DNA of 64,000 bases. Origin: Thuidium tamariscinum (lineage: Eukaryota; Streptophyta; Bryopsida; Hypnales; Thuidiaceae). The notes under the pieces were generated by a model. That model saw only the letters and a program-made list of their open reading frames with translations, ran no database searches and was not told where the DNA came from. Both the position numbers and the translations under genes were made by a program. Each line of letters begins with the position of its first letter. Position 1 is the first letter of the stretch. Shown one piece after another: positions 1 to 64,000 of this stretch. Where the stretch lies: NCBI GenBank assembly GCA_947034885.2, contig OX344758.2:24207067-24271066 (forward strand). Reading direction: 5' to 3'.

Positions 1-2079
1 GTCAGTCTCCGGCTACAGTCTTCCATCCGTTCGGCCGCCTCCCGAACCTTCACCAAAGTCGTCTCCACCTTTTCGGAGAAGTCGGACAGAATCCGGACTA
101 TCCGGCTTCCGGATAGTTTCTTCTCCTTGTGCACCTCTTCGTCAAACAGTTGAGCCCGGATGACAGCCGATCCGGGTTCCCCGAATGTTGCCTTCACGTG
201 CTCTGCCAGTTTGACGGTCTCCGCCGCCATCTCCTTGGTAGCGGCCTCGTTGTCCCTGAGAACAAGGAGCTCCGCCTTCAAACCGTCAACTTCCTCCTGA
301 AGTTTCCGGTTTTCCTCCTCCATCTTGGCGAGATCCGCAGGCGAGGCGATGCAATTCCCTACCACGGTTGGGAGAGTATGATCCGGTTTGCCATTGACCA
401 TCCCCGCGATGTTCTCCAAGACAATCCGCTTGACCTCCCAATCCGCTCGGATGTTGCACAGGATTTCCGTCAGTTGCACGAACGGATCACTGGGATCCGT
501 TTCCTCTGCTGCTGGTTCGGCCTGACCCGGTTCGGATGGTCCTGCTCTGCCTTCCGTTCCCGGATTGTGTCGGACCGGAGGAGATCCCCTCGTGTTCGGC
601 GGTGTGGTCTTCTGCCGCTTCACGAGCGGAACTTCCGGTTCCTCTCCCTTATCCGAGTCCTCCCGCTCTGTCTCGGACTCGGAGCTCTCCTCATCATCCG
701 TTGACGTCTCCCCGTACGTCAAGACTATCTTCTGGGTGTGCCACGTCTTCTCTTCCGTATCCGAAAGGAGCTGTAGATGGTGGTAGAGGTGGAAGAGGTA
801 GGGGGAGATCGGAGTTGCCCTACTCCCTCCGAGGTTCTTCAATAACCGGGTGATCAGGTCCTGTATGATCCGGCCCCAGTCCACTTTCCGGTCTCCGATC
901 AACGCACCGAAAATGGTGTTGGCCAGGCCGATCGTGATCCGGGTTGGTTTCTCCGGATGAAGGACCGGAAGCAGAAACTTCAACAGGCGCCTATGCCTGT
1001 CTTCGTTGCAGTCCATGATCCGGTATCCGTCCTTCGGGTGAGGGGTGCCACTGAACTTGTTTTGGAGGAAGTCTACCTTCCTCCCGGCCGGTCCGTGCCC
1101 CTGGTGTTTGAACCCGTATACGGCCTTCCAGTGCGCCTCCGTCCATTTGTGCGGCATTCCCCGCGCCGTGTTGTCGAACTGATTCGACACCTTGCCCTTC
1201 AGCTCCTTCACCATCTGCTCCTCCTTGAAACCCCAGGGTATCTCTGCTAACCCTAGACACCCCATTGCGGTTAAGTCCGCCATCAAGTTGCTTTTCTCCG
1301 ACTCTGTGGAAGGGATGAGCGGAACTACTTTCTTCAGCTTTATCCATGAGGGTGGGGGTGTAGTGGACTCGGTTCTCTTCCGGCGTAGCTGCGGCATGGC
1401 AACTATCCGGAAAACTACCTCACTCCTCTCCTAGCCGCACGTCCCGTTCCTCACACACACTCACAATCACAAATACAAAAGTAATCTGCCCGTAATAACC
1501 ACCTGCACATACACACACTCCTCTCCACACACCAGCGTCTCAGCGCACAGTCTGAAACCCGCGCTGCTGACAACTGCCCGCTCTGACAAAACACCCGCTG
1601 CTAATACTGACAGCCGCGTCACAGAAAATTGCGCCACCAAACACGCGCAGAAAACCAACTCACAGAAAAGGCGGAAAACGCTGAAGGTTGAAAAACACAC
1701 AACGAAGCGCCTGAGAGCAAATGGGCCAACTGAAAATGTCAGGCCTTATATACTTTCCAGAAATGGATCCGGTCTTCCGTTCCTGATCATCCGTTCCCGA
1801 TCATCCGTTCCCGTTCTCATCCGATCGGTCCAAGTCCGGAAATCATCCGTTCCGTTCTGGGACTTAATCCGGATAGAATCCGTTCTGTAGGGTCCGGAAT
1901 TTTTCCGTTCCGGTATTCCGTCGTAATAAACCGGAATTATTCTGCCACCGGTCTCTACAACATTATCTGGTACTACTTCTGGATCTTACCCGTTCCCTGA
2001 ACAAATCCGGTTGCTAAATTTTCCACTTTCCGCTCCATACTGACTTTAAATGGAAAGATCAAAAATATGTCTTGCCACA
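1..2079 (-). mobile_element. LTR unit of family 1, copy E0, cut by the window start
   Basis: Minus-strand unit starting TGTGGCAAG at 2079 and running off the window's left edge. It aligns closely with E1 (3381-6989) and E2 (41963-45563). It is inserted in fragment V; the 5 bp right of its end (CCTGG, 2080-2084) should be the target duplication, whose partner lies outside the window. It carries a TATA box near 1750 and, from about 1397 leftward, the LTR-borne ORF shared by the family (start MPQLRRKR-like). The ORF appears broken in a few places. No gag or pol is visible. This is a fossil LTR, probably solo, though that cannot be tested here. Confidence 0.75.
1742..1753 (-). promoter_or_regulatory. 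TATA box of LTR unit E0
   Basis: On the minus strand this reads TATATAAGGCC, about 330 bp inside the unit's 5' end and about 350 bp upstream of the LTR-borne ORF start. The same sequence is at the same place in E1 and E2, so I read it as the LTR core promoter. Confidence 0.6.
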
Positions 2080-2774
2080 CCTGGTATGCCGGTCAACTGC
2101 AGCTTCCGTCATTTAAATTGTCAATTGTGGAGGAATGTCGCCGATTTGAGATCTTTCAACTATTGATTTGTCTTGAAACTTGGAGAAGCGCTCCATTGGT
2201 GTGAGACCGCCTTGCTGGATTTTTAGTGGGATTTAACCACACTTTGAGATATTCTTTCGAATTTCCACCCGAAGTCCGCCGCGGTTGACCGTTCGGGAAA
2301 ATATCCAAACTATCTTGGAAAATTTCCAAACTTTGGAGGGGACCACCCATGGGATCCCCCCACATGGATGCAAACCTACATCCCCCCTGCGTGCTCTTAG
2401 AATTAGGAAATCGCGCAGTACCTACATTTTGAGGTTTAGTATTCCGTCCGTATTCTCTTCGATGCTATGGGGAGTGAGGGATTCCTCCTGATTCCCTCAT
2501 GAGGACTTTCTAACATAGATAGGGCCTTTTTAGGCTTCTTACCATAATCTTGCATATCACTATCAGTTTGGTGTCTATTTAGCTAAGACAAGGCCCGTTT
2601 TGGATGCAAACTATCATAAATCCCATCTAATGACCAAATGGCATATTGGTATGTGTAATGCCCATACCGGTCTGACACTCTTTTGTGGGTTTTACGAGCC
2701 TAATTATGCCTTAGATTATGTAGGAATCTGAAAAAAGAACCCATGAGTCTCCGGTGACGAATCGGGGGCTTACA
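2080..2774 (-). mobile_element. Family-2 LTR fragment V (5' part)
   Basis: Read on the minus strand it starts TGTAAGCCCCCGATT at 2774. It matches the start of unit R (from 62608 leftward) almost throughout, including the conserved block around 2205-2240 (GGTTAAATCCCACTAAAAA). E0 interrupts it at its left side, so the rest lies beyond the window. It is a fossil LTR fragment; no target duplication can be tested. Confidence 0.6.
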
Positions 2775-3373
2775 CCTTCCAACATGACGTCGTTGGCCGG
2801 CTACAAAATCTCGTAATTTTCTAGATAAATCATCAATGATCTGGCTCTTGGCGGCTAGGGGCCTAAGTCCTCTTGTACTGAAGGGATTCTCTCCAACGAT
2901 AACTCACGGCTGGGTTGTTCGTCCTCATCTCGCGGTCGTCTTCGAGTGTTTGGTAATTGAGATGGCTGCATCAATTTTTCTGGTGTCTGTGACATTTCTT
3001 GTAAAGTTGGGTCGTCCGTGGGTTCCTGCACTAGCTCCTCCGTAACTCGTAAACTACGATCATTGGATCCTGCTGCTACTAGCGATGAGAATGGTGGTGG
3101 TGGTGGTTCTTTCGATCTGGATTCATCCGTGGGCGTTGATGTGGATCCTTCCGGGGGCTGTATTAGCACTGCTGGGTTCTCTAGGGCTCGGACTTTCGCT
3201 CTGCCATGGTCTCCATTCTTGGCTCCTCCAGGATCTTTGTCATTGAACTAAGTAAATAAGGGAGCATTTGTTGGCCCATCAAACTAATCTAATCTACTCT
3301 TAAATCATTGGTGAATGAGTGGGGCTCGCCATTCTATGTCCCTGCATTTTATGTTGCACAGAGTTAGGATAGG
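2775..3373. other. Unassigned interval with one minus-strand ORF
   Basis: About 600 bp between fragment V and the start of unit P. A 104-codon minus-strand ORF lies at 2855-3169. Its product is rich in Pro, Glu, Ser and Arg, has a run of five prolines near its start, and looks disordered. I recognise no domain. It might be a remnant of a retroelement internal region, since LTR sequence lies on both sides, but nothing in it proves this. Confidence 0.35.
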
Positions 3374-4532
3374 TGTCAGTTGTCGCAATACAGGGTAAGT
3401 AAATTCCCCATTATACTCACAAAAATCACTGTAGAGTATAACTAAGTGACTCTAAAGATCGAACCCACGAGATTCTGTGAAGTATCTGACTTTGTTAAGC
3501 GATTAAGATAGGTCAGTACCAAAAATTCTACAATCCGGTTCTACATCTAGGACCGGAAACACCAAAACAGCCCAAGGACAACAATCTGCTATCCCGTACA
3601 AGCTGGTATTCTAATAATCTGGTCCGGAACGGATCCGCTCCCTGACTATTCCGGTTTCCCGGAACTTATCCGTTCCGTCAACTACAACGGATCCGCGTCC
3701 TAACGGGTTCTGCTCCTGGTTTCCTCTCTACATCAATCCGTTCCGGATGATCCGTCCGCACCCGTTCCTCAATCCGGTTTAGCTTTACCTCTGTTTTACC
3801 ATCAGAGGGGTCGCCACTTAATTTTGTGAGCGGTAGGCCCACCGCTCCTTTCGTGACTTATAGTGGCTGAAGACCCACTTTCTACCCGTTAACTCTAAGG
3901 TTGCTTCAGATCTGGTTTGATCCCTCACAACAGTACAGATAGAATTCCGGACTGTAGGTCACACAGAGATCCCCCGTACGATCTTCTCATACTACAACGA
4001 CTTTGGCATTACTTTTCGTTCCTATGGAGTCAGGTGGTTACAAGTGTACCTGTCCGTTCCAACGTCAATCAAAACTTTTCCGTTTGCCACAAAGACGGTG
4101 AGACCTCACAGGAGATCGGACACTCAACTGGATTTCCCACCCAGGAGCTCTAGCACGACTAAGGAATCCCTCCTTCTCGGCTAGCCTAACAACGGCTTTC
4201 TCACTCGGAAGCTTAAGTCCTAGAAGCGCTGAGGCACTAGAAATACACTCCCAACTCTTCTCTACCCATTCTCATACACTCAAACACGGAAAATAACCAC
4301 CAAAGGGAGAATGTCGCCTGCAAAACCACTTGCGCCTTCCTAACTCCGCGTCACGCCGCCCTACCTAACTCGGGAGATACACGCGCAAAACAAGAGAGAA
4401 TAAAATACACAAGGAAAATGCAAGAAAAAGACTCTCAGTCCACCGCGAAGGGACTGACTTAAATAATGAACAAAAAGCAAAAAAGCGTCATACAAGTCTG
4501 TCGCGATTAATGCTCGGCGGATCCGTTCCTAC

Positions 4533-6304
4533 CTACTCCTGAACCGGAACGGATTCCAACCTGCTCCAAGTTCCTAATCCGGACCGGATTACTTCTTGAT
4601 CCGTTCCTAAGTCAAAAACTAAAAATACAAGAAAACCTAACACGTAGTTATTTGGCTCTGCTACCCTAGAACCTATGGTTGGGCTTTCCGCCCTTCCGAT
4701 CTGTTCGAAAACCTCAATGAGGTTCCGATTCCGTTCTCCGTCCACTGCAACCGGAGCTCCAGTAACCGGGCTCGTAGGAGACTCTGACAATTGGATTGCC
4801 TCCCGGTTACCCGTCGACGCCCGCTCCGACTTCTTGGACTGCGGCGTCTTGTCCTTCCCTGGCTTCAGAGGCATCCCCTCGGAAAGACTCGGAAGGGACA
4901 GATCGGAAAGCCTGATTGGAACTTCCATCAGTCTCCGGCTGCAGTCTTCCATCCGTTTGGCCGCCTCCCGAACCTTCACCAGGATTGTCTCCACCTTCTC
5001 TGAGAAGTCGGAGAGGATCCGGACTATCCGGCTTCCGGATAACTTCTTCTCCTTGTGCACCTCCTGGTCAAATAACTGAGCCCGGATGGCAGCCAATCCG
5101 GGTTCCCTGAATATGGCCTTCACGTGCTCCGCCAGTTTGACGGTATCCGCCGCCATCTCCTTGGTAGTGGCCTCGTTGTCCCTGAGAACAAGGAGTTCCG
5201 CCTTCAAACTGTCAACTTCCTCCTGAAGTTTCCGGTTTTCCGCCTCCTGCTTGGCGAGATCCGTGGGTGAGGCGATGCAGTTCCCTACCACGGTTGGGAG
5301 AGTATGATCCGGTTGGCCATTGACCATACCCGCGATATTCTCCAGGACAATCCGTTTGACCTCCCAATCCGCTCGAATGTTGTACAGGATGTCCGTCAAC
5401 TTCACGAACGGATCGTTGGGATCCGTTTCTTCTGCTGCCGGTTCGGATGGTCCCGCTCTGTCCTCCGTGGCCGGATCCTGTCGGACCGGAGGAGATCCCC
5501 TCGTGTTCGGCGGTGTGGTCTTTTGCCGCTTCACGAGCGGAACTTCCGGTTCCTCACCCTTGTCCTCCTCTTCTGTATCGGATTCGGAGTAGGTCTCCTC
5601 ATCATCCGTTGACGTCTCCCCGTATGTCAGGACTATCTCTTGAGCGTGCCATGTCTTCTCCTCCGTATCCGTGAGGAGCTGCAAGTGATGGTAGAGGTGG
5701 AAGAGGTAGGGAGAGATCGGAGTCGCCCTACTCCCTTCGAGGTTTTTCAGTAACCGGGTAATCAGTTCCGATATTATCCGGCCCCAGTCTACTTTCCGGT
5801 CTCCGATCAGAGCGCCGAAGATCGTGTTGGCCAGGCCGATCGTCACCCGGGTTAGCTTTTCCGGATGAAGGACCGGAAGCAGAAACTTCAACAGGCGTCT
5901 ATGCTTGTCTTCGTTACAGTCCATCACCCGATATCCGTCCTTCGGGTGAAGGGTGCCGTGAAACTTGTTTTGGAAGAAGTCTACCTTCCTTCTGGCCGGT
6001 CCATGCCCCTGGTGCTTGAACCCGTATACAGCCCTCTAGTGTGCTTCCGTCCATTTGTGCAACATTCCCCGCGCCGTGTTGTCGAACTGATTCGACACCT
6101 TCCCTAACAACTCCTTCACCATCCGCTCCTCCTTGAACCCCCAGGGTATCTCTGCAAACCCTAGGCACCCCATGGTGGTCAAGTCCGCCATCAAGTTGGT
6201 CTTCTCCGGCTCTGTGGAAGGGATGATCAGAACTACTTTTCTGAATTTCACTCTTGTGGGCAGGGGTGTAGTTGACTCGTTCCTCTTCCGGCGTAGCTGT
6301 GGCA
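4533..6304 (-). pseudogene. LTR-borne ORF of E1 (fossil)
   Basis: Same protein family as the 493-codon ORF of E2: a start like MPQLRRKRNE, an N-terminal globular region with an ANTIFGAL block, an acidic stretch, a KRQK basic cluster, and a heptad-rich coiled-coil region. It lies wholly inside the LTR, about 350 bp downstream of the TATA box. It is broken about once or twice. I recognise no named domain; the architecture recalls accessory ORFs of plant Ty3/gypsy elements, which is only an inference. Confidence 0.6.
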
Positions 6305-6656
6305 TGGCAACTATCCGGAAACCCACACTACCTCACTTCCCTCCTAGCCGCACGTCCCGTTCCTCACAAACACTCACCACACACAGACACAAAACCAGTC
6401 CGCCCGTAATAACCACCTACACAAATACACACACCTCCTGCGCACACCAACGCCCTGGTGCACCGTCTGAAATCCGCGCACACTGACAACTGCCCGCTCT
6501 GACAAACACCAGATGCTAACACTGACAGCCGCGCCACAGAAAATTGCGCCACAAAACGCGTGTGGAAAAACTAACTCACAGAAAGGCGAAAAATGCTGAG
6601 AGTTAAAAAACACACAACGAAGCGCCTGAGAGCAAATGGGCCAACTGAAAATGTCA

Positions 6657-6668
6657 GGCCTTATATAG
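6657..6668 (-). promoter_or_regulatory. TATA box of LTR unit E1
   Basis: Minus strand CTATATAAGGCC, about 330 bp inside the unit and about 350 bp upstream of the LTR-borne ORF, at the same place as in E0 and E2. Confidence 0.65.
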
Positions 6669-7369
6669 TTTCCAGAAATGGATTCGATCTTCCATTCCTG
6701 ATCTTCTGTTCCCGTTTCCATCCGATCGGTCCCAAGTCCGGAAAAGATCTGTTCCACTCTGGAACTAAATCCGGATAGAATCCGCTCCGGTTCTATAGGG
6801 GTCCGAAATTATTTCCGTTCCGGTATTCCGTTGTCATGGACCGGATATATTCCGCTACCGGTCGCTACAGCATTATCCGGTACTATTGCAGGATTTTACC
6901 CGTTTCATGAGAAATTCCAGTTCCTAACTTCCTAACTTCCGCTCCCAAAACCTACTAGACGGAAAAAATCAAAAATATGCCTTGCCACATCAGTCCCGTC
7001 ATTATCACTTAGGCCTCGGATTTTTCTTTTTTTCGCTTATTGCTCATATTTAGGGTCATTATGGTTAAAAACTAACTAAAAAGAGTACTCCAAGTAGGAT
7101 TGATACAATTCCTGCTAATGATAGAGAATTGGGTCTAATTATTTCGGAGTACCTTAAAGGACTCCTTAGAGCCAATTTCTACAACTTATCAAGAGATTAG
7201 ACATGATATTACGCGATTCACAGGAGATTGCACTAGCAAATACTCGAGATGCGACTTAGAGCAAAAGCATTAAGGTAGGCATTATCGGAATACTTGACGA
7301 GGGTTCTCGGAAAATTGGGTTCCGATTGGCAACCACGGGAGTCCGACAATCTCCTACGAGCGTCACGGC

Positions 7370-7490
7370 GAAGCCAACTGGTGGAGATTCCCTTGTATGG
7401 GAATGATTCCTCCCTGGAGGAATTAAGTCAATTGTGGAGACTCCCTTGTACAGGAATGATTCTTCCTTGGAGGAATTAATTCCGCTATAG
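7370..7490 (+). repeat. Two-copy ~60-bp tandem repeat in unit P
   Basis: Two copies of a unit built on GGAATGATTCCTCC followed by GGAGGAATTAA. The same repeat, in reverse orientation, is present four times in unit Q (16768-16986), so copy number varies between members of family 2. Confidence 0.7.
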
Positions 7491-8189
7491 TGCAATTTCT
7501 ACTTTAATTAGATAGTGTGTGTTTCTAGCAAAACTTTGCTCTTGTCATTAGGGGGCTTCCTAGAAGATCCCCTAAAAGTTTCGTAATTTTCTGGATTACA
7601 GAAATGATTCCATGGGAAGTCAATCGCTTTTACCGGCAATTGGAAATTCATAGAAAATTCCACGGTGATGGTAAAATCCCACTAAAAATTAGGATAGTTA
7701 TTTTAGCATAAATAAGCGTCCCGCCAAATTTCAAGACATTCTGACATCAACAAGTACCAGAACCGGCAGCGGAGACAAATTTTGATGGTTTTACCAAAAC
7801 TCTGGCGAGTTGACCAGCGCACGAGGAGCATACGGAGTCTGATTCGGGTCAACTTAGACTCTTTTCCAACCTTCTTGGACCTCCCCGACAACCCTGGCTA
7901 GTCAAAATCTTTGGGAAAAATCAATTCCAAAAGATAGATTTTCCACCTTTTTTATCGGTTCGTGAATGTTAGCTTTGGAGCGCATTAGGGCTCCGAGAGT
8001 AAGAGGTAGGGATTCCCCTAATCTAATTTGGGTCTTCTGGAGCTAATGGCGCTGTCTGTTTGGCGATCGGACCATTTCTTCAAAAGTTAGAATAGCTATA
8101 GCAGTAGGGTAGATTTTTAGATCGTTAATTTGGTTTTTTCTTAGTTAAGTTTAGTTCGTAACTTGAGGGGGGAGGAGGCCTTGGAAATG

Positions 8190-8198
8190 TATAAAAGG
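8190..8198 (+). promoter_or_regulatory. TATA box of unit P
   Basis: TATAAAAGG, with an almost identical counterpart in unit Q on the other strand. It is followed by a CT- and CA-rich stretch, as expected near a plant transcription start. Confidence 0.65.
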
Positions 8199-8934
8199 CC
8201 TCCCCCTCACCTCTTTCAAACACCTCTTATCATTTTTCATATCACACATCTTTTATCAAACCTCATTTCCATATCTTCAAAACCACATTCTATACAGCAA
8301 CCCTCTATTTTTCTATCAATTCTCTGTTCCATCTACACCCCATTCTACATCACAAGTGACTACCTTGCAAGTTTTTGGAATTCTCCAAATTCTTGTTCCC
8401 TTTGATACACTTGAATTCCACCACATTCTTAAGTCTTTTGTTGTAAGCCATTCCAAGGACTTTGAGGTACTTTTGGAGTGCTTAACCATTTGTTAGTACT
8501 CTCATTTTGAAGTGTTGATACCACAGTTAGTTGATTTAAGTCTTTTGATAAAGGATTCACAGCTTGGATTAGCTTATCGAGGATCCCCCTAAGCTTAAAC
8601 GATTAATTGAGGTTCTGGTTGTGTCCTAGGAGTTTGGGTAGGATCCAAATTCCTCTTTAGTCCTTGAGTAGGTCGACCTCTGGCAAAATTATCTTAGAAT
8701 TTGAGGGACAACCCTCATGCACGGCGAAGCTATCGCCAAAATTTTAAGCCTTAGACAAAAGTTTGTCAAATCCTTTGTAAATTTGGGACTAAACCTCCCA
8801 AACAACGAAGCTTCGCTCTTACTCATAACTTTCCGTGTTTTGTTTTGATTAAGGGGTCCCCATACAGAGACCCAAAATTGGCGAGCAACGGCCAAGAAGG
8901 GGCTAGATTTACTTTAAATCCAGTTCAGTTTAGT

Positions 8935-9062
8935 CAAGCCAGAACTCCGAAGAGGAAGGCCAGCAACCGGCCGAAGGAGCCAGCAGCTAGGCTGAAGGAG
9001 CTAGCAGCCAGACCGAACGGCCAGCAGTCAAAGAGAGCAAGGCAGCCAGTCCGACTGTACTA
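8935..9062 (+). repeat. GC-rich repeat cassette of unit P
   Basis: A GC-rich run of degenerate short repeats based on GCCAGCAGC and GGCTGAAGGAG, in an otherwise AT-rich LTR. It lies about 0.75 kb downstream of the TATA box, the position where Q, S, T and R each have their own GC-rich cassette of different sequence. Confidence 0.6.
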
Positions 9063-10093
9063 GCAGGTCATTAATCAAAGGCCGGTATTGTATTGGACAC
9101 AGTGTTGATATCCATCACTCGGTTGATCATACATCTGGATTAACCAAAATCAAAACTCCGGGATGATGCTCACAGGGCCCTAATTTTGATTTTTGTTTGA
9201 TTTTTGTTTTGTGAAAGACCACAGAATAATTTAGATTTTCACAAACTGAAATAACCCAAGGGTGAGGCCTGAATTCCAAATCTTGAAAGACATAGAAAGT
9301 GACTGAGAGGCTGAATTTTCCAAAGGGGAACCCAGTCTACTAAAATTCAGATTTGCACATACTACGAGCCAGTTGAAAGTGAGAGACTAAGGGCTGAATT
9401 TTCCAAAAGGAAGCCTTACACCAAAAATCAGATTTGCAAATACTGAGAGTGAACTGAGTGTGAGAGACTGAGCGGCTTGAACCCTAGCAAGGGATTAGCT
9501 CAAAGAAAATCAGATTTGCACATGTTGAGTGAGCCAGAAGGGCTGGTCAACTGTGGGCGCTTTATTCCCACCCTTGGAATGAAGTGTACACAACCGGGCT
9601 CAGTTCTATGAAGTCTAATTCCTAGTGGGTGTCTACCTACGTTTGGTCCAGTTCTGCCTTCCAAGCAATGGATCTTCTAACCGCTACTCCTACTTCTTTC
9701 CTTGAAATAATTGCTTAAGGGTTTTCCCTCACTTATCTAAGAGATTTTGGATAATGATGGTTAAACTTTCTACTAACTTAGCACTGTATGGTCCTTGAAT
9801 GGTTTCACTTAGTCTAATTATTCTATCTTTTATTTTCTATTGATTGAGGCACGGAAGGGTCCAATCAATGCATGTTTTTCAATTGGTGATGTTTCAGAAT
9901 CAATTTCCTAATTCCTAGTTGATTGGTAATATTTTCTAATCTTGACTAAGCTTTTACTTTTGCTTGGAAATTACCGTCTAAGTGCTTTTACCTATCTTTG
10001 ACTTGTTTGGTTTAATCCTGATCGTGAAGCAAATTCCGACTTCTAAATTCTAGTTACGTGGAAATAATGGAAAAAAGGGTTTTACAGACTTAC

Positions 10094-10165
10094 GGTGATC
10101 ATGTTGACTTCGAAATCCTCGTGTCCACCGAATAACTCCTCCCGGTGCATGAGTTCTACTTCCAT
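10094..10165 (-). other. Short coding-like block with a splice-donor-like end, in unit Q
   Basis: ATG at 10165 opens 24 codons (MEVELMHREELFGG...) ending exactly at GTAAGT (10093-10088). The block in unit P (18042-18113) also has 24 codons, begins MEVEL, shares about half its residues and also stops at a GT site. It lies in the 3' third of the LTR, downstream of its TATA box, pointing out of the unit. This would fit a leader exon spliced to sequence beyond the LTR, but no transcript evidence is available here. Confidence 0.45.
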
Positions 10166-12566
10166 CCCGTTGATTTGCGCGTAATTGTGGTATGTGGTGT
10201 ACCCTTGTGAGTCTTGAAGCTTTTGGTCCTTCCTTCTTCCTTCGAGTGTCTCCTTTTCTTTCCAATTTCCTTTCTTTTCTTTCGGGTGAGATTCCAAAGT
10301 CAACCTATAAAAAATCCTAATAAAATCTAAACTCTTATTACTAACTAAATGGTTCCAAAGTCAAACCTTCCTACAACTAAGCCTTTCTAAACTTTTCCCT
10401 AAATTGGCAAACTTCTAAATGGTCCTTAAGTCAAACTATTCTTCTTCTTGTCTTTTCTATTTGTTTTTTGTCAAACTAAAATATGGTTTCCAAAGTCAAA
10501 ATGGCTCAAGATTCCATCATCTCTCTCCCTCCCTTCCTTCTAAACAACAATTGGGGTTCACTTTTCTATTATTCTAGAGTTTGAGGATTGTGAGAGAATT
10601 GTGAGAGACCTTGAGTTGAGTTGGAGTTGGAACCAGATTGTGTTTTGCAGGTTCAGGGCTTCAAAAATGGGGAGCCTGGCTCGGTTGCTGGAAGTCCAGC
10701 ATGGGCTGATTTTGGGGTCCTGGTTGCAAGACTGAGTGTTGGGTACTGGGGGTTCGAAGGCAGATGGTCTCCCAAAGGGGGAGGGCTGGTCAAACCGGTT
10801 TGACTTCAGTTTTGAGGCCTTGTGAGGCTGGGCTGAGCCTGCTGGTCAACCTAGTTTGACTTCAGATTTTGAGGCCCTTAGGCCGGGTTCAGCCCTTCTG
10901 GGTGAGCCCAACTTTGGATTCAAAACTTGATTTTTTCTGAGTGATTGAAAAACTTGCAACCCTGGAGTTTTAAGCATGTAGCCCTGGGTGAGAAGTCAGC
11001 TGGTGTGAGCCCTTGAGATGGCACTCAGGACTCTGGGTCCATTTTTCGCGATTAAATGGCGAAAATTAGTCAAAATATTCAAGGAAAAGACATAAAAAGA
11101 GTGTTGAGGGAGTTTTGGTGTCAGTCTATGCCAAAATCGTGGAAAACCAACTTAGATGGTGGAAAATTCCTAATGCTAGAAATTGGAATCATTCTAAGTC
11201 TCCAAAGCAAGTATATGTGAAGAATTAGTAATTCCGAGAGAAATGAGGAATAGAGAGTTAGTCAGTCCTAGCAATTGTCTGTGCAAAGTCAACCTTTTAA
11301 GGATGCATAAGACACACTGACTAAGCTAAAAGAGTCTACTACGTGCGTGGGGAAGTTACCAGGGCTTAAGTTCAATTTTGGAAATAAATTGGATTTAAAG
11401 GTAAAACTACTACAATGGATTTGGAGAATTCAAATTTCACGAGACAAAAGATGGAAAATTGGAGATTGAAGACTACAGAGAGGTGTTCCAAGGGTAGGAT
11501 CATGCCAGGAGCGAACGAGAATCAAACAATTGTCCAAGATTCCCGGGCATCGGGAATTAAATTGTCCAATTGGGCAAAGTAATTCCAAATTACTAAAATT
11601 AGAAAGGTGCAAGGTTGTGTGGGACTTACACCAAGAATCTAGGAGTGCCCTAGATGTTACCCAATTTATTTCGGATTTTTCCAAAATTCCACGTTGACTC
11701 CATAGAAAGTCAACTACACATAGAAATGTTCGTAAAATCATAGAAATTATGTATGATGCGGTAAAATCTCACTAAAAATTAGGATAGGTTTTTGTGTGCT
11801 TAATAAGCGCCCGGTCAAGTTTGAAGACATTCCGACATTCTCAACTACCAAAACCGGCATCGACATCGAAATTCACTGGAAGTTACAAGTTGGCGGCGGG
11901 TTGACCGGCGTATCAGGAGCGAATGATGTCCGATTGTCGCAAATAAGGAGTCATTCCTTACTCTCACGGACATTCCTAACGACCCTGGCCTGACAGATTC
12001 ATCAAATTGCGCAAATCCTAAAAGTTAGATTTTTGACTTTTAATTGGAGTTACCGTAATTCCAATTTGGGCGTGCAAATGGCCTAGGAGTGAGGGGTAAA
12101 GGGTCCCTTAGGCTAATTGGGGTCTTCTGAAGACAATGGCGCAGACGGTTTTCCGTTTCGAGTTGTTCCCTAAAAGATAGAGAGGGTCAGCTCTTAGTTG
12201 ACTTTTTAATCGTTAATTGCGGTTAATTAGAAGTGATTTTGGAAATATCTCTTGGAAAATCAAAGATTGGATTTGGTCAAGATCTCTTTCTTGCGTAAAA
12301 AGCCATCTTTGGGCTAAAGAAAGACAATTTTCGAAATGACTTTGGATTAATTTGCAAAATATCTAGGTAGATTAGGGTTAATTCCAAAATATTTTGGGTT
12401 AAGATCTTGGATTTGATTTGGCCAAGATTTCGTTAGCCAAATGGGGATGTTTTTAGAAATTTTCACCATTAAATAACTAATATTTTGGAATTACATTAGG
12501 GTAGTTTAGGGTAGGAAGTAACAAAGTGTTTTCACCGGCAATTACCGAGAGGGGCCCGGCCACGGG

Positions 12567-12573
12567 TATATAA
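12567..12573 (+). promoter_or_regulatory. TATA box of unit S
   Basis: TATATAA in the context GGGTATATAAGGGCC, conserved in unit T on the other strand at 36827-36833. A CT-rich segment follows. Confidence 0.7.
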
Positions 12574-12829
12574 GGGCCCCCCTCGAGGTTGCCAGTACCC
12601 TTATTTCTCGCACCGACACTTTGTTCTTCTGCTACTCGTGCCACCAACACGGTTGGGGCACTACTTGGACCAAGATTTTGGCCAAGTCTTGTTTGTGTTT
12701 AGTTTTTTTCTTCAAAATTGAAGGCTTAGGGCCCCTTCAAACTTTCATTTATCTTTCACATCACTCAAGAGGCAAGGCCTCAACACTTTCTTTGCTACTA
12801 GTTCACTGAAATTTTGAGTATTGAGCGCC

Positions 12830-12965
12830 AAAGTTCGGTTTAAACACTGTCATGTGTACCTCCTTTGGTTGCAAAATCCCAAAATACTAGGAAATTTTAA
12901 GGGTTTAAGGTGAAAGTCCGGTTTAAACACTGTCATGTGTACCTCCTTTTGCGAATAAAACTCTC
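12830..12965 (+). repeat. Two-copy ~80-bp repeat in unit S
   Basis: The sequence TTTAAACACTGTCATGTGTA, followed by CCTCCTTT, occurs twice about 80 bp apart. Unit T has the same pair in reverse orientation near 36470-36590. It lies between the TATA box and the GC-rich cassette. Confidence 0.65.
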
Positions 12966-13224
12966 AAAATACTACAATTATCAAGACACGGCGGAGCTTT
13001 GTACCCGTGAGACTTACTAAAACATTGGGAGAATTCTACTCTCAACTGTTAAAAACCACGTAAGCCTTGGAAGGAAATTAGAACCAAGATTCTCGGGTTC
13101 CATTATTAAACCATTCCAAAGTGCAACCTCAAATTATTAGTTTTCAATTGGAGAGAATTCCCAAAATCCACAAATTGGAGAATCCCCAAATTCCAAATTT
13201 CATAATAAGAGGCCAACACCAGGG

Positions 13225-13382
13225 CGGACCAGTCACACAGCCGGGTACGGGGACCAGCCAGGTACGGGGACCATCCGGGTACGGGACCAGCCGGGTATTG
13301 GGGGAGTGGGTCGTTGGGGAGCCGGGGTCGCTGGGGAGTCGGGGGTCGCTGGGGAGAGCCAGGGTCGCTGGGGAGGACATGG
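13225..13382 (+). repeat. GC-rich minisatellite cassette of unit S
   Basis: Two kinds of short tandem repeat: a GGGTACGGGGACCA-like unit (13235-13300) then a GGGTCGCTGGGGAG unit repeated about four times (13305-13380). It is sharply GC-rich against AT-rich surroundings. The closely related unit T has a different GC-rich sequence at this position. Confidence 0.75.
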
Positions 13383-14419
13383 AGCACTCCAGGGACTCAC
13401 AGTATGTTTGAAACTCCAAAAACTTGGATTTTAATCACACACTTGGTTGGCAGTTGACGCCACACCTTTATCTTTTAAAACTAAAATCCAACATTTGGGA
13501 GTCACAAAATACTTTATCATCTTCTATACGTCCTAAACTCCATAGCCGCATCTCTCCACAAAAAACTTGCAAAAACATACTAAGCAAGAATGAGAGAGAA
13601 GAAGATGTAGTTAGGAAGATTAAGGAGACGAAAACCATCACGTGAAGCAATTTACAATAAACAATTGATTTCTTTTGGAATAATACTATAGAACTAGATT
13701 CTTATTCTTTGGGGTTGACCCTTGGGAATAAAAAACTAATTTATTTAGGAATAACACTATTGAAATTGTTCTCGGTCTTTTGGAATGTTCTACATTCTTT
13801 GGCTATTAGATTCTTAGAAGGTTTGGATTTTGCTAGTTTTGTTTTATTAGGCCTAATAAGCCAAAAGGAAAACAACAAATTGACAACCAATTTCTTTAAG
13901 AATTTTAAGGAAATTAAAATTAATTGGATTATAAAAGATTTGGTTGCAATTCTTTATTCAAATTAATCCTAATAAGCCAAATTAAAAAAGACAAATTGAC
14001 AACCAATTTCTTAGGAATTTAAAAGAAATTAAAATTAATTAGATTATAAAAGATTTGGTTGCAATTCTTTATTTAAATTAATTGACAACCAATTTCGTTA
14101 GGAATTACCAAGAAATTGAATTAGTTAGGTTTGGTGATGACATTTTAATTCTAAGAAAGAAGATAAAAGAACAACTCATTACGTCGAAATTAGGTGAAAT
14201 TTAATTCTTAAAATTAGATAAATTCGTAATACTAACAGCTAGATAGGATTTTCATTTGAACTATTTAGTAGATTCAAAATATTGTGACATTTTCCAATTA
14301 CCAATAAATTAGGAATTGAAGAGAGAATGTGCAATTAATTCGAACCTACGTAACTTTCAGTGGCTTATTTTAATTAGGAGAAAATTTACCAACAATTGTG
14401 GAAAATTACTATGGATTAG

Positions 14420-14515
14420 ATGGAGAACCGGGATGATTTCGATGGCGAGGTCGTAGGGGAATATTTACACATGATGATGTTTGACGACGGGACCATGGAG
14501 ATTTACGCCGAGGAG
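14420..14515 (+). other. Short coding-like block with a splice-donor-like end, in unit S
   Basis: ATG at 14420 opens 32 codons (MENRDDFDGEVVGEY...) ending exactly at GTAAAC (14516). The same block is nearly unchanged in unit T (24167-24072). The encoded peptide is acidic. Whole-codon length and the exact GT boundary recur in P and Q with a 24-codon version. It could be a leader exon that starts inside the LTR and splices out of it. Confidence 0.5.
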
Positions 14516-15149
14516 GTAAACCGCTCACATTTGATTTTCATTCTCATCGTTTTACTGTTAAGTTTCTTTTTACCAAACACTTGGAATTAGATTTGGGCAA
14601 AACTATAGAATAGAGTAGGGTCACTTGGTTGCATCTTAGAATAGAATAGATAGAATTATAACCACGAAATTAGATTAGAAACATCCAAAACACGTGACTA
14701 AAAGAGTTCATTGCTTGGAAGGCTTTCTTTTTCACCCAATTAGAAAGAAAACTCAATTAGACACAGGACCCGTGTGAAAAACTCTTAGCTCGAGGGTGGA
14801 GTTAGGAGCGCTCACAGCTGGTCAACTCAATTTGACTGAATACCCCTTGTAATTGGACTGCCTATTAGGCTTCCTCTCTTTGAAATTAAAACTATGGATT
14901 GTACTTATTAACGTTTGCAATGACTTGGATGCAAGATTCCCTGGCTCCTCTCTTTATTTCTATGTTTAAAATAACTCTAATTTTTCTAGGACCTAGAATC
15001 TGTCTCACACTTCTTTATCAAAAATTCAAAAGATCATAAAATAGTTTTCCAACTTACTCCAAATTCGGATGTGGGCATGTATGGTCCTTTCTAGTGGTTT
15101 TCCCTTGGGTCCAGAACCCAATCTGGATCTGGCCGCTGGGTTTTAATGA

Positions 15150-15320
15150 TGTAAGTACTGACCAGCCGGTGGCTTGGCCGAGGCAGCTGGCCGAGCTGAT
15201 TGCCGGTCTGGCTGTCGGAGTTGGCTGCCGCCGAGGTGGCTGGCCAGGCTTGACTGCCGGAGCTCTGGCTGCCGAGGCCTGGCTACTGGTTGGCTATTAG
15301 GGCCTGGCTAGCTTCGGGCT
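15150..15320 (-). repeat. GC-rich repeat cassette of unit Q
   Basis: A run of GGCTGCCG, GGCTGGCC and CTGGCTG variants with high GC, about 0.75 kb downstream of Q's TATA box on the minus strand. It is the positional counterpart of the cassettes in P, S, T and R but differs from them in sequence. Confidence 0.6.
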
Positions 15321-16057
15321 TGGCTTTGAACAAAACCCACAATCTTTGGTTAATTGGCGGTGGTTGCCAAATCCTTAACCAACAGGGTCTCCTTTGGGGA
15401 CCCTTTAAGCAAAACAAATTGGAATAATTTATCTAAGGCTAAGGACCCAATTCCTCACAATTTTACTTTTGAGGATGTGTTGCTCAAAAAACAAGCTCCA
15501 AGACGAAAGCTCCGCCGTCTTAGAGGATTTGTCCTCGAATTCTGGCAAAATTTCGCAAGAGCCGGGCTAGAAATTAGTCCTTGGAGTTTTGAGATAGACC
15601 CCAAAACCACACTTGGATCACAATGCAATGGCTAGGTTCGAGGGGGATTTTCGATAAACCAATCCAGGTTGTAAATCCGCTCGAAGAGACTAGTCACAAA
15701 GAATTATGATATCACAATGCAAAAGACTCTAAACTCCACTTGAACTTAGAAGTTAGCAATGGTGTACTAATGAACTTTGAACACCACAAGTTGTTCAAAA
15801 TACTCTTCCAAAACACAAGTATAGAAAGGCCTTGAAGTGTACCAACAAGGTTGGTGAAGCTCTTGACCCTTGAGTACACAAAAAATCCAAGACTTGTAAG
15901 TTGATGTAGACTAAGAGAATAGAATGAGAAGGTTGTAGAATGATAATGGTATTGAAAATAGTGTAGAATGATTTGATAATGGCTAAGGTTTGCAATGGTA
16001 TTGAAGTGGTATATGCGTATTGAGTTGATAATGGTGTGAAGTGAGGGGAGGGGGAGG

Positions 16058-16066
16058 CCTTTTATA
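16058..16066 (-). promoter_or_regulatory. TATA box of unit Q
   Basis: Minus strand TATAAAAGG, matching unit P's TATA box and flanks (GGAAATGTATAAAAGGCC and the mirror sequence here). Confidence 0.65.
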
Positions 16067-16767
16067 CATTTCCAAGGCCTCCTCCCCCCTCAAATTACTT
16101 GCTAAGTAATCTAAAAAGTTAACTTTAACCTTTAAAAATCTACACTACTGCTGTGATTACTCTATCTTTTGAAGAAATAGTCCGATCGCCAAACGGACAA
16201 CGCCAATGGCTTTAGAAGACCCAAATTAGTCTAGGGGAACCACTACCCCTTACTTCCAGAACCTAATTGAGCTCAAAAGCTAACATTTATGAACCGGTAA
16301 AAAGGGTGGAAAATCCATCTTTTGGAATTGATTTTTCCCAAAGGTTTTGACAAGCCAAGGTTGTCGGGAAGGTCCAAGAATGTTGGAAAAGAGTCTAAGA
16401 TGACTCAAATCGGACACCGTATGCTCCACAAACGCCGGTCAACCTCCCAAGATTTTGGTAAAACCCTGGAAAGTCATTGCCGCCACTGGTTCTGATACTT
16501 GCCGTTGTCAGAATGTCTTGAAATTTGGCGGGACGCTTATTTATGCTAAAACATGCTATCCTAATTTTTAGTGGGATTTTACCATCATCGTGGAATTTTC
16601 TATGAATTTCCAATTGCCGGTAAAAGCAGTTGACTTCCCATGGAGTCATTTCTGTAATCCAGAAAACTACGAAACTTTTAGGGGATCTTCTAGGAAACCC
16701 CCTAATGACAAGTGCAAAGTTCTGCTAGAAACATACACTGTCTAATTAAAGTAGAAATTGTACTAGG

Positions 16768-16986
16768 GCGGAATTAATTCCTTCGGGGAGGAATCATTCC
16801 CGTACAAGGGAATCTCCATGAGTTGAGTTAATTCCTCTGGGGAGGAATCATTTCCGTAGAAGGGAATCTCCATGAGTCAAGTTAATTCCTCCGGGGAGGA
16901 ATCATTCACGTACAAGGGAATCTCCATGAATTGAGTTAATTCCTCCGGGGAGGAATCACTCACGTACAAGGGAATCTCCATGAATT
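16768..16986 (-). repeat. Four-copy ~60-bp tandem repeat in unit Q
   Basis: Four consecutive copies of a unit containing GGGGAGGAATCATTC and AAGGGAATCTCCATGA, differing at a few bases each. Unit P carries only two copies. It lies in the U3-like half of the LTR, upstream of the TATA box. Confidence 0.85.
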
Positions 16987-17377
16987 AGCTTCGATGTGAT
17001 GCTCTTGAGTGACTACCGGAATCCCATGACCTCCACTTAGCCAAATTCCGCTAAGATTCTTCCTGAAAAGTCCGATAGGGCTTGTCTTGACACTTTTGCA
17101 CTAAATTGTCTTTTGACTATTAGTTCGTACTATCTCCTGGTAACCGTATAATATCATGCCTAATCACCTGATAAGATGTAGAACTTGGCTCTAAAGAGTC
17201 TTTTAAGGTACTCTGGCGTAATTCTAAACAATTCCTTATCCTCACCGGGGATTGTATCAATCCTACTACAAACACTCTTTTTAGTTGATTTTTAACCATA
17301 ATAACCCTAAATATGAGCAATAAGCGAAAAAAAGAAAAATCCAAGGCCTGAGTGACAATGACGGGGCTCACATCAAC

Positions 17378-18361
17378 CCCAGTTGACCTGAGAGGGGCTG
17401 ATTTGCACCACTTGCTAATACTGAAGCTCCCCAGAAAGGGGGCTGATTGCACCACTTGCTAGACTGAAGCTCCCTTATGCTGGACACCTCCTCCCCACCT
17501 TCAAGCTCTGGCTGTTGGACTGATGAAAGAGACTGAGCTCTTCATCTGTGAAGCCACACACACAATCTCCAAAACTAAACTTGAACAAGGCATAGTGCAA
17601 ATGCCATTTGAATCTATGAGATTGGAGTTGGAAGTGTAGAAGAAGGAGTTAGCAAAAAGGGACCAACCATTTGGATCGGTTGACTTTTTTAACCATATTT
17701 TAATTTAGAGGAATAAAAGTAGGAAAAAACAAAGAAAAGAATAGTTTGACTTCATAGGAGTTTAATTTAGAGGTTGCTAAATTAGAGGAGAAACTAGAAA
17801 GCTTAGTTGTAGTGGAGTTTGACTTTAGGAACCATTTAACAACTAATTGTTAGATTAGATTATTTCCGGATATTTTATGTTTTGACTTTTAAGGCTTAGT
17901 AGAAGGATAAAGAAGTCCTTTAAAGGATAAGGAAAAACACCCCAAAAAGAAAGAAAAGAAGAATGGAGACTTGAAGAATAAAATAACATCCAAGGTAAAT
18001 TACACATCCCAAAGACACCAACCGGAACAAGAACATTGGAGATGGAGGTGGAGTTGGCGCCACGTGAAGAATTTATGGGAGTAACCGAAGATCTCGAGTT
18101 TGTCATAGGAGAGGTTAGTCTTTGAATTTACCTTTTCAATTATGTTTTTTTCCACAATTTCATTGAAGTAGATTTTAGCTATTAATGCCTGATTTAGATA
18201 GTCAATTAGTAGAGGTAGTTCCTAATAAAAACAGAGATAGAAATTCACACAAGCATCTAAAAGACAATTAAAATCCACGATATTCCTAATTAGACCAACA
18301 TAGAATTGACAAGGAAATCAAGCTTTAGGAATTTAGACATTTGATTAGAAGTAGAAGTAGA
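17378..18361 (+). other. Inner part of unit P next to the CACTA insertion
   Basis: Noncoding LTR sequence of unit P between the Q insertion and the CACTA left end, continuing at 54133. It is weakly similar, in reverse orientation, to 9700-10980 of unit Q. Apart from the block at 18042-18113 I see nothing coding. Confidence 0.5.
18042..18113 (+). other. Short coding-like block with a splice-donor-like end, in unit P
   Basis: ATG at 18042 opens 24 codons (MEVELAPREEFMG...) ending exactly at GTTAGT (18114). It shares MEVEL, REE, G and ED with the 24-codon block of unit Q in the same positions. The CACTA insertion separates it from the end of its LTR. Confidence 0.45.
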
Positions 18362-18392
18362 CACTACTAAAAACAGGGGGTATAAATGACTG
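18362..18392 (+). repeat. CACTA left terminal inverted repeat
   Basis: A 31-bp repeat starting CACTACTAAAAACAGGGGG, directly after the target duplication AGA. It differs from the right terminus by one base. Confidence 0.95.
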
Positions 18393-18990
18393 CAAAAAAT
18401 GACTCAAAACCAGTCATTTCGGACCGAAATGACTAAAAAATGACTTCAGCCCCTGCAGTCACTGTGGACAAGTCATTCTTGAAATGACTCTGGGTGTATT
18501 ATCACCATCCATTTGGGAGTTGGATGAGTAACATATGAAATAGTCTCTTGGGTTGGTCAGTGGAACTTGGAAATTTTGGGAAAAACATGGGCAGCTGACC
18601 TTTTGGGGGGAAATTTCTGAGATGTGGCAGAATCTTCTAGTCATTCTTCAGTTGCGACTCAATCGAATTTCTGCTAACGTGTCCTGCCACGTCAGCCAAT
18701 TTGGAAGTCATTCTTCAGTTGTGATGCAATCCAACTTTTGCTGACGTGGACAATGACGTCAGCGGTTTCAGCATTTGGTGTATAGTCACAATGGAGTTGC
18801 GGTGTAGTAACCCTGGACAGTGCTTGCGATTCATTTTTTAGTCATTTCTGAGTTATTTCTCCGTCATTTTATAGATGGTTTAGGTAACTTCATTGAGTCA
18901 TTTCCTAGTTTTAAGGGCGTTGGCCACAAGTTATACGGGATCCATTTCGAGAACATTATAGTCATTGCATAGTCACAAGCCAGTTCACGT
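18385..18990 (+). repeat. CACTA left subterminal motif cluster
   Basis: Many copies of AAATGACT and its complement AGTCATTT or AGTCATTC within 600 bp of the end, in both orientations. In En/Spm elements, TNPA binds short subterminal repeats needed for transposition; by analogy these are probable binding sites of this element's TNPA-like protein. The right end has a matching cluster. Confidence 0.7.
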
Positions 18991-19326
18991 TAGTTACGAG
19001 TGACTCCACAGATTCAAATTCCTAAGCATCAAGGTCCTCGGGTCACATCTCCAAACTACGACGCACACTTCTAAATGCAAATGCAAGAGAGACTTGTGCA
19101 AGTAATCTGTATCTGAAGTGTCTGAGTAAAACAAAGAAATTCATTTACAAGTTCTGCTCCAAATTCCATATAAGGCTAAGTAAATGTGGTCCCTGAGATA
19201 GGGAAATCCACGACTGCAATTCAGCCTTCCCATTTACAATAGAAGTCTAAACTCTAAACATATAATACTTCTACAAGTGCTAGTACAAGGAACTAGGCCC
19301 TGCCCAAAAAAACCAGATGCTACCTC

Positions 19327-22300
19327 AAACTGTAATCTTGAGGAATTTTTGGTTCCACATTGTAGAAGTGCCCTTCACATCATCAAGCTTCTCTTGATCA
19401 TCTTCAGCATTGGGAAACATGAGCGCCACCCCACCATGCATAACTTCCTTTACGTCAACCTTGAACCACGTCTCAGGAATTTCTCTGCAATGGAACCTGT
19501 GCTTCCCGGGTATACCAGAGATCTTGCCCACTACCACTTTTTGCCTTGTTGACCGTGGATTTATGAGAAAAACTTCATCTCCGATCCGATACTGCAACAT
19601 GGAGACGAATTAGCTAGAGTGCAAGAAAGCATAAATCACATTGGTATATATTATAACACTATTGGTTGATGACTTCCACATCACTGGAATGTGACTAAAA
19701 CATAATAGAAAGTTCACTTCTGCATGACTTCTGTGCACACGGTAACTGTTGTTTCACTTCCGTGCGACTCCACGATGAAGTGTGCGACCCAAGTCTCACC
19801 CTAGACCGTTACATTGAATGGTATGAGCACATGTACCAACAAGAAGGTCTTCGCACTATTGAATGTGGTTGGAAGAGCACCAACTTGCAATCCAAGGTCA
19901 TTCCTAAATTGCAGAAGCAAGTCATACAATATGCAATTCTACACTTACGCTTTAGGGTTACCTACCTCCTCTTAGGCTTCCGGTTTACAATTGAGGATAC
20001 TTTTACCTGGATAATGCCCCAAATTGAATGCGTATACGGAATCTGTGGGGCACATTTGAGTCTAATCTAAATGAAACATTTTAGACATAACTACAACATC
20101 ACTGAACAATGGGTTAGACACCTTACAAGAAAATAAGTTCTATAGCCAAGTCGCGTCAAAGTCGCTGCAGAAACCACAACTTAACTTCAAGAGGACTACA
20201 CTACAACTAGTAAATGACTCAGTCGAGCTAGGATACAACTAGTGAATGACTTAGTAAACAAATAAGACCATGCTGCACTTCACAGTTGAAGCAACACACC
20301 TTCTTGGTGGAGGGTGTGGAACCTTTTTTCGGAGTTGTGGATGTAGGGTTTGCAGGCCTCATCCTTGCCTCCCGCTTTTGCACCTTGCCCTATGCACACA
20401 TTAGCACATAATCAGATTCAAACATGAAGTGAAGGTGAAGGACGCCTTCACGTATGCAACGCAATGGTATGCTAGTCCCCTCACCTTCTACAATATCAAG
20501 GAACTCATACGCGTGTCCATTCCACCGTCTCTGTAGCATCTCTGACATAGAGTCGTTGACAACTTCGGAAAATTTTTTCCGAAAAGCTGGAACATCTTGG
20601 CACTGTTGCAAAGCCTCCAATAACGGCCACAAATATCGTTTCAAGTACTCTTTATCATCTGCCAATGCGCACATCTACTTCACGTAGAAAGGGATACTGA
20701 TGATGATATTAGCCTCTGGGTTACACCCGACCCTACTTGCCTTACTATCCACAATGACAGTATTGGCTGCGCAAAAACTAGGCCATCGAGCATAAACGAA
20801 CTCTAACTGCTTGCCCCACTCAAATACACTACCATCTTCAACACCAGCACTCTCAGAACTTTCAACATCTTCACCTGACCACGTGAATAGTAGTTTTACC
20901 GTTACCCCCTTCACCCCACCCAACATTGCTCCCACAACGTCATCCATATGTTCTCTACTCCCGCTTCCCCAAAATGCAACAACGAAGCTATCAAAGTAGC
21001 GAGAAAGGAACGATTTCAGCCAAGGCTGGTAAACTATTCTTCTAGTCGCAGTTTGTGTGGTGCTACGAATTCGACTGTTTGGATTCACTTCTGAAAGCAT
21101 ACTGCAATCTAACAAGGTTCCATGCACATTGAAAATAACTAATTTGAAATGAGAAGTGTCCTGCAATGCAAGTAAGAGCCTAGAAGCACTTGAAGGTCTC
21201 ACCTCACTCGACGTGTACTTCAAAACGCCGGGTGGGGAAAATACCTTCATTGGTGACTTCGACGGTTTCGTACTTTTTTTCCCAAAGGGCGACTCCAAGA
21301 TCATGGGTTCTTCAGCCGACTTCCCCTGTTCAGACAATCTTGCAATGACATCCTCAGACGCCTTCCCTCCCTTCTCTATCAGCTCAGCGGCCTCCGTGTC
21401 TTCGTTCTTCCTAGGGCTGCCCTCGCCGTCACTGCTGGCCGGTGAAGCACCACCACTGCTGGGCGTGCGATGGCCTTCCTCTTCTACATCAACGTCCTCT
21501 GCCTCACTGTTGTCGGCTGGCGATGTCGTCTCCACAACAATTGGACTTGGGTCCACTTGTAGTGTGACCTCTTTTGGTGGTGTCCTCTTCTCGTCATCAA
21601 TTGGTGGAGGGACTTCAACCACGGAGGCAACATGCACTTCAGGGGCCAGAATTGCTGTGGACTCTACGCCCACCTCGTTCATGCCCTCCGCGCATCGCAG
21701 CGGAGGTGCGTCGTTAGGCAGGTCGATTACGGGCTCTGACAGAATTCTCTCGCATTCTGCTCACACTTTGCTTGAGATGGGCGAAGTAATGATGCCTACT
21801 ATCTGCGTAGGAGCCAGTTTTGACTCAGACTCCGACAACGTGATGTTCCTAGCTTTGACCATGAACTTGCTATCACATTTCTTCACTGCTCCAATACCAT
21901 GCCCTTCCTTCTCTTTTGCAAAAGTACTTCCTGTCCCTCCTCCGGCCCTTACTTTTTTCTTAGACGTCGGCATGAATCCGCCAGCTTGATGATTAGGCAA
22001 GTCTTGAGACCCTTGGTTCTCCAACGCTGATTGCCCTATGGAAAGACTGCCTTCATCATGTTGCTTGGCTTTGCCTACATAAGTGGCAAACATGCTGCGC
22101 AATTCGTCTATTGCCGCACCTTGGGCTTTGGAGTTCGCTAGGAAGTGGTCGATCTTGACATCCACATCCTTCTTCCACGATTCCATAAATTCCCACTGAG
22201 AACCCAAAACCGATCCTACCAAAGAATTAGACCTTGGAGAATTAACAGTAGAGGGCAAGGCCGAGTGCCAAACAACTCCCCAAAAACAGTACGTGCCACA

Positions 22301-23773
22301 CAGACGTCCGAATTATGTTTACTTCATCATATTATAGCTAGTAATTCTGGGTCATACATCAAGACATCTATTGCCACATATCAAAATACTAGAAGTCATC
22401 CACACCTAAATCAAGACATACTCAGACTTTCCTTGTCCTCACATGGCAAGCGGAAATCCCCCAAATCAGATGACCATCAATAGAAGGGTTTGAGTACTTC
22501 GACATGCCATAAGGTGAGCATAAGGGACTATAGACACGGAAAGAGGACCTTATAATTGCACCAACTCATACTCATGTTATCAAGGAATAAGGGGAATTAA
22601 ACTAAAACGTGACTTCACATTCACTACTATTTGACTACAGAATGACTCAAGTTTCACTTTATTACAACTGAAGTTTTACTTCATCGCAACTGAAATGTGA
22701 CTTAACGTTCAGTACTATTTGATTACAGAATGACTCAAGTTTCACTTCATGACAACGCAAGTTTTACTTCATTGCAACTAAAATTTGACTAAGAAATACT
22801 ACATATTCACTGTATTATTGACAGGACCTTGTTGGACTCACACTTACCTGTCCTGGAGATTCGCTTCCTCCACTTGCACGCCTTGCCTCAACGAGCTCAG
22901 TAATGCCCGCACTTGTTTCCCCTCCCTACACATATCAAGGGATTAGGCTACTAGATTTGTTTTGATGCCCAACATAGAAACAAATGTTGCTATCTTCGCA
23001 CAAAACGTTGACAACTAAAGTAGCTCAAACACTAACTCTATTGGAAAGTAAGCGTACATTGAGAAAATGAACACTTACCAATACACCTTCCCTCCCTGCC
23101 TTTCCTTTCCTCCCCACGAGTGTGTAATGCTTCACACTCTTCCGTGCCTTGGCCATCTTTTGCGCCTTCAGCTTCTGTGCATCCATATTCCAATAGTCCT
23201 TCAGTCGATCCCACTCTGGTTCGTCAATGTGAAGGGGAGCTCTGTCAATGCCTTTCAAGTAAAGGTTTTTCAAGCGAGACCTCTCGGATTTCATATACCT
23301 CATCACTGAAGTTCTGAAACCTAACATGTTGAGCAGATTCCCGAGATACTCAAACTCATTGTCGAGGGCAGCTCTTAGTTTCTTCAACGTATGTGGCTGG
23401 TGCTTCTTCCAAGACACCACACTCATGTCAAGGCATTTTGGCACCAAATCTCGAAGGCACTCGTCCCAAGCATTCTTGCCTTTACAACTAGCATCCACTT
23501 CCCCGCCCTCAAGTACATACACGCGGTTCGGCTTTGTTCTTGTTGTAGCGCGTATACGACTGCCCAAATCATACTCATGTTTTTGCTTCCTCCTGGAGAA
23601 GCGGTCTTCGGTGTCTTGAGATGCAAGAAGTGCACCTTGTAAGCCTGCATTCTACATGGGCCATGCCCCCGGTAAAGATGTTGGACCGGTCACGCTCCAA
23701 GGAGCTACTGCAGGTTGGGATTGACTGAAGACATAGTGGCCCGGGATCCAGTGGAGTGCAGGTTCGGCGTATT
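19327..23773 (-). CDS. TNPA-like accessory gene with FCP1-like phosphatase domain (3' part)
   Basis: Minus-strand gene of the CACTA, here from unit T leftward. (a) Up to 23079: Transposase_24-like domain, with the conserved pattern of a basic helical block, the PEWDRLKDYW motif and a Lys/Arg-rich KARKSVKHYT segment, ending at GTAAGT. (b) 22925-22848: short exon with AG and GT borders. (c) About 22275-20390: coiled-coil-like segment, Lys-rich segment, long acidic Ser/Pro-rich linker, then an FCP1-like domain, all in one frame but with a TGA near 21760 and a TAG near 20676. (d) About 20391-20301: basic linker. (e) 19600-19330: C-terminal domain beginning after TTGCAG (YRIGDEVFLINP) that resembles the tail of plant TNPA-type proteins. 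The two in-frame stops suggest decay. The exon model is mine and untested. Confidence 0.7.
20570..21151 (-). CDS. FCP1/NIF-like HAD phosphatase domain, catalytic motif degenerate
   Basis: Within the TNPA-like gene. The domain follows the FCP1 order: LVIFNVHGTLLD (DxDGT position, both aspartates replaced by N and H), then the YQPWLKSFL block, VVAFWGSGSRE (the usual W-S/T-S segment), a TWSGED block, and NTVIVDSKASRVGCNP matching the DDS...NP motif. It continues past a TAG near 20676 in the same frame into EYLKRYLWPLLEAL, a normal end for FCP1 domains. FCP1 enzymes dephosphorylate the RNA polymerase II C-terminal domain. Loss of both DxD aspartates predicts no phosphatase activity, so a binding role is more likely. 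It is probably a captured host domain. Confidence 0.7.
22590..22800. repeat. ~110-bp tandem duplication in an intron of the TNPA-like gene
   Basis: Two tandem copies containing TACAGAATGACTCAAGTTTC and TTTTACTTCAT, lying between two exons. They carry the AATGACT motif also found at the element ends. Confidence 0.7.
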
Positions 23774-24071
23774 GTGAGTGCTCCTAACTCCACCCTCGAG
23801 CTAAGAGTTTTTCACACGGGTCCTGTGTCTAATTGAGTTTTCTTTCTAATTGGGTGAAAAAGAAAGCCTTCCAAGCAATGAACTCTTTTAGTCACGTCTT
23901 TTAAGTGTTTCTAATCTAATTTTGTGGTTATGATTCGATCTTTTTTAGTCTAATTCAACCAAGTGACCCTACTCTATTCTCTAGCTTTGTCTAAATCTAA
24001 TTCCAAACATTTAGTAAAAAGAAACTTAATAGTAAAACGATGAGAATGAAAATCAAATGTGAGCGGTTTAC

Positions 24072-24167
24072 CTCCTCTGCGTAAATCTCCATGGTCCCGT
24101 CGTCAAACATCATCATGTGTAAATATTCCCCTACGACCTCGCCATCGAAATCATCCCGACTCTCCAT
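24072..24167 (-). other. Short coding-like block with a splice-donor-like end, in unit T
   Basis: 32 codons (MESRDDFDGEVVGEY...) from ATG at 24167, ending exactly at GTAAAC. It differs from unit S's block by very few residues, while the AT-rich sequence around it has many changes and indels. Confidence 0.5.
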
Positions 24168-24862
24168 CTAATCCATAGTAATTTCCCACAACTGTTGGTA
24201 AATTTTCTCCTAATTAAAAGAAACCACTGGAAGTTATGTAGGTTCAAGTTAATTGCACATTCTCTCTTCAATTCCTAATTTATTGGTAATTGGAAAATGT
24301 CGCAATATTTTGAATCTCCTAAATAGTTTAAATGATCAATGGAAATTCTATCTAATTGTTAGTATTTTTATTCTTAGATTAGCAAATTAATTGAATTACG
24401 AATTTAATTTTACCTGACTTTGAAATAATGAGTGGTTCTTTTGTTTTCTTTCTTTTGGCTTTCGTGAATTAATTAGAATTGGGGTCTTATCACCAAACTT
24501 AATCAATTCAATTTCTTGGTAATTCCCAACGAAATTGGTTGTCAATTAGTTTGTCTTTTTAGAATTAATTTAATTAAAGAATTGCAACCAAATCTTTTAT
24601 AATCCAATTAATTTTAATTTCTTTTAAATTCCTAAAGAAATTGGTTGTCAATTTGTCTTTTTTAATTTGGCTTATTAGGATTAATTTGATTAAAGAATTG
24701 CAACCAAATCTTTTATAATCCGATTAATTTTAATTTTCTTAAAATTCCTAAAGAAATTGGTTGTCAATTTGTTGTTTTCCTTTTGGCTTATTAGGCCTAA
24801 TAAAACAAAACTAACAAAATCCAAACCTTCTAAGAATCTAATAGCCAAAGAATGTAGAACAT

Positions 24863-26661
24863 TGTCGTAGCACAAGGAAGCACAAATCCGTCTGTAGGTG
24901 TTAATTTGGCGTTAACACCGTTCAAATGACTCGTGTATCGTTCCCACAGGATTTTACGTAGATTCCTCAAGATATCCGGAATAACAGGATGCGGAAAACA
25001 ACCCCAAGACAACAGTAACCGGATTCCTAACCGAAAACTTCCTCACAACATCCGCATTCCTTTAGATTGCCTTTCTCACCATTCAAACATACTTTACCAC
25101 TCTCACAACAACCTCCAAACAGGGGGGAGTGCCCAAACTCTGTACCTTCCCCTATCCGGACTCACAGTATCCGACTGGGCGGATTAGGAACCGAAAGGAG
25201 TGCCCAAACTCTGTACCTCTTCCGGATCCGGTTTCCGGATCCAATCACTCAAGTAACAAATGAAGTTTAGCCTCTGTATTAGAGGGGTCCGCGGTTGGCA
25301 TTTAGGAAGGATGCGTTGAATCCTACCCTCCTCAGGATTATAGTGAATGGAGTTCCACTAAAAGAGAAAAATAACAAAAGACATAAAAGAAATAGGCTGC
25401 AAGTTCCTCCTCACAACTAATCCGGATTGCAATCCCAACTAGTAGGTCACTCAGGAAACCCCTACAAACCCCACATTACTACAATGACAGACTCACCCAA
25501 ACTCAGTTCCTAAGGCTTAATCTAGGAGCCAGATAACTAGGGGATCCTAACTGTCTGCACATCCCTCACTTCCGGTTATAGTAGGACCTCAACAACACGT
25601 CAATTGGCATGCGCCCACTCTCCTAGCAGAACACACCCAATCTAAGAGCGGCTTTCCCACACAGAAGCCTCCAAGTGACTTCAGCAGCTAGACTTCAATC
25701 CTAATACACCAGTAGCCTCAACCAAATCACTTCAATTTCCCGGAACCGGATTCAGACAAAGTCTGGGGGAGACACCTCATCCAAGCACCTGCAAACCCAG
25801 CTACCTCGCACTATCCAATGGTTCTAGCATTGCACGGCATACCAATCCAGAGTCGAGACTTGTTCAGACCAACTCTTAGAAAGTAGAAATCTGGAAATCA
25901 GATTGCAAATGAAAGGAAAAACAGAAGTAGGAACACCCGGGGCAACCAACTAACAGCCACCCCTAAATACCAACCCAAGGGAACCCTAAAAGCCCCAAGG
26001 GAACAAAATCAGAGGACAAGAGAATGCCAAGTGGCATTCCTTATCCACAAAAGTCACTTTCCTATCCACCCAACTGGACCCGAAAAAAGTGGATCTCAGA
26101 TCCAAAAAATCCGGATCTGACTGACCAGGTGCATTCTAAGTTAAAAGCACCTTGCTAACTGCTTTCTACCTACTAGAAAGGTAACTTTCCACCTTTTCCA
26201 CTAAGTCTGCTCCTCAAAATTCTCTACCTACTCTACTTTCTATTCCTAACTACTTCTTCATCCGCTTTTGGGGGGAATCCGCATGCTTGGCGGCTCCCTT
26301 GCGTGTTGGCTGTTTCCTACTGGTGGAAACCTTTGTCGACGCAGCTGCTTTGCCCTTGGAAGGCGTGGCAACATTCTTACCCTTCCCCGCAGATTTCGGA
26401 GGCGTGATTTCCGCCGAGTCTGACAGTTCCGGTTCCGGTTCCGAATCCTATCCGGATCCCGACATTTCCGGTTAAGTTGGGAAACATAGTTTTCCTCCCT
26501 TAACCAATTTATCTCAATTGGATTTCTCCAATTCCCACCTTTTTCTAATCTTACTAATTTTCCTTATTTTTGATCAAAGAATCGAAAAATTCATCTAAGA
26601 TTAGCTTCCTTATTCCTAATTCTATAATAAATATTAAAAACCTGTATTCTAGGTTCCCACA
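24863..26661 (-). repeat. 3' LTR of the gypsy element
   Basis: 1,799 bp, nearly identical to the right LTR. Next to it (26662-26675) is a purine-rich minus-strand stretch, AAAATGGGGTGA, a plausible polypurine tract. The end reached by the minus strand (TTGTGCTACGACA) closely resembles the 3' end of LTR unit E3. Confidence 0.95.
26287..26475 (-). other. Remnant of the family-1 LTR-borne ORF tail inside the gypsy LTR
   Basis: Read on the minus strand this part of the LTR encodes an acidic then basic tail that includes SEPEPELSDSAEI and later KKQPTRKGAAK, ending in a basic run before a stop. The 3' end of the E3 LTR-borne ORF has the same layout (GKKQPVRKGASP). The right LTR has the same block at 34984-35172. 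So this short LTR looks like a deletion relative of the 3.6-3.9 kb LTRs. It is a fossil remnant. Confidence 0.5.
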
Positions 26662-26723
26662 TCACCCCATTTTCAAATGTGAGCGTCCCCGTGAACACTA
26701 GACTAGTATTTTCAATATGGATC

Positions 26724-28817
26724 CTAATACTGATCAGGATCATCCTCATCCGGATTGGAATCCGTATCCGAGAATGATTCTAGATCATAACGCTTGACCC
26801 TGGATCCATTGATCCGGGTATCAAGCCATGTTCCCTGTAAGTCTTCAAGCTGGAGAGAGCTATTAGAGAAGATCTGACTTACTCTGTAGGGTCCCATCCA
26901 CCTTGTATGAAGCTTACCCGGAAACTCTTCATGACGGCTGTCATAAAGCAACACCAATCCACCTTCCTTCACACCATGATCCTTCGGTAGCCTTGCATCA
27001 AAATCCTTCTTTCTCTTGTGTTGGACAGATATGGTCCTCTCCAGGGCGTCTCCTCTTGCTTCCTCCAGATCTTCGATTGCTAACAACCGGAACTTAGGAT
27101 CCGGATCTGACCTTCCTCTCCTGGATGCCATAACTCTCAACGTCTCGATCTCCATCTCTATCTTGTGAAGTGCTGCTTGTCCAAAAACAAGGAAGAATGG
27201 GCTTCTTCCAGTTGTTGACTTCTCCGAAGTGTTGTACGCATGAACTGCAGATGGTAGTTTCCTATCCCAATCCGTCTTGTGTGCGGAAACCATCTTGTTC
27301 AAGCTTTTCCCAACAATCCCATTTACTCTTTCCGTAAGTCCATTCGCCTTAGGATTGTAAGGGGTTGTCTTCCTATGCTTAATCAAGTAAGTGGATGTGA
27401 TGTTCTCAATCACATCATTTAGGAAGTGGGTTCCTCTATCACTGACCAGCTCCAAAGGATGCCCAAAACGCATCATAATTTCCTCAAAAAGAAAAGAGGC
27501 TGCTGTAGAGGCATCATTCTTCCTGGTTGCTCTAGCTTCCACCCACTTGGTAGCATAATCCGTCGCCAAGATGATGTACCTCTTCTTCCGGGCGCTGACC
27601 GGATTGATAGGACCAATGAAGTCAATCCCCCACTTCTCAAACGGAGCAAGTGGTATGATGGGAGTGAGTGGCCAGTGGTTTCTGAAGGCAGGCGCACCCG
27701 TCCTCTGACATTGATCACAACTTCCCACAAAGGATTTGACATCCCGGATCATCGATGGCCACCAGTATCCGGAAGTTCGGATCCGGTTGACAGTGGTGAT
27801 GGCGGCAAAATGTCCTCCTGAGGATCCGGAATGGAGAGCACTCATCACTTGCTTCCTTTCCTTCTTCTCCAAGCACCTCCTCAGCTGGTCATCTGCCCCC
27901 ATTTTGAACAACACCCCATGGATCAAAGAATAAGGTGCCACTTTGTGTTGAAACACAATTTTCTCTTCAAGGGAGTATCCATCCGGATATTTACGACTCA
28001 ACAGGTAGTCAATAATATCCTGGAACTCTGAAGACGTATCCCCTTCAATGTGGAATACTGCAGCATCTTTTACAGATGTGGTTCCGGATTCCGGTTCTTG
28101 GAAACCCTCATCCGTGAACTCATCCGGAAACTCTGCTGTAATCTTTGTTGCGGCTTCCAGTCCTCTCATCCGGGATAGGAAATCAGCATTGGCATTCGCC
28201 TTGCCTGGTTTCACTACCACCTCGTAGTTGAACTCCTGCAACAACAATATCCATCTAGCTATCCTTCCGGATAGATCCGGTTTATTCACTAAGTACTTAA
28301 GGGAATCATGATCCATATGGAAAATGACTTTGTATCCCAAAAGGTAGTGCCGGAACTTCTTGCAAGCATAAACCACAGCAAGGGCTTCCCTTTCAGTTGT
28401 GGTATACTTCCTCTCAGCTAGACTCATTTGCCTACTGGCATAGTAGATAGGACACTCATTCTTTTCCTCAGACTGCCAAAGAATGGCTCCTAAACACCAT
28501 CCGGATGCGTCTAGGGTTACATGGAATTCCTGTTTCCAATCCGGGGGAGATAGGATAGGAGCCTTGACTAATCTCAACTTCAAATCCTCAAAGGCTCTCT
28601 GTCTCTCCTCAGTCCAGATGAACTCTACTTCCTTTTTCAGGAGTTTGGTAAGCGGAATAGCCAGTTTGGCATAACCCTCAATGAACCTCCTATAGTAACC
28701 AACACATCCTAGAAATCCGCGGATTTCTCTAACACATGTGGGAGGAACCAGAGCTAGTATAGCCCTGACCTTATCCACATCAACTTCCAATCCTCTTCTG
28801 CTGACCACATGTCCCAA
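26724..28817 (-). pseudogene. Gypsy pol: late RT, RNase H and integrase (fossil)
   Basis: 697 codons. In order: the end of RT (GFLGCVGYYRRFIEGYAK), RNase H (FHVTLDASGWCLGAILWQ ... YTTTEREALAVVYACKKFRHYL), the integrase H2C2 zinc region (HSGSSGGHFAAITT ... CDQCQRTG), and the integrase core (GIDFIGPINP, TDYATKWVEA, HPLELVSDRGTHFLNDV, PYNPKANGLTERVNGI), then a GPYRVSQIF tail and an acidic C-terminus. No chromodomain. This is the longest intact stretch of the element; the polyprotein as a whole is broken. Confidence 0.9.
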
Positions 28818-29255
28818 CAGAATCCCTGACTACATTCCCAGGAAACACTTACCCGGATGTAGTTTCAATCCGGTTTCCTTGCATCGGATGAAGGTCTTCT
28901 CTAGGAACTCCAGGTGCTTGTCTTGCTCGCTAAACACAGCAAAATCGTCAATAAACACCTCCAAGAAATGTCTTAGGAAATCCCGGAAGATATCCATCAT
29001 CAACCTTTAGAAAGTTCCGGGTGCATTGCACAATCCGAATGGCATCCGGTTGAAAGCAAATGTCCCCCACTCCGTGGTAAATGTTGTCTTCAGTTGGTCT
29101 GCCAAACGGATAGACACTTGGTTGTATCCGGAAAATCCATCTAGGAAGCTGTAGCATTCCTGACCAGATACGTGATCTAGGATTATATCTGTAAATAGAA
29201 GCGGAAAGTAGTCCTTCTTCGTGGCAGCATTCAGCTTCCGAAAGTCTTGACAAAC

Positions 29256-30713
29256 TCAGATCTTCACCTTCCCATTTGCTCCCACCTTTTTAGGAACAAC
29301 CACAATAGGTGAAACCCATTCCGAGTTGTTAACCGGATAGATGAATCCGGCTTCCAACAGCCTGTCAATCTCCTCCTTCACCATGAGTGAATACCTTGGA
29401 TTCAGCCGGTATTGACGTTGCCTGATAGGAACAGCTCCCTCAACTAAGTCAATCCAGTGTTCCCCTAGATCCGGTGGGATCCCACCCAAATCTGAGGATG
29501 TCCAAGCAAACACATCTACATATTTCCTCAACAACCGAACATAGTTCCTCTTCTCTGTTCTGCTAAGAGATTTACTAAGGAAAAAGGATTTTCCTGGTTC
29601 AACCTCTACCTTCTCATAATCTGAAGGATTGACTATGTTCTTAATCCGATCCGGTTCCAGTTCCTCCGTCTGGGATTGGATCTCACTCCAAGGAAGATCA
29701 GACTTCCCTTGAGTCAAACCAACAGTGGATAAGCTGCCTTCTTGAATCTGCTGCCTTATCCAATCTATTGTCATAGGAACATTGGCTTCTCCAAGTGATC
29801 GGTCCTCCAACTGACCGGATGCGGATCCTAAAATCGGATCAGGAACTTCCTTCTCTTCAGGCTCGCCCAACTCTAGGATTGGCTTTGGAAATTCGAAATC
29901 CATTTCAGTCATCCCATCAAAATCCTCCACAAAGTTGACAGATGCGGAAGAATCCTCCGGATCTGACCAATCAATGGTGTACCCATCCGAATCACTTGTT
30001 TCTCCCATGTGTTCCTCATTCTTCCAAGGAATCCGGATACTGGGTTGCCCCATCACGAACTCCTTGTGTCCCCAATCTACAATCACCCTTGCAGCATACA
30101 ACCAAGGTCTTCCAAGTAGCAAAGGAAATGGTCTTCCTTTATTTACCCGGATGATCACAAAGTTCAGGAGGTAGATCTCTTTCCCGATCCGAGTTGGAAC
30201 TTGGGAAAGTCTTCCAACCGAAACAACACGAGATTGATCTGCCATCCGCAACACTTGGTCTGTGGTTTCAAAGGTGGTGAATCCTAAGTCAAAGGCAGTA
30301 TCCTCTAACATTAGGTTCACTCCAGATCCTCCATCCACCAAAACTTTGGGAATGGAACATCCCTCAATCTCCACAACCAACTCAGGTGGTCCATAATCCT
30401 CCACTTGTGCAAAGTTGACTGCCATTGCAGGAAGCTTAAATCTTCTCTTCCTCCTCTTAGTCCATGCATCCCGGATTAGCTTTTGATAATTGACATTATC
30501 ATGAAGAAGTTGCCCAATTGTAACATTGGCCTTCTGATCCTTGATGTCCTGCAGAATGTCATACTCATTCTCTCTTCCCTCTGGTCTAATGAAAACTGGG
30601 GTGTCATTAAACCTGACTTTCCGCGGTGAGGTTGGGAAACCGGAAACCGGAACTTCTTCCTCCCGTCGACTGGATTCGGAATTCCTAAGTTCTCGTCTCA
30701 CCTCCTCACTCAC
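29256..30713 (-). pseudogene. Gypsy protease and start of reverse transcriptase (fossil)
   Basis: 485 codons. Retropepsin-type protease around VLVDGGSGVNLMLED, a long acidic linker, then the start of RT (QYRLNPRYSLMVKEEIDRLL, IVVVPKKVGANGK). It lies between the gag region, with the MITE in between, and the RT/RNase H/integrase stretch. Confidence 0.88.
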
Positions 30714-31030
30714 ATCCTCGGAAATCCTCTTGGGCTGTACCCCATTTTCCGAGGTTGCTATGGGTATAGCAATTCCGGATTCATCTGAGTGATTAGAATC
30801 ACTGGAATCCGGTTCCTGCCGTCTCTCTCTACTAGCAAGTCTACTGGTCAGGGTTGCTTCCGTCGCGTCACGTCCGTCCGTCAGGATGTCCGTCCGCTGA
30901 CGTGACGGGGAGCCGAGCGTCTGTCAGGATGAAATTCACGACAGAATCCGCGACAGAGGATGAAAAATCGTCGACAGGGCCGTCGACGAGGCCGTCTACC
31001 GTCGACCGGACCGTCCAGGATAGAATCGAA

Positions 31031-31224
31031 CCGATTAGGGCTAGCCGGCTGTAAACTTCAGAGCCTTGTAACTTTTGCAAAAAGTCTTCAAATTGGGCAA
31101 ATGAGATGTTTTTCGGCATCTACAGTTTCTGTAGATGCCGAAAAACATCTCATTTGCCCAATTTGAAAACTTTTTGCAAAAGTTACAAGGCTCTGAAGTT
31201 TGCAGCCGGCCAGCCCTAATCGGT
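31031..31224. repeat. ~95-bp-arm palindrome in MITE copy A
   Basis: Two near-identical inverted arms meet at CTACAGTTTCTGTAG (centre about 31127). An RNA from either strand would fold into a long, almost perfect hairpin, a typical small-RNA precursor shape. Confidence 0.9.
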
Positions 31225-31555
31225 GGACGGCCTCCTCGACGGCCCTGTTAACGGTCGACGGCCTCGTGGACGGCCTTGTCGACGGTGGACGGCCTCCTCG
31301 ACGGCCTTGTCAACGGTCGACGACCTCCTCGACGGCCCTGTCGACGGTGGACGGCCTCCTCGACGGCCCTGTTAACGGTCGACGGCCTCGTGGACGGCCT
31401 TGTCGACGGTCGACGACCTCCTCGACGGCCCTGTTAACGGTCGACGGCCTCGTGGACGGCCCTGTCGACGGTGGACGGCCTCCTCGACGGCCCTGTCGAT
31501 GGTGGACGGCCTTGTCGACGGTCGACGGACTTCATCCAGGTCGTCGACGACGCCG
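31225..31555. repeat. GTCGACGG minisatellite in MITE copy A
   Basis: Tandem, slightly varied units of roughly 33-36 bp made of GTCGACGGCCTC and GACGGCCCTGT. Very CpG-rich against the surrounding DNA. Copy B has the same array, with a different number and order of units, at 39995-40325. Confidence 0.9.
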
Positions 31556-31795
31556 TCAGCATTCAGGACGGCCTCTGACGCGTCATGACATCCGGACGGG
31601 AAAAGCCCACGTCACGTCGGGATAGACAACCCTGCTACTGGTCCTAATCTTACGTCTATCTAATTTCCTGGTCTTGGTGGAGCTACGGGTTTCTACTCTA
31701 TGTACTGACTGTCCTACTCTATCCAGCAACCCCACCCCTAAGGGTCAACTTTCCGGGTTCTCAATTCCGGATTTGGATCCGTAGTTGAGTCCGGT

Positions 31796-33460
31796 CTAAT
31801 CTCTAGGAGGGACCTCTACTTGTTTATACACTACCCGGGTCTGTGGTGCTTTTTGACACTGAGATGCCATGTGCCCATACTCTTGGCAATTCTGACATGG
31901 TAGAATCATAGGCGCCCCTTGCCCTGGTCCTTTGAATGGACAAACATTGGCATAGTGATCCGGGCTACCACAAATGAAGCAAAACCCAAATGGTTTTGAT
32001 TGAGGCATCATGCCCGGATGAACAGACCTAGGAACAACATTAGCCCTTACCAACTACTGAGGTGCTCTCCCTCTGCCGTAGGTAGGCTGGACTTGGAAGA
32101 CAGGATTAGTATCCTCCACTTCCTCATCATCCGGAATGGTGACATACACCTTTCCTTCCGGATTCACGTAATGGACCCGCCTCACAGGGGGTCTATTACA
32201 CTCACTGGCAAAGTGGCCAGCTTCTTGGCACCTTGGGCACCACACATTTGCTCTGCTTGTTGGCACGGTCTTCCTCGGGTTCCGGTTTTCCGCCAAGTTG
32301 ACCTTGATGGCTTCAAGCGACTCCTGGATGCTCTTCATCAGCTTCTTTGAGTCGTCTTGCTCAACTTTCACCTTCACAACGCCTTTACCTTTGTCTGATT
32401 TGGAGCTCTTGTGATGATGACCGTGTCTATGTCGGGATCCGGATCCGGATGCAACTCCAGGATCTGAATCCGAACTGTCTGACTGGGAAGCGGGAGTGGA
32501 AGATCCACTGCTCGAACTTGAGCTGCTGGAGTACTTTCTCCTTCTTTTCTCCTTCTTGTAGTGCTTCTTGCTCTTCCTCTCACTTCTCTTCAAAGCATTC
32601 CGGAGGGATTGGGCAGAATCCTCATAATTTTGAGCGGCTTCCATGGCTTCCCTCAATGTGGCTGGGCGTGCTTGTCGGATCTGGAATCCCATTTCTTCAG
32701 GAAACCCTGCAACATACCACTCAACCTGCACACTAGGAGCGATTTTCGTGGTCAACTTTAGGATCAGGGCCTTCACTCTCTGCCCATACCTCCTAACTGA
32801 CTCATCCGGTTTCATGGTCATCCTACTCAATCTTCCTAAGGCTCTTGCTTCACCTCCAGCCTCTCTAAACGTCCTGACGAAAAGATTAGTAAGCTGATCC
32901 CAATCATTCCGGGTAATAACCGGAACGTCTTGGTACCACTTTAGTGCTTCTCCCTTGAGTAGACCCTGGAAAATGCGCTGCTTTGCTTCAAAGTCCTCCT
33001 GATTTGCTGTGGCAATGGACTCAAATTCACAAAGCCAATCGTCAACATCCTCACTTCCATCTCCTCTAAATTTGCTATACTTCAGACGTGTGGAAGGAGC
33101 CATGACAATATGCTCAGATTCCGACTCAACTCGTTCCTCTTCCTCGTCAGACGAAACCGAAACTTCCCCAGTCAAAACCGGGTCCGGTTCTGCAATAGGA
33201 GTTGTGTAAACTTCCCCTTCTACTGCCTCTACTACAATCTCTTCCTGGACTTCAAACACAGGACGCTCTCTGGGGTCTGTATTGACTCTAGGTAACTCAT
33301 GCACAAGTACCTCTCCTCTCCTAATCCGGGCAGACCTTCTCTCAGAGGTTCCTCCTTTCTCTGTCCTTTTCATGAGGATATCCTCTTCCGTAACTATATG
33401 ATTTCCCTCAAAGAGAAAGAATTCTAACAGTCTGTTCGGCCCAGGAAAGAATCCAAACAA
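31796..33460 (-). pseudogene. Gypsy gag region (fossil)
   Basis: The retrotransposon gag domain includes WLCEFESIA, GEALKWYQDV and LFVRTFREAGGEARAL, followed by a Ser/Lys-rich low-complexity stretch. Three CCHC zinc knuckles follow (CPRCQEAGHFASEC, CFICGSPDHYANVC, CQNCQEYGHMASQC). An acidic N-terminal extension precedes the gag domain. The reading frame is broken. Confidence 0.9.
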
Positions 33461-33533
33461 CTTGTGTATAAATACTGACTACGAATTGGCAATCCTAAGA
33501 CTTCCCAGAAACTCAAAGTACCTAGACTAAAAA

Positions 33534-33551
33534 TCCCCGGCAGCGGCGCCA
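33534..33551 (-). promoter_or_regulatory. Gypsy primer-binding site
   Basis: Minus strand TGGCGCCGCTGCCGGGGA, 8 bp inside the 5' LTR. It nearly matches the tRNA-Asp-type primer site (TGGCGCCGTTGCCGGGGA) common in Athila-like plant elements. Confidence 0.8.
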
Positions 33552-33559
33552 CTTCTTCG

Positions 33560-35358
33560 TGTCGTAGCACAAGGAAGCACAAATCCGTCTGTAGGTGTTA
33601 ATTTGGCGTTAACACCGTTCAAATGACTCGTGTATCGTTCCCACAGGATTTTACGTAGATTCCTCAAGATATCCGGAATAACAGGATGCGGAAAACAACC
33701 CCAAGACAACAGTAACCGGATTCCTAACCGAAAACTTCCTCACAACATCCGCATTCCTTTAGATTGCCTTTCTCACCATTCAAACATACTTTACCACTCT
33801 CACAACAACCTCCAAACAGGGGGGAGTGCCCAAACTCTGTACCTTCCCCTATCCGGACTCACAGTATCCGACTGGGCGGATTAGGAACCGAAAGGAGTGC
33901 CCAAACTCTGTACCTCTTCCGGATCCGGTTTCCGGATCCAATCACTCAAGTAACAAATGAAGTTTAGCCTCTGTATTAGAGGGGTCCGCGGTTGGCATTT
34001 AGGAAGGATGCGTTGAATCCTACCCTCCTCAGGATTATAGTGAATGGAGTTCCACTAAAAGAGAAAAATAACAAAAGACATAAAAGAAATAGGCTGCAAG
34101 TTCCTCCTCACAACTAATCCGGATTGCAATCCCAACTAGTAGGTCACTCAGGAAACCCCTACAAACCCCACATTACTACAATGACAGACTCACCCAAACT
34201 CAGTTCCTAAGGCTTAATCTAGGAGCCAGATAACTAGGGGATCCTAACTGTCTGCACATCCCTCACTTCCGGTTATAGTAGGACCTCAACAACACGTCAA
34301 TTGGCATGCGCCCACTCTCCTAGCAGAACACACCCAATCTAAGAGCGGCTTTCCCACACAGAAGCCTCCAAGTGACTTCAGCAGCTAGACTTCAATCCTA
34401 ATACACCAGTAGCCTCAACCAAATCACTTCAATTTCCCGGAACCGGATTCAGACAAAGTCTGGGGGAGACACCTCATCCAAGCACCTGCAAACCCAGCTA
34501 CCTCGCACTATCCAATGGTTCTAGCATTGCACGGCATACCAATCCAGAGTCGAGACTTGTTCAGACCAACTCTTAGAAAGTAGAAATCTGGAAATCAGAT
34601 TGCAAATGAAAGGAAAAACAGAAGTAGGAACACCCGGGGCAACCAACTAACAGCCACCCCTAAATACCAACCCAAGGGAACCCTAAAAGCCCCAAGGGAA
34701 CAAAATCAGAGGACAAGAGAATGCCAAGTGGCATTCCTTATCCACAAAAGTCACTTTCCTATCCACCCAACTGGACCCGAAAAAAGTGGATCTCAGATCC
34801 AAAAAATCCGGATCTGACTGACCAGGTGCATTCTAAGTTAAAAGCACCTTGCTAACTGCTTTCTACCTACTAGAAAGGTAACTTTCCACCTTTTCCACTA
34901 AGTCTGCTCCTCAAAATTCTCTACCTACTCTACTTTCTATTCCTAACTACTTCTTCATCCGCTTTTGGGGGGAATCCGCATGCTTGGCGGCTCCCTTGCG
35001 TGTTGGCTGTTTCCTACTGGTGGAAACCTTTGTCGACGAAGCTGCTTTGCCCTTGGAAGGCGTGGCAACATTCTTACCCTTCCCCGCAGATTTCGGAGGC
35101 GTGATTTCCGCCGAGTCTGACAGTTCCGGTTCCGGTTCCGAATCCTATCCGGATCCCGACATTTCCGGTTAAGTTGGGAAACATAGTTTTCCTCCCTTAA
35201 CCAATTTATCTCAATTGGATTTCTCCAATTCCCACCTTTTTCTAATCTTACTAATTTTCCTTATTCTTGATTAAAGAATCGAAAAATTCATCTAAGATTA
35301 GCTTCCTTATTCCTAATTCTATAATAAATATTAAAAACCTGTATTCTAGGTTCCCACA
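33560..35358 (-). repeat. 5' LTR of the gypsy element
   Basis: 1,799 bp, the same length as the left LTR with about three visible base differences. It starts on the minus strand with TGTGGGAACC at 35358, directly beside the target duplication AACAT. Confidence 0.95.
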
Positions 35359-35829
35359 AACATTCCAAAAGACCGAGAACAATTTCAATAGTGTTATTCC
35401 AAATAAATGAATTTTTTATTCCCAAAGGTCAACCCCCAAGAATAAAGAATCCCACTCTATAGTGTTATTCCAAAGAAATTAGTTTTTTAATCTAATTTGT
35501 CACGGTTAGGAATCTCACAACCTTAATCTCCCACCTAGTTCTCTTTCTTTCTCATTCTTGTTGTGCAAGAGTTGTTGCAATTTTGAAAGTTAGAAGATGG
35601 CTATGGCGGTTGAGTTGTCAATGATGGAAGACCCTCTTTAGATGTTGCAAATTTTGAGTTTTTTGATGGAAAATTGAAAGGAGAGGTTGGAAATTTCCCT
35701 TCTAATTCTTTTTAATTTGGTCAAAAATTTCAATGTTTGCAATGTCAAAAGATATTTTGTAATAGTTGAACTTACTTGTAAAGCGTGAGTTGTGTTTTCC
35801 TTTTGAGTTCTAGTCTTAGTTATGTGACT

Positions 35830-36010
35830 TGAACTCCTAGACTCCCAAATTGAGCTCCTGGACTCCCAACCGAGCTCCTGGACTTCCCACCCGATCTGTT
35901 CTGGACTGCCGCTCCTCCCCAGGCTCCCGCTCCCCTCCACATGGCGGCCGGTGGTTGGTCGGAGGGGGGGTCGTGTACTGGCTCCTGTTGCTCCTTCGGC
36001 TAGACTGCTC
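35830..36010 (-). repeat. GC-rich repeat cassette of unit T
   Basis: Repeats of GAGCTCCTGGACTCCCAA type followed by a GC-rich stretch with TCCTTCGGGCTAGACTG twice. It lies about 0.83 kb downstream of unit T's TATA box. Its sequence is unrelated to the cassette at the matching place in unit S, although the rest of S and T aligns well. Confidence 0.65.
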
Positions 36011-36826
36011 CTTCGGGCTAGACTGGCTTCTAAAATTCACTCTTTTTTGGGATTTTTAACTAATTTTTGGATAACTAAAACTAACTAATCTCTCAATTTT
36101 CTTGGGATTTTAGGCTAGACTAACTCCCTAACGTAATCAATTGAACTCTCTAGGAGTTTTGGGCTAAACCAAACACGAAGAGGGTTTTGACACACCACTT
36201 AATGACTCATCATTTTGGTAATCCCACAACGTGTCGCTCTAATAGAACAAGAGAAGTGGTTAAGGTTTCCACTGGAAATGCTAATAAAGGGTTTGTGAGT
36301 GAGATATCAAGTCTTCCCTTATTCTTAGCATATAACCAACCTTGTACTATCTTTTCAACTTCAATCGTTTAATTGAAATTATTTTTACATAGGTTGTCAA
36401 ATTTCTTGTAAAAGGTTCGAAGCTTCGCCGTTTAAGAAAGTTCCAATAATATTTTGAGTACTTTAATCGCAAAAGGAAGTGCACATGACAGTGCTTAACC
36501 GAACTTTCACTTTAAGTTCTCAAAATTTCCAGTATTTCAAGGTTTTGCAATCAAAGGAGGTACACATGACAGTGTTTAAACCGAACTTTAATGCTTCACA
36601 CTTGAAATTTCCACTTCAAGTAGCCAACAAAAGATTGAAGATTATCCTCAAACGCAAACTAAAAGTCACTTGAAGGGGCCCTAAGCCTTCAAATTCCAAC
36701 AAAATACATAAAAACTTGGCCAAGTCGTTGGTCCAAGTAGTGCTCCAACCACGCCGGTAGCACTTAAGTGAAATAACAAAGTGTCGGTGCGAGAAATAAG
36801 GGTACTGGCAACCTCGAGGGGGGCCC

Positions 36827-36833
36827 TTATATA
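36827..36833 (-). promoter_or_regulatory. TATA box of unit T
   Basis: Minus strand TATATAA in GGGTATATAAGGGCC, identical to that of unit S. Confidence 0.7.
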
Positions 36834-38395
36834 CCCGTGGCCGAGCCCCTCTCGATAATTGCATGTGAACACACTTTGTTACTTCCTACCCTAAACTACC
36901 TTAATGTAATTCCAAAATATTAGTTGTTTAATGGTGAAAATTTCTAAAAACATCCCCATTTGGCAAAAGAAATCTTGGCCAAATCAAATCCAAGATCTTA
37001 ACCCAAAATATTTTGAAATTAACCCTAATTTACGTAGATATTTTGCAAATTAATCCAAAGTCATTTCGAAAATTGTCTTTCTTTAGCCCAAAGATGGCTT
37101 TTTACGCAAGAAAGAGATCTTGACCAAATCCAATCTTTGATTTTCCAAGAGATATTTCCAAAATCACTTCTAATTAACCGCAATTAACGATTAAAAAGTC
37201 AAACTAAGAGGTGACCCTCTCTATCTTTTAAGGAACAACTCGAAACGGAAAACCGTCTACGCCATTGTTTTCAGAAGACCCCAATTAGCCTAAGGGACCC
37301 CTTACCCCTCACTCCTAGGCCATTTGCGCGCCCAAATTGGAATTACGGTAACTCCAATTAAAAGTCAAAAATCTAACTTTAGGATTTGTGCATTTCGATG
37401 AATCTGTCAGGCCAGGGTCGTTAGGAATGTCCGTGAGAGTAAGGAATGACTCCTTATTTGCGACAATCGGACATCATTTGCTCCTGATACGCCGGTCAAC
37501 CCGCCACCAACTTGTAACTTCCAGTGAATTTCGATGTCGATGCCGGTTTTGGTCGTTGGGAATGTCGGAATGTCTTCAAACTTGACCGGGCGCTTATTAA
37601 GCACACAAAAACCTATCCTAATTTTTAGTGAGATTTTACCGCATCATGCATAATTTCTATGATTTTACGAACATTTCTATGTGCGGTTGACTTCCCATGG
37701 AGTCAACGTGAAATTTCGGAAAAATCCGAAATAAATTGGGTAACATCTAGGGCACTCCTAGATTCTTGGTGTAAGTCCCACGCAACCTTGCACCTTTCTA
37801 ATTTTAGCAATTTGGAATTACTTTGCCCAATTGGACAATTTAATTCCCGATGCTCAGGAATCTTGGACAATTGTTTGATTCTTGTTCACTCCTGGCATGC
37901 TCCTACCCTTGGAACACCTCTCTGTAGTCTTCAATCTCCAATCCTCCATCTTTTGTCTCATGAAGTTCGAATTCTCCAAATCCATTGTAGTGGTTTTACC
38001 TTTAAATCCAATTTGTCTTAAAACTGAACTTAAGCCTTGGTAACTCTTCCACGCTCGTAGTAGACTCTTTTAGCTTAGTCAGTATGTCATGTGCATCCTT
38101 AAAAGGTTGACTTTGCACAGACAATTGCTAGGACTGACTAACTCTCTATTCCTTATTTCTCTCGGGATTAATAATTCTTCACCTATACCTGCTTTGGAGA
38201 CTTAGAATGATTCCAATGTCTAGTAATAGGAATTTTCCACCATCTAAGTTGGTTTTCCACCATTTTGGCATAGACTGACACCAAAACTCCCTGAACACTC
38301 TTTTTATGTCTTTTTCTTGAATATTTTGACTAATTTTCGCTATTTAATCACGAAAAATGGACCCAGAGTCTTGAGTGCCATCTCGAGGGTTCACA

Positions 38396-39114
38396 TGTAT
38401 GCCCCATCAATCGGAGGAGGAGGTGGTGTTGCTGCTGTGGCCTTTACTAGCGATGCCTTGACTACCACGGTCTTCTTCCGTTTTGTTCTGCGGGGGTCCA
38501 CAAGAGGTTCTTCATCCTCCAGGGACACCTCCTCCTCTGATGAGTCAATCATATGACGCTCCAGGTCTGCACATGCAGTACACTCATCCACATGCTTATT
38601 TAGGCTCATGCACAAATTGTCTTGACACTAAATTCCTACTTTGATGAACATGCTGAATGAAACCAAAAATGAAATGCAATGGTTTCTATGTGAATCTTCA
38701 AACCCTAGTCCGAACCCCAAATGACTAGAAAACATGATGCCAATTACCTCCGGCAGGTGCCTCCGAGTTGGATTGCCGCGCTACATGTTTACAAGCAATA
38801 GCGAGATTCATCATACTTGTGGCGATGGCCTTGTCATCGGACTTTGTCGCCTCCGAGGAAGAATCACGTGCGCTACTCATTACGCGGTTCTCCGTCATTT
38901 CCTCACGCGAATCCTCTTCTCCTTGCCCCTTGCTTTGCTGGCGTCCTCGAAGGCCTCGCCGCCTGGAACTCCTCCGCAAAGGTCTTTCGTCCTTCCTCAC
39001 CGTATCCTCTTTCCTAGGCGCTTGAGGAGCCGGAGGTTTTCCGCCCCTACGCTGCCAACCCTCAACTTCGAATGAAATCACACCCTCCCTCCCAGCGAAC
39101 AACAGCACATGCAA
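38396..39114 (-). CDS. TNPA-like gene of the CACTA, 5' part
   Basis: Two exon-like blocks on the minus strand. 39114 to about 38748 encodes a very basic, disordered region (RRSSRRRGLRGRQQSKGQ) and a helix with MMNLAIACKHVARQ, ending at GTAATT. About 38620-38396 encodes LNKHVDECTACADLERHM, an acidic run, a KRKK cluster and PPPPPIDGAY. Unit T then interrupts, and the frame resumes on its other side (AEPALHWIPGHY at 23773). The start codon is not clear. No known domain is recognised in this part. Confidence 0.45.
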
Positions 39115-39904
39115 TCGACAGGTATGTGCAGGAAGGCGTGGCGAGAATGCAAAACGAGAACGCGAAAAAGAGAAGCGCCAAACTGGCTAGGGTTTCCTCA
39201 ACAAGGGAGACACAATGCCTGCTTACGCAGAGGGATCCTACGTGGCCTCTAGTAATTATTGCTAGTTTCTTACCCTCTACTTCCACACAACTGGGACTCT
39301 ACTCAAATGAGACTTACGAATGACTGAAACTTAGTTGCTCTTGAGATTGGAGACATTTTATACAACTAACATGTAACTCAGTAATGACTATCGAGACACA
39401 ATTCAACAACAATTGTATGTGGCACTAAGTTCGACCCAAAAAACCCTAGTACAGCGCTGCCTCTGCACCTTGGGATCTGTGCCATAGTCAATGCACTTCT
39501 ACAATGATTCTGGACGCAAGTGTTCCTAGACTCTAACGTCTGTACCAATGCTGAAGACCAAACTTCCTCAGACTTTGAACGTGCAGTTCCATACTCCCAT
39601 GGTATCAGAAACAAGAAGACGAGGAACCATGACGATGGCAATGGGGACGCTTGTGAAGACAAAGTGGGGACAGTCACGGCGATGTTAAACGGAAACTTAC
39701 AGGATTGGGCACGCCGCAAAGGACGGATCGAACCTTTTCTGCAATTCTTGTACGTTCTGGTCCCTTACAAGCTCATACGCTCCCTTCTCTGGAGGCGAAC
39801 TCTCCATCGGGTCATGCACCGTACTTGATCTATAATCTACTTCTCTCGCAAAACTTCTCAGTGTGGTTGAAAAGGAAGTGTGACTCTCTCCGATGCCTGT
39901 AGAC

Positions 39905-40702
39905 CAGGGTTGTCTATCCCGACGTGACGTGGGCTTTTCCCGTCCGGATGTCATGACGCGTCAGAGGCCGTCCCGAATGCTGACGGCGTCGTCGACGGCC
40001 TGGATGAAGTCCGTCGACCGTCGACAGGGCCGTCGAGGAGGCCGTCCACCGTCGACAGGGTCGTCCACGAGGCCGTCGACCGTCGACAGGGCCGTCGAGG
40101 AGGCTGTCCACCGTCGACAGGGCCGTCCACGAGGCCGTCGACCGTTAACAGGGCCGTCGAGGAGGTCGTCGACCATCGACAGGGCCGTCGAGGAGGCTGT
40201 CCACCGTCGACAGGGCCGTCCACGAGGCCGTCGACCGTTAACAGGGCCGTCGAGGAGGTCGTCGACCATCGACAGGGCCGTCGAGGAGGCCGTTCACCGT
40301 CGACAGGGCCGTCCACGAGGCCGTCGACCGATTAGGGCTGGCCGGCTGCAAACTTCAGAGCCTTGTAACTTTTGCAAAAAGTCTTCAAATTGGGCAAATG
40401 AGATGTTTTTCGGCATCTACAGTTTTTGTAGATGCCGAAAAACATCTCATTTGCCCAATTTGAAAACTTTTTGCAAAAGTTACAAGGCTCTGAAGTTTAC
40501 AGCCAGCTAGCCCTAATCGGTTCGATTCTATCCTAGACGGTTCGGTCGACGGTGGACGGCCTCGTCGACGGCCCTGTCGACGATTTTTCATCCTCTGTCG
40601 CGGATTCTGTCGTGAATTTCATCCTGACGGACGCTCGGCTCCCCATCACGTCAGCGGACGGACATCCTGACGGACGGACGTGACGCGACGGAAGCAACCC
40701 TG
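39905..40702. mobile_element. hAT-type MITE copy B (798 bp), inside the CACTA element
   Basis: Same element as copy A, in opposite orientation, with CAGGGTTG and CAACCCTG ends. The flanking 8-mers CTGTAGAC (39897-39904) and CTATAGAC (40703-40710) differ at one base, so this copy looks older or its duplication has mutated. It contains the GTCGACGG array (39995-40325) and the palindrome (40327-40522). Confidence 0.9.
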
Positions 40703-41962
40703 CTATAGACAATGTCGTGCAGCGCTTCGTGATTCTGTAGGAACCACGAGAAGTTTGGCACAGTTACGAAGTCATGCAAGTTGGCGGAGAGGTCCTCGCA
40801 CATCCTCTACAAGCGTTGGTCAGTTCTTCCCAACTAGAATGGAAATGAAGTGTGGACATGTGGAAGACAGTGAGGTTAGGCACAGAAAGCTAGTCCAGGG
40901 CATGATGAGGGAGATTGAACTTGGCGGCTCACAATTAATTACTAGATCTTGCAATTACTGAGAAACAACTCACCGACTAGACAACATGTTCGAGGCATGA
41001 TCTTCTCTTTATTTGCACTTGAGAGCATGTACTTAAGCGCCAATGATTGTGACTTTCAGACTTAGTGAAACATTAGTTCCCATTAAGACACTGAATCGTC
41101 TAATTAGAGTCACAACTCTAGTGCACCTACGGTGGTCCTGAGCCTATAGCATTGACATCTTTGTATTTCTAGTCATGCGGAAGTTGGTAGTTATTTTGAA
41201 TGACTGGACACCCATATTGGTAGTCATTTAGTAGTTAGGATATCTAAAAAATGACTTAAGAATAACTTCCCCTAGTGACTAAAGAGGAAAAAATGAAGGG
41301 GGTCTAGGAAATGAATTTCCTTGGTTCATGTAAGCATCTGTACTTATGTCTAGTTTCTTTGATTGGGCCCCTACAGAGAGTATGATTTAGGTCGGTTTAA
41401 GGGTTAATGCGGGCTGTGGCATAAAACTTTGTTGTTAATCCTTGGCTTCATTGTTTTTAGGCCCCCCTTTCCATATTTTTTTCGCATCTACTTTTTGAAG
41501 TACATGTACACCACTCTAATCCAGGGGATCCACTGGATCCAGGGGCATTCACTACTTTGGGTATGTCATGCTATATTAAAATGATTGCTTTCGGTATAGT
41601 ATTGGACTCCCTACTTTTTGGGGCGCTTTGAGGACGAAGCGCCATTGAAAACAAGGTTCATTCAATAGTTTAGGTATGTCAATTCATGTTCAGTTGGAAT
41701 TGAACCAAACTGTCATTGCATTCTTTTTTCTTTTGGGCGGTTTGAGGACGAAGCGCCCTTGAAAACAAGGTTCCTTCATTACCTTACACCTACAGAAGAT
41801 GTCATGATTCTTTCCTGCCTTGTTGCTCCTTTCAACTGTAGGGTTGGCCACAGTTGTTGGCAAGTGCCTCCGAGTTGAGGGTGACAATAAAATTTGGCTT
41901 CTGAACTCATCTGTACCTAAACCTTTGACTACGGATTTATTTATATGAGGTGGTTTTTGCCA
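40703..41962. other. CACTA internal sequence without a recognised gene
   Basis: No long ORF with recognisable similarity. It contains scattered AGTCATT and AATGACTT motifs (41170-41280) and the hairpin direct repeats at 41612-41790. It separates the MITE from LTR unit E2. Confidence 0.5.
41612..41790. repeat. Direct repeat carrying a GC hairpin
   Basis: Two copies (about 41612-41672 and 41727-41787) of a block containing GCGCTTTGAGGACGAAGCGC followed by TTGAAAACAAGGTTC. Each can form a short stem (GCGCTT with AAGCGC) around a small loop. Function unknown. Confidence 0.6.
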
Positions 41963-43413
41963 TGTCGCAACACAAGGTAAGTAAATTCCCCATTATACTC
42001 ACAAAAATCACTGTAGAGTATAACTAAGTGATTCTAAAGATCGAACCCACGAGATTCTATGAAGTATCTGGCTTAGTTAAGCGATTAAGATAGGACAGCT
42101 CCAATACTCTATAATCCGGTTCTAGATCTAGAACCGGAAACACACAACAACCCGAAGACAACAAACAGTTATCCCCTTCAAACTGATATTCTAGCAATCT
42201 GGTTCGGAACGGATCCGCTCCTTGACTCTTCCGGTTTTCCGGATTTTGTCCGTTCCGTCAAACTGCAATGGATCCGCTCCCTAACGGATTCCGCTCCTGG
42301 TTTCCTCTCTGGACCAATCCGTTCCGGATGATCCGTCCACACCCGTTCCTTAATCCGGTTTAGCTTTGCCTCTGTTTTACCATCAGAGGGGTCACCGCTT
42401 GATTTTGTGAGCGGTAGGCCCACCGCTCCTTCCGTGACTTATAGTGGCTGAAGACCCACTTTCTACCCGTTAATTCTAAAATTACTCCAGATCCGGTTTG
42501 ATCCCTCACAACAGTACAGATAAAAATCCGGACTGTAGGTCACACAGAGATCCCCCGTACGATCTTTTCATACTACAACGACTTTGACACTACTTTCCGT
42601 TCCTGGGGAGTCAGGTGGCTACAAGTGTACCCGTCCGTTCCAACATCAACCAGAACTTTTCCGTTTGCCACAAAGACGGTGAGACCTCACAGGAGATCGG
42701 ACACTCAACTGGGTTTCCCACCCAGGAGCTCTAGCACGACTAAGGAATCCCTCCCTCTCGCCTAGCCTAACAACAGCTTTCTCACCTGGAATCTTAAGTC
42801 CTAGAAGCGCTGAGGCACTAGAATTACACTCACAACTCTTCTCTACCCGTTCTCATATACTCAGACAAGGAAAATAAGCACCAAAGGGAGAATGTCACCT
42901 GCAAAACCACTTGCGTCTTCCTAACTCCGCGTTACACTGCCTTGCCAAACTCGGGAGATACACACGCACAGCGAGAGAGAATAAAATACACAAGGAAAAT
43001 GCAAAAGAAAGACTCCTAGTCCACCGCGAGGGGACTGACTTAAATAAAGGGCAAAAAGCAAAAAGCGCCATACAAGTCTGCCACGATTAACGCTCGGCGG
43101 ATCCGTTCCTACCTACTCTTGAACCGGAACGGATTCCAACCCGTTCCAAGTTCCTAATCCAGACCGGATTACTTCCTGATCCATTCCTAAGTCAAAATTA
43201 CAAAAAGGCTACTATCTATTCTTCTACCTCTGCTACCCTAGAGCCTATAGTTGGGCTTTCCGCCCTCCGGATTTGTTCAAAAACCTCAGTGAGGTTCCGA
43301 TTCCGGTCTCCATCTACTGCGACCGGAGCCCCAGCAACCGGGCTCGCAGGAGAATCCGATAAATTGATTGTCATCTCATGTTGAGCCGTCGACGCCCGCT
43401 CCGACTTCTTGGA

Positions 43414-44895
43414 CTACGGCGTTTTCTCTTTTCCTGGCCTCGGAGGCATCCCCTCGGAAAAACTCGGAAGGGACAAATCGAAAAGCCTGACCGGAATTTC
43501 CGTCAGCCTCCGGGTACTATCTTCCATCCGCTCCGCAGCTTTCCGTACCTCCACCAATGTTGTCTCTACCTGCTCAGAGAAGTCAGAAAGGATCCGGACT
43601 ATCCGGCTTCTGGATAGTTTCTTCTCCTTGTGTACCTCCTCGTCAAACAGCCGAGCCCGGATGGCTGTCGATCCGGGTTCCCCGAACGTCGCCTTCACCT
43701 GCTCAGCCACCTTCACGGTCTCCGCCGCGATCTCCTTCGTGGCGGCCTCGTTGTCCTTGAGGACAAGAAGTTCTGCCTTCAAACCATCAACTTCATCCTG
43801 AAGTTTCCGGTTTTCCGCCTCCAACTTGGCGAGATCCGTGGGGGAGGCGATGCAATTCCCCACTACACCCGGAAGATCTCTATCCGGTTGGCCATTGACC
43901 ATAGCCGCGATAGATTCCAGGGTAATCCGTTTGACCTCCCAATCTGCCCGGATGTCACATAGGATTTTCGTCAACTTGACGAACGGATCCTTGGGACCCT
44001 TCTCCTTCGGTGCCGGTTCGGATGGCCCCGGTTCTGACGGTCCCGGTCTGTCCTCCGTGGTCGGGTTCTGTCGGACCAGAGGTGATCCTCTCGTGTTCGG
44101 CGGTGTTGTTTTCTGCCGTTTCACGGGAGGAACTTCCGGTTCCTCATCCTTGTCTTCCTGTTCCGTGTCGGATTCGGAGTAGGTCTCCTCGTCATCCGTT
44201 GATGACTCCCCGTACGTCAGGACTATCTCCTGAGCGTGCCAAGTCTTCTCTTCCGTATCCGAGAGGAGCTGCAAGCTGTGATAGAGGTGGAAGAGGTAGG
44301 GAGAGATCGGGGTCGCCCTATTCCCTCCGAGGTTTCTCAGTAACCGGCCGATCAGCTCCGCTATGATCCGGCCCCAATCTACTTTCCGGTCTCCGATCAG
44401 AGCACCGAAAATGGTGTTGGCCAGGCCGATCGTTATCCGGGTTGGTTTCTCCGGATGAAGGACCGGAAGCAGAAACTTCAACAGGCGTCTATACTTGTCT
44501 TCGTTACAGTCCATTATCCGATATCCGTCCTTTGGGTGAGGGGTGCCGCTAAATTTGTTTTGGAGGAAGTCTACCTTCCTCCCGGCCGGTCCATGCCCCT
44601 GGTGCTTGAATCCGTACACGGCCCTCCAATGCGCCTCCGTCCATTTGTGCGGTAATCCCCACTCAGTGTTGTCGAACTGATTCGATATCTTCTCCATCAG
44701 TTCCTTCACCATCCGCTCCTCCTTGAACCCCCAGGGTATCTCCGCTAACCCTAGGCACCCCATGGTGGTCAAGTCCGCCATCAGATTGCCTCTCTCCGGC
44801 TCTGTAGAAGGGATGAGCGGAACTACTTTCTTCAATCGTATTCCTGGGGGTGGGGGTGTGGTGGACTCGTTCCTCTTCCGGCGTAGCTGCGGCAT
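43414..44895 (-). CDS. LTR-borne ORF of E2, 493 codons, unknown function
   Basis: Starts MPQLRRKRNE about 340 bp downstream of the TATA box, wholly within the LTR. Residues 50-215 look globular, with ANTIFGALIGDRKVDWG (159-175) and ISPYLFHLYHSLQLL (197-211), both also present in diverged form in E3. Residues 230-254 are strongly acidic, followed by a KRQK nuclear-signal-like cluster (259-262). A proline-rich linker leads to a likely coiled coil (355-400) and a second helical region (420-460). I recognise no enzyme motif. Conservation between E2 and the diverged E3 suggests the protein was once under selection. It is part of a fossil LTR unit. Confidence 0.6.
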   Translation of the reverse strand: MPQLRRKRNESTTPPPPGIRLKKVVPLIPSTEPERGNLMADLTTMGCLGLAEIPWGFKEERMVKELMEKISNQFDNTEWGLPHKWTEAHWRAVYGFKHQGHGPAGRKVDFLQNKFSGTPHPKDGYRIMDCNEDKYRRLLKFLLPVLHPEKPTRITIGLANTIFGALIGDRKVDWGRIIAELIGRLLRNLGGNRATPISPYLFHLYHSLQLLSDTEEKTWHAQEIVLTYGESSTDDEETYSESDTEQEDKDEEPEVPPVKRQKTTPPNTRGSPLVRQNPTTEDRPGPSEPGPSEPAPKEKGPKDPFVKLTKILCDIRADWEVKRITLESIAAMVNGQPDRDLPGVVGNCIASPTDLAKLEAENRKLQDEVDGLKAELLVLKDNEAATKEIAAETVKVAEQVKATFGEPGSTAIRARLFDEEVHKEKKLSRSRIVRILSDFSEQVETTLVEVRKAAERMEDSTRRLTEIPVRLFDLSLPSFSEGMPPRPGKEKTP

Positions 44896-45230
44896 GGCAA
44901 CTATCCGGAAAACTACCTCACTTCTCTCCTAGCCGCACGTCCCGTTCCTCACACACACTCACAACACCAATCCGCCCGTAATAACCACCTGCACAAACGC
45001 ACACACACTCCTCCAGCGCACACCAGCGCCTCAGCGCACAGTCTGAGACCCGCGCCGCTAACAACTTCCCGCTTTGACAAACACCAGCTGCTAACACTGA
45101 CAGTAGCGACACAGAAAAGTGCGCCACAAAACACACGCGGAAAACTAACTCACAGAAAGGCGAAAAACGTTGAGGGTTGAAAAACGCACAACAAAGCGCC
45201 TGAGAGCAAATGGGCCAACTGAAAATGTCA

Positions 45231-45242
45231 GGCCTTATATAG
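45231..45242 (-). promoter_or_regulatory. TATA box of LTR unit E2
   Basis: Minus strand CTATATAAGGCC, at the same place as in E0 and E1. Confidence 0.65.
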
Positions 45243-45563
45243 TCTCCAGAAATGGATCCGGTCTTCCGTTCCTGATCATCCGTTCCCGTTCCCATCCGAT
45301 CGGTCCAAGTCCGGAAAGCATCCGTTCCGCTCTAGAACTAAATCCGGATGGAATCCATTCTGGTTCCGAAAGGGTTCGGAATATTTTCCGTTCCTGTTTT
45401 CCGTCTTCCTAAACCGGATATATTTCGCTACCAGTCGCTTACAGAATTACCCGGTACTATTGCAGGATCTTATCCGTTCCTTGAGAAATTCCGGTTACTA
45501 AGTTTCTGACTTCCGCTCCTAAGACTTGCTAAACGGAAAAAATCAAAAATATGCCTTGCCACA

Positions 45564-47167
45564 GTTTGTGGTAAATGAATGACTAGAAAATGACTTATAT
45601 GAAGTCATGTCTAATAAACAAATAACTAGTTAATAACTCCTAGGAAGTGAAGTGCCTAAAACAAGTGACTAGTAAATGACTTCTAGGAAGTAAGATCCGC
45701 TATAAAACTGACTAGAAAATGAACTTTACAAAGTCATTAGTCCTCCATAAATGCCTATTGTATTCACTCCGGGAAACTTACAATGGTAAACTACTTAGCA
45801 ATCCTTTGAGCTAGTGCTGTGGGTGATGTATTAGAGTAGTACCTCTTGAAGATGCACAACGATTGTAAATATTTGAAGCATGTGAATTGAAGAGCATCCT
45901 AGTTTCTCTAATAGCCTTCACCTTATTCATTTCCATTTTTTCTTCATCCTAAGCCTCATGTTCATGTGCTTCTTGTTGTTTTAGTGTTGCAGATGAACAT
46001 TGTAATCGGCTCAGCCATCCAAGCCTCAAGAAGTCGACCCAAATCATTGCAGAGTAGGTACACCTGCATGCTTGTGAATGCATCCAGGTATTATACACGT
46101 CTGCAAAGCAGCTTTCATCAATGCTCACATGTAAATTCTCATTAGTTACATTGGCTCGAAGTACCGGAGTTGTGACATTTCAAAATGCCTAAGGTAAAAG
46201 TTTTGAAAGCCGCTCCATTGTTTCTTCGTAAAAGGCATAGAATGATGACCTCAGACTCGGATGAAGAAGTACAGAACAGTGAGAGACTTAAAGCACAGCG
46301 AAGGAATTGTTCCTCCACCATGTCAGCAGCATTGGTCCCTACGCTGAATTCAGCGGGTGAAGGAAAGTAGACGGAAGCGCCCACAGTACTCCCATGTTCA
46401 ATGGAACCACTAGTGTCCTGTACTAGTTCCTTCACGATGAATCTAGAGCTAGAAGAACGCTTTAAATTCTAGCTAGCATTAGCATTAGGGCATACTAAAC
46501 CGCTAGTACAAGTTGATGTGAAGCCATCCATTTAGTGAAAGGCATAGCAGACCGTCCAACCCTTCTGTGACAGCAAATGCATAACCGATGTCTAGGAGCC
46601 GTGGGTGTACGTGTACCTCACATGACTAGAAAGCTTAAATGAAAACCTTCACCTATCATGGAGCCCTACCTGGATCTCAGAAGCGCTTCATTTTTCATTT
46701 CTGATGATTGTTTGCAGTGCCTATGCTTGTGGTCAATGAATGAATATTTGAAATTTATGATTGTGTATTCATACTGCTGGAAATTTTTGGGGCTTGCATG
46801 TAAGTAGTGTAATCTCTATCAATTATACTTGCGCTATTTATATAAGAGTTGTTGAATTTTTGTTGTATTCACTTCTTTCATGAGTTTTTTGAGTTCCGAA
46901 ATCGTGGGCATAGCTTGAGTGTACTAGCGTTGTGAAATTGGCACTGTGCATCCATATGCAAGTCATTTAATAGTGGAGTCTTATCATTTTGTAGTCATGA
47001 AACAGTCACAAAAGTCATTTTAAAGTGGAGTTGGAGTACTGAAGTCATTTATTAGTCATAAATACGTGGAGGCTTCCACATTATGGCGGAGCCTTATTCA
47101 TAGGACTCAGTGTCTATTGGCTACGTTAACGTAGTGTGTTTCTATCAATCAGGTTTTCTCAGGAGAC
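45564..47167. other. CACTA internal region upstream of the transposase gene
   Basis: Contains frequent AAATGACTT and AGTCATTTA motifs (45580-45750, 46960-47060), like the element's ends. One short plus-strand ORF lies at 46185-46370. The rest shows no coding signal that I can support; it may hold the transposase promoter and 5' untranslated region. Confidence 0.5.
46185..46370 (+). CDS. Small basic ORF upstream of TNP2, hypothetical
   Basis: 61 codons from ATG: basic N-terminus (MPKVKVLKAAPLFLRKRHR), then an acidic patch (TSDSDEEVQ), then a second basic cluster. It lies among AGTCATT motifs about 1 kb upstream of the TNP2 start. It could be an early exon or a chance ORF. No family recognised. 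Confidence 0.25.
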   Translation: MPKVKVLKAAPLFLRKRHRMMTSDSDEEVQNSERLKAQRRNCSSTMSAALVPTLNSAGEGK

Positions 47168-48103
47168 ATGCTACCAGGTAAACTACCACTCTCAGACGGT
47201 GAGAGGCAACGACTAAGAGATGACCGCCTATGGACCCGAGAGTTGCAAAGGGCCACAGAGTTCAATGTGAAGAAATTACACTGCCCTTGCACCAATTGTC
47301 GAGGCAGGAAGAAGCTCTTCATCCGCAATGTACGGGAGCACTTAATCCGTTACGGAAGACATGTAGATTGCAAAATGTGGAGGGGTCCGGGTGCACGCGA
47401 CTCGTCAGACAAAGAGTGGGAGCAGCAGTTCTGGGGAACGGGAGAACGAAAATCAGCAGATGTTGACGCCACAGTTGATACTCGTGGGATGGTCGACCAA
47501 GTACTACGAACTGACGTCGATCCAACATTTGTGGCGGAGAGAGTCCAAGAAGAGGTGTCTAGCGCTTTCGCCACAGCGAACTCGATTCATGAACAATTCA
47601 TGGAAGCAGGTATTGCCGATGATGTAGAGGAGGTAGAATGTCGGGATGAAGAGCCTGGCGATGTCAACACAGCCTTGGGCGATGGTGACCCGAATTTTGA
47701 TGCTAGGGTGCTGGAGGAGTCTCTAGAGCACTTGTACGATGGTTCTCGGAGTAGCAAGCTTGCAGCAACCGTGTTACTGATGAACTTGTGTACTGTACAT
47801 GGCGTGAGCAACCAGTTTGCCAATGAACTCTTCAACATATTCCATTCCCATCTTCTACCACAGAACAATACTTTGCCCAAAACCCACCATGCAGCGAAGT
47901 CCCTTACCAAAAAATTGGGGTTGACTCATAATACCATCCATGCTTGTAAGCGTGGATGTATCCTTTTCCATGGACCTCATGAGAACCTCCTCCGTTGCCC
48001 AAAGTGTGGTGGTCGTAGGTACCGAGACAAGGATCGCCGTTGCTTCCCACTGAAGGTGCTCCGTCACTTTCCGATCGTTCCCCGATTCTAGAGAATGTTC
48101 ATG

Positions 48104-49181
48104 AGGGTGAATGCACGAAACACCTGTACTATTTGTTGCATTTTTTTGGATTGACTGCTTTAAGATGGCTCTAACTTTTGAATAAAAAACTAAGTGCCTA
48201 AAATAAAAAAATAATTCCTAGATATCTTGACTCACATTATTATCCTTATTTTTTACAAATTTAAAAAAATCATTTGATATTTAAAATTCAATTTTGTTAA
48301 TTTGTCACACTTTGACATTGTGGGGTTTTTAGTACTATTTAGAACCCAAAAAACCGAACTTTGAGCTGAATATTTGAGTGGATATTCTATTAGTAGACTT
48401 ATAGCTTATCTCCAAAGGAATTTTAAAAATAGTCATTTTTTTGATGTGTAGAAGTCCACAAAGAGACCTTCTTTCTACTTGCTTTTTGAAACATATAAAA
48501 CATTCTTTTGGTGATTTTCTTGGTCAAGCCTTATCACCAAAAAGTCTTCTCAAATGGCCAATTTTTAGATTTCATTAAATTTGTTTTTTCTATTTTTTAC
48601 AAATTAAAATGTTAAAGTTGTATTTTTCTTCACTAGAATTTTGGACATAGAACACATAGAATTCCGGTGAAGAAAATACATACTTGAATGTTTTAATTAA
48701 TAAAAAATGAAAAAATAAAAAATTTCAAAAAAATAAAAATTGTCCATTTGAGAAGACTTTTTGGTGATAAGGCTTGATCAAGAAAATCACCAAAAAAATG
48801 TTTTACACGTTTCAAAAAGCAAGCAAAAAAAAGGTCTCTTTGTAGACTTCTACACCACATGAAAATGACTATTTTTGAAATTCCTTTGGAGATAAGATAT
48901 AATTCTACTAAGAAAACATCCTCTCAAAATTTCAGCTCAAAATTCATTTTTTTGGGTTCTAAATAGTACTAAAAACCCCTAAATTGGAATGTGTGACAAA
49001 AAATCGGGGGCTATTTAAAAATAGTAAAATATTTTTTTTAAATCCTCAAAAATTTTGAATGATGTATAATAGTTATGAGCACCCATTTAAAAAAATTTGA
49101 ATCATTTGGAGCTAAAAAACAAAAATTATGGCTAAAAAACTAGTCGCCATAAAACATGATGCAATACAGCAGTACAAGTGT
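48104..49181. mobile_element. Foldback (long inverted repeat) insertion in the TNP2 gene
   Basis: It interrupts the transposase between PRF.RMFM and the KLMVWH block. Long imperfect inverted arms (about 48115-48570 and 48736-49180; for example AGACCTTCTTTCTACTTGC against its complement) surround a short AT-rich centre. TTCATG occurs at both edges (48098-48103 and 49182-49187), a possible target duplication. It has no ORF of note. The family is uncertain; long arms and no coding capacity fit a MITE or a foldback derived from a DNA transposon. Confidence 0.7.
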
Positions 49182-50024
49182 TTCATGCAATCACCCATGA
49201 GTCTAAAGATTTCGAAGTTGATGGTATGGCATGCAGCAAACCGAAGCAACCGAGAGGGGGGAGATGGCCTTGTTAGACACCCGTGCGACTCCAAAGCGTG
49301 GCAGTATTTTGAGGAAAACGTGGATCCTACTTTTGCAAGGGATGCCCGCAATGTTCACTTTGCCTTGGCAGCGGATGGAGTAAATCCTTACAAGCAGAAT
49401 CGGTCCTCGTGGTCAACATGGCCCGTAGTGTTGTTGAATTACAACTTACCTCCATGGTTGAGTACAAAGAAGTTTTTTTATTATGTTGGCTCTTTTGATC
49501 CCAGGGAGAGAATCCGTCACTGCTGATGTCTTTGACGTGTACTTGGAGCCTCTTGTGGAGGAGTTGTTGGAATTATGGGCTGGGGTTCCAGCATACGATG
49601 TATCAGAAGATGTAGGCTCCCGAGCTTTTCAATTGCGGGCCATGTTGCTGTGGACTATCCATGACTTCCCCGGTTACGGCACCGTAGGAGGTTTTGCCCA
49701 CCAAGGATATGCAGCATGTCCATGGTGTGGCGAGAATTTAGGTGCAGAGCATTCTACAGAGTTGGGTAAGCAAACTTACAGTGGGACTCGTCGATGGCTG
49801 CCAGAAAATCATCCTTACAGGTCAGAAGAGATGAAAGACCATTTTGATGGGAAAATTGAAACCGCCCTAAACCACGCGCAGTCACAGTGGAGGAGCAAAT
49901 ACGTCATGCGCTGGAGTGTAAGGCATGGAAAGCAGCTGGAAACAGAGATGGAGCTACAAGGGACCCATCAAAAATATTTGGCCTTAAACGTTTGAGTATC
50001 CTTTTTCGCTTATCGTATTGGAAG

Positions 50025-50235
50025 GTGAGTGACAGCTGAGTAACATAATTATGAAAAATGACTTCTATTTTACTTGAAGGTAACTGTAGAGCCGGCGTGA
50101 AGTGTCCTTGAAGTGGTATAGTAGTATTACTTATTCTGAAGTCATAAACTATGACTTATTCATAACTAATAGACATGACTTTATAAACAATCATAAATAT
50201 TGTACTGATCCTACATGTCCTGTATTTAATTTCAG
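50025..50235 (+). other. Intron of the TNP2 gene
   Basis: GTGAGT donor after SYWK and a TTTCAG acceptor before the LLIRYTLDLMHC block, exactly where the conserved protein sequence needs joining. It contains several AATGACTT-like motifs. Confidence 0.7.
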
Positions 50236-51134
50236 GCCCTCCTTATTCGATACACACTGGATCTCATGCACTGCAAACTGAACCTGTCCAAGAACTTCCT
50301 GAAAACCATAACAGGGAAGAAAGACTCTATAAAAGTCAGAAGGGATTTGTAGAGGCGAAATGTGAGACCACACTTGTGGCTAACCTCGCATCCACGCAGA
50401 GCAGGGAAGATGGTGAAGCCTCGTGCAAGTTATGTGTTGACAGATGATGAGTTCGAGAAATTTGCGAAGTGCATTGAGGCATTAAAAACGCCTAATGGAT
50501 ACTCATCTGACTTGAGGAAGTGCATACGCAAGAAGAACTTCGGCGGATTGAAGTCCCATGATTACCATGTCTTGATGCAGCAAGTGATGCCACTGGCTCT
50601 TCGTGGGCTAATGCAACCTGGACCTCGTATGGCTGTCATGAGAATGTGCAAGGTCTTCCGCCGCCTTTCCACCAAGGTGTACAACCCCGCTGATTTTCCT
50701 TCCCTTGAAGCAGATGTGGCTGAAAGCATAGCACTGTTGGAGATTGAATTCCCGCCGTCATTTTTTGATATCATGACCCATCTTCCCTACCATCTTGCGA
50801 AGGAGTTGGACTTGTGTGGTCCAATTAGTGCAAGGTGGATGTACCCAGTAGAACATTACATGAAAGTATTGAAGAACCATGTCCGAAACATGGCACGACC
50901 TGAGGCTTGTATGGCGGAGGGCTATTTGAAAGATGAATGTATAGGATTCATTACAGAATACCTCCATAGATTTGAGGCCACTGAAAGACGCGTATGGGAT
51001 GAAAATGAAGAGTATGGGGACGCTGAGGAGGTTCTACAAGGGGCAGAAAGGCCATATGTAATGAGCCCTAAACTGAAAGATCTCGCCCACCAATATGTTC
51101 TCTCAAATTCTTCCATAATGCAAGGTTTGGTCAC

Positions 51135-51763
51135 GTAAGTGTTCTCATGACCTGTCTGTGTTGCTCAGTCTCGAAATAGTATTCATTAGCTTTGCAATAG
51201 TATTACAGACACCATGAAGTCATTTGGAAGTCATGTTCAGTGTGACAAACTAAAGAATGACTTTACCGTCACTGGGATAAGTGACGCGGAAGTCGCTAGT
51301 CAGTATGAGCATGACGGAAGTAGCATAGGAACAGAGACCAACAGTGCACATTCGATATGATGTGCTTGAATGAGAACCGTACATCTTACAGATTGAGTTT
51401 AGAGGTGGCTGGCTTGATCCAAATGTGGTTGGTTGTGTTGCGTTCAGTGGATTTGCACGCCATTGTTAGGGTGTCATTCAATGGATTCAGAGGTGGTTGT
51501 GTATGTGACGCTCAGTTTCAAAACTGTGGTACCTAGGTCTGTAGTAGTGTTGTAGATACCTTGAAGTCATTTTTAAGTCACGTCTACAGTAAGTAACTAA
51601 AGAATGACTTTTTCGTCACTAGGATGAGTAACACGGAAGTTGGTAGTTTGTACGAGCGTGGTAGAAGTAGAGTATAAACCATTACCAGGGATTGCTCTTC
51701 TAATAAGATGTGCTGAAATAGTTTCGAGTGCTTATCACCATTGTATGCCAATGTTTCTTTCAG
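51135..51763 (+). other. Intron of the TNP2 gene with a duplicated block
   Basis: GTAAGT donor and TTTCAG acceptor. It holds two related ~130-bp blocks (about 51180-51320 and 51540-51680), each with GAAGTCATTT and AAAGAATGACTTT followed by CGTCACT. The motifs match the element's subterminal repeats. Confidence 0.7.
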
Positions 51764-52493
51764 GAAGTGGAGGTCAGAATCAGAAGCGAATCAAAGTACT
51801 CTTGCATTAGCAGATTGGATTCAAAGGACTGTACAAGAGTCTGAGTTGGATTTGGGTAACCCAGAGCACATGGACCTATTCCTCATGAGCAAGAGGCCGG
51901 CACAAAGAGCGACTCGATATGCATGCATGATTGCTTTCGGTAACCACTTCCGCGTGGAAGATGACAGTACGCTCCAGTTACTGAACTACAACAGCGGCAT
52001 GGCTCCTATATTCCGTGAGCCATCAGGAGGAGTCGAGGAATGCAATGTGAACTACGTGGGAGTCCTGAAAGACATATTAGAACTTGACTATGGTGCACTG
52101 ACAACTAAAATCATTCTACTGCGATGCGAATGGGTGAAAAGACAAGATAATCGAGGGAATGAGACGTATACCAAAGACGAGTCGGGTTTCCTTGTAGTCA
52201 ACTTCCGACACAAACTACCTCGCATGGCAAACCCATTCATTTTTCCAAGCCAGGCGACCCAAGTCTTCTTTTCAGATGTCTCCGCTAGACCCGATTGGAA
52301 AGTCGTGTTACACAAAGAAGCAAGGGCTAGACGGGAAGTTGCAGAGACAGTTGACGCATTCATTACCACCATAGTAGAGAGCGCAGGATTAATTGCTCCG
52401 GCGAGGTTGCCAAATCCTCCAGACACGGTGAATCTAGTAGGAGCAATAGAATTGTCCCCGGAAGATGATTTATTAGCTCAAGCAAGCTACTAA

Positions 52494-53044
52494 CATGCAT
52501 GTCGATCATGTCCGTGTAGAGCACAGAAGGCATTATAGTCTGGTGCATCGTCCATTTTGGCACACTAATGTGATTGTATTTAGTCATTGAATTCACGTAC
52601 AACATCTTTGAGAAGCGGATTATAAGGCATCCAAATCATTATGAAAAGAAGCCATTAAAATCAGACCCCTTTGCACTGCAGTTATTATTCAGTTATTCTC
52701 CAGTCATGACAAAGTCGCGAGTGGTAACTGTATGTGGAGGGTGTGAAATACTAAATTCAAGTCGACTGGATGAAGAATCGAGGTGGCTGGATGAACATCT
52801 GTAAACACCCTAAACGACATCGACGCACTTCATGACTACCCTAACACGATTGATTCATACAACGTTATAATACAGGTTTGGAACGACTCCAGAGCAACGT
52901 TGATTTCCTTTGTGTGAGCAAGTCTTTGGCAAATCATTTGTGGTACAATGACGATGGTCAGGGCACTTGTTTTTCTTCAATCTGTTAATCTTCAGAGAAG
53001 CAATTTTGATTTCTTTTTCATATGTGTATCCTGTTGTTTGACAG
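52494..53044 (+). other. Region between TNP2 and the hybrid-binding exon
   Basis: 3' flank of the TNP2 gene, about 550 bp. The downstream exon is preceded by a T-rich tract and GTTTGACAG (ending 53044), so part of this may be an intron. No other ORF is supported. Confidence 0.45.
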
Positions 53045-53368
53045 TTGGAGTTGGTGTGGTTGGCCATTATGGTGGTGCTTTTCCATCGCGCACTAAGTCG
53101 ATGCCTTGATGATCGAAGTCGACTAAGTTGGGAAGAAGAAGTTCGGCGACAGGAGATAAACCAATCGGTGATTGTTCCGAGGAGAGAAATAAGAGGATTC
53201 AGCTCAGCCTCTAGTGTACACAAGTACTATGCAGTACGGGAGGGTTTCACGCGAGGTGTTTACTTCAGTTGGGCAGACTGTGAGAGGGAGGTTAAAGGAT
53301 ATAGTAACGCTAAGTTCAGAAGTTTTAAATCACTCGCAGATGCAGAGCGGTACTTGCAAGAAGGCTAA
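53045..53368 (+). CDS. Exon with an RNase H1 hybrid-binding (viroplasmin-type) domain
   Basis: Open frame of 107 codons ending in a stop at 53366. Codons 60-107 match the RNase H1 N-terminal hybrid-binding domain, also known as the caulimovirus VI/viroplasmin domain: KYYAVREGFTRGVYFSWADC, then VKGYSNAKFRSF and ADAERYL. This domain binds RNA-DNA hybrids and double-stranded RNA in eukaryotic RNase H1. The first codon is TTG right after an AG, so this is probably a terminal exon of a spliced gene. Codons 1-50 look like a hydrophobic then basic segment. It lies 0.55 kb after TNP2 on the same strand and 0.75 kb from the CACTA right end. No RNase H catalytic domain is present. Confidence 0.65.
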   Translation: MELVWLAIMVVLFHRALSRCLDDRSRLSWEEEVRRQEINQSVIVPRREIRGFSSASSVHKYYAVREGFTRGVYFSWADCEREVKGYSNAKFRSFKSLADAERYLQEG

Positions 53369-54098
53369 GTTTCATTTATAGAACTCAACAGGGTCCCTCA
53401 CATGTCATCCCTAAATTCTACGAATCTTTGTTTTCCAAGAAGCTTGGCAAAGATGTCTACCATTTGATCTCTCATTTGGATATATAGGGTTTCCATTGTT
53501 GTTAGTACTACGTAGCCTAAGTTCTATATATTGTTGTGTAGTTGTATGATGAATTAGGTTATTGGCTGCCTTGAGAGTACTCTGATTATCCCTCACACTC
53601 GCCTTAGGTTTGGTTTTGTACCATTCATTTACTTCTACAAGCAATAGATGAAATCAATACACACGACCTTCAGAATGGGGTAGTAAATAGTGACAAAATC
53701 ATTGTATGACCAAGACTGTAGTCATATTTCAGTAGCCTTTTTATGACTGCAAAGCCACGTCATCGGGTTGCCCTGCCCGTAAAATCCGGATGTAGAGAGT
53801 CTCTGATGTGTAGTCATAGGTGAGTCATAATCTAGTACCGCGAAGTCGCAATAAATAACTACTACGGACTCGTGAATGACTGAACTTGCCCGTGGGGATG
53901 AACCCCAGTGCTCGACAGTCCTTAGCCCGACAGTTAGAACAGAAAAATGCTGACAATGCAGTTCATCCATCATCCCCTCGTTTGCCAATTGCAGTCGTGA
54001 CTAGGAAATGACTAGGGCTCTGGAAATACTGCCGGGCTGGTGCTATTACGGAGCTACAGTCATTATTTAGTGAAACCGAACATTGAGTCATTCTTCTA
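53369..54098. repeat. CACTA right subterminal region
   Basis: About 730 bp without a gene. AGTCAT and ATGACT motifs in both orientations increase toward the end (53700-54098), mirroring the left subterminal cluster. Confidence 0.65.
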
Positions 54099-54129
54099 CA
54101 GTCATTTATACCCCTTGTTTTTAGTAGTG
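54099..54129 (-). repeat. CACTA right terminal inverted repeat
   Basis: 31 bp ending TTTTTAGTAGTG, followed by the target duplication AGA (54130-54132). It matches the left terminus with one mismatch. Confidence 0.95.
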
Positions 54130-54132
54130 AGA

Positions 54133-54877
54133 AGGTTAAAGCCTACAAGTACTTTCAAGGTTAAAACAAGCAATAGATAGATTTTGGAAAACCGGATAAC
54201 GGTCCAAATCTACTTATAATTCATTTTACCAAAGGATTTTAAAAGTGAATATTGAGTTGGAGTCAAAACCAAGGAAGGTAAAAGTAACTCAAACCAAAGA
54301 TTGACACTTAGGTAATGAAGAGGATTCAACTAGGTAAATTTTGATGAACCGGTTAACGGTCAAAATTTACCATAGAAAATTCACATTTATCTCAAGGTCA
54401 AAAGTTGAGGTTTTACTTTTGGAAAGGTAAACTCATTCCTTCTAGACTAAACCCAATTCACTTATTCCAGTATTTAGCCAAAATAGTCAAGATTAGCCAA
54501 AACAAACATTAAACAAGGTAGGAACAAAACTATCCAAAAGATATCTTAGAACAGAAAAAACCCCAAAGAAAGGAGAAGCTTAGCAAAAGACTTAGGCCCT
54601 GAAAGAATAGGAAGTAATCAAAACCACTCATTTGGTTCCGATAGATAGATCTTTATTAGTCAGAAGTGTGAAAGCCAAGTGGCTAACTCTTAAAGTACAA
54701 GGTTAATTAACTCAACATTTGCAAATAGACTAATGAGGAGTAGGAATTAGAAAGATCCATTGCTTGGAAGGCGTAATTGGATTACATGTAGGTTAGACAC
54801 CCACTAGGAATCATCCACAAAATAGTAGAACCTGGTTGTGTACACTTTATTCCAAAGGTGGGAATAAAGCACCCACA
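54133..54877 (+). other. 3' end of LTR unit P beyond the CACTA insertion
   Basis: It continues unit P after the target duplication and ends with GATCCATTGCTTGGAAGGC, GGTTAGACACCCAC and GGAATAAAGCACCCACA. The last ~120 bp match, directly or inverted, the ends of Q, S, T, R and the window's right edge. AATAAA near the end could serve as a polyadenylation signal. Confidence 0.6.
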
Positions 54878-55010
54878 CCAGGTCGAGTCAAAAATTGGAG
54901 TATCAAATTGTCCCTCAACCTCAACTACGAAAGGATCTGGATAACAAATCTCCACATAAGGGGCCGCTGGCAGTGGACCAAGAGTGGTGTATGCCAGATA
55001 ACTAGCCTCC
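54878..55010. other. 133-bp spacer between LTR units P and R
   Basis: Lies between the converging 3' ends of P (plus) and R (minus). No ORF, repeat or clear primer-binding site is seen in it. Confidence 0.5.
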
Positions 55011-55239
55011 TGTGGACGCTTCATTCCCACCCTTGAAATTAAGTGATCACAACCAGGCTCTGGTCCTAATGATTTTATTACCTATGGGTGTCTAAGCGTC
55101 AATCCATTGTGCCTTCCAAGCAATGGATCTTCTTTACTAGCTTACCTATCCTACCGAGTGTTTGTTTTGTTCTCTTGTCCTACTTCTATGTTCCTTCTAC
55201 TTTAATCTAGGTGTTTGTTTGTTTCGTTCTCTTGTCCTA

Positions 55240-55487
55240 CATCTATGTGTTTGGGTTTGCTTTTAGCCCACTTTATGTATGGTATTTCCTACCCCATCTC
55301 TACGTCTTTGTATTTTTATCATATTCTATGTATTGGTATGTATTTTGACCCCCTTCTACGTCTTTGTATTTGTTTAGTCTACCTCTACATTCTTGTATTT
55401 TTATCCTATTCTATGTCTTGTTATCTTGACCTACTTCTACGTTCTTGTATTTTTATCCTATTCTACGTATTTGTCTTTGTCTTAGTC
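55240..55487 (-). repeat. Minisatellite of unit R, left of E3
   Basis: Degenerate units of TCTACGT(A/C)TTTGTATTT and TTATCCTATTCTACG type. The array resumes at 59417 on the other side of E3. The long ORF read through it is a repeat artefact. Confidence 0.7.
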
Positions 55488-58400
55488 TGTGGCAACCTAA
55501 AATTCACCTAAGTAGGCTCTTAAACAAAATACGGGAAAAAGGGATCTATTCAATCCCCATTTTGTTTTGTTTTAATAGTCTAACATACAATTAGGGCTAA
55601 GACCGGAAACCGGAAGACCGCAGACCGGAAATAGAAAAACTATGTTAAGGGACAGAGTAAGAATCCGGACCTGGCCAACCTAGCGACCGAGACCGGATAG
55701 GCAATGAGTGGCTACCGAGTCTAGGGATCGTCGGGAACTCTCCCACGTGACCAGGAACGTTTAAACCTAACGGTCAGTAATTAATTTTGGGGGAAAAGTA
55801 TAAGACCAGATAGAAGGGCCAGGTCCTGCCACTTTCTTGCACACACATCGAGAAAGGGTCTTCTGGCAGAGAGAGAGCGTATCCGGTCTACAGAGAGAGA
55901 AGAGTTAGAGACGGTCTGTCAATCCGGTCTGGTGCAGACTTGAAGTGAGTATCCCTGGATTGTTGAGAGATTATTGAGCGCAGTTAGGTCAATCAAGTTG
56001 GACCTCATTTAGATAGCGCAAGCGAAGAGCGAGCGATGGCAAGTGAGGTGTAGGAAGGGTTGATTCTAGCCTTCCAGAATGTCAATCCGGTTGTGCCCAC
56101 GAATGCACAAGATAAGTTGGAGTTGGAGGAAGACCTCAAGCAGATGGGCTACGAAGAGTTTATGGCTCGTCCATGGAATCTGAAGGACGAGGAGATGGTG
56201 GTGGAGTTGTTGGATGACCAGACCAACGAATGGAAGGGAACGATCCAAGCGCTGCCTAGAGAATGGAACGTGGCGATGTGGCGCAGGGTATATGCGTTCG
56301 AGCAAGGCGGAGACGCGACGGCCTCTCGGACGGACAAATTCCACCTGGGTAAGTTCCGGAGACCCATGAACCCAAATGATGGCTTTACGGTGACGGAGTG
56401 CATTTCAGTTAGGCACAGGAGGTTACTCCAGTTCATGATGGCGATTTTGAACCCGGATAGGTCGAATAGGATCACAGTCACCATAGCCAATACCATATTT
56501 GGTGTGCTATCAAAAGACCGGAGGATAGATTGGAGGTTAGTGATGCGGGCCAGATGTTCAAGATGATGAATGGGATGGGGAAGTCAAAACCCTCCCCCAT
56601 TTCACCATTCCTGTTTCACTTGTACCACTCGTTAGACCTCTTGAGGGAGAATGAGAGAGAATCTTACGAGGTGGGAGCAGCCATGATAGAGTACAACATA
56701 GAAAATCGTGAGGCGGATAGGGACCAGGATGATGATGTCTCAGAGGGAGAGGGTCAGGATGAGCAACAAGGGGAACCCCAGGAGAGAAAGGAGGAGCCAA
56801 AGGTAGGGGGAAATAGTCTACCGCTGGAGAACCCCGTAGTTGCAGTAGGGACCCAAGCAGCAGATGCAGTATGGGGACAGGATCCCTTGATGAAGATCAT
56901 CCAGAACCTGGATGACTTTCGGAGGCACCATTTGGAGGAGAGGAAGGTGTTGCAAGGAGTGTGCAGAGCCCTGGGCAATGTGCCTCCCTCCAAAGTCATG
57001 GAGAATTTGGGAGAGTTGATCCGGGAGGTACATGAGGGTCGGGACAAGGAAGAAGTGACCCGGCTAACCAACTAGGTCTCAGCCCTGAAGAAGGAGCTTC
57101 ATCAGAAGCAAGAGGAGCTGGACGAGGAGAATCGACTCTCTACTCAAGCTCGGAACACTCTCGGAGAAATCCGGGAGTTTATTACTCATTCGGGCGAGGT
57201 CGTCAACAAGGCCATGCTTTTTGACAAGAAGGTGTTGGAGGCAGGCAAGATGGTAGGACCCCAGCTGCTCATGGCGTTGGTAGCCTACAACAACAAGATG
57301 GAGGCGGCACTGGAGAAGTGGCGAGCGGTCGTCACCGAAGTCCAAACAAGCCCTGTTCCGGTCTCGAGACCGGAAGAGCAGAAGATGGAGGTGGAGCAGC
57401 CGAAGACACAGCCTCCACCGGCCACAATCACAGAGGAGGCCGAAGCGATTAAGCCTGCGAAAGAAGAAGAAAGGAGGTCCGAAGCCGTGACGGAGGAACC
57501 CGTTCAACAGGCCAAGAGTGAAGAACCTAGGGCATCAGAGCCCGAAAAGACCAAGGGACCAGAACCGAAGCCATGTGTACTACGGGAGGTTGCCAGAGGG
57601 ACGTCGCCACCACGGAGGGAGACCAAGTTCGTAGACTTGGTCGGCGACTCCCCAAGTAAGTCATCACCAACAGTCATTGTGTAGCAGAGGACCGGGAAGG
57701 TGGTGAAGACAGCAATTCAAGTCCGTCCTATACTGAAGACCGGATCTAGATCCGGGTCGCCAAGCAAGGAGCCAGTCCGGATTGCCGAGAGGGTGGAGGA
57801 GTAGACCCCACAAAGCAAGGCAGTTCATCATCTGCCCATCACCGGATTGCTCAAGAGGAAGGTCACGGAGACATCCACGGTGAAGCGGAAGGCCCGGGTA
57901 GAAGAGAAGGACGATGAGTCAAAAGAAGAAGATGAGGACTCGGAGGAGGAGACCAACTCCGGTGACGAGTCAGACTAGTACTCTGACGCGAACCAGGCAC
58001 TGGCGGAGACAAGGAAAAGTCGGGCTAAGGCATAGGGTAAGGCCAAGCCAAAACCCAGGCCAGTGAAGATGTACCGGTCTCTAGCCGGAAAGAAGCAGCC
58101 AGTCCGGAAGGGTGCTTCACCTATCAAGCGGCCGAGAAAGTAGGAAGCATTCATATCAAATAGATAGGAAAGGCGGCTAACCTTTAGCCAAAGCAGGTTA
58201 TTTTTAGAATAGAAATTTTGAACTTAGACCGGATCTAGATTTGTAGGATCTGAGATCCTATTTTGATGGTATTTTTGGAGTTTTGTGGAAGTCAACCCAC
58301 CCAAGTTGTAGAGGAATGTCACGTGGCATTCTCTGAGGTTGGTGTTGATTCCATCTGTACTTTTAGGTTTACTCGTAGTTTAGTGTTTAAACCCGGTTTG

Positions 58401-59416
58401 TAATTGAATCCGGGCGCGCATTATGTTATCTTATTTTCACAAGTTTTTGTGTTGCAAATACAAGTCAGAACCTTTCTGATTCACGCTGAAGTAGACTGTG
58501 CATGTGGGACCTTGTCAAAGTCTTGTCGCGACAGTTAAGATTGCAGCCTTGTGTAGATGAATGTATGCTCGGATGCTTAGTTTATCCGGTCTCTAGACTT
58601 AAAGTGAATTCAATTTTGATAGGGAATTTGTGTGAGATCTCACAGTGTTTTCCGGAACAGGTCTAGAGAATAATCAATTGAGATAGACACTTGTAGAGTC
58701 TGGGTTTGAGATCGGGAGCGTCCGGCCAAATGCCAACTGAACGGTGATCCGGTCTCTTTAGAAGAAAGAAGGACTAGTGAGGAAATTCAGCTCTCTTACA
58801 CAAGCTATTGCCCTTGTTCTGCTAGGACTTAGACTAACTTGGTAATCCGTCGTTGTAGTATTTGTTAGGACTAGGCAGGAGTGCTTACGTGACCTGCTGG
58901 GCTGGATCAGTTCCGGTCTAGTTGTGAAGTATCCCGGTCTGTTTAGGATTAGTTCATTTTTTTTTACAGTGGAACTTTTGACACTTTAAAACTCGAAGGG
59001 TAGGAGTAAGCTTCCTTCTTAAAAGCCCAAACGAGCAGACCCCTCTTGTTACAGAGGTTAAACCTACACTTGGTTACCTATTTAGGAACTAGACCAAAAT
59101 TTTAATATCCGATCTCCGGTCCCATATTCAAAAAGAGTAAGTAAGAAAATTCTAAATATAATGGTATAAGTAGAGAGGAAACTCTCTGCAGTCAGAGAAT
59201 TGATCTCATTTCCGGTCCAAAGTAAATTCTAGGAAACTCTTAGACCAGGTCCAGATCATTCTTTGCTTGGGTTTTGTTGTGGGAACCAGTAACGTATTCC
59301 AGTCTTTCGTCAACTTCCGACCAAATCCTTTGGAAACGATACACGAGTCACTTTAAAGCTATCTTAGTGCATTCTAACACCTTAAAGAAGAAATTGTGCT
59401 TTCCTGTGCTACGACA
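55488..59416 (+). mobile_element. LTR unit of family 1, copy E3 (3.9 kb)
   Basis: TGTGGCAACC at 55488 to TGCTACGACA at 59416, with a perfect 5-bp duplication TAGTC at 55483-55487 and 59417-59421. It is inserted in the minisatellite of unit R. Its 3' end (GAAACGATACACGAGTCA ... GTGCTACGACA) closely matches the gypsy LTR's 3' end, and its ORF matches E2's, so it links the two LTR types. No gag or pol. It is more diverged than E0-E2 and its ORF is broken in several places. Confidence 0.85.
56060..58141 (+). pseudogene. LTR-borne ORF of E3 (fossil)
   Basis: Diverged relative of the E2 ORF: MWRRVYAFEQGG, ITVTIANTIFG, ISPFLFHLYHSLDLL, an acidic stretch, a long helical and probably coiled-coil region, then Pro/Glu/Lys-rich sequence and a basic tail (GKKQPVRKGASP). 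It extends further 3' than the E2 ORF. It is broken about four times. No known enzyme domain is visible. Confidence 0.6.
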
Positions 59417-59700
59417 TAGTCTATTCTACGTATTCATCTTGGTTTCAATCTACTCTATGTATTTGTCTTTGCTTTAGTCTATTCTACGTATTCGTCTTGG
59501 CTTTAATCTACTCTACGTATTTGTCTAGGTGTTACTCTATTCTATGTATTTGTCTTTGCTTTAGTCTATTCTACGTATTCGTCTTGGCTTTAATCTACTC
59601 TATGTATTTGTCTAGGTGTTACTCTATTCTACGTATTTGTCTAGTCTTTAATCTATTCTACGTATTTGTTTAGGGTTTAGTCTACTCTATGCGCTTGTAT
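59417..59700 (-). repeat. Minisatellite of unit R, right of E3
   Basis: About nine head-to-tail units of TCTATTCTACGTATTCGTC and close variants, roughly 30-35 bp each. It continues the array left of E3. The same motif, inverted, forms the array at 63280-63830. Confidence 0.8.
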
Positions 59701-60077
59701 TCTTTTATCTTATTTCTTCATCTTGTATTCTTCGGTGCGCATTCGTTCTTCTATTTCCTATTCAAATTGGAATTATCCTCCTAGTTGTCTTTGCTAATCA
59801 CCGGACCTTAATCCCACTTGGGATGTTAGCCTCTTCCTACTATCAAATTCCTAGTTGCATCTACTGATTAATTCAAAGGGAGAGTTCTAGAGACCCACCT
59901 CCGTTCCGTGTACGTCTCATGCTGGGCTTTCTCCGTCCCGCACCATCTCCATATTGCGCTCCCGGCTACTTGTATGCTTGGTCTTGATTTGGGCCTGATC
60001 CTTCCTTCACTATTGCTATCCTACCATAAACCATTCTAACGATTGCGTTTAATTCGTGGACTAATCCTTTCCTAGTC

Positions 60078-60260
60078 TACCTCTATTCTAATTCTAACTA
60101 TCCAATATTTGTGTTTAATTTGTGGATTAACCCCCCCCCTAACCTATTTCTATTCTAATTCTAACTATCCAATATTTGTATTTAGTTTGTAGGCTAACCC
60201 CCCCTCTAATCTATCTCTATTCTAATTCTAACTATCCAATATTTGTATTTAATTTGTCCA
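60078..60260 (-). repeat. Three-copy ~65-bp tandem repeat in unit R
   Basis: Three copies of a unit containing ATTCTAATTCTAACTATCCA followed by ATATTTGT and a C-rich run (CTAACCCCCCC). Confidence 0.85.
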
Positions 60261-60264
60261 ACAC

Positions 60265-60415
60265 TACGGCCCTCCCAACTGCTGCGGGCCCCCCTGATAC
60301 CCACGGACCCCCCCGATAACCACGCTGCGCGCTGGCTCGACGGGGCTAGCACTGTGGGGCTGGCTCCGATGGGGCTGGTTCCGGCCTCGGGCTAGCTCTG
60401 GACTAGGCCTCGTCC
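60265..60415 (-). repeat. GC-rich repeat cassette of unit R
   Basis: GC-rich segment with GGCCCCCCTGATACCCACGG and variants of GGGGCTGGCTCCGATG, about 0.8 kb downstream of unit R's TATA box on the minus strand. It corresponds in place, not in sequence, to the cassettes in P, Q, S and T. Confidence 0.6.
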
Positions 60416-61206
60416 CTGTTTTAGAACTTAGGATGTTGATATTTGACTCTCAATGCAATGCAAGGGTGCTAGACTAAGTGCTCGGGTTTAATCATTAGTT
60501 TCCCTACTCTAAGTGAGAGCTTGCTTACTAAATTGTTGGAAGCCAAACGTTGGGTTAATTTTCAAGGTGTTAGAAACTAAACGTTGTTGCTATTTCAAGG
60601 GGACTTGCATTTGACACCCCGCTAAGACTTAGGAGGTTCAAAGCTTCGCCGTGAGAGTGGTATTTTTGACACTTGACTAAGACTTCTATTTGCCTTGAGA
60701 CTTTGGGGGGCCATAGCTCCGCCGTCCCTCATAGGACTAGTCTATCCCCATGGACAAGAGAAGAGGGACAAGAAAGGGGGCTTCCTATTTAATAAGGCTA
60801 AGTGTTAGAGGAGAGTCAAGGCTCTGCCGTCCCTCATGGGACTAGCTTAGCCTTGTGCACAAGAGAAAGGGGGGAGGAGATAGATACAATTTGCAAACAT
60901 ACTCTCAAAGTCACCTCCCAAGTCACCCCTCGGTTCCTCACTAATCTCTCCCACAACAACTTTCAATTATTTCACAATACAAAAGGTGGACCACCATCAA
61001 TTAACAAAAGTTCCAACAAGACTTGGGGGGTCTCAAGTCCCCAAGTGCAAACCACAAGAGCCAAGGGTGCAACAACCTCAAAACTATCAAAGGCTCCTTT
61101 GGCATCAAAAACCAAAGGAAATCCGGCATAACCCGGGTCCAATAGTGCTCTTCCCTTAAATGGGTAGGAGTGAGAGAAAGAGAGAAAATGAGAGGAGAAT
61201 GCCACC

Positions 61207-61215
61207 CCTTTTATA
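61207..61215 (-). promoter_or_regulatory. TATA box of unit R
   Basis: Minus strand GTATAAAAGG, about 1.4 kb inside the unit's 5' end, comparable to its place in P, Q, S and T. Confidence 0.6.
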
Positions 61216-62608
61216 CTCAAAAGGGAGCAACACCCCCCCCTTAATCTACTAAGAATAACTAGATGAGGGAATTTAGAAGGTCCGTACATGTTTACCAATC
61301 CCAAATCTAACTATCCACCTAAAATCTACACAATTTGAATTGAGTAATTCAAATCTTACCTAACCTTACAAGAACTTGCAAAACCACCTAATTTACCTTC
61401 CCCAAAATCTACAAGTTCTCACATGGGAGAAGTTCCCATGTGTTCCCACCTACTTAATTTGAAATTACTTACACCAAGCACTTGGAGCCACCTCCACTAA
61501 CTTTTTGAGGTGATACTTGCTCCCACAGGTGCCCGGAGTTCCCCACGCGTTCCCTACACGTTCCCCACGACCATTGAGGCCCAAACTCCCCAAAAAAGCA
61601 TTGGGGGGCCTTAAACCCCGATTTCTCCTCTATGTACTGTCCCCAAAAGGCTAACTTTTGGAGTTTAGCTCCAAATGGCAAACGGATTGCGCCATTGGAT
61701 CCGGAAGGCCATAATTAGCCTACGAGAAATCCCTTACCCCTTACACTATGTCCAAATTCTCAAAGAATCTTAGTGTAAGCTGACATCAAAGTTGGGATAA
61801 ATTCCCAACTTTTGGAGTTTGGCAATTTTGGACCCCAAACCTTCACCAATCTCTTAAGTAGATAGAGGGGGTAGGAATAGACCCAAGATAGGCTTCGTTC
61901 CGATGTCGTATGGCCCCGGTACGCCGGTCAACTGCAGCTTCCGTCATTTAAATTGTCAGTTGAGGGGAATGTCGCCGATTCGGGATCTTCCAACTATTGA
62001 TTTGTCTTTAAACTTGGAGAAGCGCTCTGTTGGTATGAGACCACCTTGCCAGATTTTTAGTGGGATTTTACCGCACTTTGGGATATTCTTTCGAATTCCC
62101 ACCCAAAGTCCACTGCGGTTGACCGTCTAGGAAAATATCCAAACAATGTCGGAAAATTTCCAAACTTTAGAGGGGACCACTCATGGGATCCTCCCACTTA
62201 GATGCAAATCTGCATCCCCACTACGTGCTCCTAGAGTTAGGAAATCGCCCGGTACTTGCATTTCAAGGTTAGTATTCTGCCCGTATTCTCTTCGATGCTA
62301 TGGAGAGTGGGGGATTCCTCCTAGATTCCCCTGTGAGGACTTCCTAACCTAGGTAGGGCCTTTTTAGGCTTCTTACCCTAATCCTGCACATCACTATCAG
62401 TTTGATGTCTATTTAGCTAAGACAAGGCCCGTTTTGGATGTAAACTATCCTAAATCCCACCTAATGACCAAATGGCATATTGGTATGTGTAATGCCAATA
62501 CCGGTTTAATGCCCTTTTGTGGATTTTATAAGCCTAATTACGCCTTAGTTTATATAGGAATTGGAAAAAAGAACCCGTAAGTCCCCGATGATGAATCGGG
62601 GACTCACA

Positions 62609-63279
62609 AGCGGCTCACGCCGCTCAACCCAAGTACCCTACTAACCCCTAGGGAGCTACTAACCTGACCGCTAACGTTCGTCCCAAGCCGCTTGCGGCTA
62701 GGCTTGTATGCTATTCTTTCTCGCAGTAAAGGCCCCCTTTATTTGTGTCAAAAAAAAATCTGGTCTTCGTTCCCCGTTTTGACTTATGGTTTGGGATTGA
62801 ACAACCATTTTGTGCATTGGATTCACCCATCGCATCCGCCACGTTACCGAGCCACATCACTTGCACAGTCAGCCATTGTGGGGGTCGGACGAACCGGAAG
62901 GTGCCACGTAGACATCTTGGAACATAGCCGAAGTATTTGTACTTGTTTCAGCCGGAACGGTGACACTAGGCCTAAATTTGGACTATGTTTTTTGTTAAAA
63001 CACATATTATGAGACTGAGAAAGTGCTTTAGTTGTTGGTTGGTTGTAAACTCTTAGAGTTTAGGAAGGAGTTTAGAAATTAGACACCAATTAAATCAACA
63101 AAGGAGGGGCAATGGACATGGCATAGAATGGAGGGGACCCAGAAGGTCCCATATACGTATTGGAGGTAGGTTCCTAACTCTAGCTTGTCCTTTGGTTTAT
63201 GCAATTAGGAGATAATTAGGAGGGAAGGAGTAGTAGCCTAATTACAATTAGAAGTTGGCAATTAGCAAACATAGAGTAG
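62609..63279. other. Unassigned interval right of unit R
   Basis: About 670 bp without a supported gene. It begins with two GC-rich perfect short palindromes (AGCGGCTCACGCCGCT at 62609; AGCCGCTTGCGGCT near 62686). A run of nine A follows a T-rich stretch near 62750. The right part (63015 onward) probably belongs to family-2 unit U. Overlapping short ORFs here show no recognisable protein. Confidence 0.4.
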
Positions 63280-63830
63280 ATTAGAAGAACCAACATAGCA
63301 TAGATTAGAAGAGCAAATACAGAATAGATTAGAAGAACAATTATAGAAAAGATTAGAAGAACAACCAAAGATTAGAAAAACAACCATAGAGTAGAGGGAC
63401 AAAATATACCAACGTAGAATAGAGGAACAAAATATGTAGTCAGAGTAGTGTAGAGGAATAAAATGCGTAGAGTAAAGTAGAGGGATAAAATACATAGAGT
63501 AGTATAGAGGGATAAAATACATAGGATAGTGTAGAGGGATAAAATACATAGAGTAGAGTAGAGGGATAAAATACGTACAGGATAGTATAGAAGGATAAAA
63601 TATATAGAGTAGAGGGATAAAATACGTAGAGTAGTATAGAGGGATACAATATGTAGAATAATATAGAGGGATAGAATACATAGAATAGTATAAAAGGATA
63701 AAATACATAGAGGTATAGTAAAAGGACAAAATACGTCATAGTAGAGTAGAAGCAGAAACTACTTAGAGGTAGAGTCAAAGAGTAAAGTACATAAAGAACG
63801 AGTAGAGGAACAAAATACATAGGAAGGGGC
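63280..63830 (+). repeat. AGTAGAGGGATAAAATAC minisatellite
   Basis: About twenty degenerate units of roughly 25-28 bp, such as TAGAGGGATAAAATACATAG. It is the inverted relative of the minisatellite in unit R. The Tyr/Phe-rich ORFs on the minus strand are products of the repeat, not genes. Confidence 0.85.
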
Positions 63831-63899
63831 AATTGGTTGAAAAGAAGTGGAAAGAATTAAGACATCTAAGTAGGATAGGAAGAACGCTTGAGGTACAAC

Positions 63900-64000
63900 C
63901 AACCCATGTAGTGAAGTAAGTAGGTTAGTAAAAAAGATCCATTGCTTGAAAGGCACAATCGATTGACGCTTAGACACCCATAGGACATAGAACTTAGTTA
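63900..64000 (+). mobile_element. 3' end region of a further family-2 LTR unit (U), cut by the window end
   Basis: AAGATCCATTGCTTGAAAGG, then CGCTTAGACACCCATAGGAC, match the last ~150 bp of P and, inverted, of R and Q. The terminal CCCACA is expected about 70-80 bp beyond the window. The minisatellite at 63280-63830 belongs to the same unit. Its 5' limit is not identified. Confidence 0.5.

Follow-up and report, generated by a model that had tools for sequence, protein, structure and literature searches.

An FCP1/NIF-like domain without its motif I aspartates in the accessory gene of a CACTA transposon clade of Thuidium tamariscinum

Within the window (the whole stretch of 64,000 nucleotides analysed here) lies a CACTA element that is complete but decayed. 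Its accessory gene encodes an FCP1/NIF-like domain that recurs in one clade of CACTA elements in the Thuidium tamariscinum genome. Judged by its sequence, this domain is most likely a pseudophosphatase. The reading that we favor, and consider probable, is that the window element is a decayed member of a clade in which a TNPA-type accessory gene gained an FCP1/NIF-fold domain that now serves as a docking module. Feature coordinates are given in Table 1.

Table 1. Features of the CACTA element and its accessory gene (positions in the window).
Feature	Position	Strand	Basis or remark
Whole CACTA element (35.8 kb), nested insertions included	18362..54129		paired TIRs flanked by identical 3-bp TSDs
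TSD AGA, left	18359..18361		sequence read
Left TIR, CACTACTAAAAACAGGGGGTATAAATGACTG	18362..18392	+	30/31 bases equal to right TIR
Exon E, conserved C-terminal domain, no assigned family	19325..19591	-	matched in 26/30 loci; putative join to exon C
Exon C: coiled-coil-like stretch, acidic linker, FCP1-like domain	20485..22195	-	end is conserved donor GA(A/G)G/GTGAGG (slash, exon end)
FCP1/NIF-like domain; NVHGTL at 21113-21130	20603..21145	-	Pfam to 20684, remainder by alignment to relatives
In-frame TAG within FCP1-like domain, window copy	20675..20677	-	relatives have an amino acid there
In-frame TGA, exon C, window copy	21761..21763	-	sequence read
Exon B	22848..22925	-	phase 0, GT..AG; AG and GT borders conserved
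Exon A, Transposase_24-like; homology extends to 23771	23079..23651	-	gene model and family alignment
Insertions nested within accessory gene, including LTR retroelement	23772..38441		repeat and homology comparison
Probable N-terminal part of accessory gene, set apart by nested insertions	38442..38597	-	tblastn with N-termini of Transposase_24 relatives; best E 0.001, others 0.11-0.76
TNPD part, Transpos_assoc	47135..48091	+	Pfam, just below cut-off (27.6 vs 27.7 bits)
TNPD part, Transposase_21	49462..49995	+	E 6.4e-33
TNPD part, DUF4218	50353..51138	+	E 2.4e-33
TNPD part, DUF4216	51717..52493	+	E 1.6e-12
Right TIR	54099..54129	-	30/31 bases equal to left TIR
TSD AGA, right	54130..54132		sequence read

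The window element has TIRs beginning with CACTA, a 3-bp TSD, a short motif repeated in its subterminal regions, and a tnp2-type transposase (TNPD; Transposase_21, DUF4218, and DUF4216), all features of the CACTA superfamily. The repeated motif, ATGACT, was present in 12 and 9 copies in the two terminal kilobases, where 0.63 and 0.59 copies were expected; the largest count in 500 mononucleotide shuffles of these kilobases was four. The TNPD parts lie on the right side and the accessory gene on the left, on opposite strands, and both point outward. As read, the TNPD frames of the window copy appear shifted, and this copy of the element should be dead. Amid the TNPD parts, a large inverted repeat at 48301-49000, with 298-nt arms that are 86% complementary and separated by 104 nt, resembles a small inserted hairpin.

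In the gene model, GT..AG introns separate exons A, B, and C of the window copy, and both joins are in phase 0. The minus-strand order given in an initial annotation made from the sequence alone (Transposase_24-like part, coiled coil, acidic linker, FCP1-like domain) was recovered, the coiled-coil-like stretch of exon C being judged by eye, without a predictor. The single continuous frame claimed for this order was not: introns interrupt it, exon C of the window copy carries two in-frame stops, and the N-terminal part of the gene probably lies ~14.7 kb away from the rest. The matches placing that N-terminal part are weak singly; nested insertions probably split the gene in this copy. The end of exon C was set at 20485 because the open frames of other copies stop soon after VEGEG, where a conserved donor occurs; an earlier end at 20300 was dropped on the same grounds. 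A TAG at 20390-20392 was likewise dropped as a sign of decay, being more likely intronic. A short exon D may follow exon C. The phases of exons C, D, and E gave no simple fit, so the join of exon C to exon E is only putative.

The nested insertions include a young Gypsy-like LTR retroelement (24863-35358), the LTRs of which (24863-26661 and 33560-35358) are 99.8% identical. Two GTCGAC-rich 31-bp tandem arrays (31221-31521 and 40011-40330) lie within repeats and are mutually inverted. A 3.6-kb repeat is present at 3381-6989 and 41963-45563 in copies 86% identical and carries a conserved ORF of ~500 aa (4533-6035 and 43414-44928), for which no Pfam family scored above cut-off in the one copy scanned.

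The Pfam NIF search proposed in the initial annotation gave a match of PF03031 to residues 206-359 of the minus-strand ORF at 20675-21760; its score of 22.9 bits (E 7.6e-5) exceeds the cut-off, which is 21.8. A chance match was rejected: the E-value for the single sequence is modest, but the relatives and the fold concur. PF03031 scored above cut-off in all nine relatives scanned (32.1-41.1 bits), and the fold comparison was headed by UBLCP1, SCP, Tim50, CTDNEP1, and Fcp1. The predicted fold model was weak (pLDDT 57.8, pTM 0.59); a single Foldseek match was at E≤0.001, and a PDB search with the single sequence returned nothing significant (UBLCP1, E 0.33). By sequence profile and fold together, the domain belongs to the FCP1/NIF (PF03031) fold family. 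TIGR02245 was the top NCBIfam match in 10 of 10 proteins, weak in each and far below cut-off. The hallmark of UBLCP1 is an N-terminal ubiquitin-like domain, and no ubiquitin family was matched in the Pfam scans of the window exons and nine relatives.

The full FCP1/NIF motif order described in the initial annotation was not confirmed: it fails at motif I. Instead of the phosphatase signature DXDX(T/V), motif I reads NVHGTL in 10 and NVQGTL in two of the 12 aligned proteins (window included), and both aspartates are replaced in all 12. The nucleophile position is occupied by Asn in NV(H/Q)GTL, with the second Asp changed to His or Gln. NVHGTL or NVLGTL was found in 29 of 30 loci; the remaining locus (L015) matched only ahead of the domain. 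Domain regions beyond motif I, including the later motif regions, persist in the family.

Selection was measured as Nei-Gojobori medians of dN/dS, excluding pairs with dS outside 0.02-1.5 or with fewer than 40 codons. The median was 0.16 for the FCP1-like domain (355 pairs; 5-95% range 0.13-0.47), 0.11 for the Transposase_24-like part (60 pairs), 0.16 for exon E (264 pairs), 0.29 for the coiled-coil stretch (242 pairs), and 0.56 for the acidic linker (311 pairs). In a stricter set of stop-free copies with dS of 0.3-1.2, the values were 0.16 for the FCP1-like domain (maximum 0.26; 76 of 153 pairs), 0.08 for the Transposase_24-like part (40 of 55), 0.19 for exon E (104 of 210), and 0.61 for the linker (140 of 253). 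The FCP1-like domain is under purifying selection, and this, together with the loss of the motif I aspartates, makes a conserved pseudophosphatase for docking most likely.

Exon A of the window copy had no PF03004 (Transposase_24) match in the Pfam scan that the initial annotation had also proposed, but nine of 21 aligned exon A members matched at E≤0.1 (best 1.7e-6). The Transposase_24 domain of a TNPA-type accessory protein was found through relatives only, and PF03004 was a precomputed annotation in one of 35 relatives. Exon E had been read as a TNPA-like C-terminal domain. It is kept in the family (one of the matched loci has it in two pieces and one in part), yet no transposase family was matched in Pfam by the window copy and 10 others, and a TNPA/TNP1-like identity was not confirmed from sequence.

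The host genome searched comprised 363 Mb in 19 contigs. The FCP1 part gave at least 113 matches, 39-100% identical, which merged into 107 sites, and exon A gave 120 matches, which merged into 114 sites. Exon A sites of at least 50% identity had an FCP1 site downstream on the same strand within 3 kb in 84 of 99 cases and within 10 kb in 96 of 99, at a median spacing of ~1.5 kb. Random placement, with contig sizes partly estimated, gave 0.5 (maximum 3 of 200), and the two parts were never found on opposite strands within 10 kb. Among more divergent exon A sites (<50% identity), four of 15 had a downstream FCP1 site within 10 kb, and seven of the 107 FCP1 sites were without a Transposase_24 match within 10 kb. 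Exon A was upstream of the FCP1 part in nine of 10 copies fetched; in the tenth (L005), an exon A match lies ~6 kb upstream. Five divergent Transposase_24 sites of 38-45% identity (C6:1248015, C6:1263192, C5:17148223, C9:21681148, and C11:13775503), with no FCP1 match detected within 10 kb, are possible outgroup elements against which the gain of the domain could be dated.

TNPD copies were counted among 150 scored of 636 candidates. Copies of at least 70% identity had a divergently oriented FCP1 site within 30 kb in 82 of 103 cases (68 within 15 kb), whereas none of the 47 copies below 70% identity did, which argues that the FCP1-like domain marks one CACTA clade. Other TNPD-FCP1 arrangements within 30 kb were seen for eight close and two less similar copies. 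No divergently oriented FCP1 site was detected in range for 21 of the 103 close TNPD copies, and no downstream one for three of the 99 close Transposase_24 sites. Two further elements, C3:37313682-37329492 (TSD GCT) and C7:23853718-23869903 (TSD GTA), are also complete. In each, the plus strand has all four TNPD parts, and the accessory gene, encoded on the minus strand, has exons A and E and a long exon C frame (595 and 605 aa, respectively).

The further copies with both domains that the initial annotation had looked for are thus present, in the same order and spacing at ~100 sites. It had named lack of a NIF match or a one-off insertion as fatal to the fusion; the former is not the case, and the latter was rejected by the number of FCP1 matches and by the pairing of nearly all close Transposase_24 sites with an FCP1 site. 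Common order and spacing, conserved exon A and B splice borders, complete elements, and purifying selection support a recurrent fusion. A joined 937-residue query against annotated proteins returned P0001-P0003 only, none holding both domains, and an alignment-based search of viral contig and genome contig collections returned no relative.

In the docking reading, the Transposase_24-like part and the coiled coil would bind, in multimeric form, to the ATGACT-rich ends, and the partner held by the dead FCP1-like domain would be a host protein that is most likely phosphorylated. Docking would hold the element within transcribed chromatin or bring in host factors; with both catalytic aspartates gone, binding and not dephosphorylation of these factors is expected. 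FCP1 and SCP bind the Pol II CTD, and for this reason alone the CTD is the leading candidate partner. Since UBLCP1 and Tim50 are structurally as near as the CTD phosphatases, naming Pol II as the partner is guesswork, and a link of the accessory protein to RNA polymerase II would follow only from this guess. More tentatively, the pseudophosphatase of this clade could read host proteins in their phosphorylated state, the Pol II CTD perhaps among them, and, fused to a DNA-binding helper, steer expression, targeting, or anti-silencing, the FCP1 fold possibly being a recurrent transposon tool. If docking is true, the transposon has built-in recognition of host proteins, perhaps of the transcription machinery, through a phosphatase fold that was retained while its chemistry was dropped. 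This would provide a testable link of transposon regulation to host signalling and lengthen the short list of modules described for CACTA accessory proteins. It would also make the family a natural collection of many pseudophosphatase domains that selection maintains.

The domain could instead be a substrate trap or dominant negative: by binding phospho-CTD, or some other substrate of FCP1/SCP, it would protect that substrate from the phosphatases of the host. The first motif I change, Asp to Asn, would suit such a role, and the D96N mutant of human Scp1 has reportedly been used for trapping CTD peptides (our literature search found no paper on Scp1 D96N trapping); the second Asp is altered as well, and we consider a trap unlikely. 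We give no more credence to a structural spacer or dimerization module without a host partner, retained to help the accessory protein fold or contact TNPD. The constraint on the domain equals that on other conserved parts, and TNPD and TNPA interact in Spm according to the available text of PMC1636069, but constraint here extends to the former active-site loop NV(H/Q)GTL, dispensable for a mere spacer.

It is rather improbable that the Transposase_24 protein and the FCP1-like protein are products of two neighboring genes and not one fused protein. The parts do occupy different exons, the relatives found among database proteins are pieces that have not been spliced, and AG was present at the predicted exon C start in 17 of 28 loci only and missing in 11, so this border differs in part of the family. 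Against two genes stand the phase-0 joins, the short same-strand spacing, and the borders of exons A and B: with rows extrapolated by more than six residues excluded, GT followed exon A in 12 of 12 copies, AG preceded exon B in 21 of 21 rows (18 copies), and GT followed exon B in 17 of 17 rows read (two further rows run off the fetched piece). AG preceded exon E in 23 of 25.

An FCP1-like domain still active as a phosphatase through other residues, on the Pol II CTD or TNPD, appears very unlikely. The fold and later motif regions are kept, and some HAD-fold proteins use altered motifs. Both motif I aspartates are nevertheless replaced throughout the alignment, and in the available text on T. 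brucei Tim50, changing both Asp to Ala abolished activity (PMC8346121). A passively captured, functionless gene fragment, of the kind known in CACTA elements from the available text of PMC8978399, was rejected by the dN/dS of the domain, and exon C frames of 557-610 aa remain open in 11 of 29 loci.

The initial annotation had the FCP1-like domain captured from the host. Its gain is supported at the family level, but a donor gene was not found in an intron-blind PF03031 search of the host genome (150 of 466 candidates scored), which gave one clear SCP-like host gene (L049). The same genome contains a second multicopy NIF family of 28 loci (L051-L078; e.g., L051:1414-2259 and L055:1414-2211) with motifs DLNG, WSSM, and VDDSP, flanked by acidic exons and others without an assigned family. 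Of the 28 loci read, 27 have DLNG as motif I, and the copies compared were 96-99% identical over 3.3-3.5 kb. By profile comparison, its NIF domain is homologous to the CACTA FCP1-like domain (hhalign probability 92.8, E 4e-7) but keeps the first Asp of motif I. This family is possibly another transposon with a related domain, and FCP1-fold domains may therefore be a recurrent transposon tool.

Extra domains in CACTA ORF2 are already known; an FCP1/NIF domain there was not found in print by a search of paper listings that had bioRxiv preprints and most subscription papers outside its scope. A search of like scope found no paper on UBLCP1 in plants. En/Spm TNPA and Transposase_24-type CACTA accessory proteins resemble the present protein as a second protein beside a tnp2-type TNPD, with a Transposase_24-like domain and element ends rich in a short repeat, whereas the present clade adds the FCP1-like domain. 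Its accessory gene is divergent from TNPD, unlike Spm, where one transcription unit serves both in the available text of PMC1636069. In Spm, transposition requires TNPA, which can also restore activity to a methylated promoter (PMC1636069 and PMC10398659, available text). Because both genes run outward here, the repeats are at the 3′ ends of the genes, and the promoter model for Spm is not transferable unchanged. The available text of PMC8978399 describes gains of Peptidase_C48 and Transposase_24 in CACTA ORF2; Peptidase_C48 is likewise a domain gained in the accessory part, but here the domain is a different one, its catalytic residues are lost, and it marks a whole clade. UBLCP1/HAD-IIID1 and SCP phosphatases, the best structural matches to the FCP1-like domain, differ in retaining the catalytic motif and in being without transposon domains. 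Fungal Tim50, in the available text of PMC8346121, likewise has an FCP1-type fold without DXDX(T/V) and a non-enzymatic receptor role, but as a component of mitochondrial import and not as a transposon protein.
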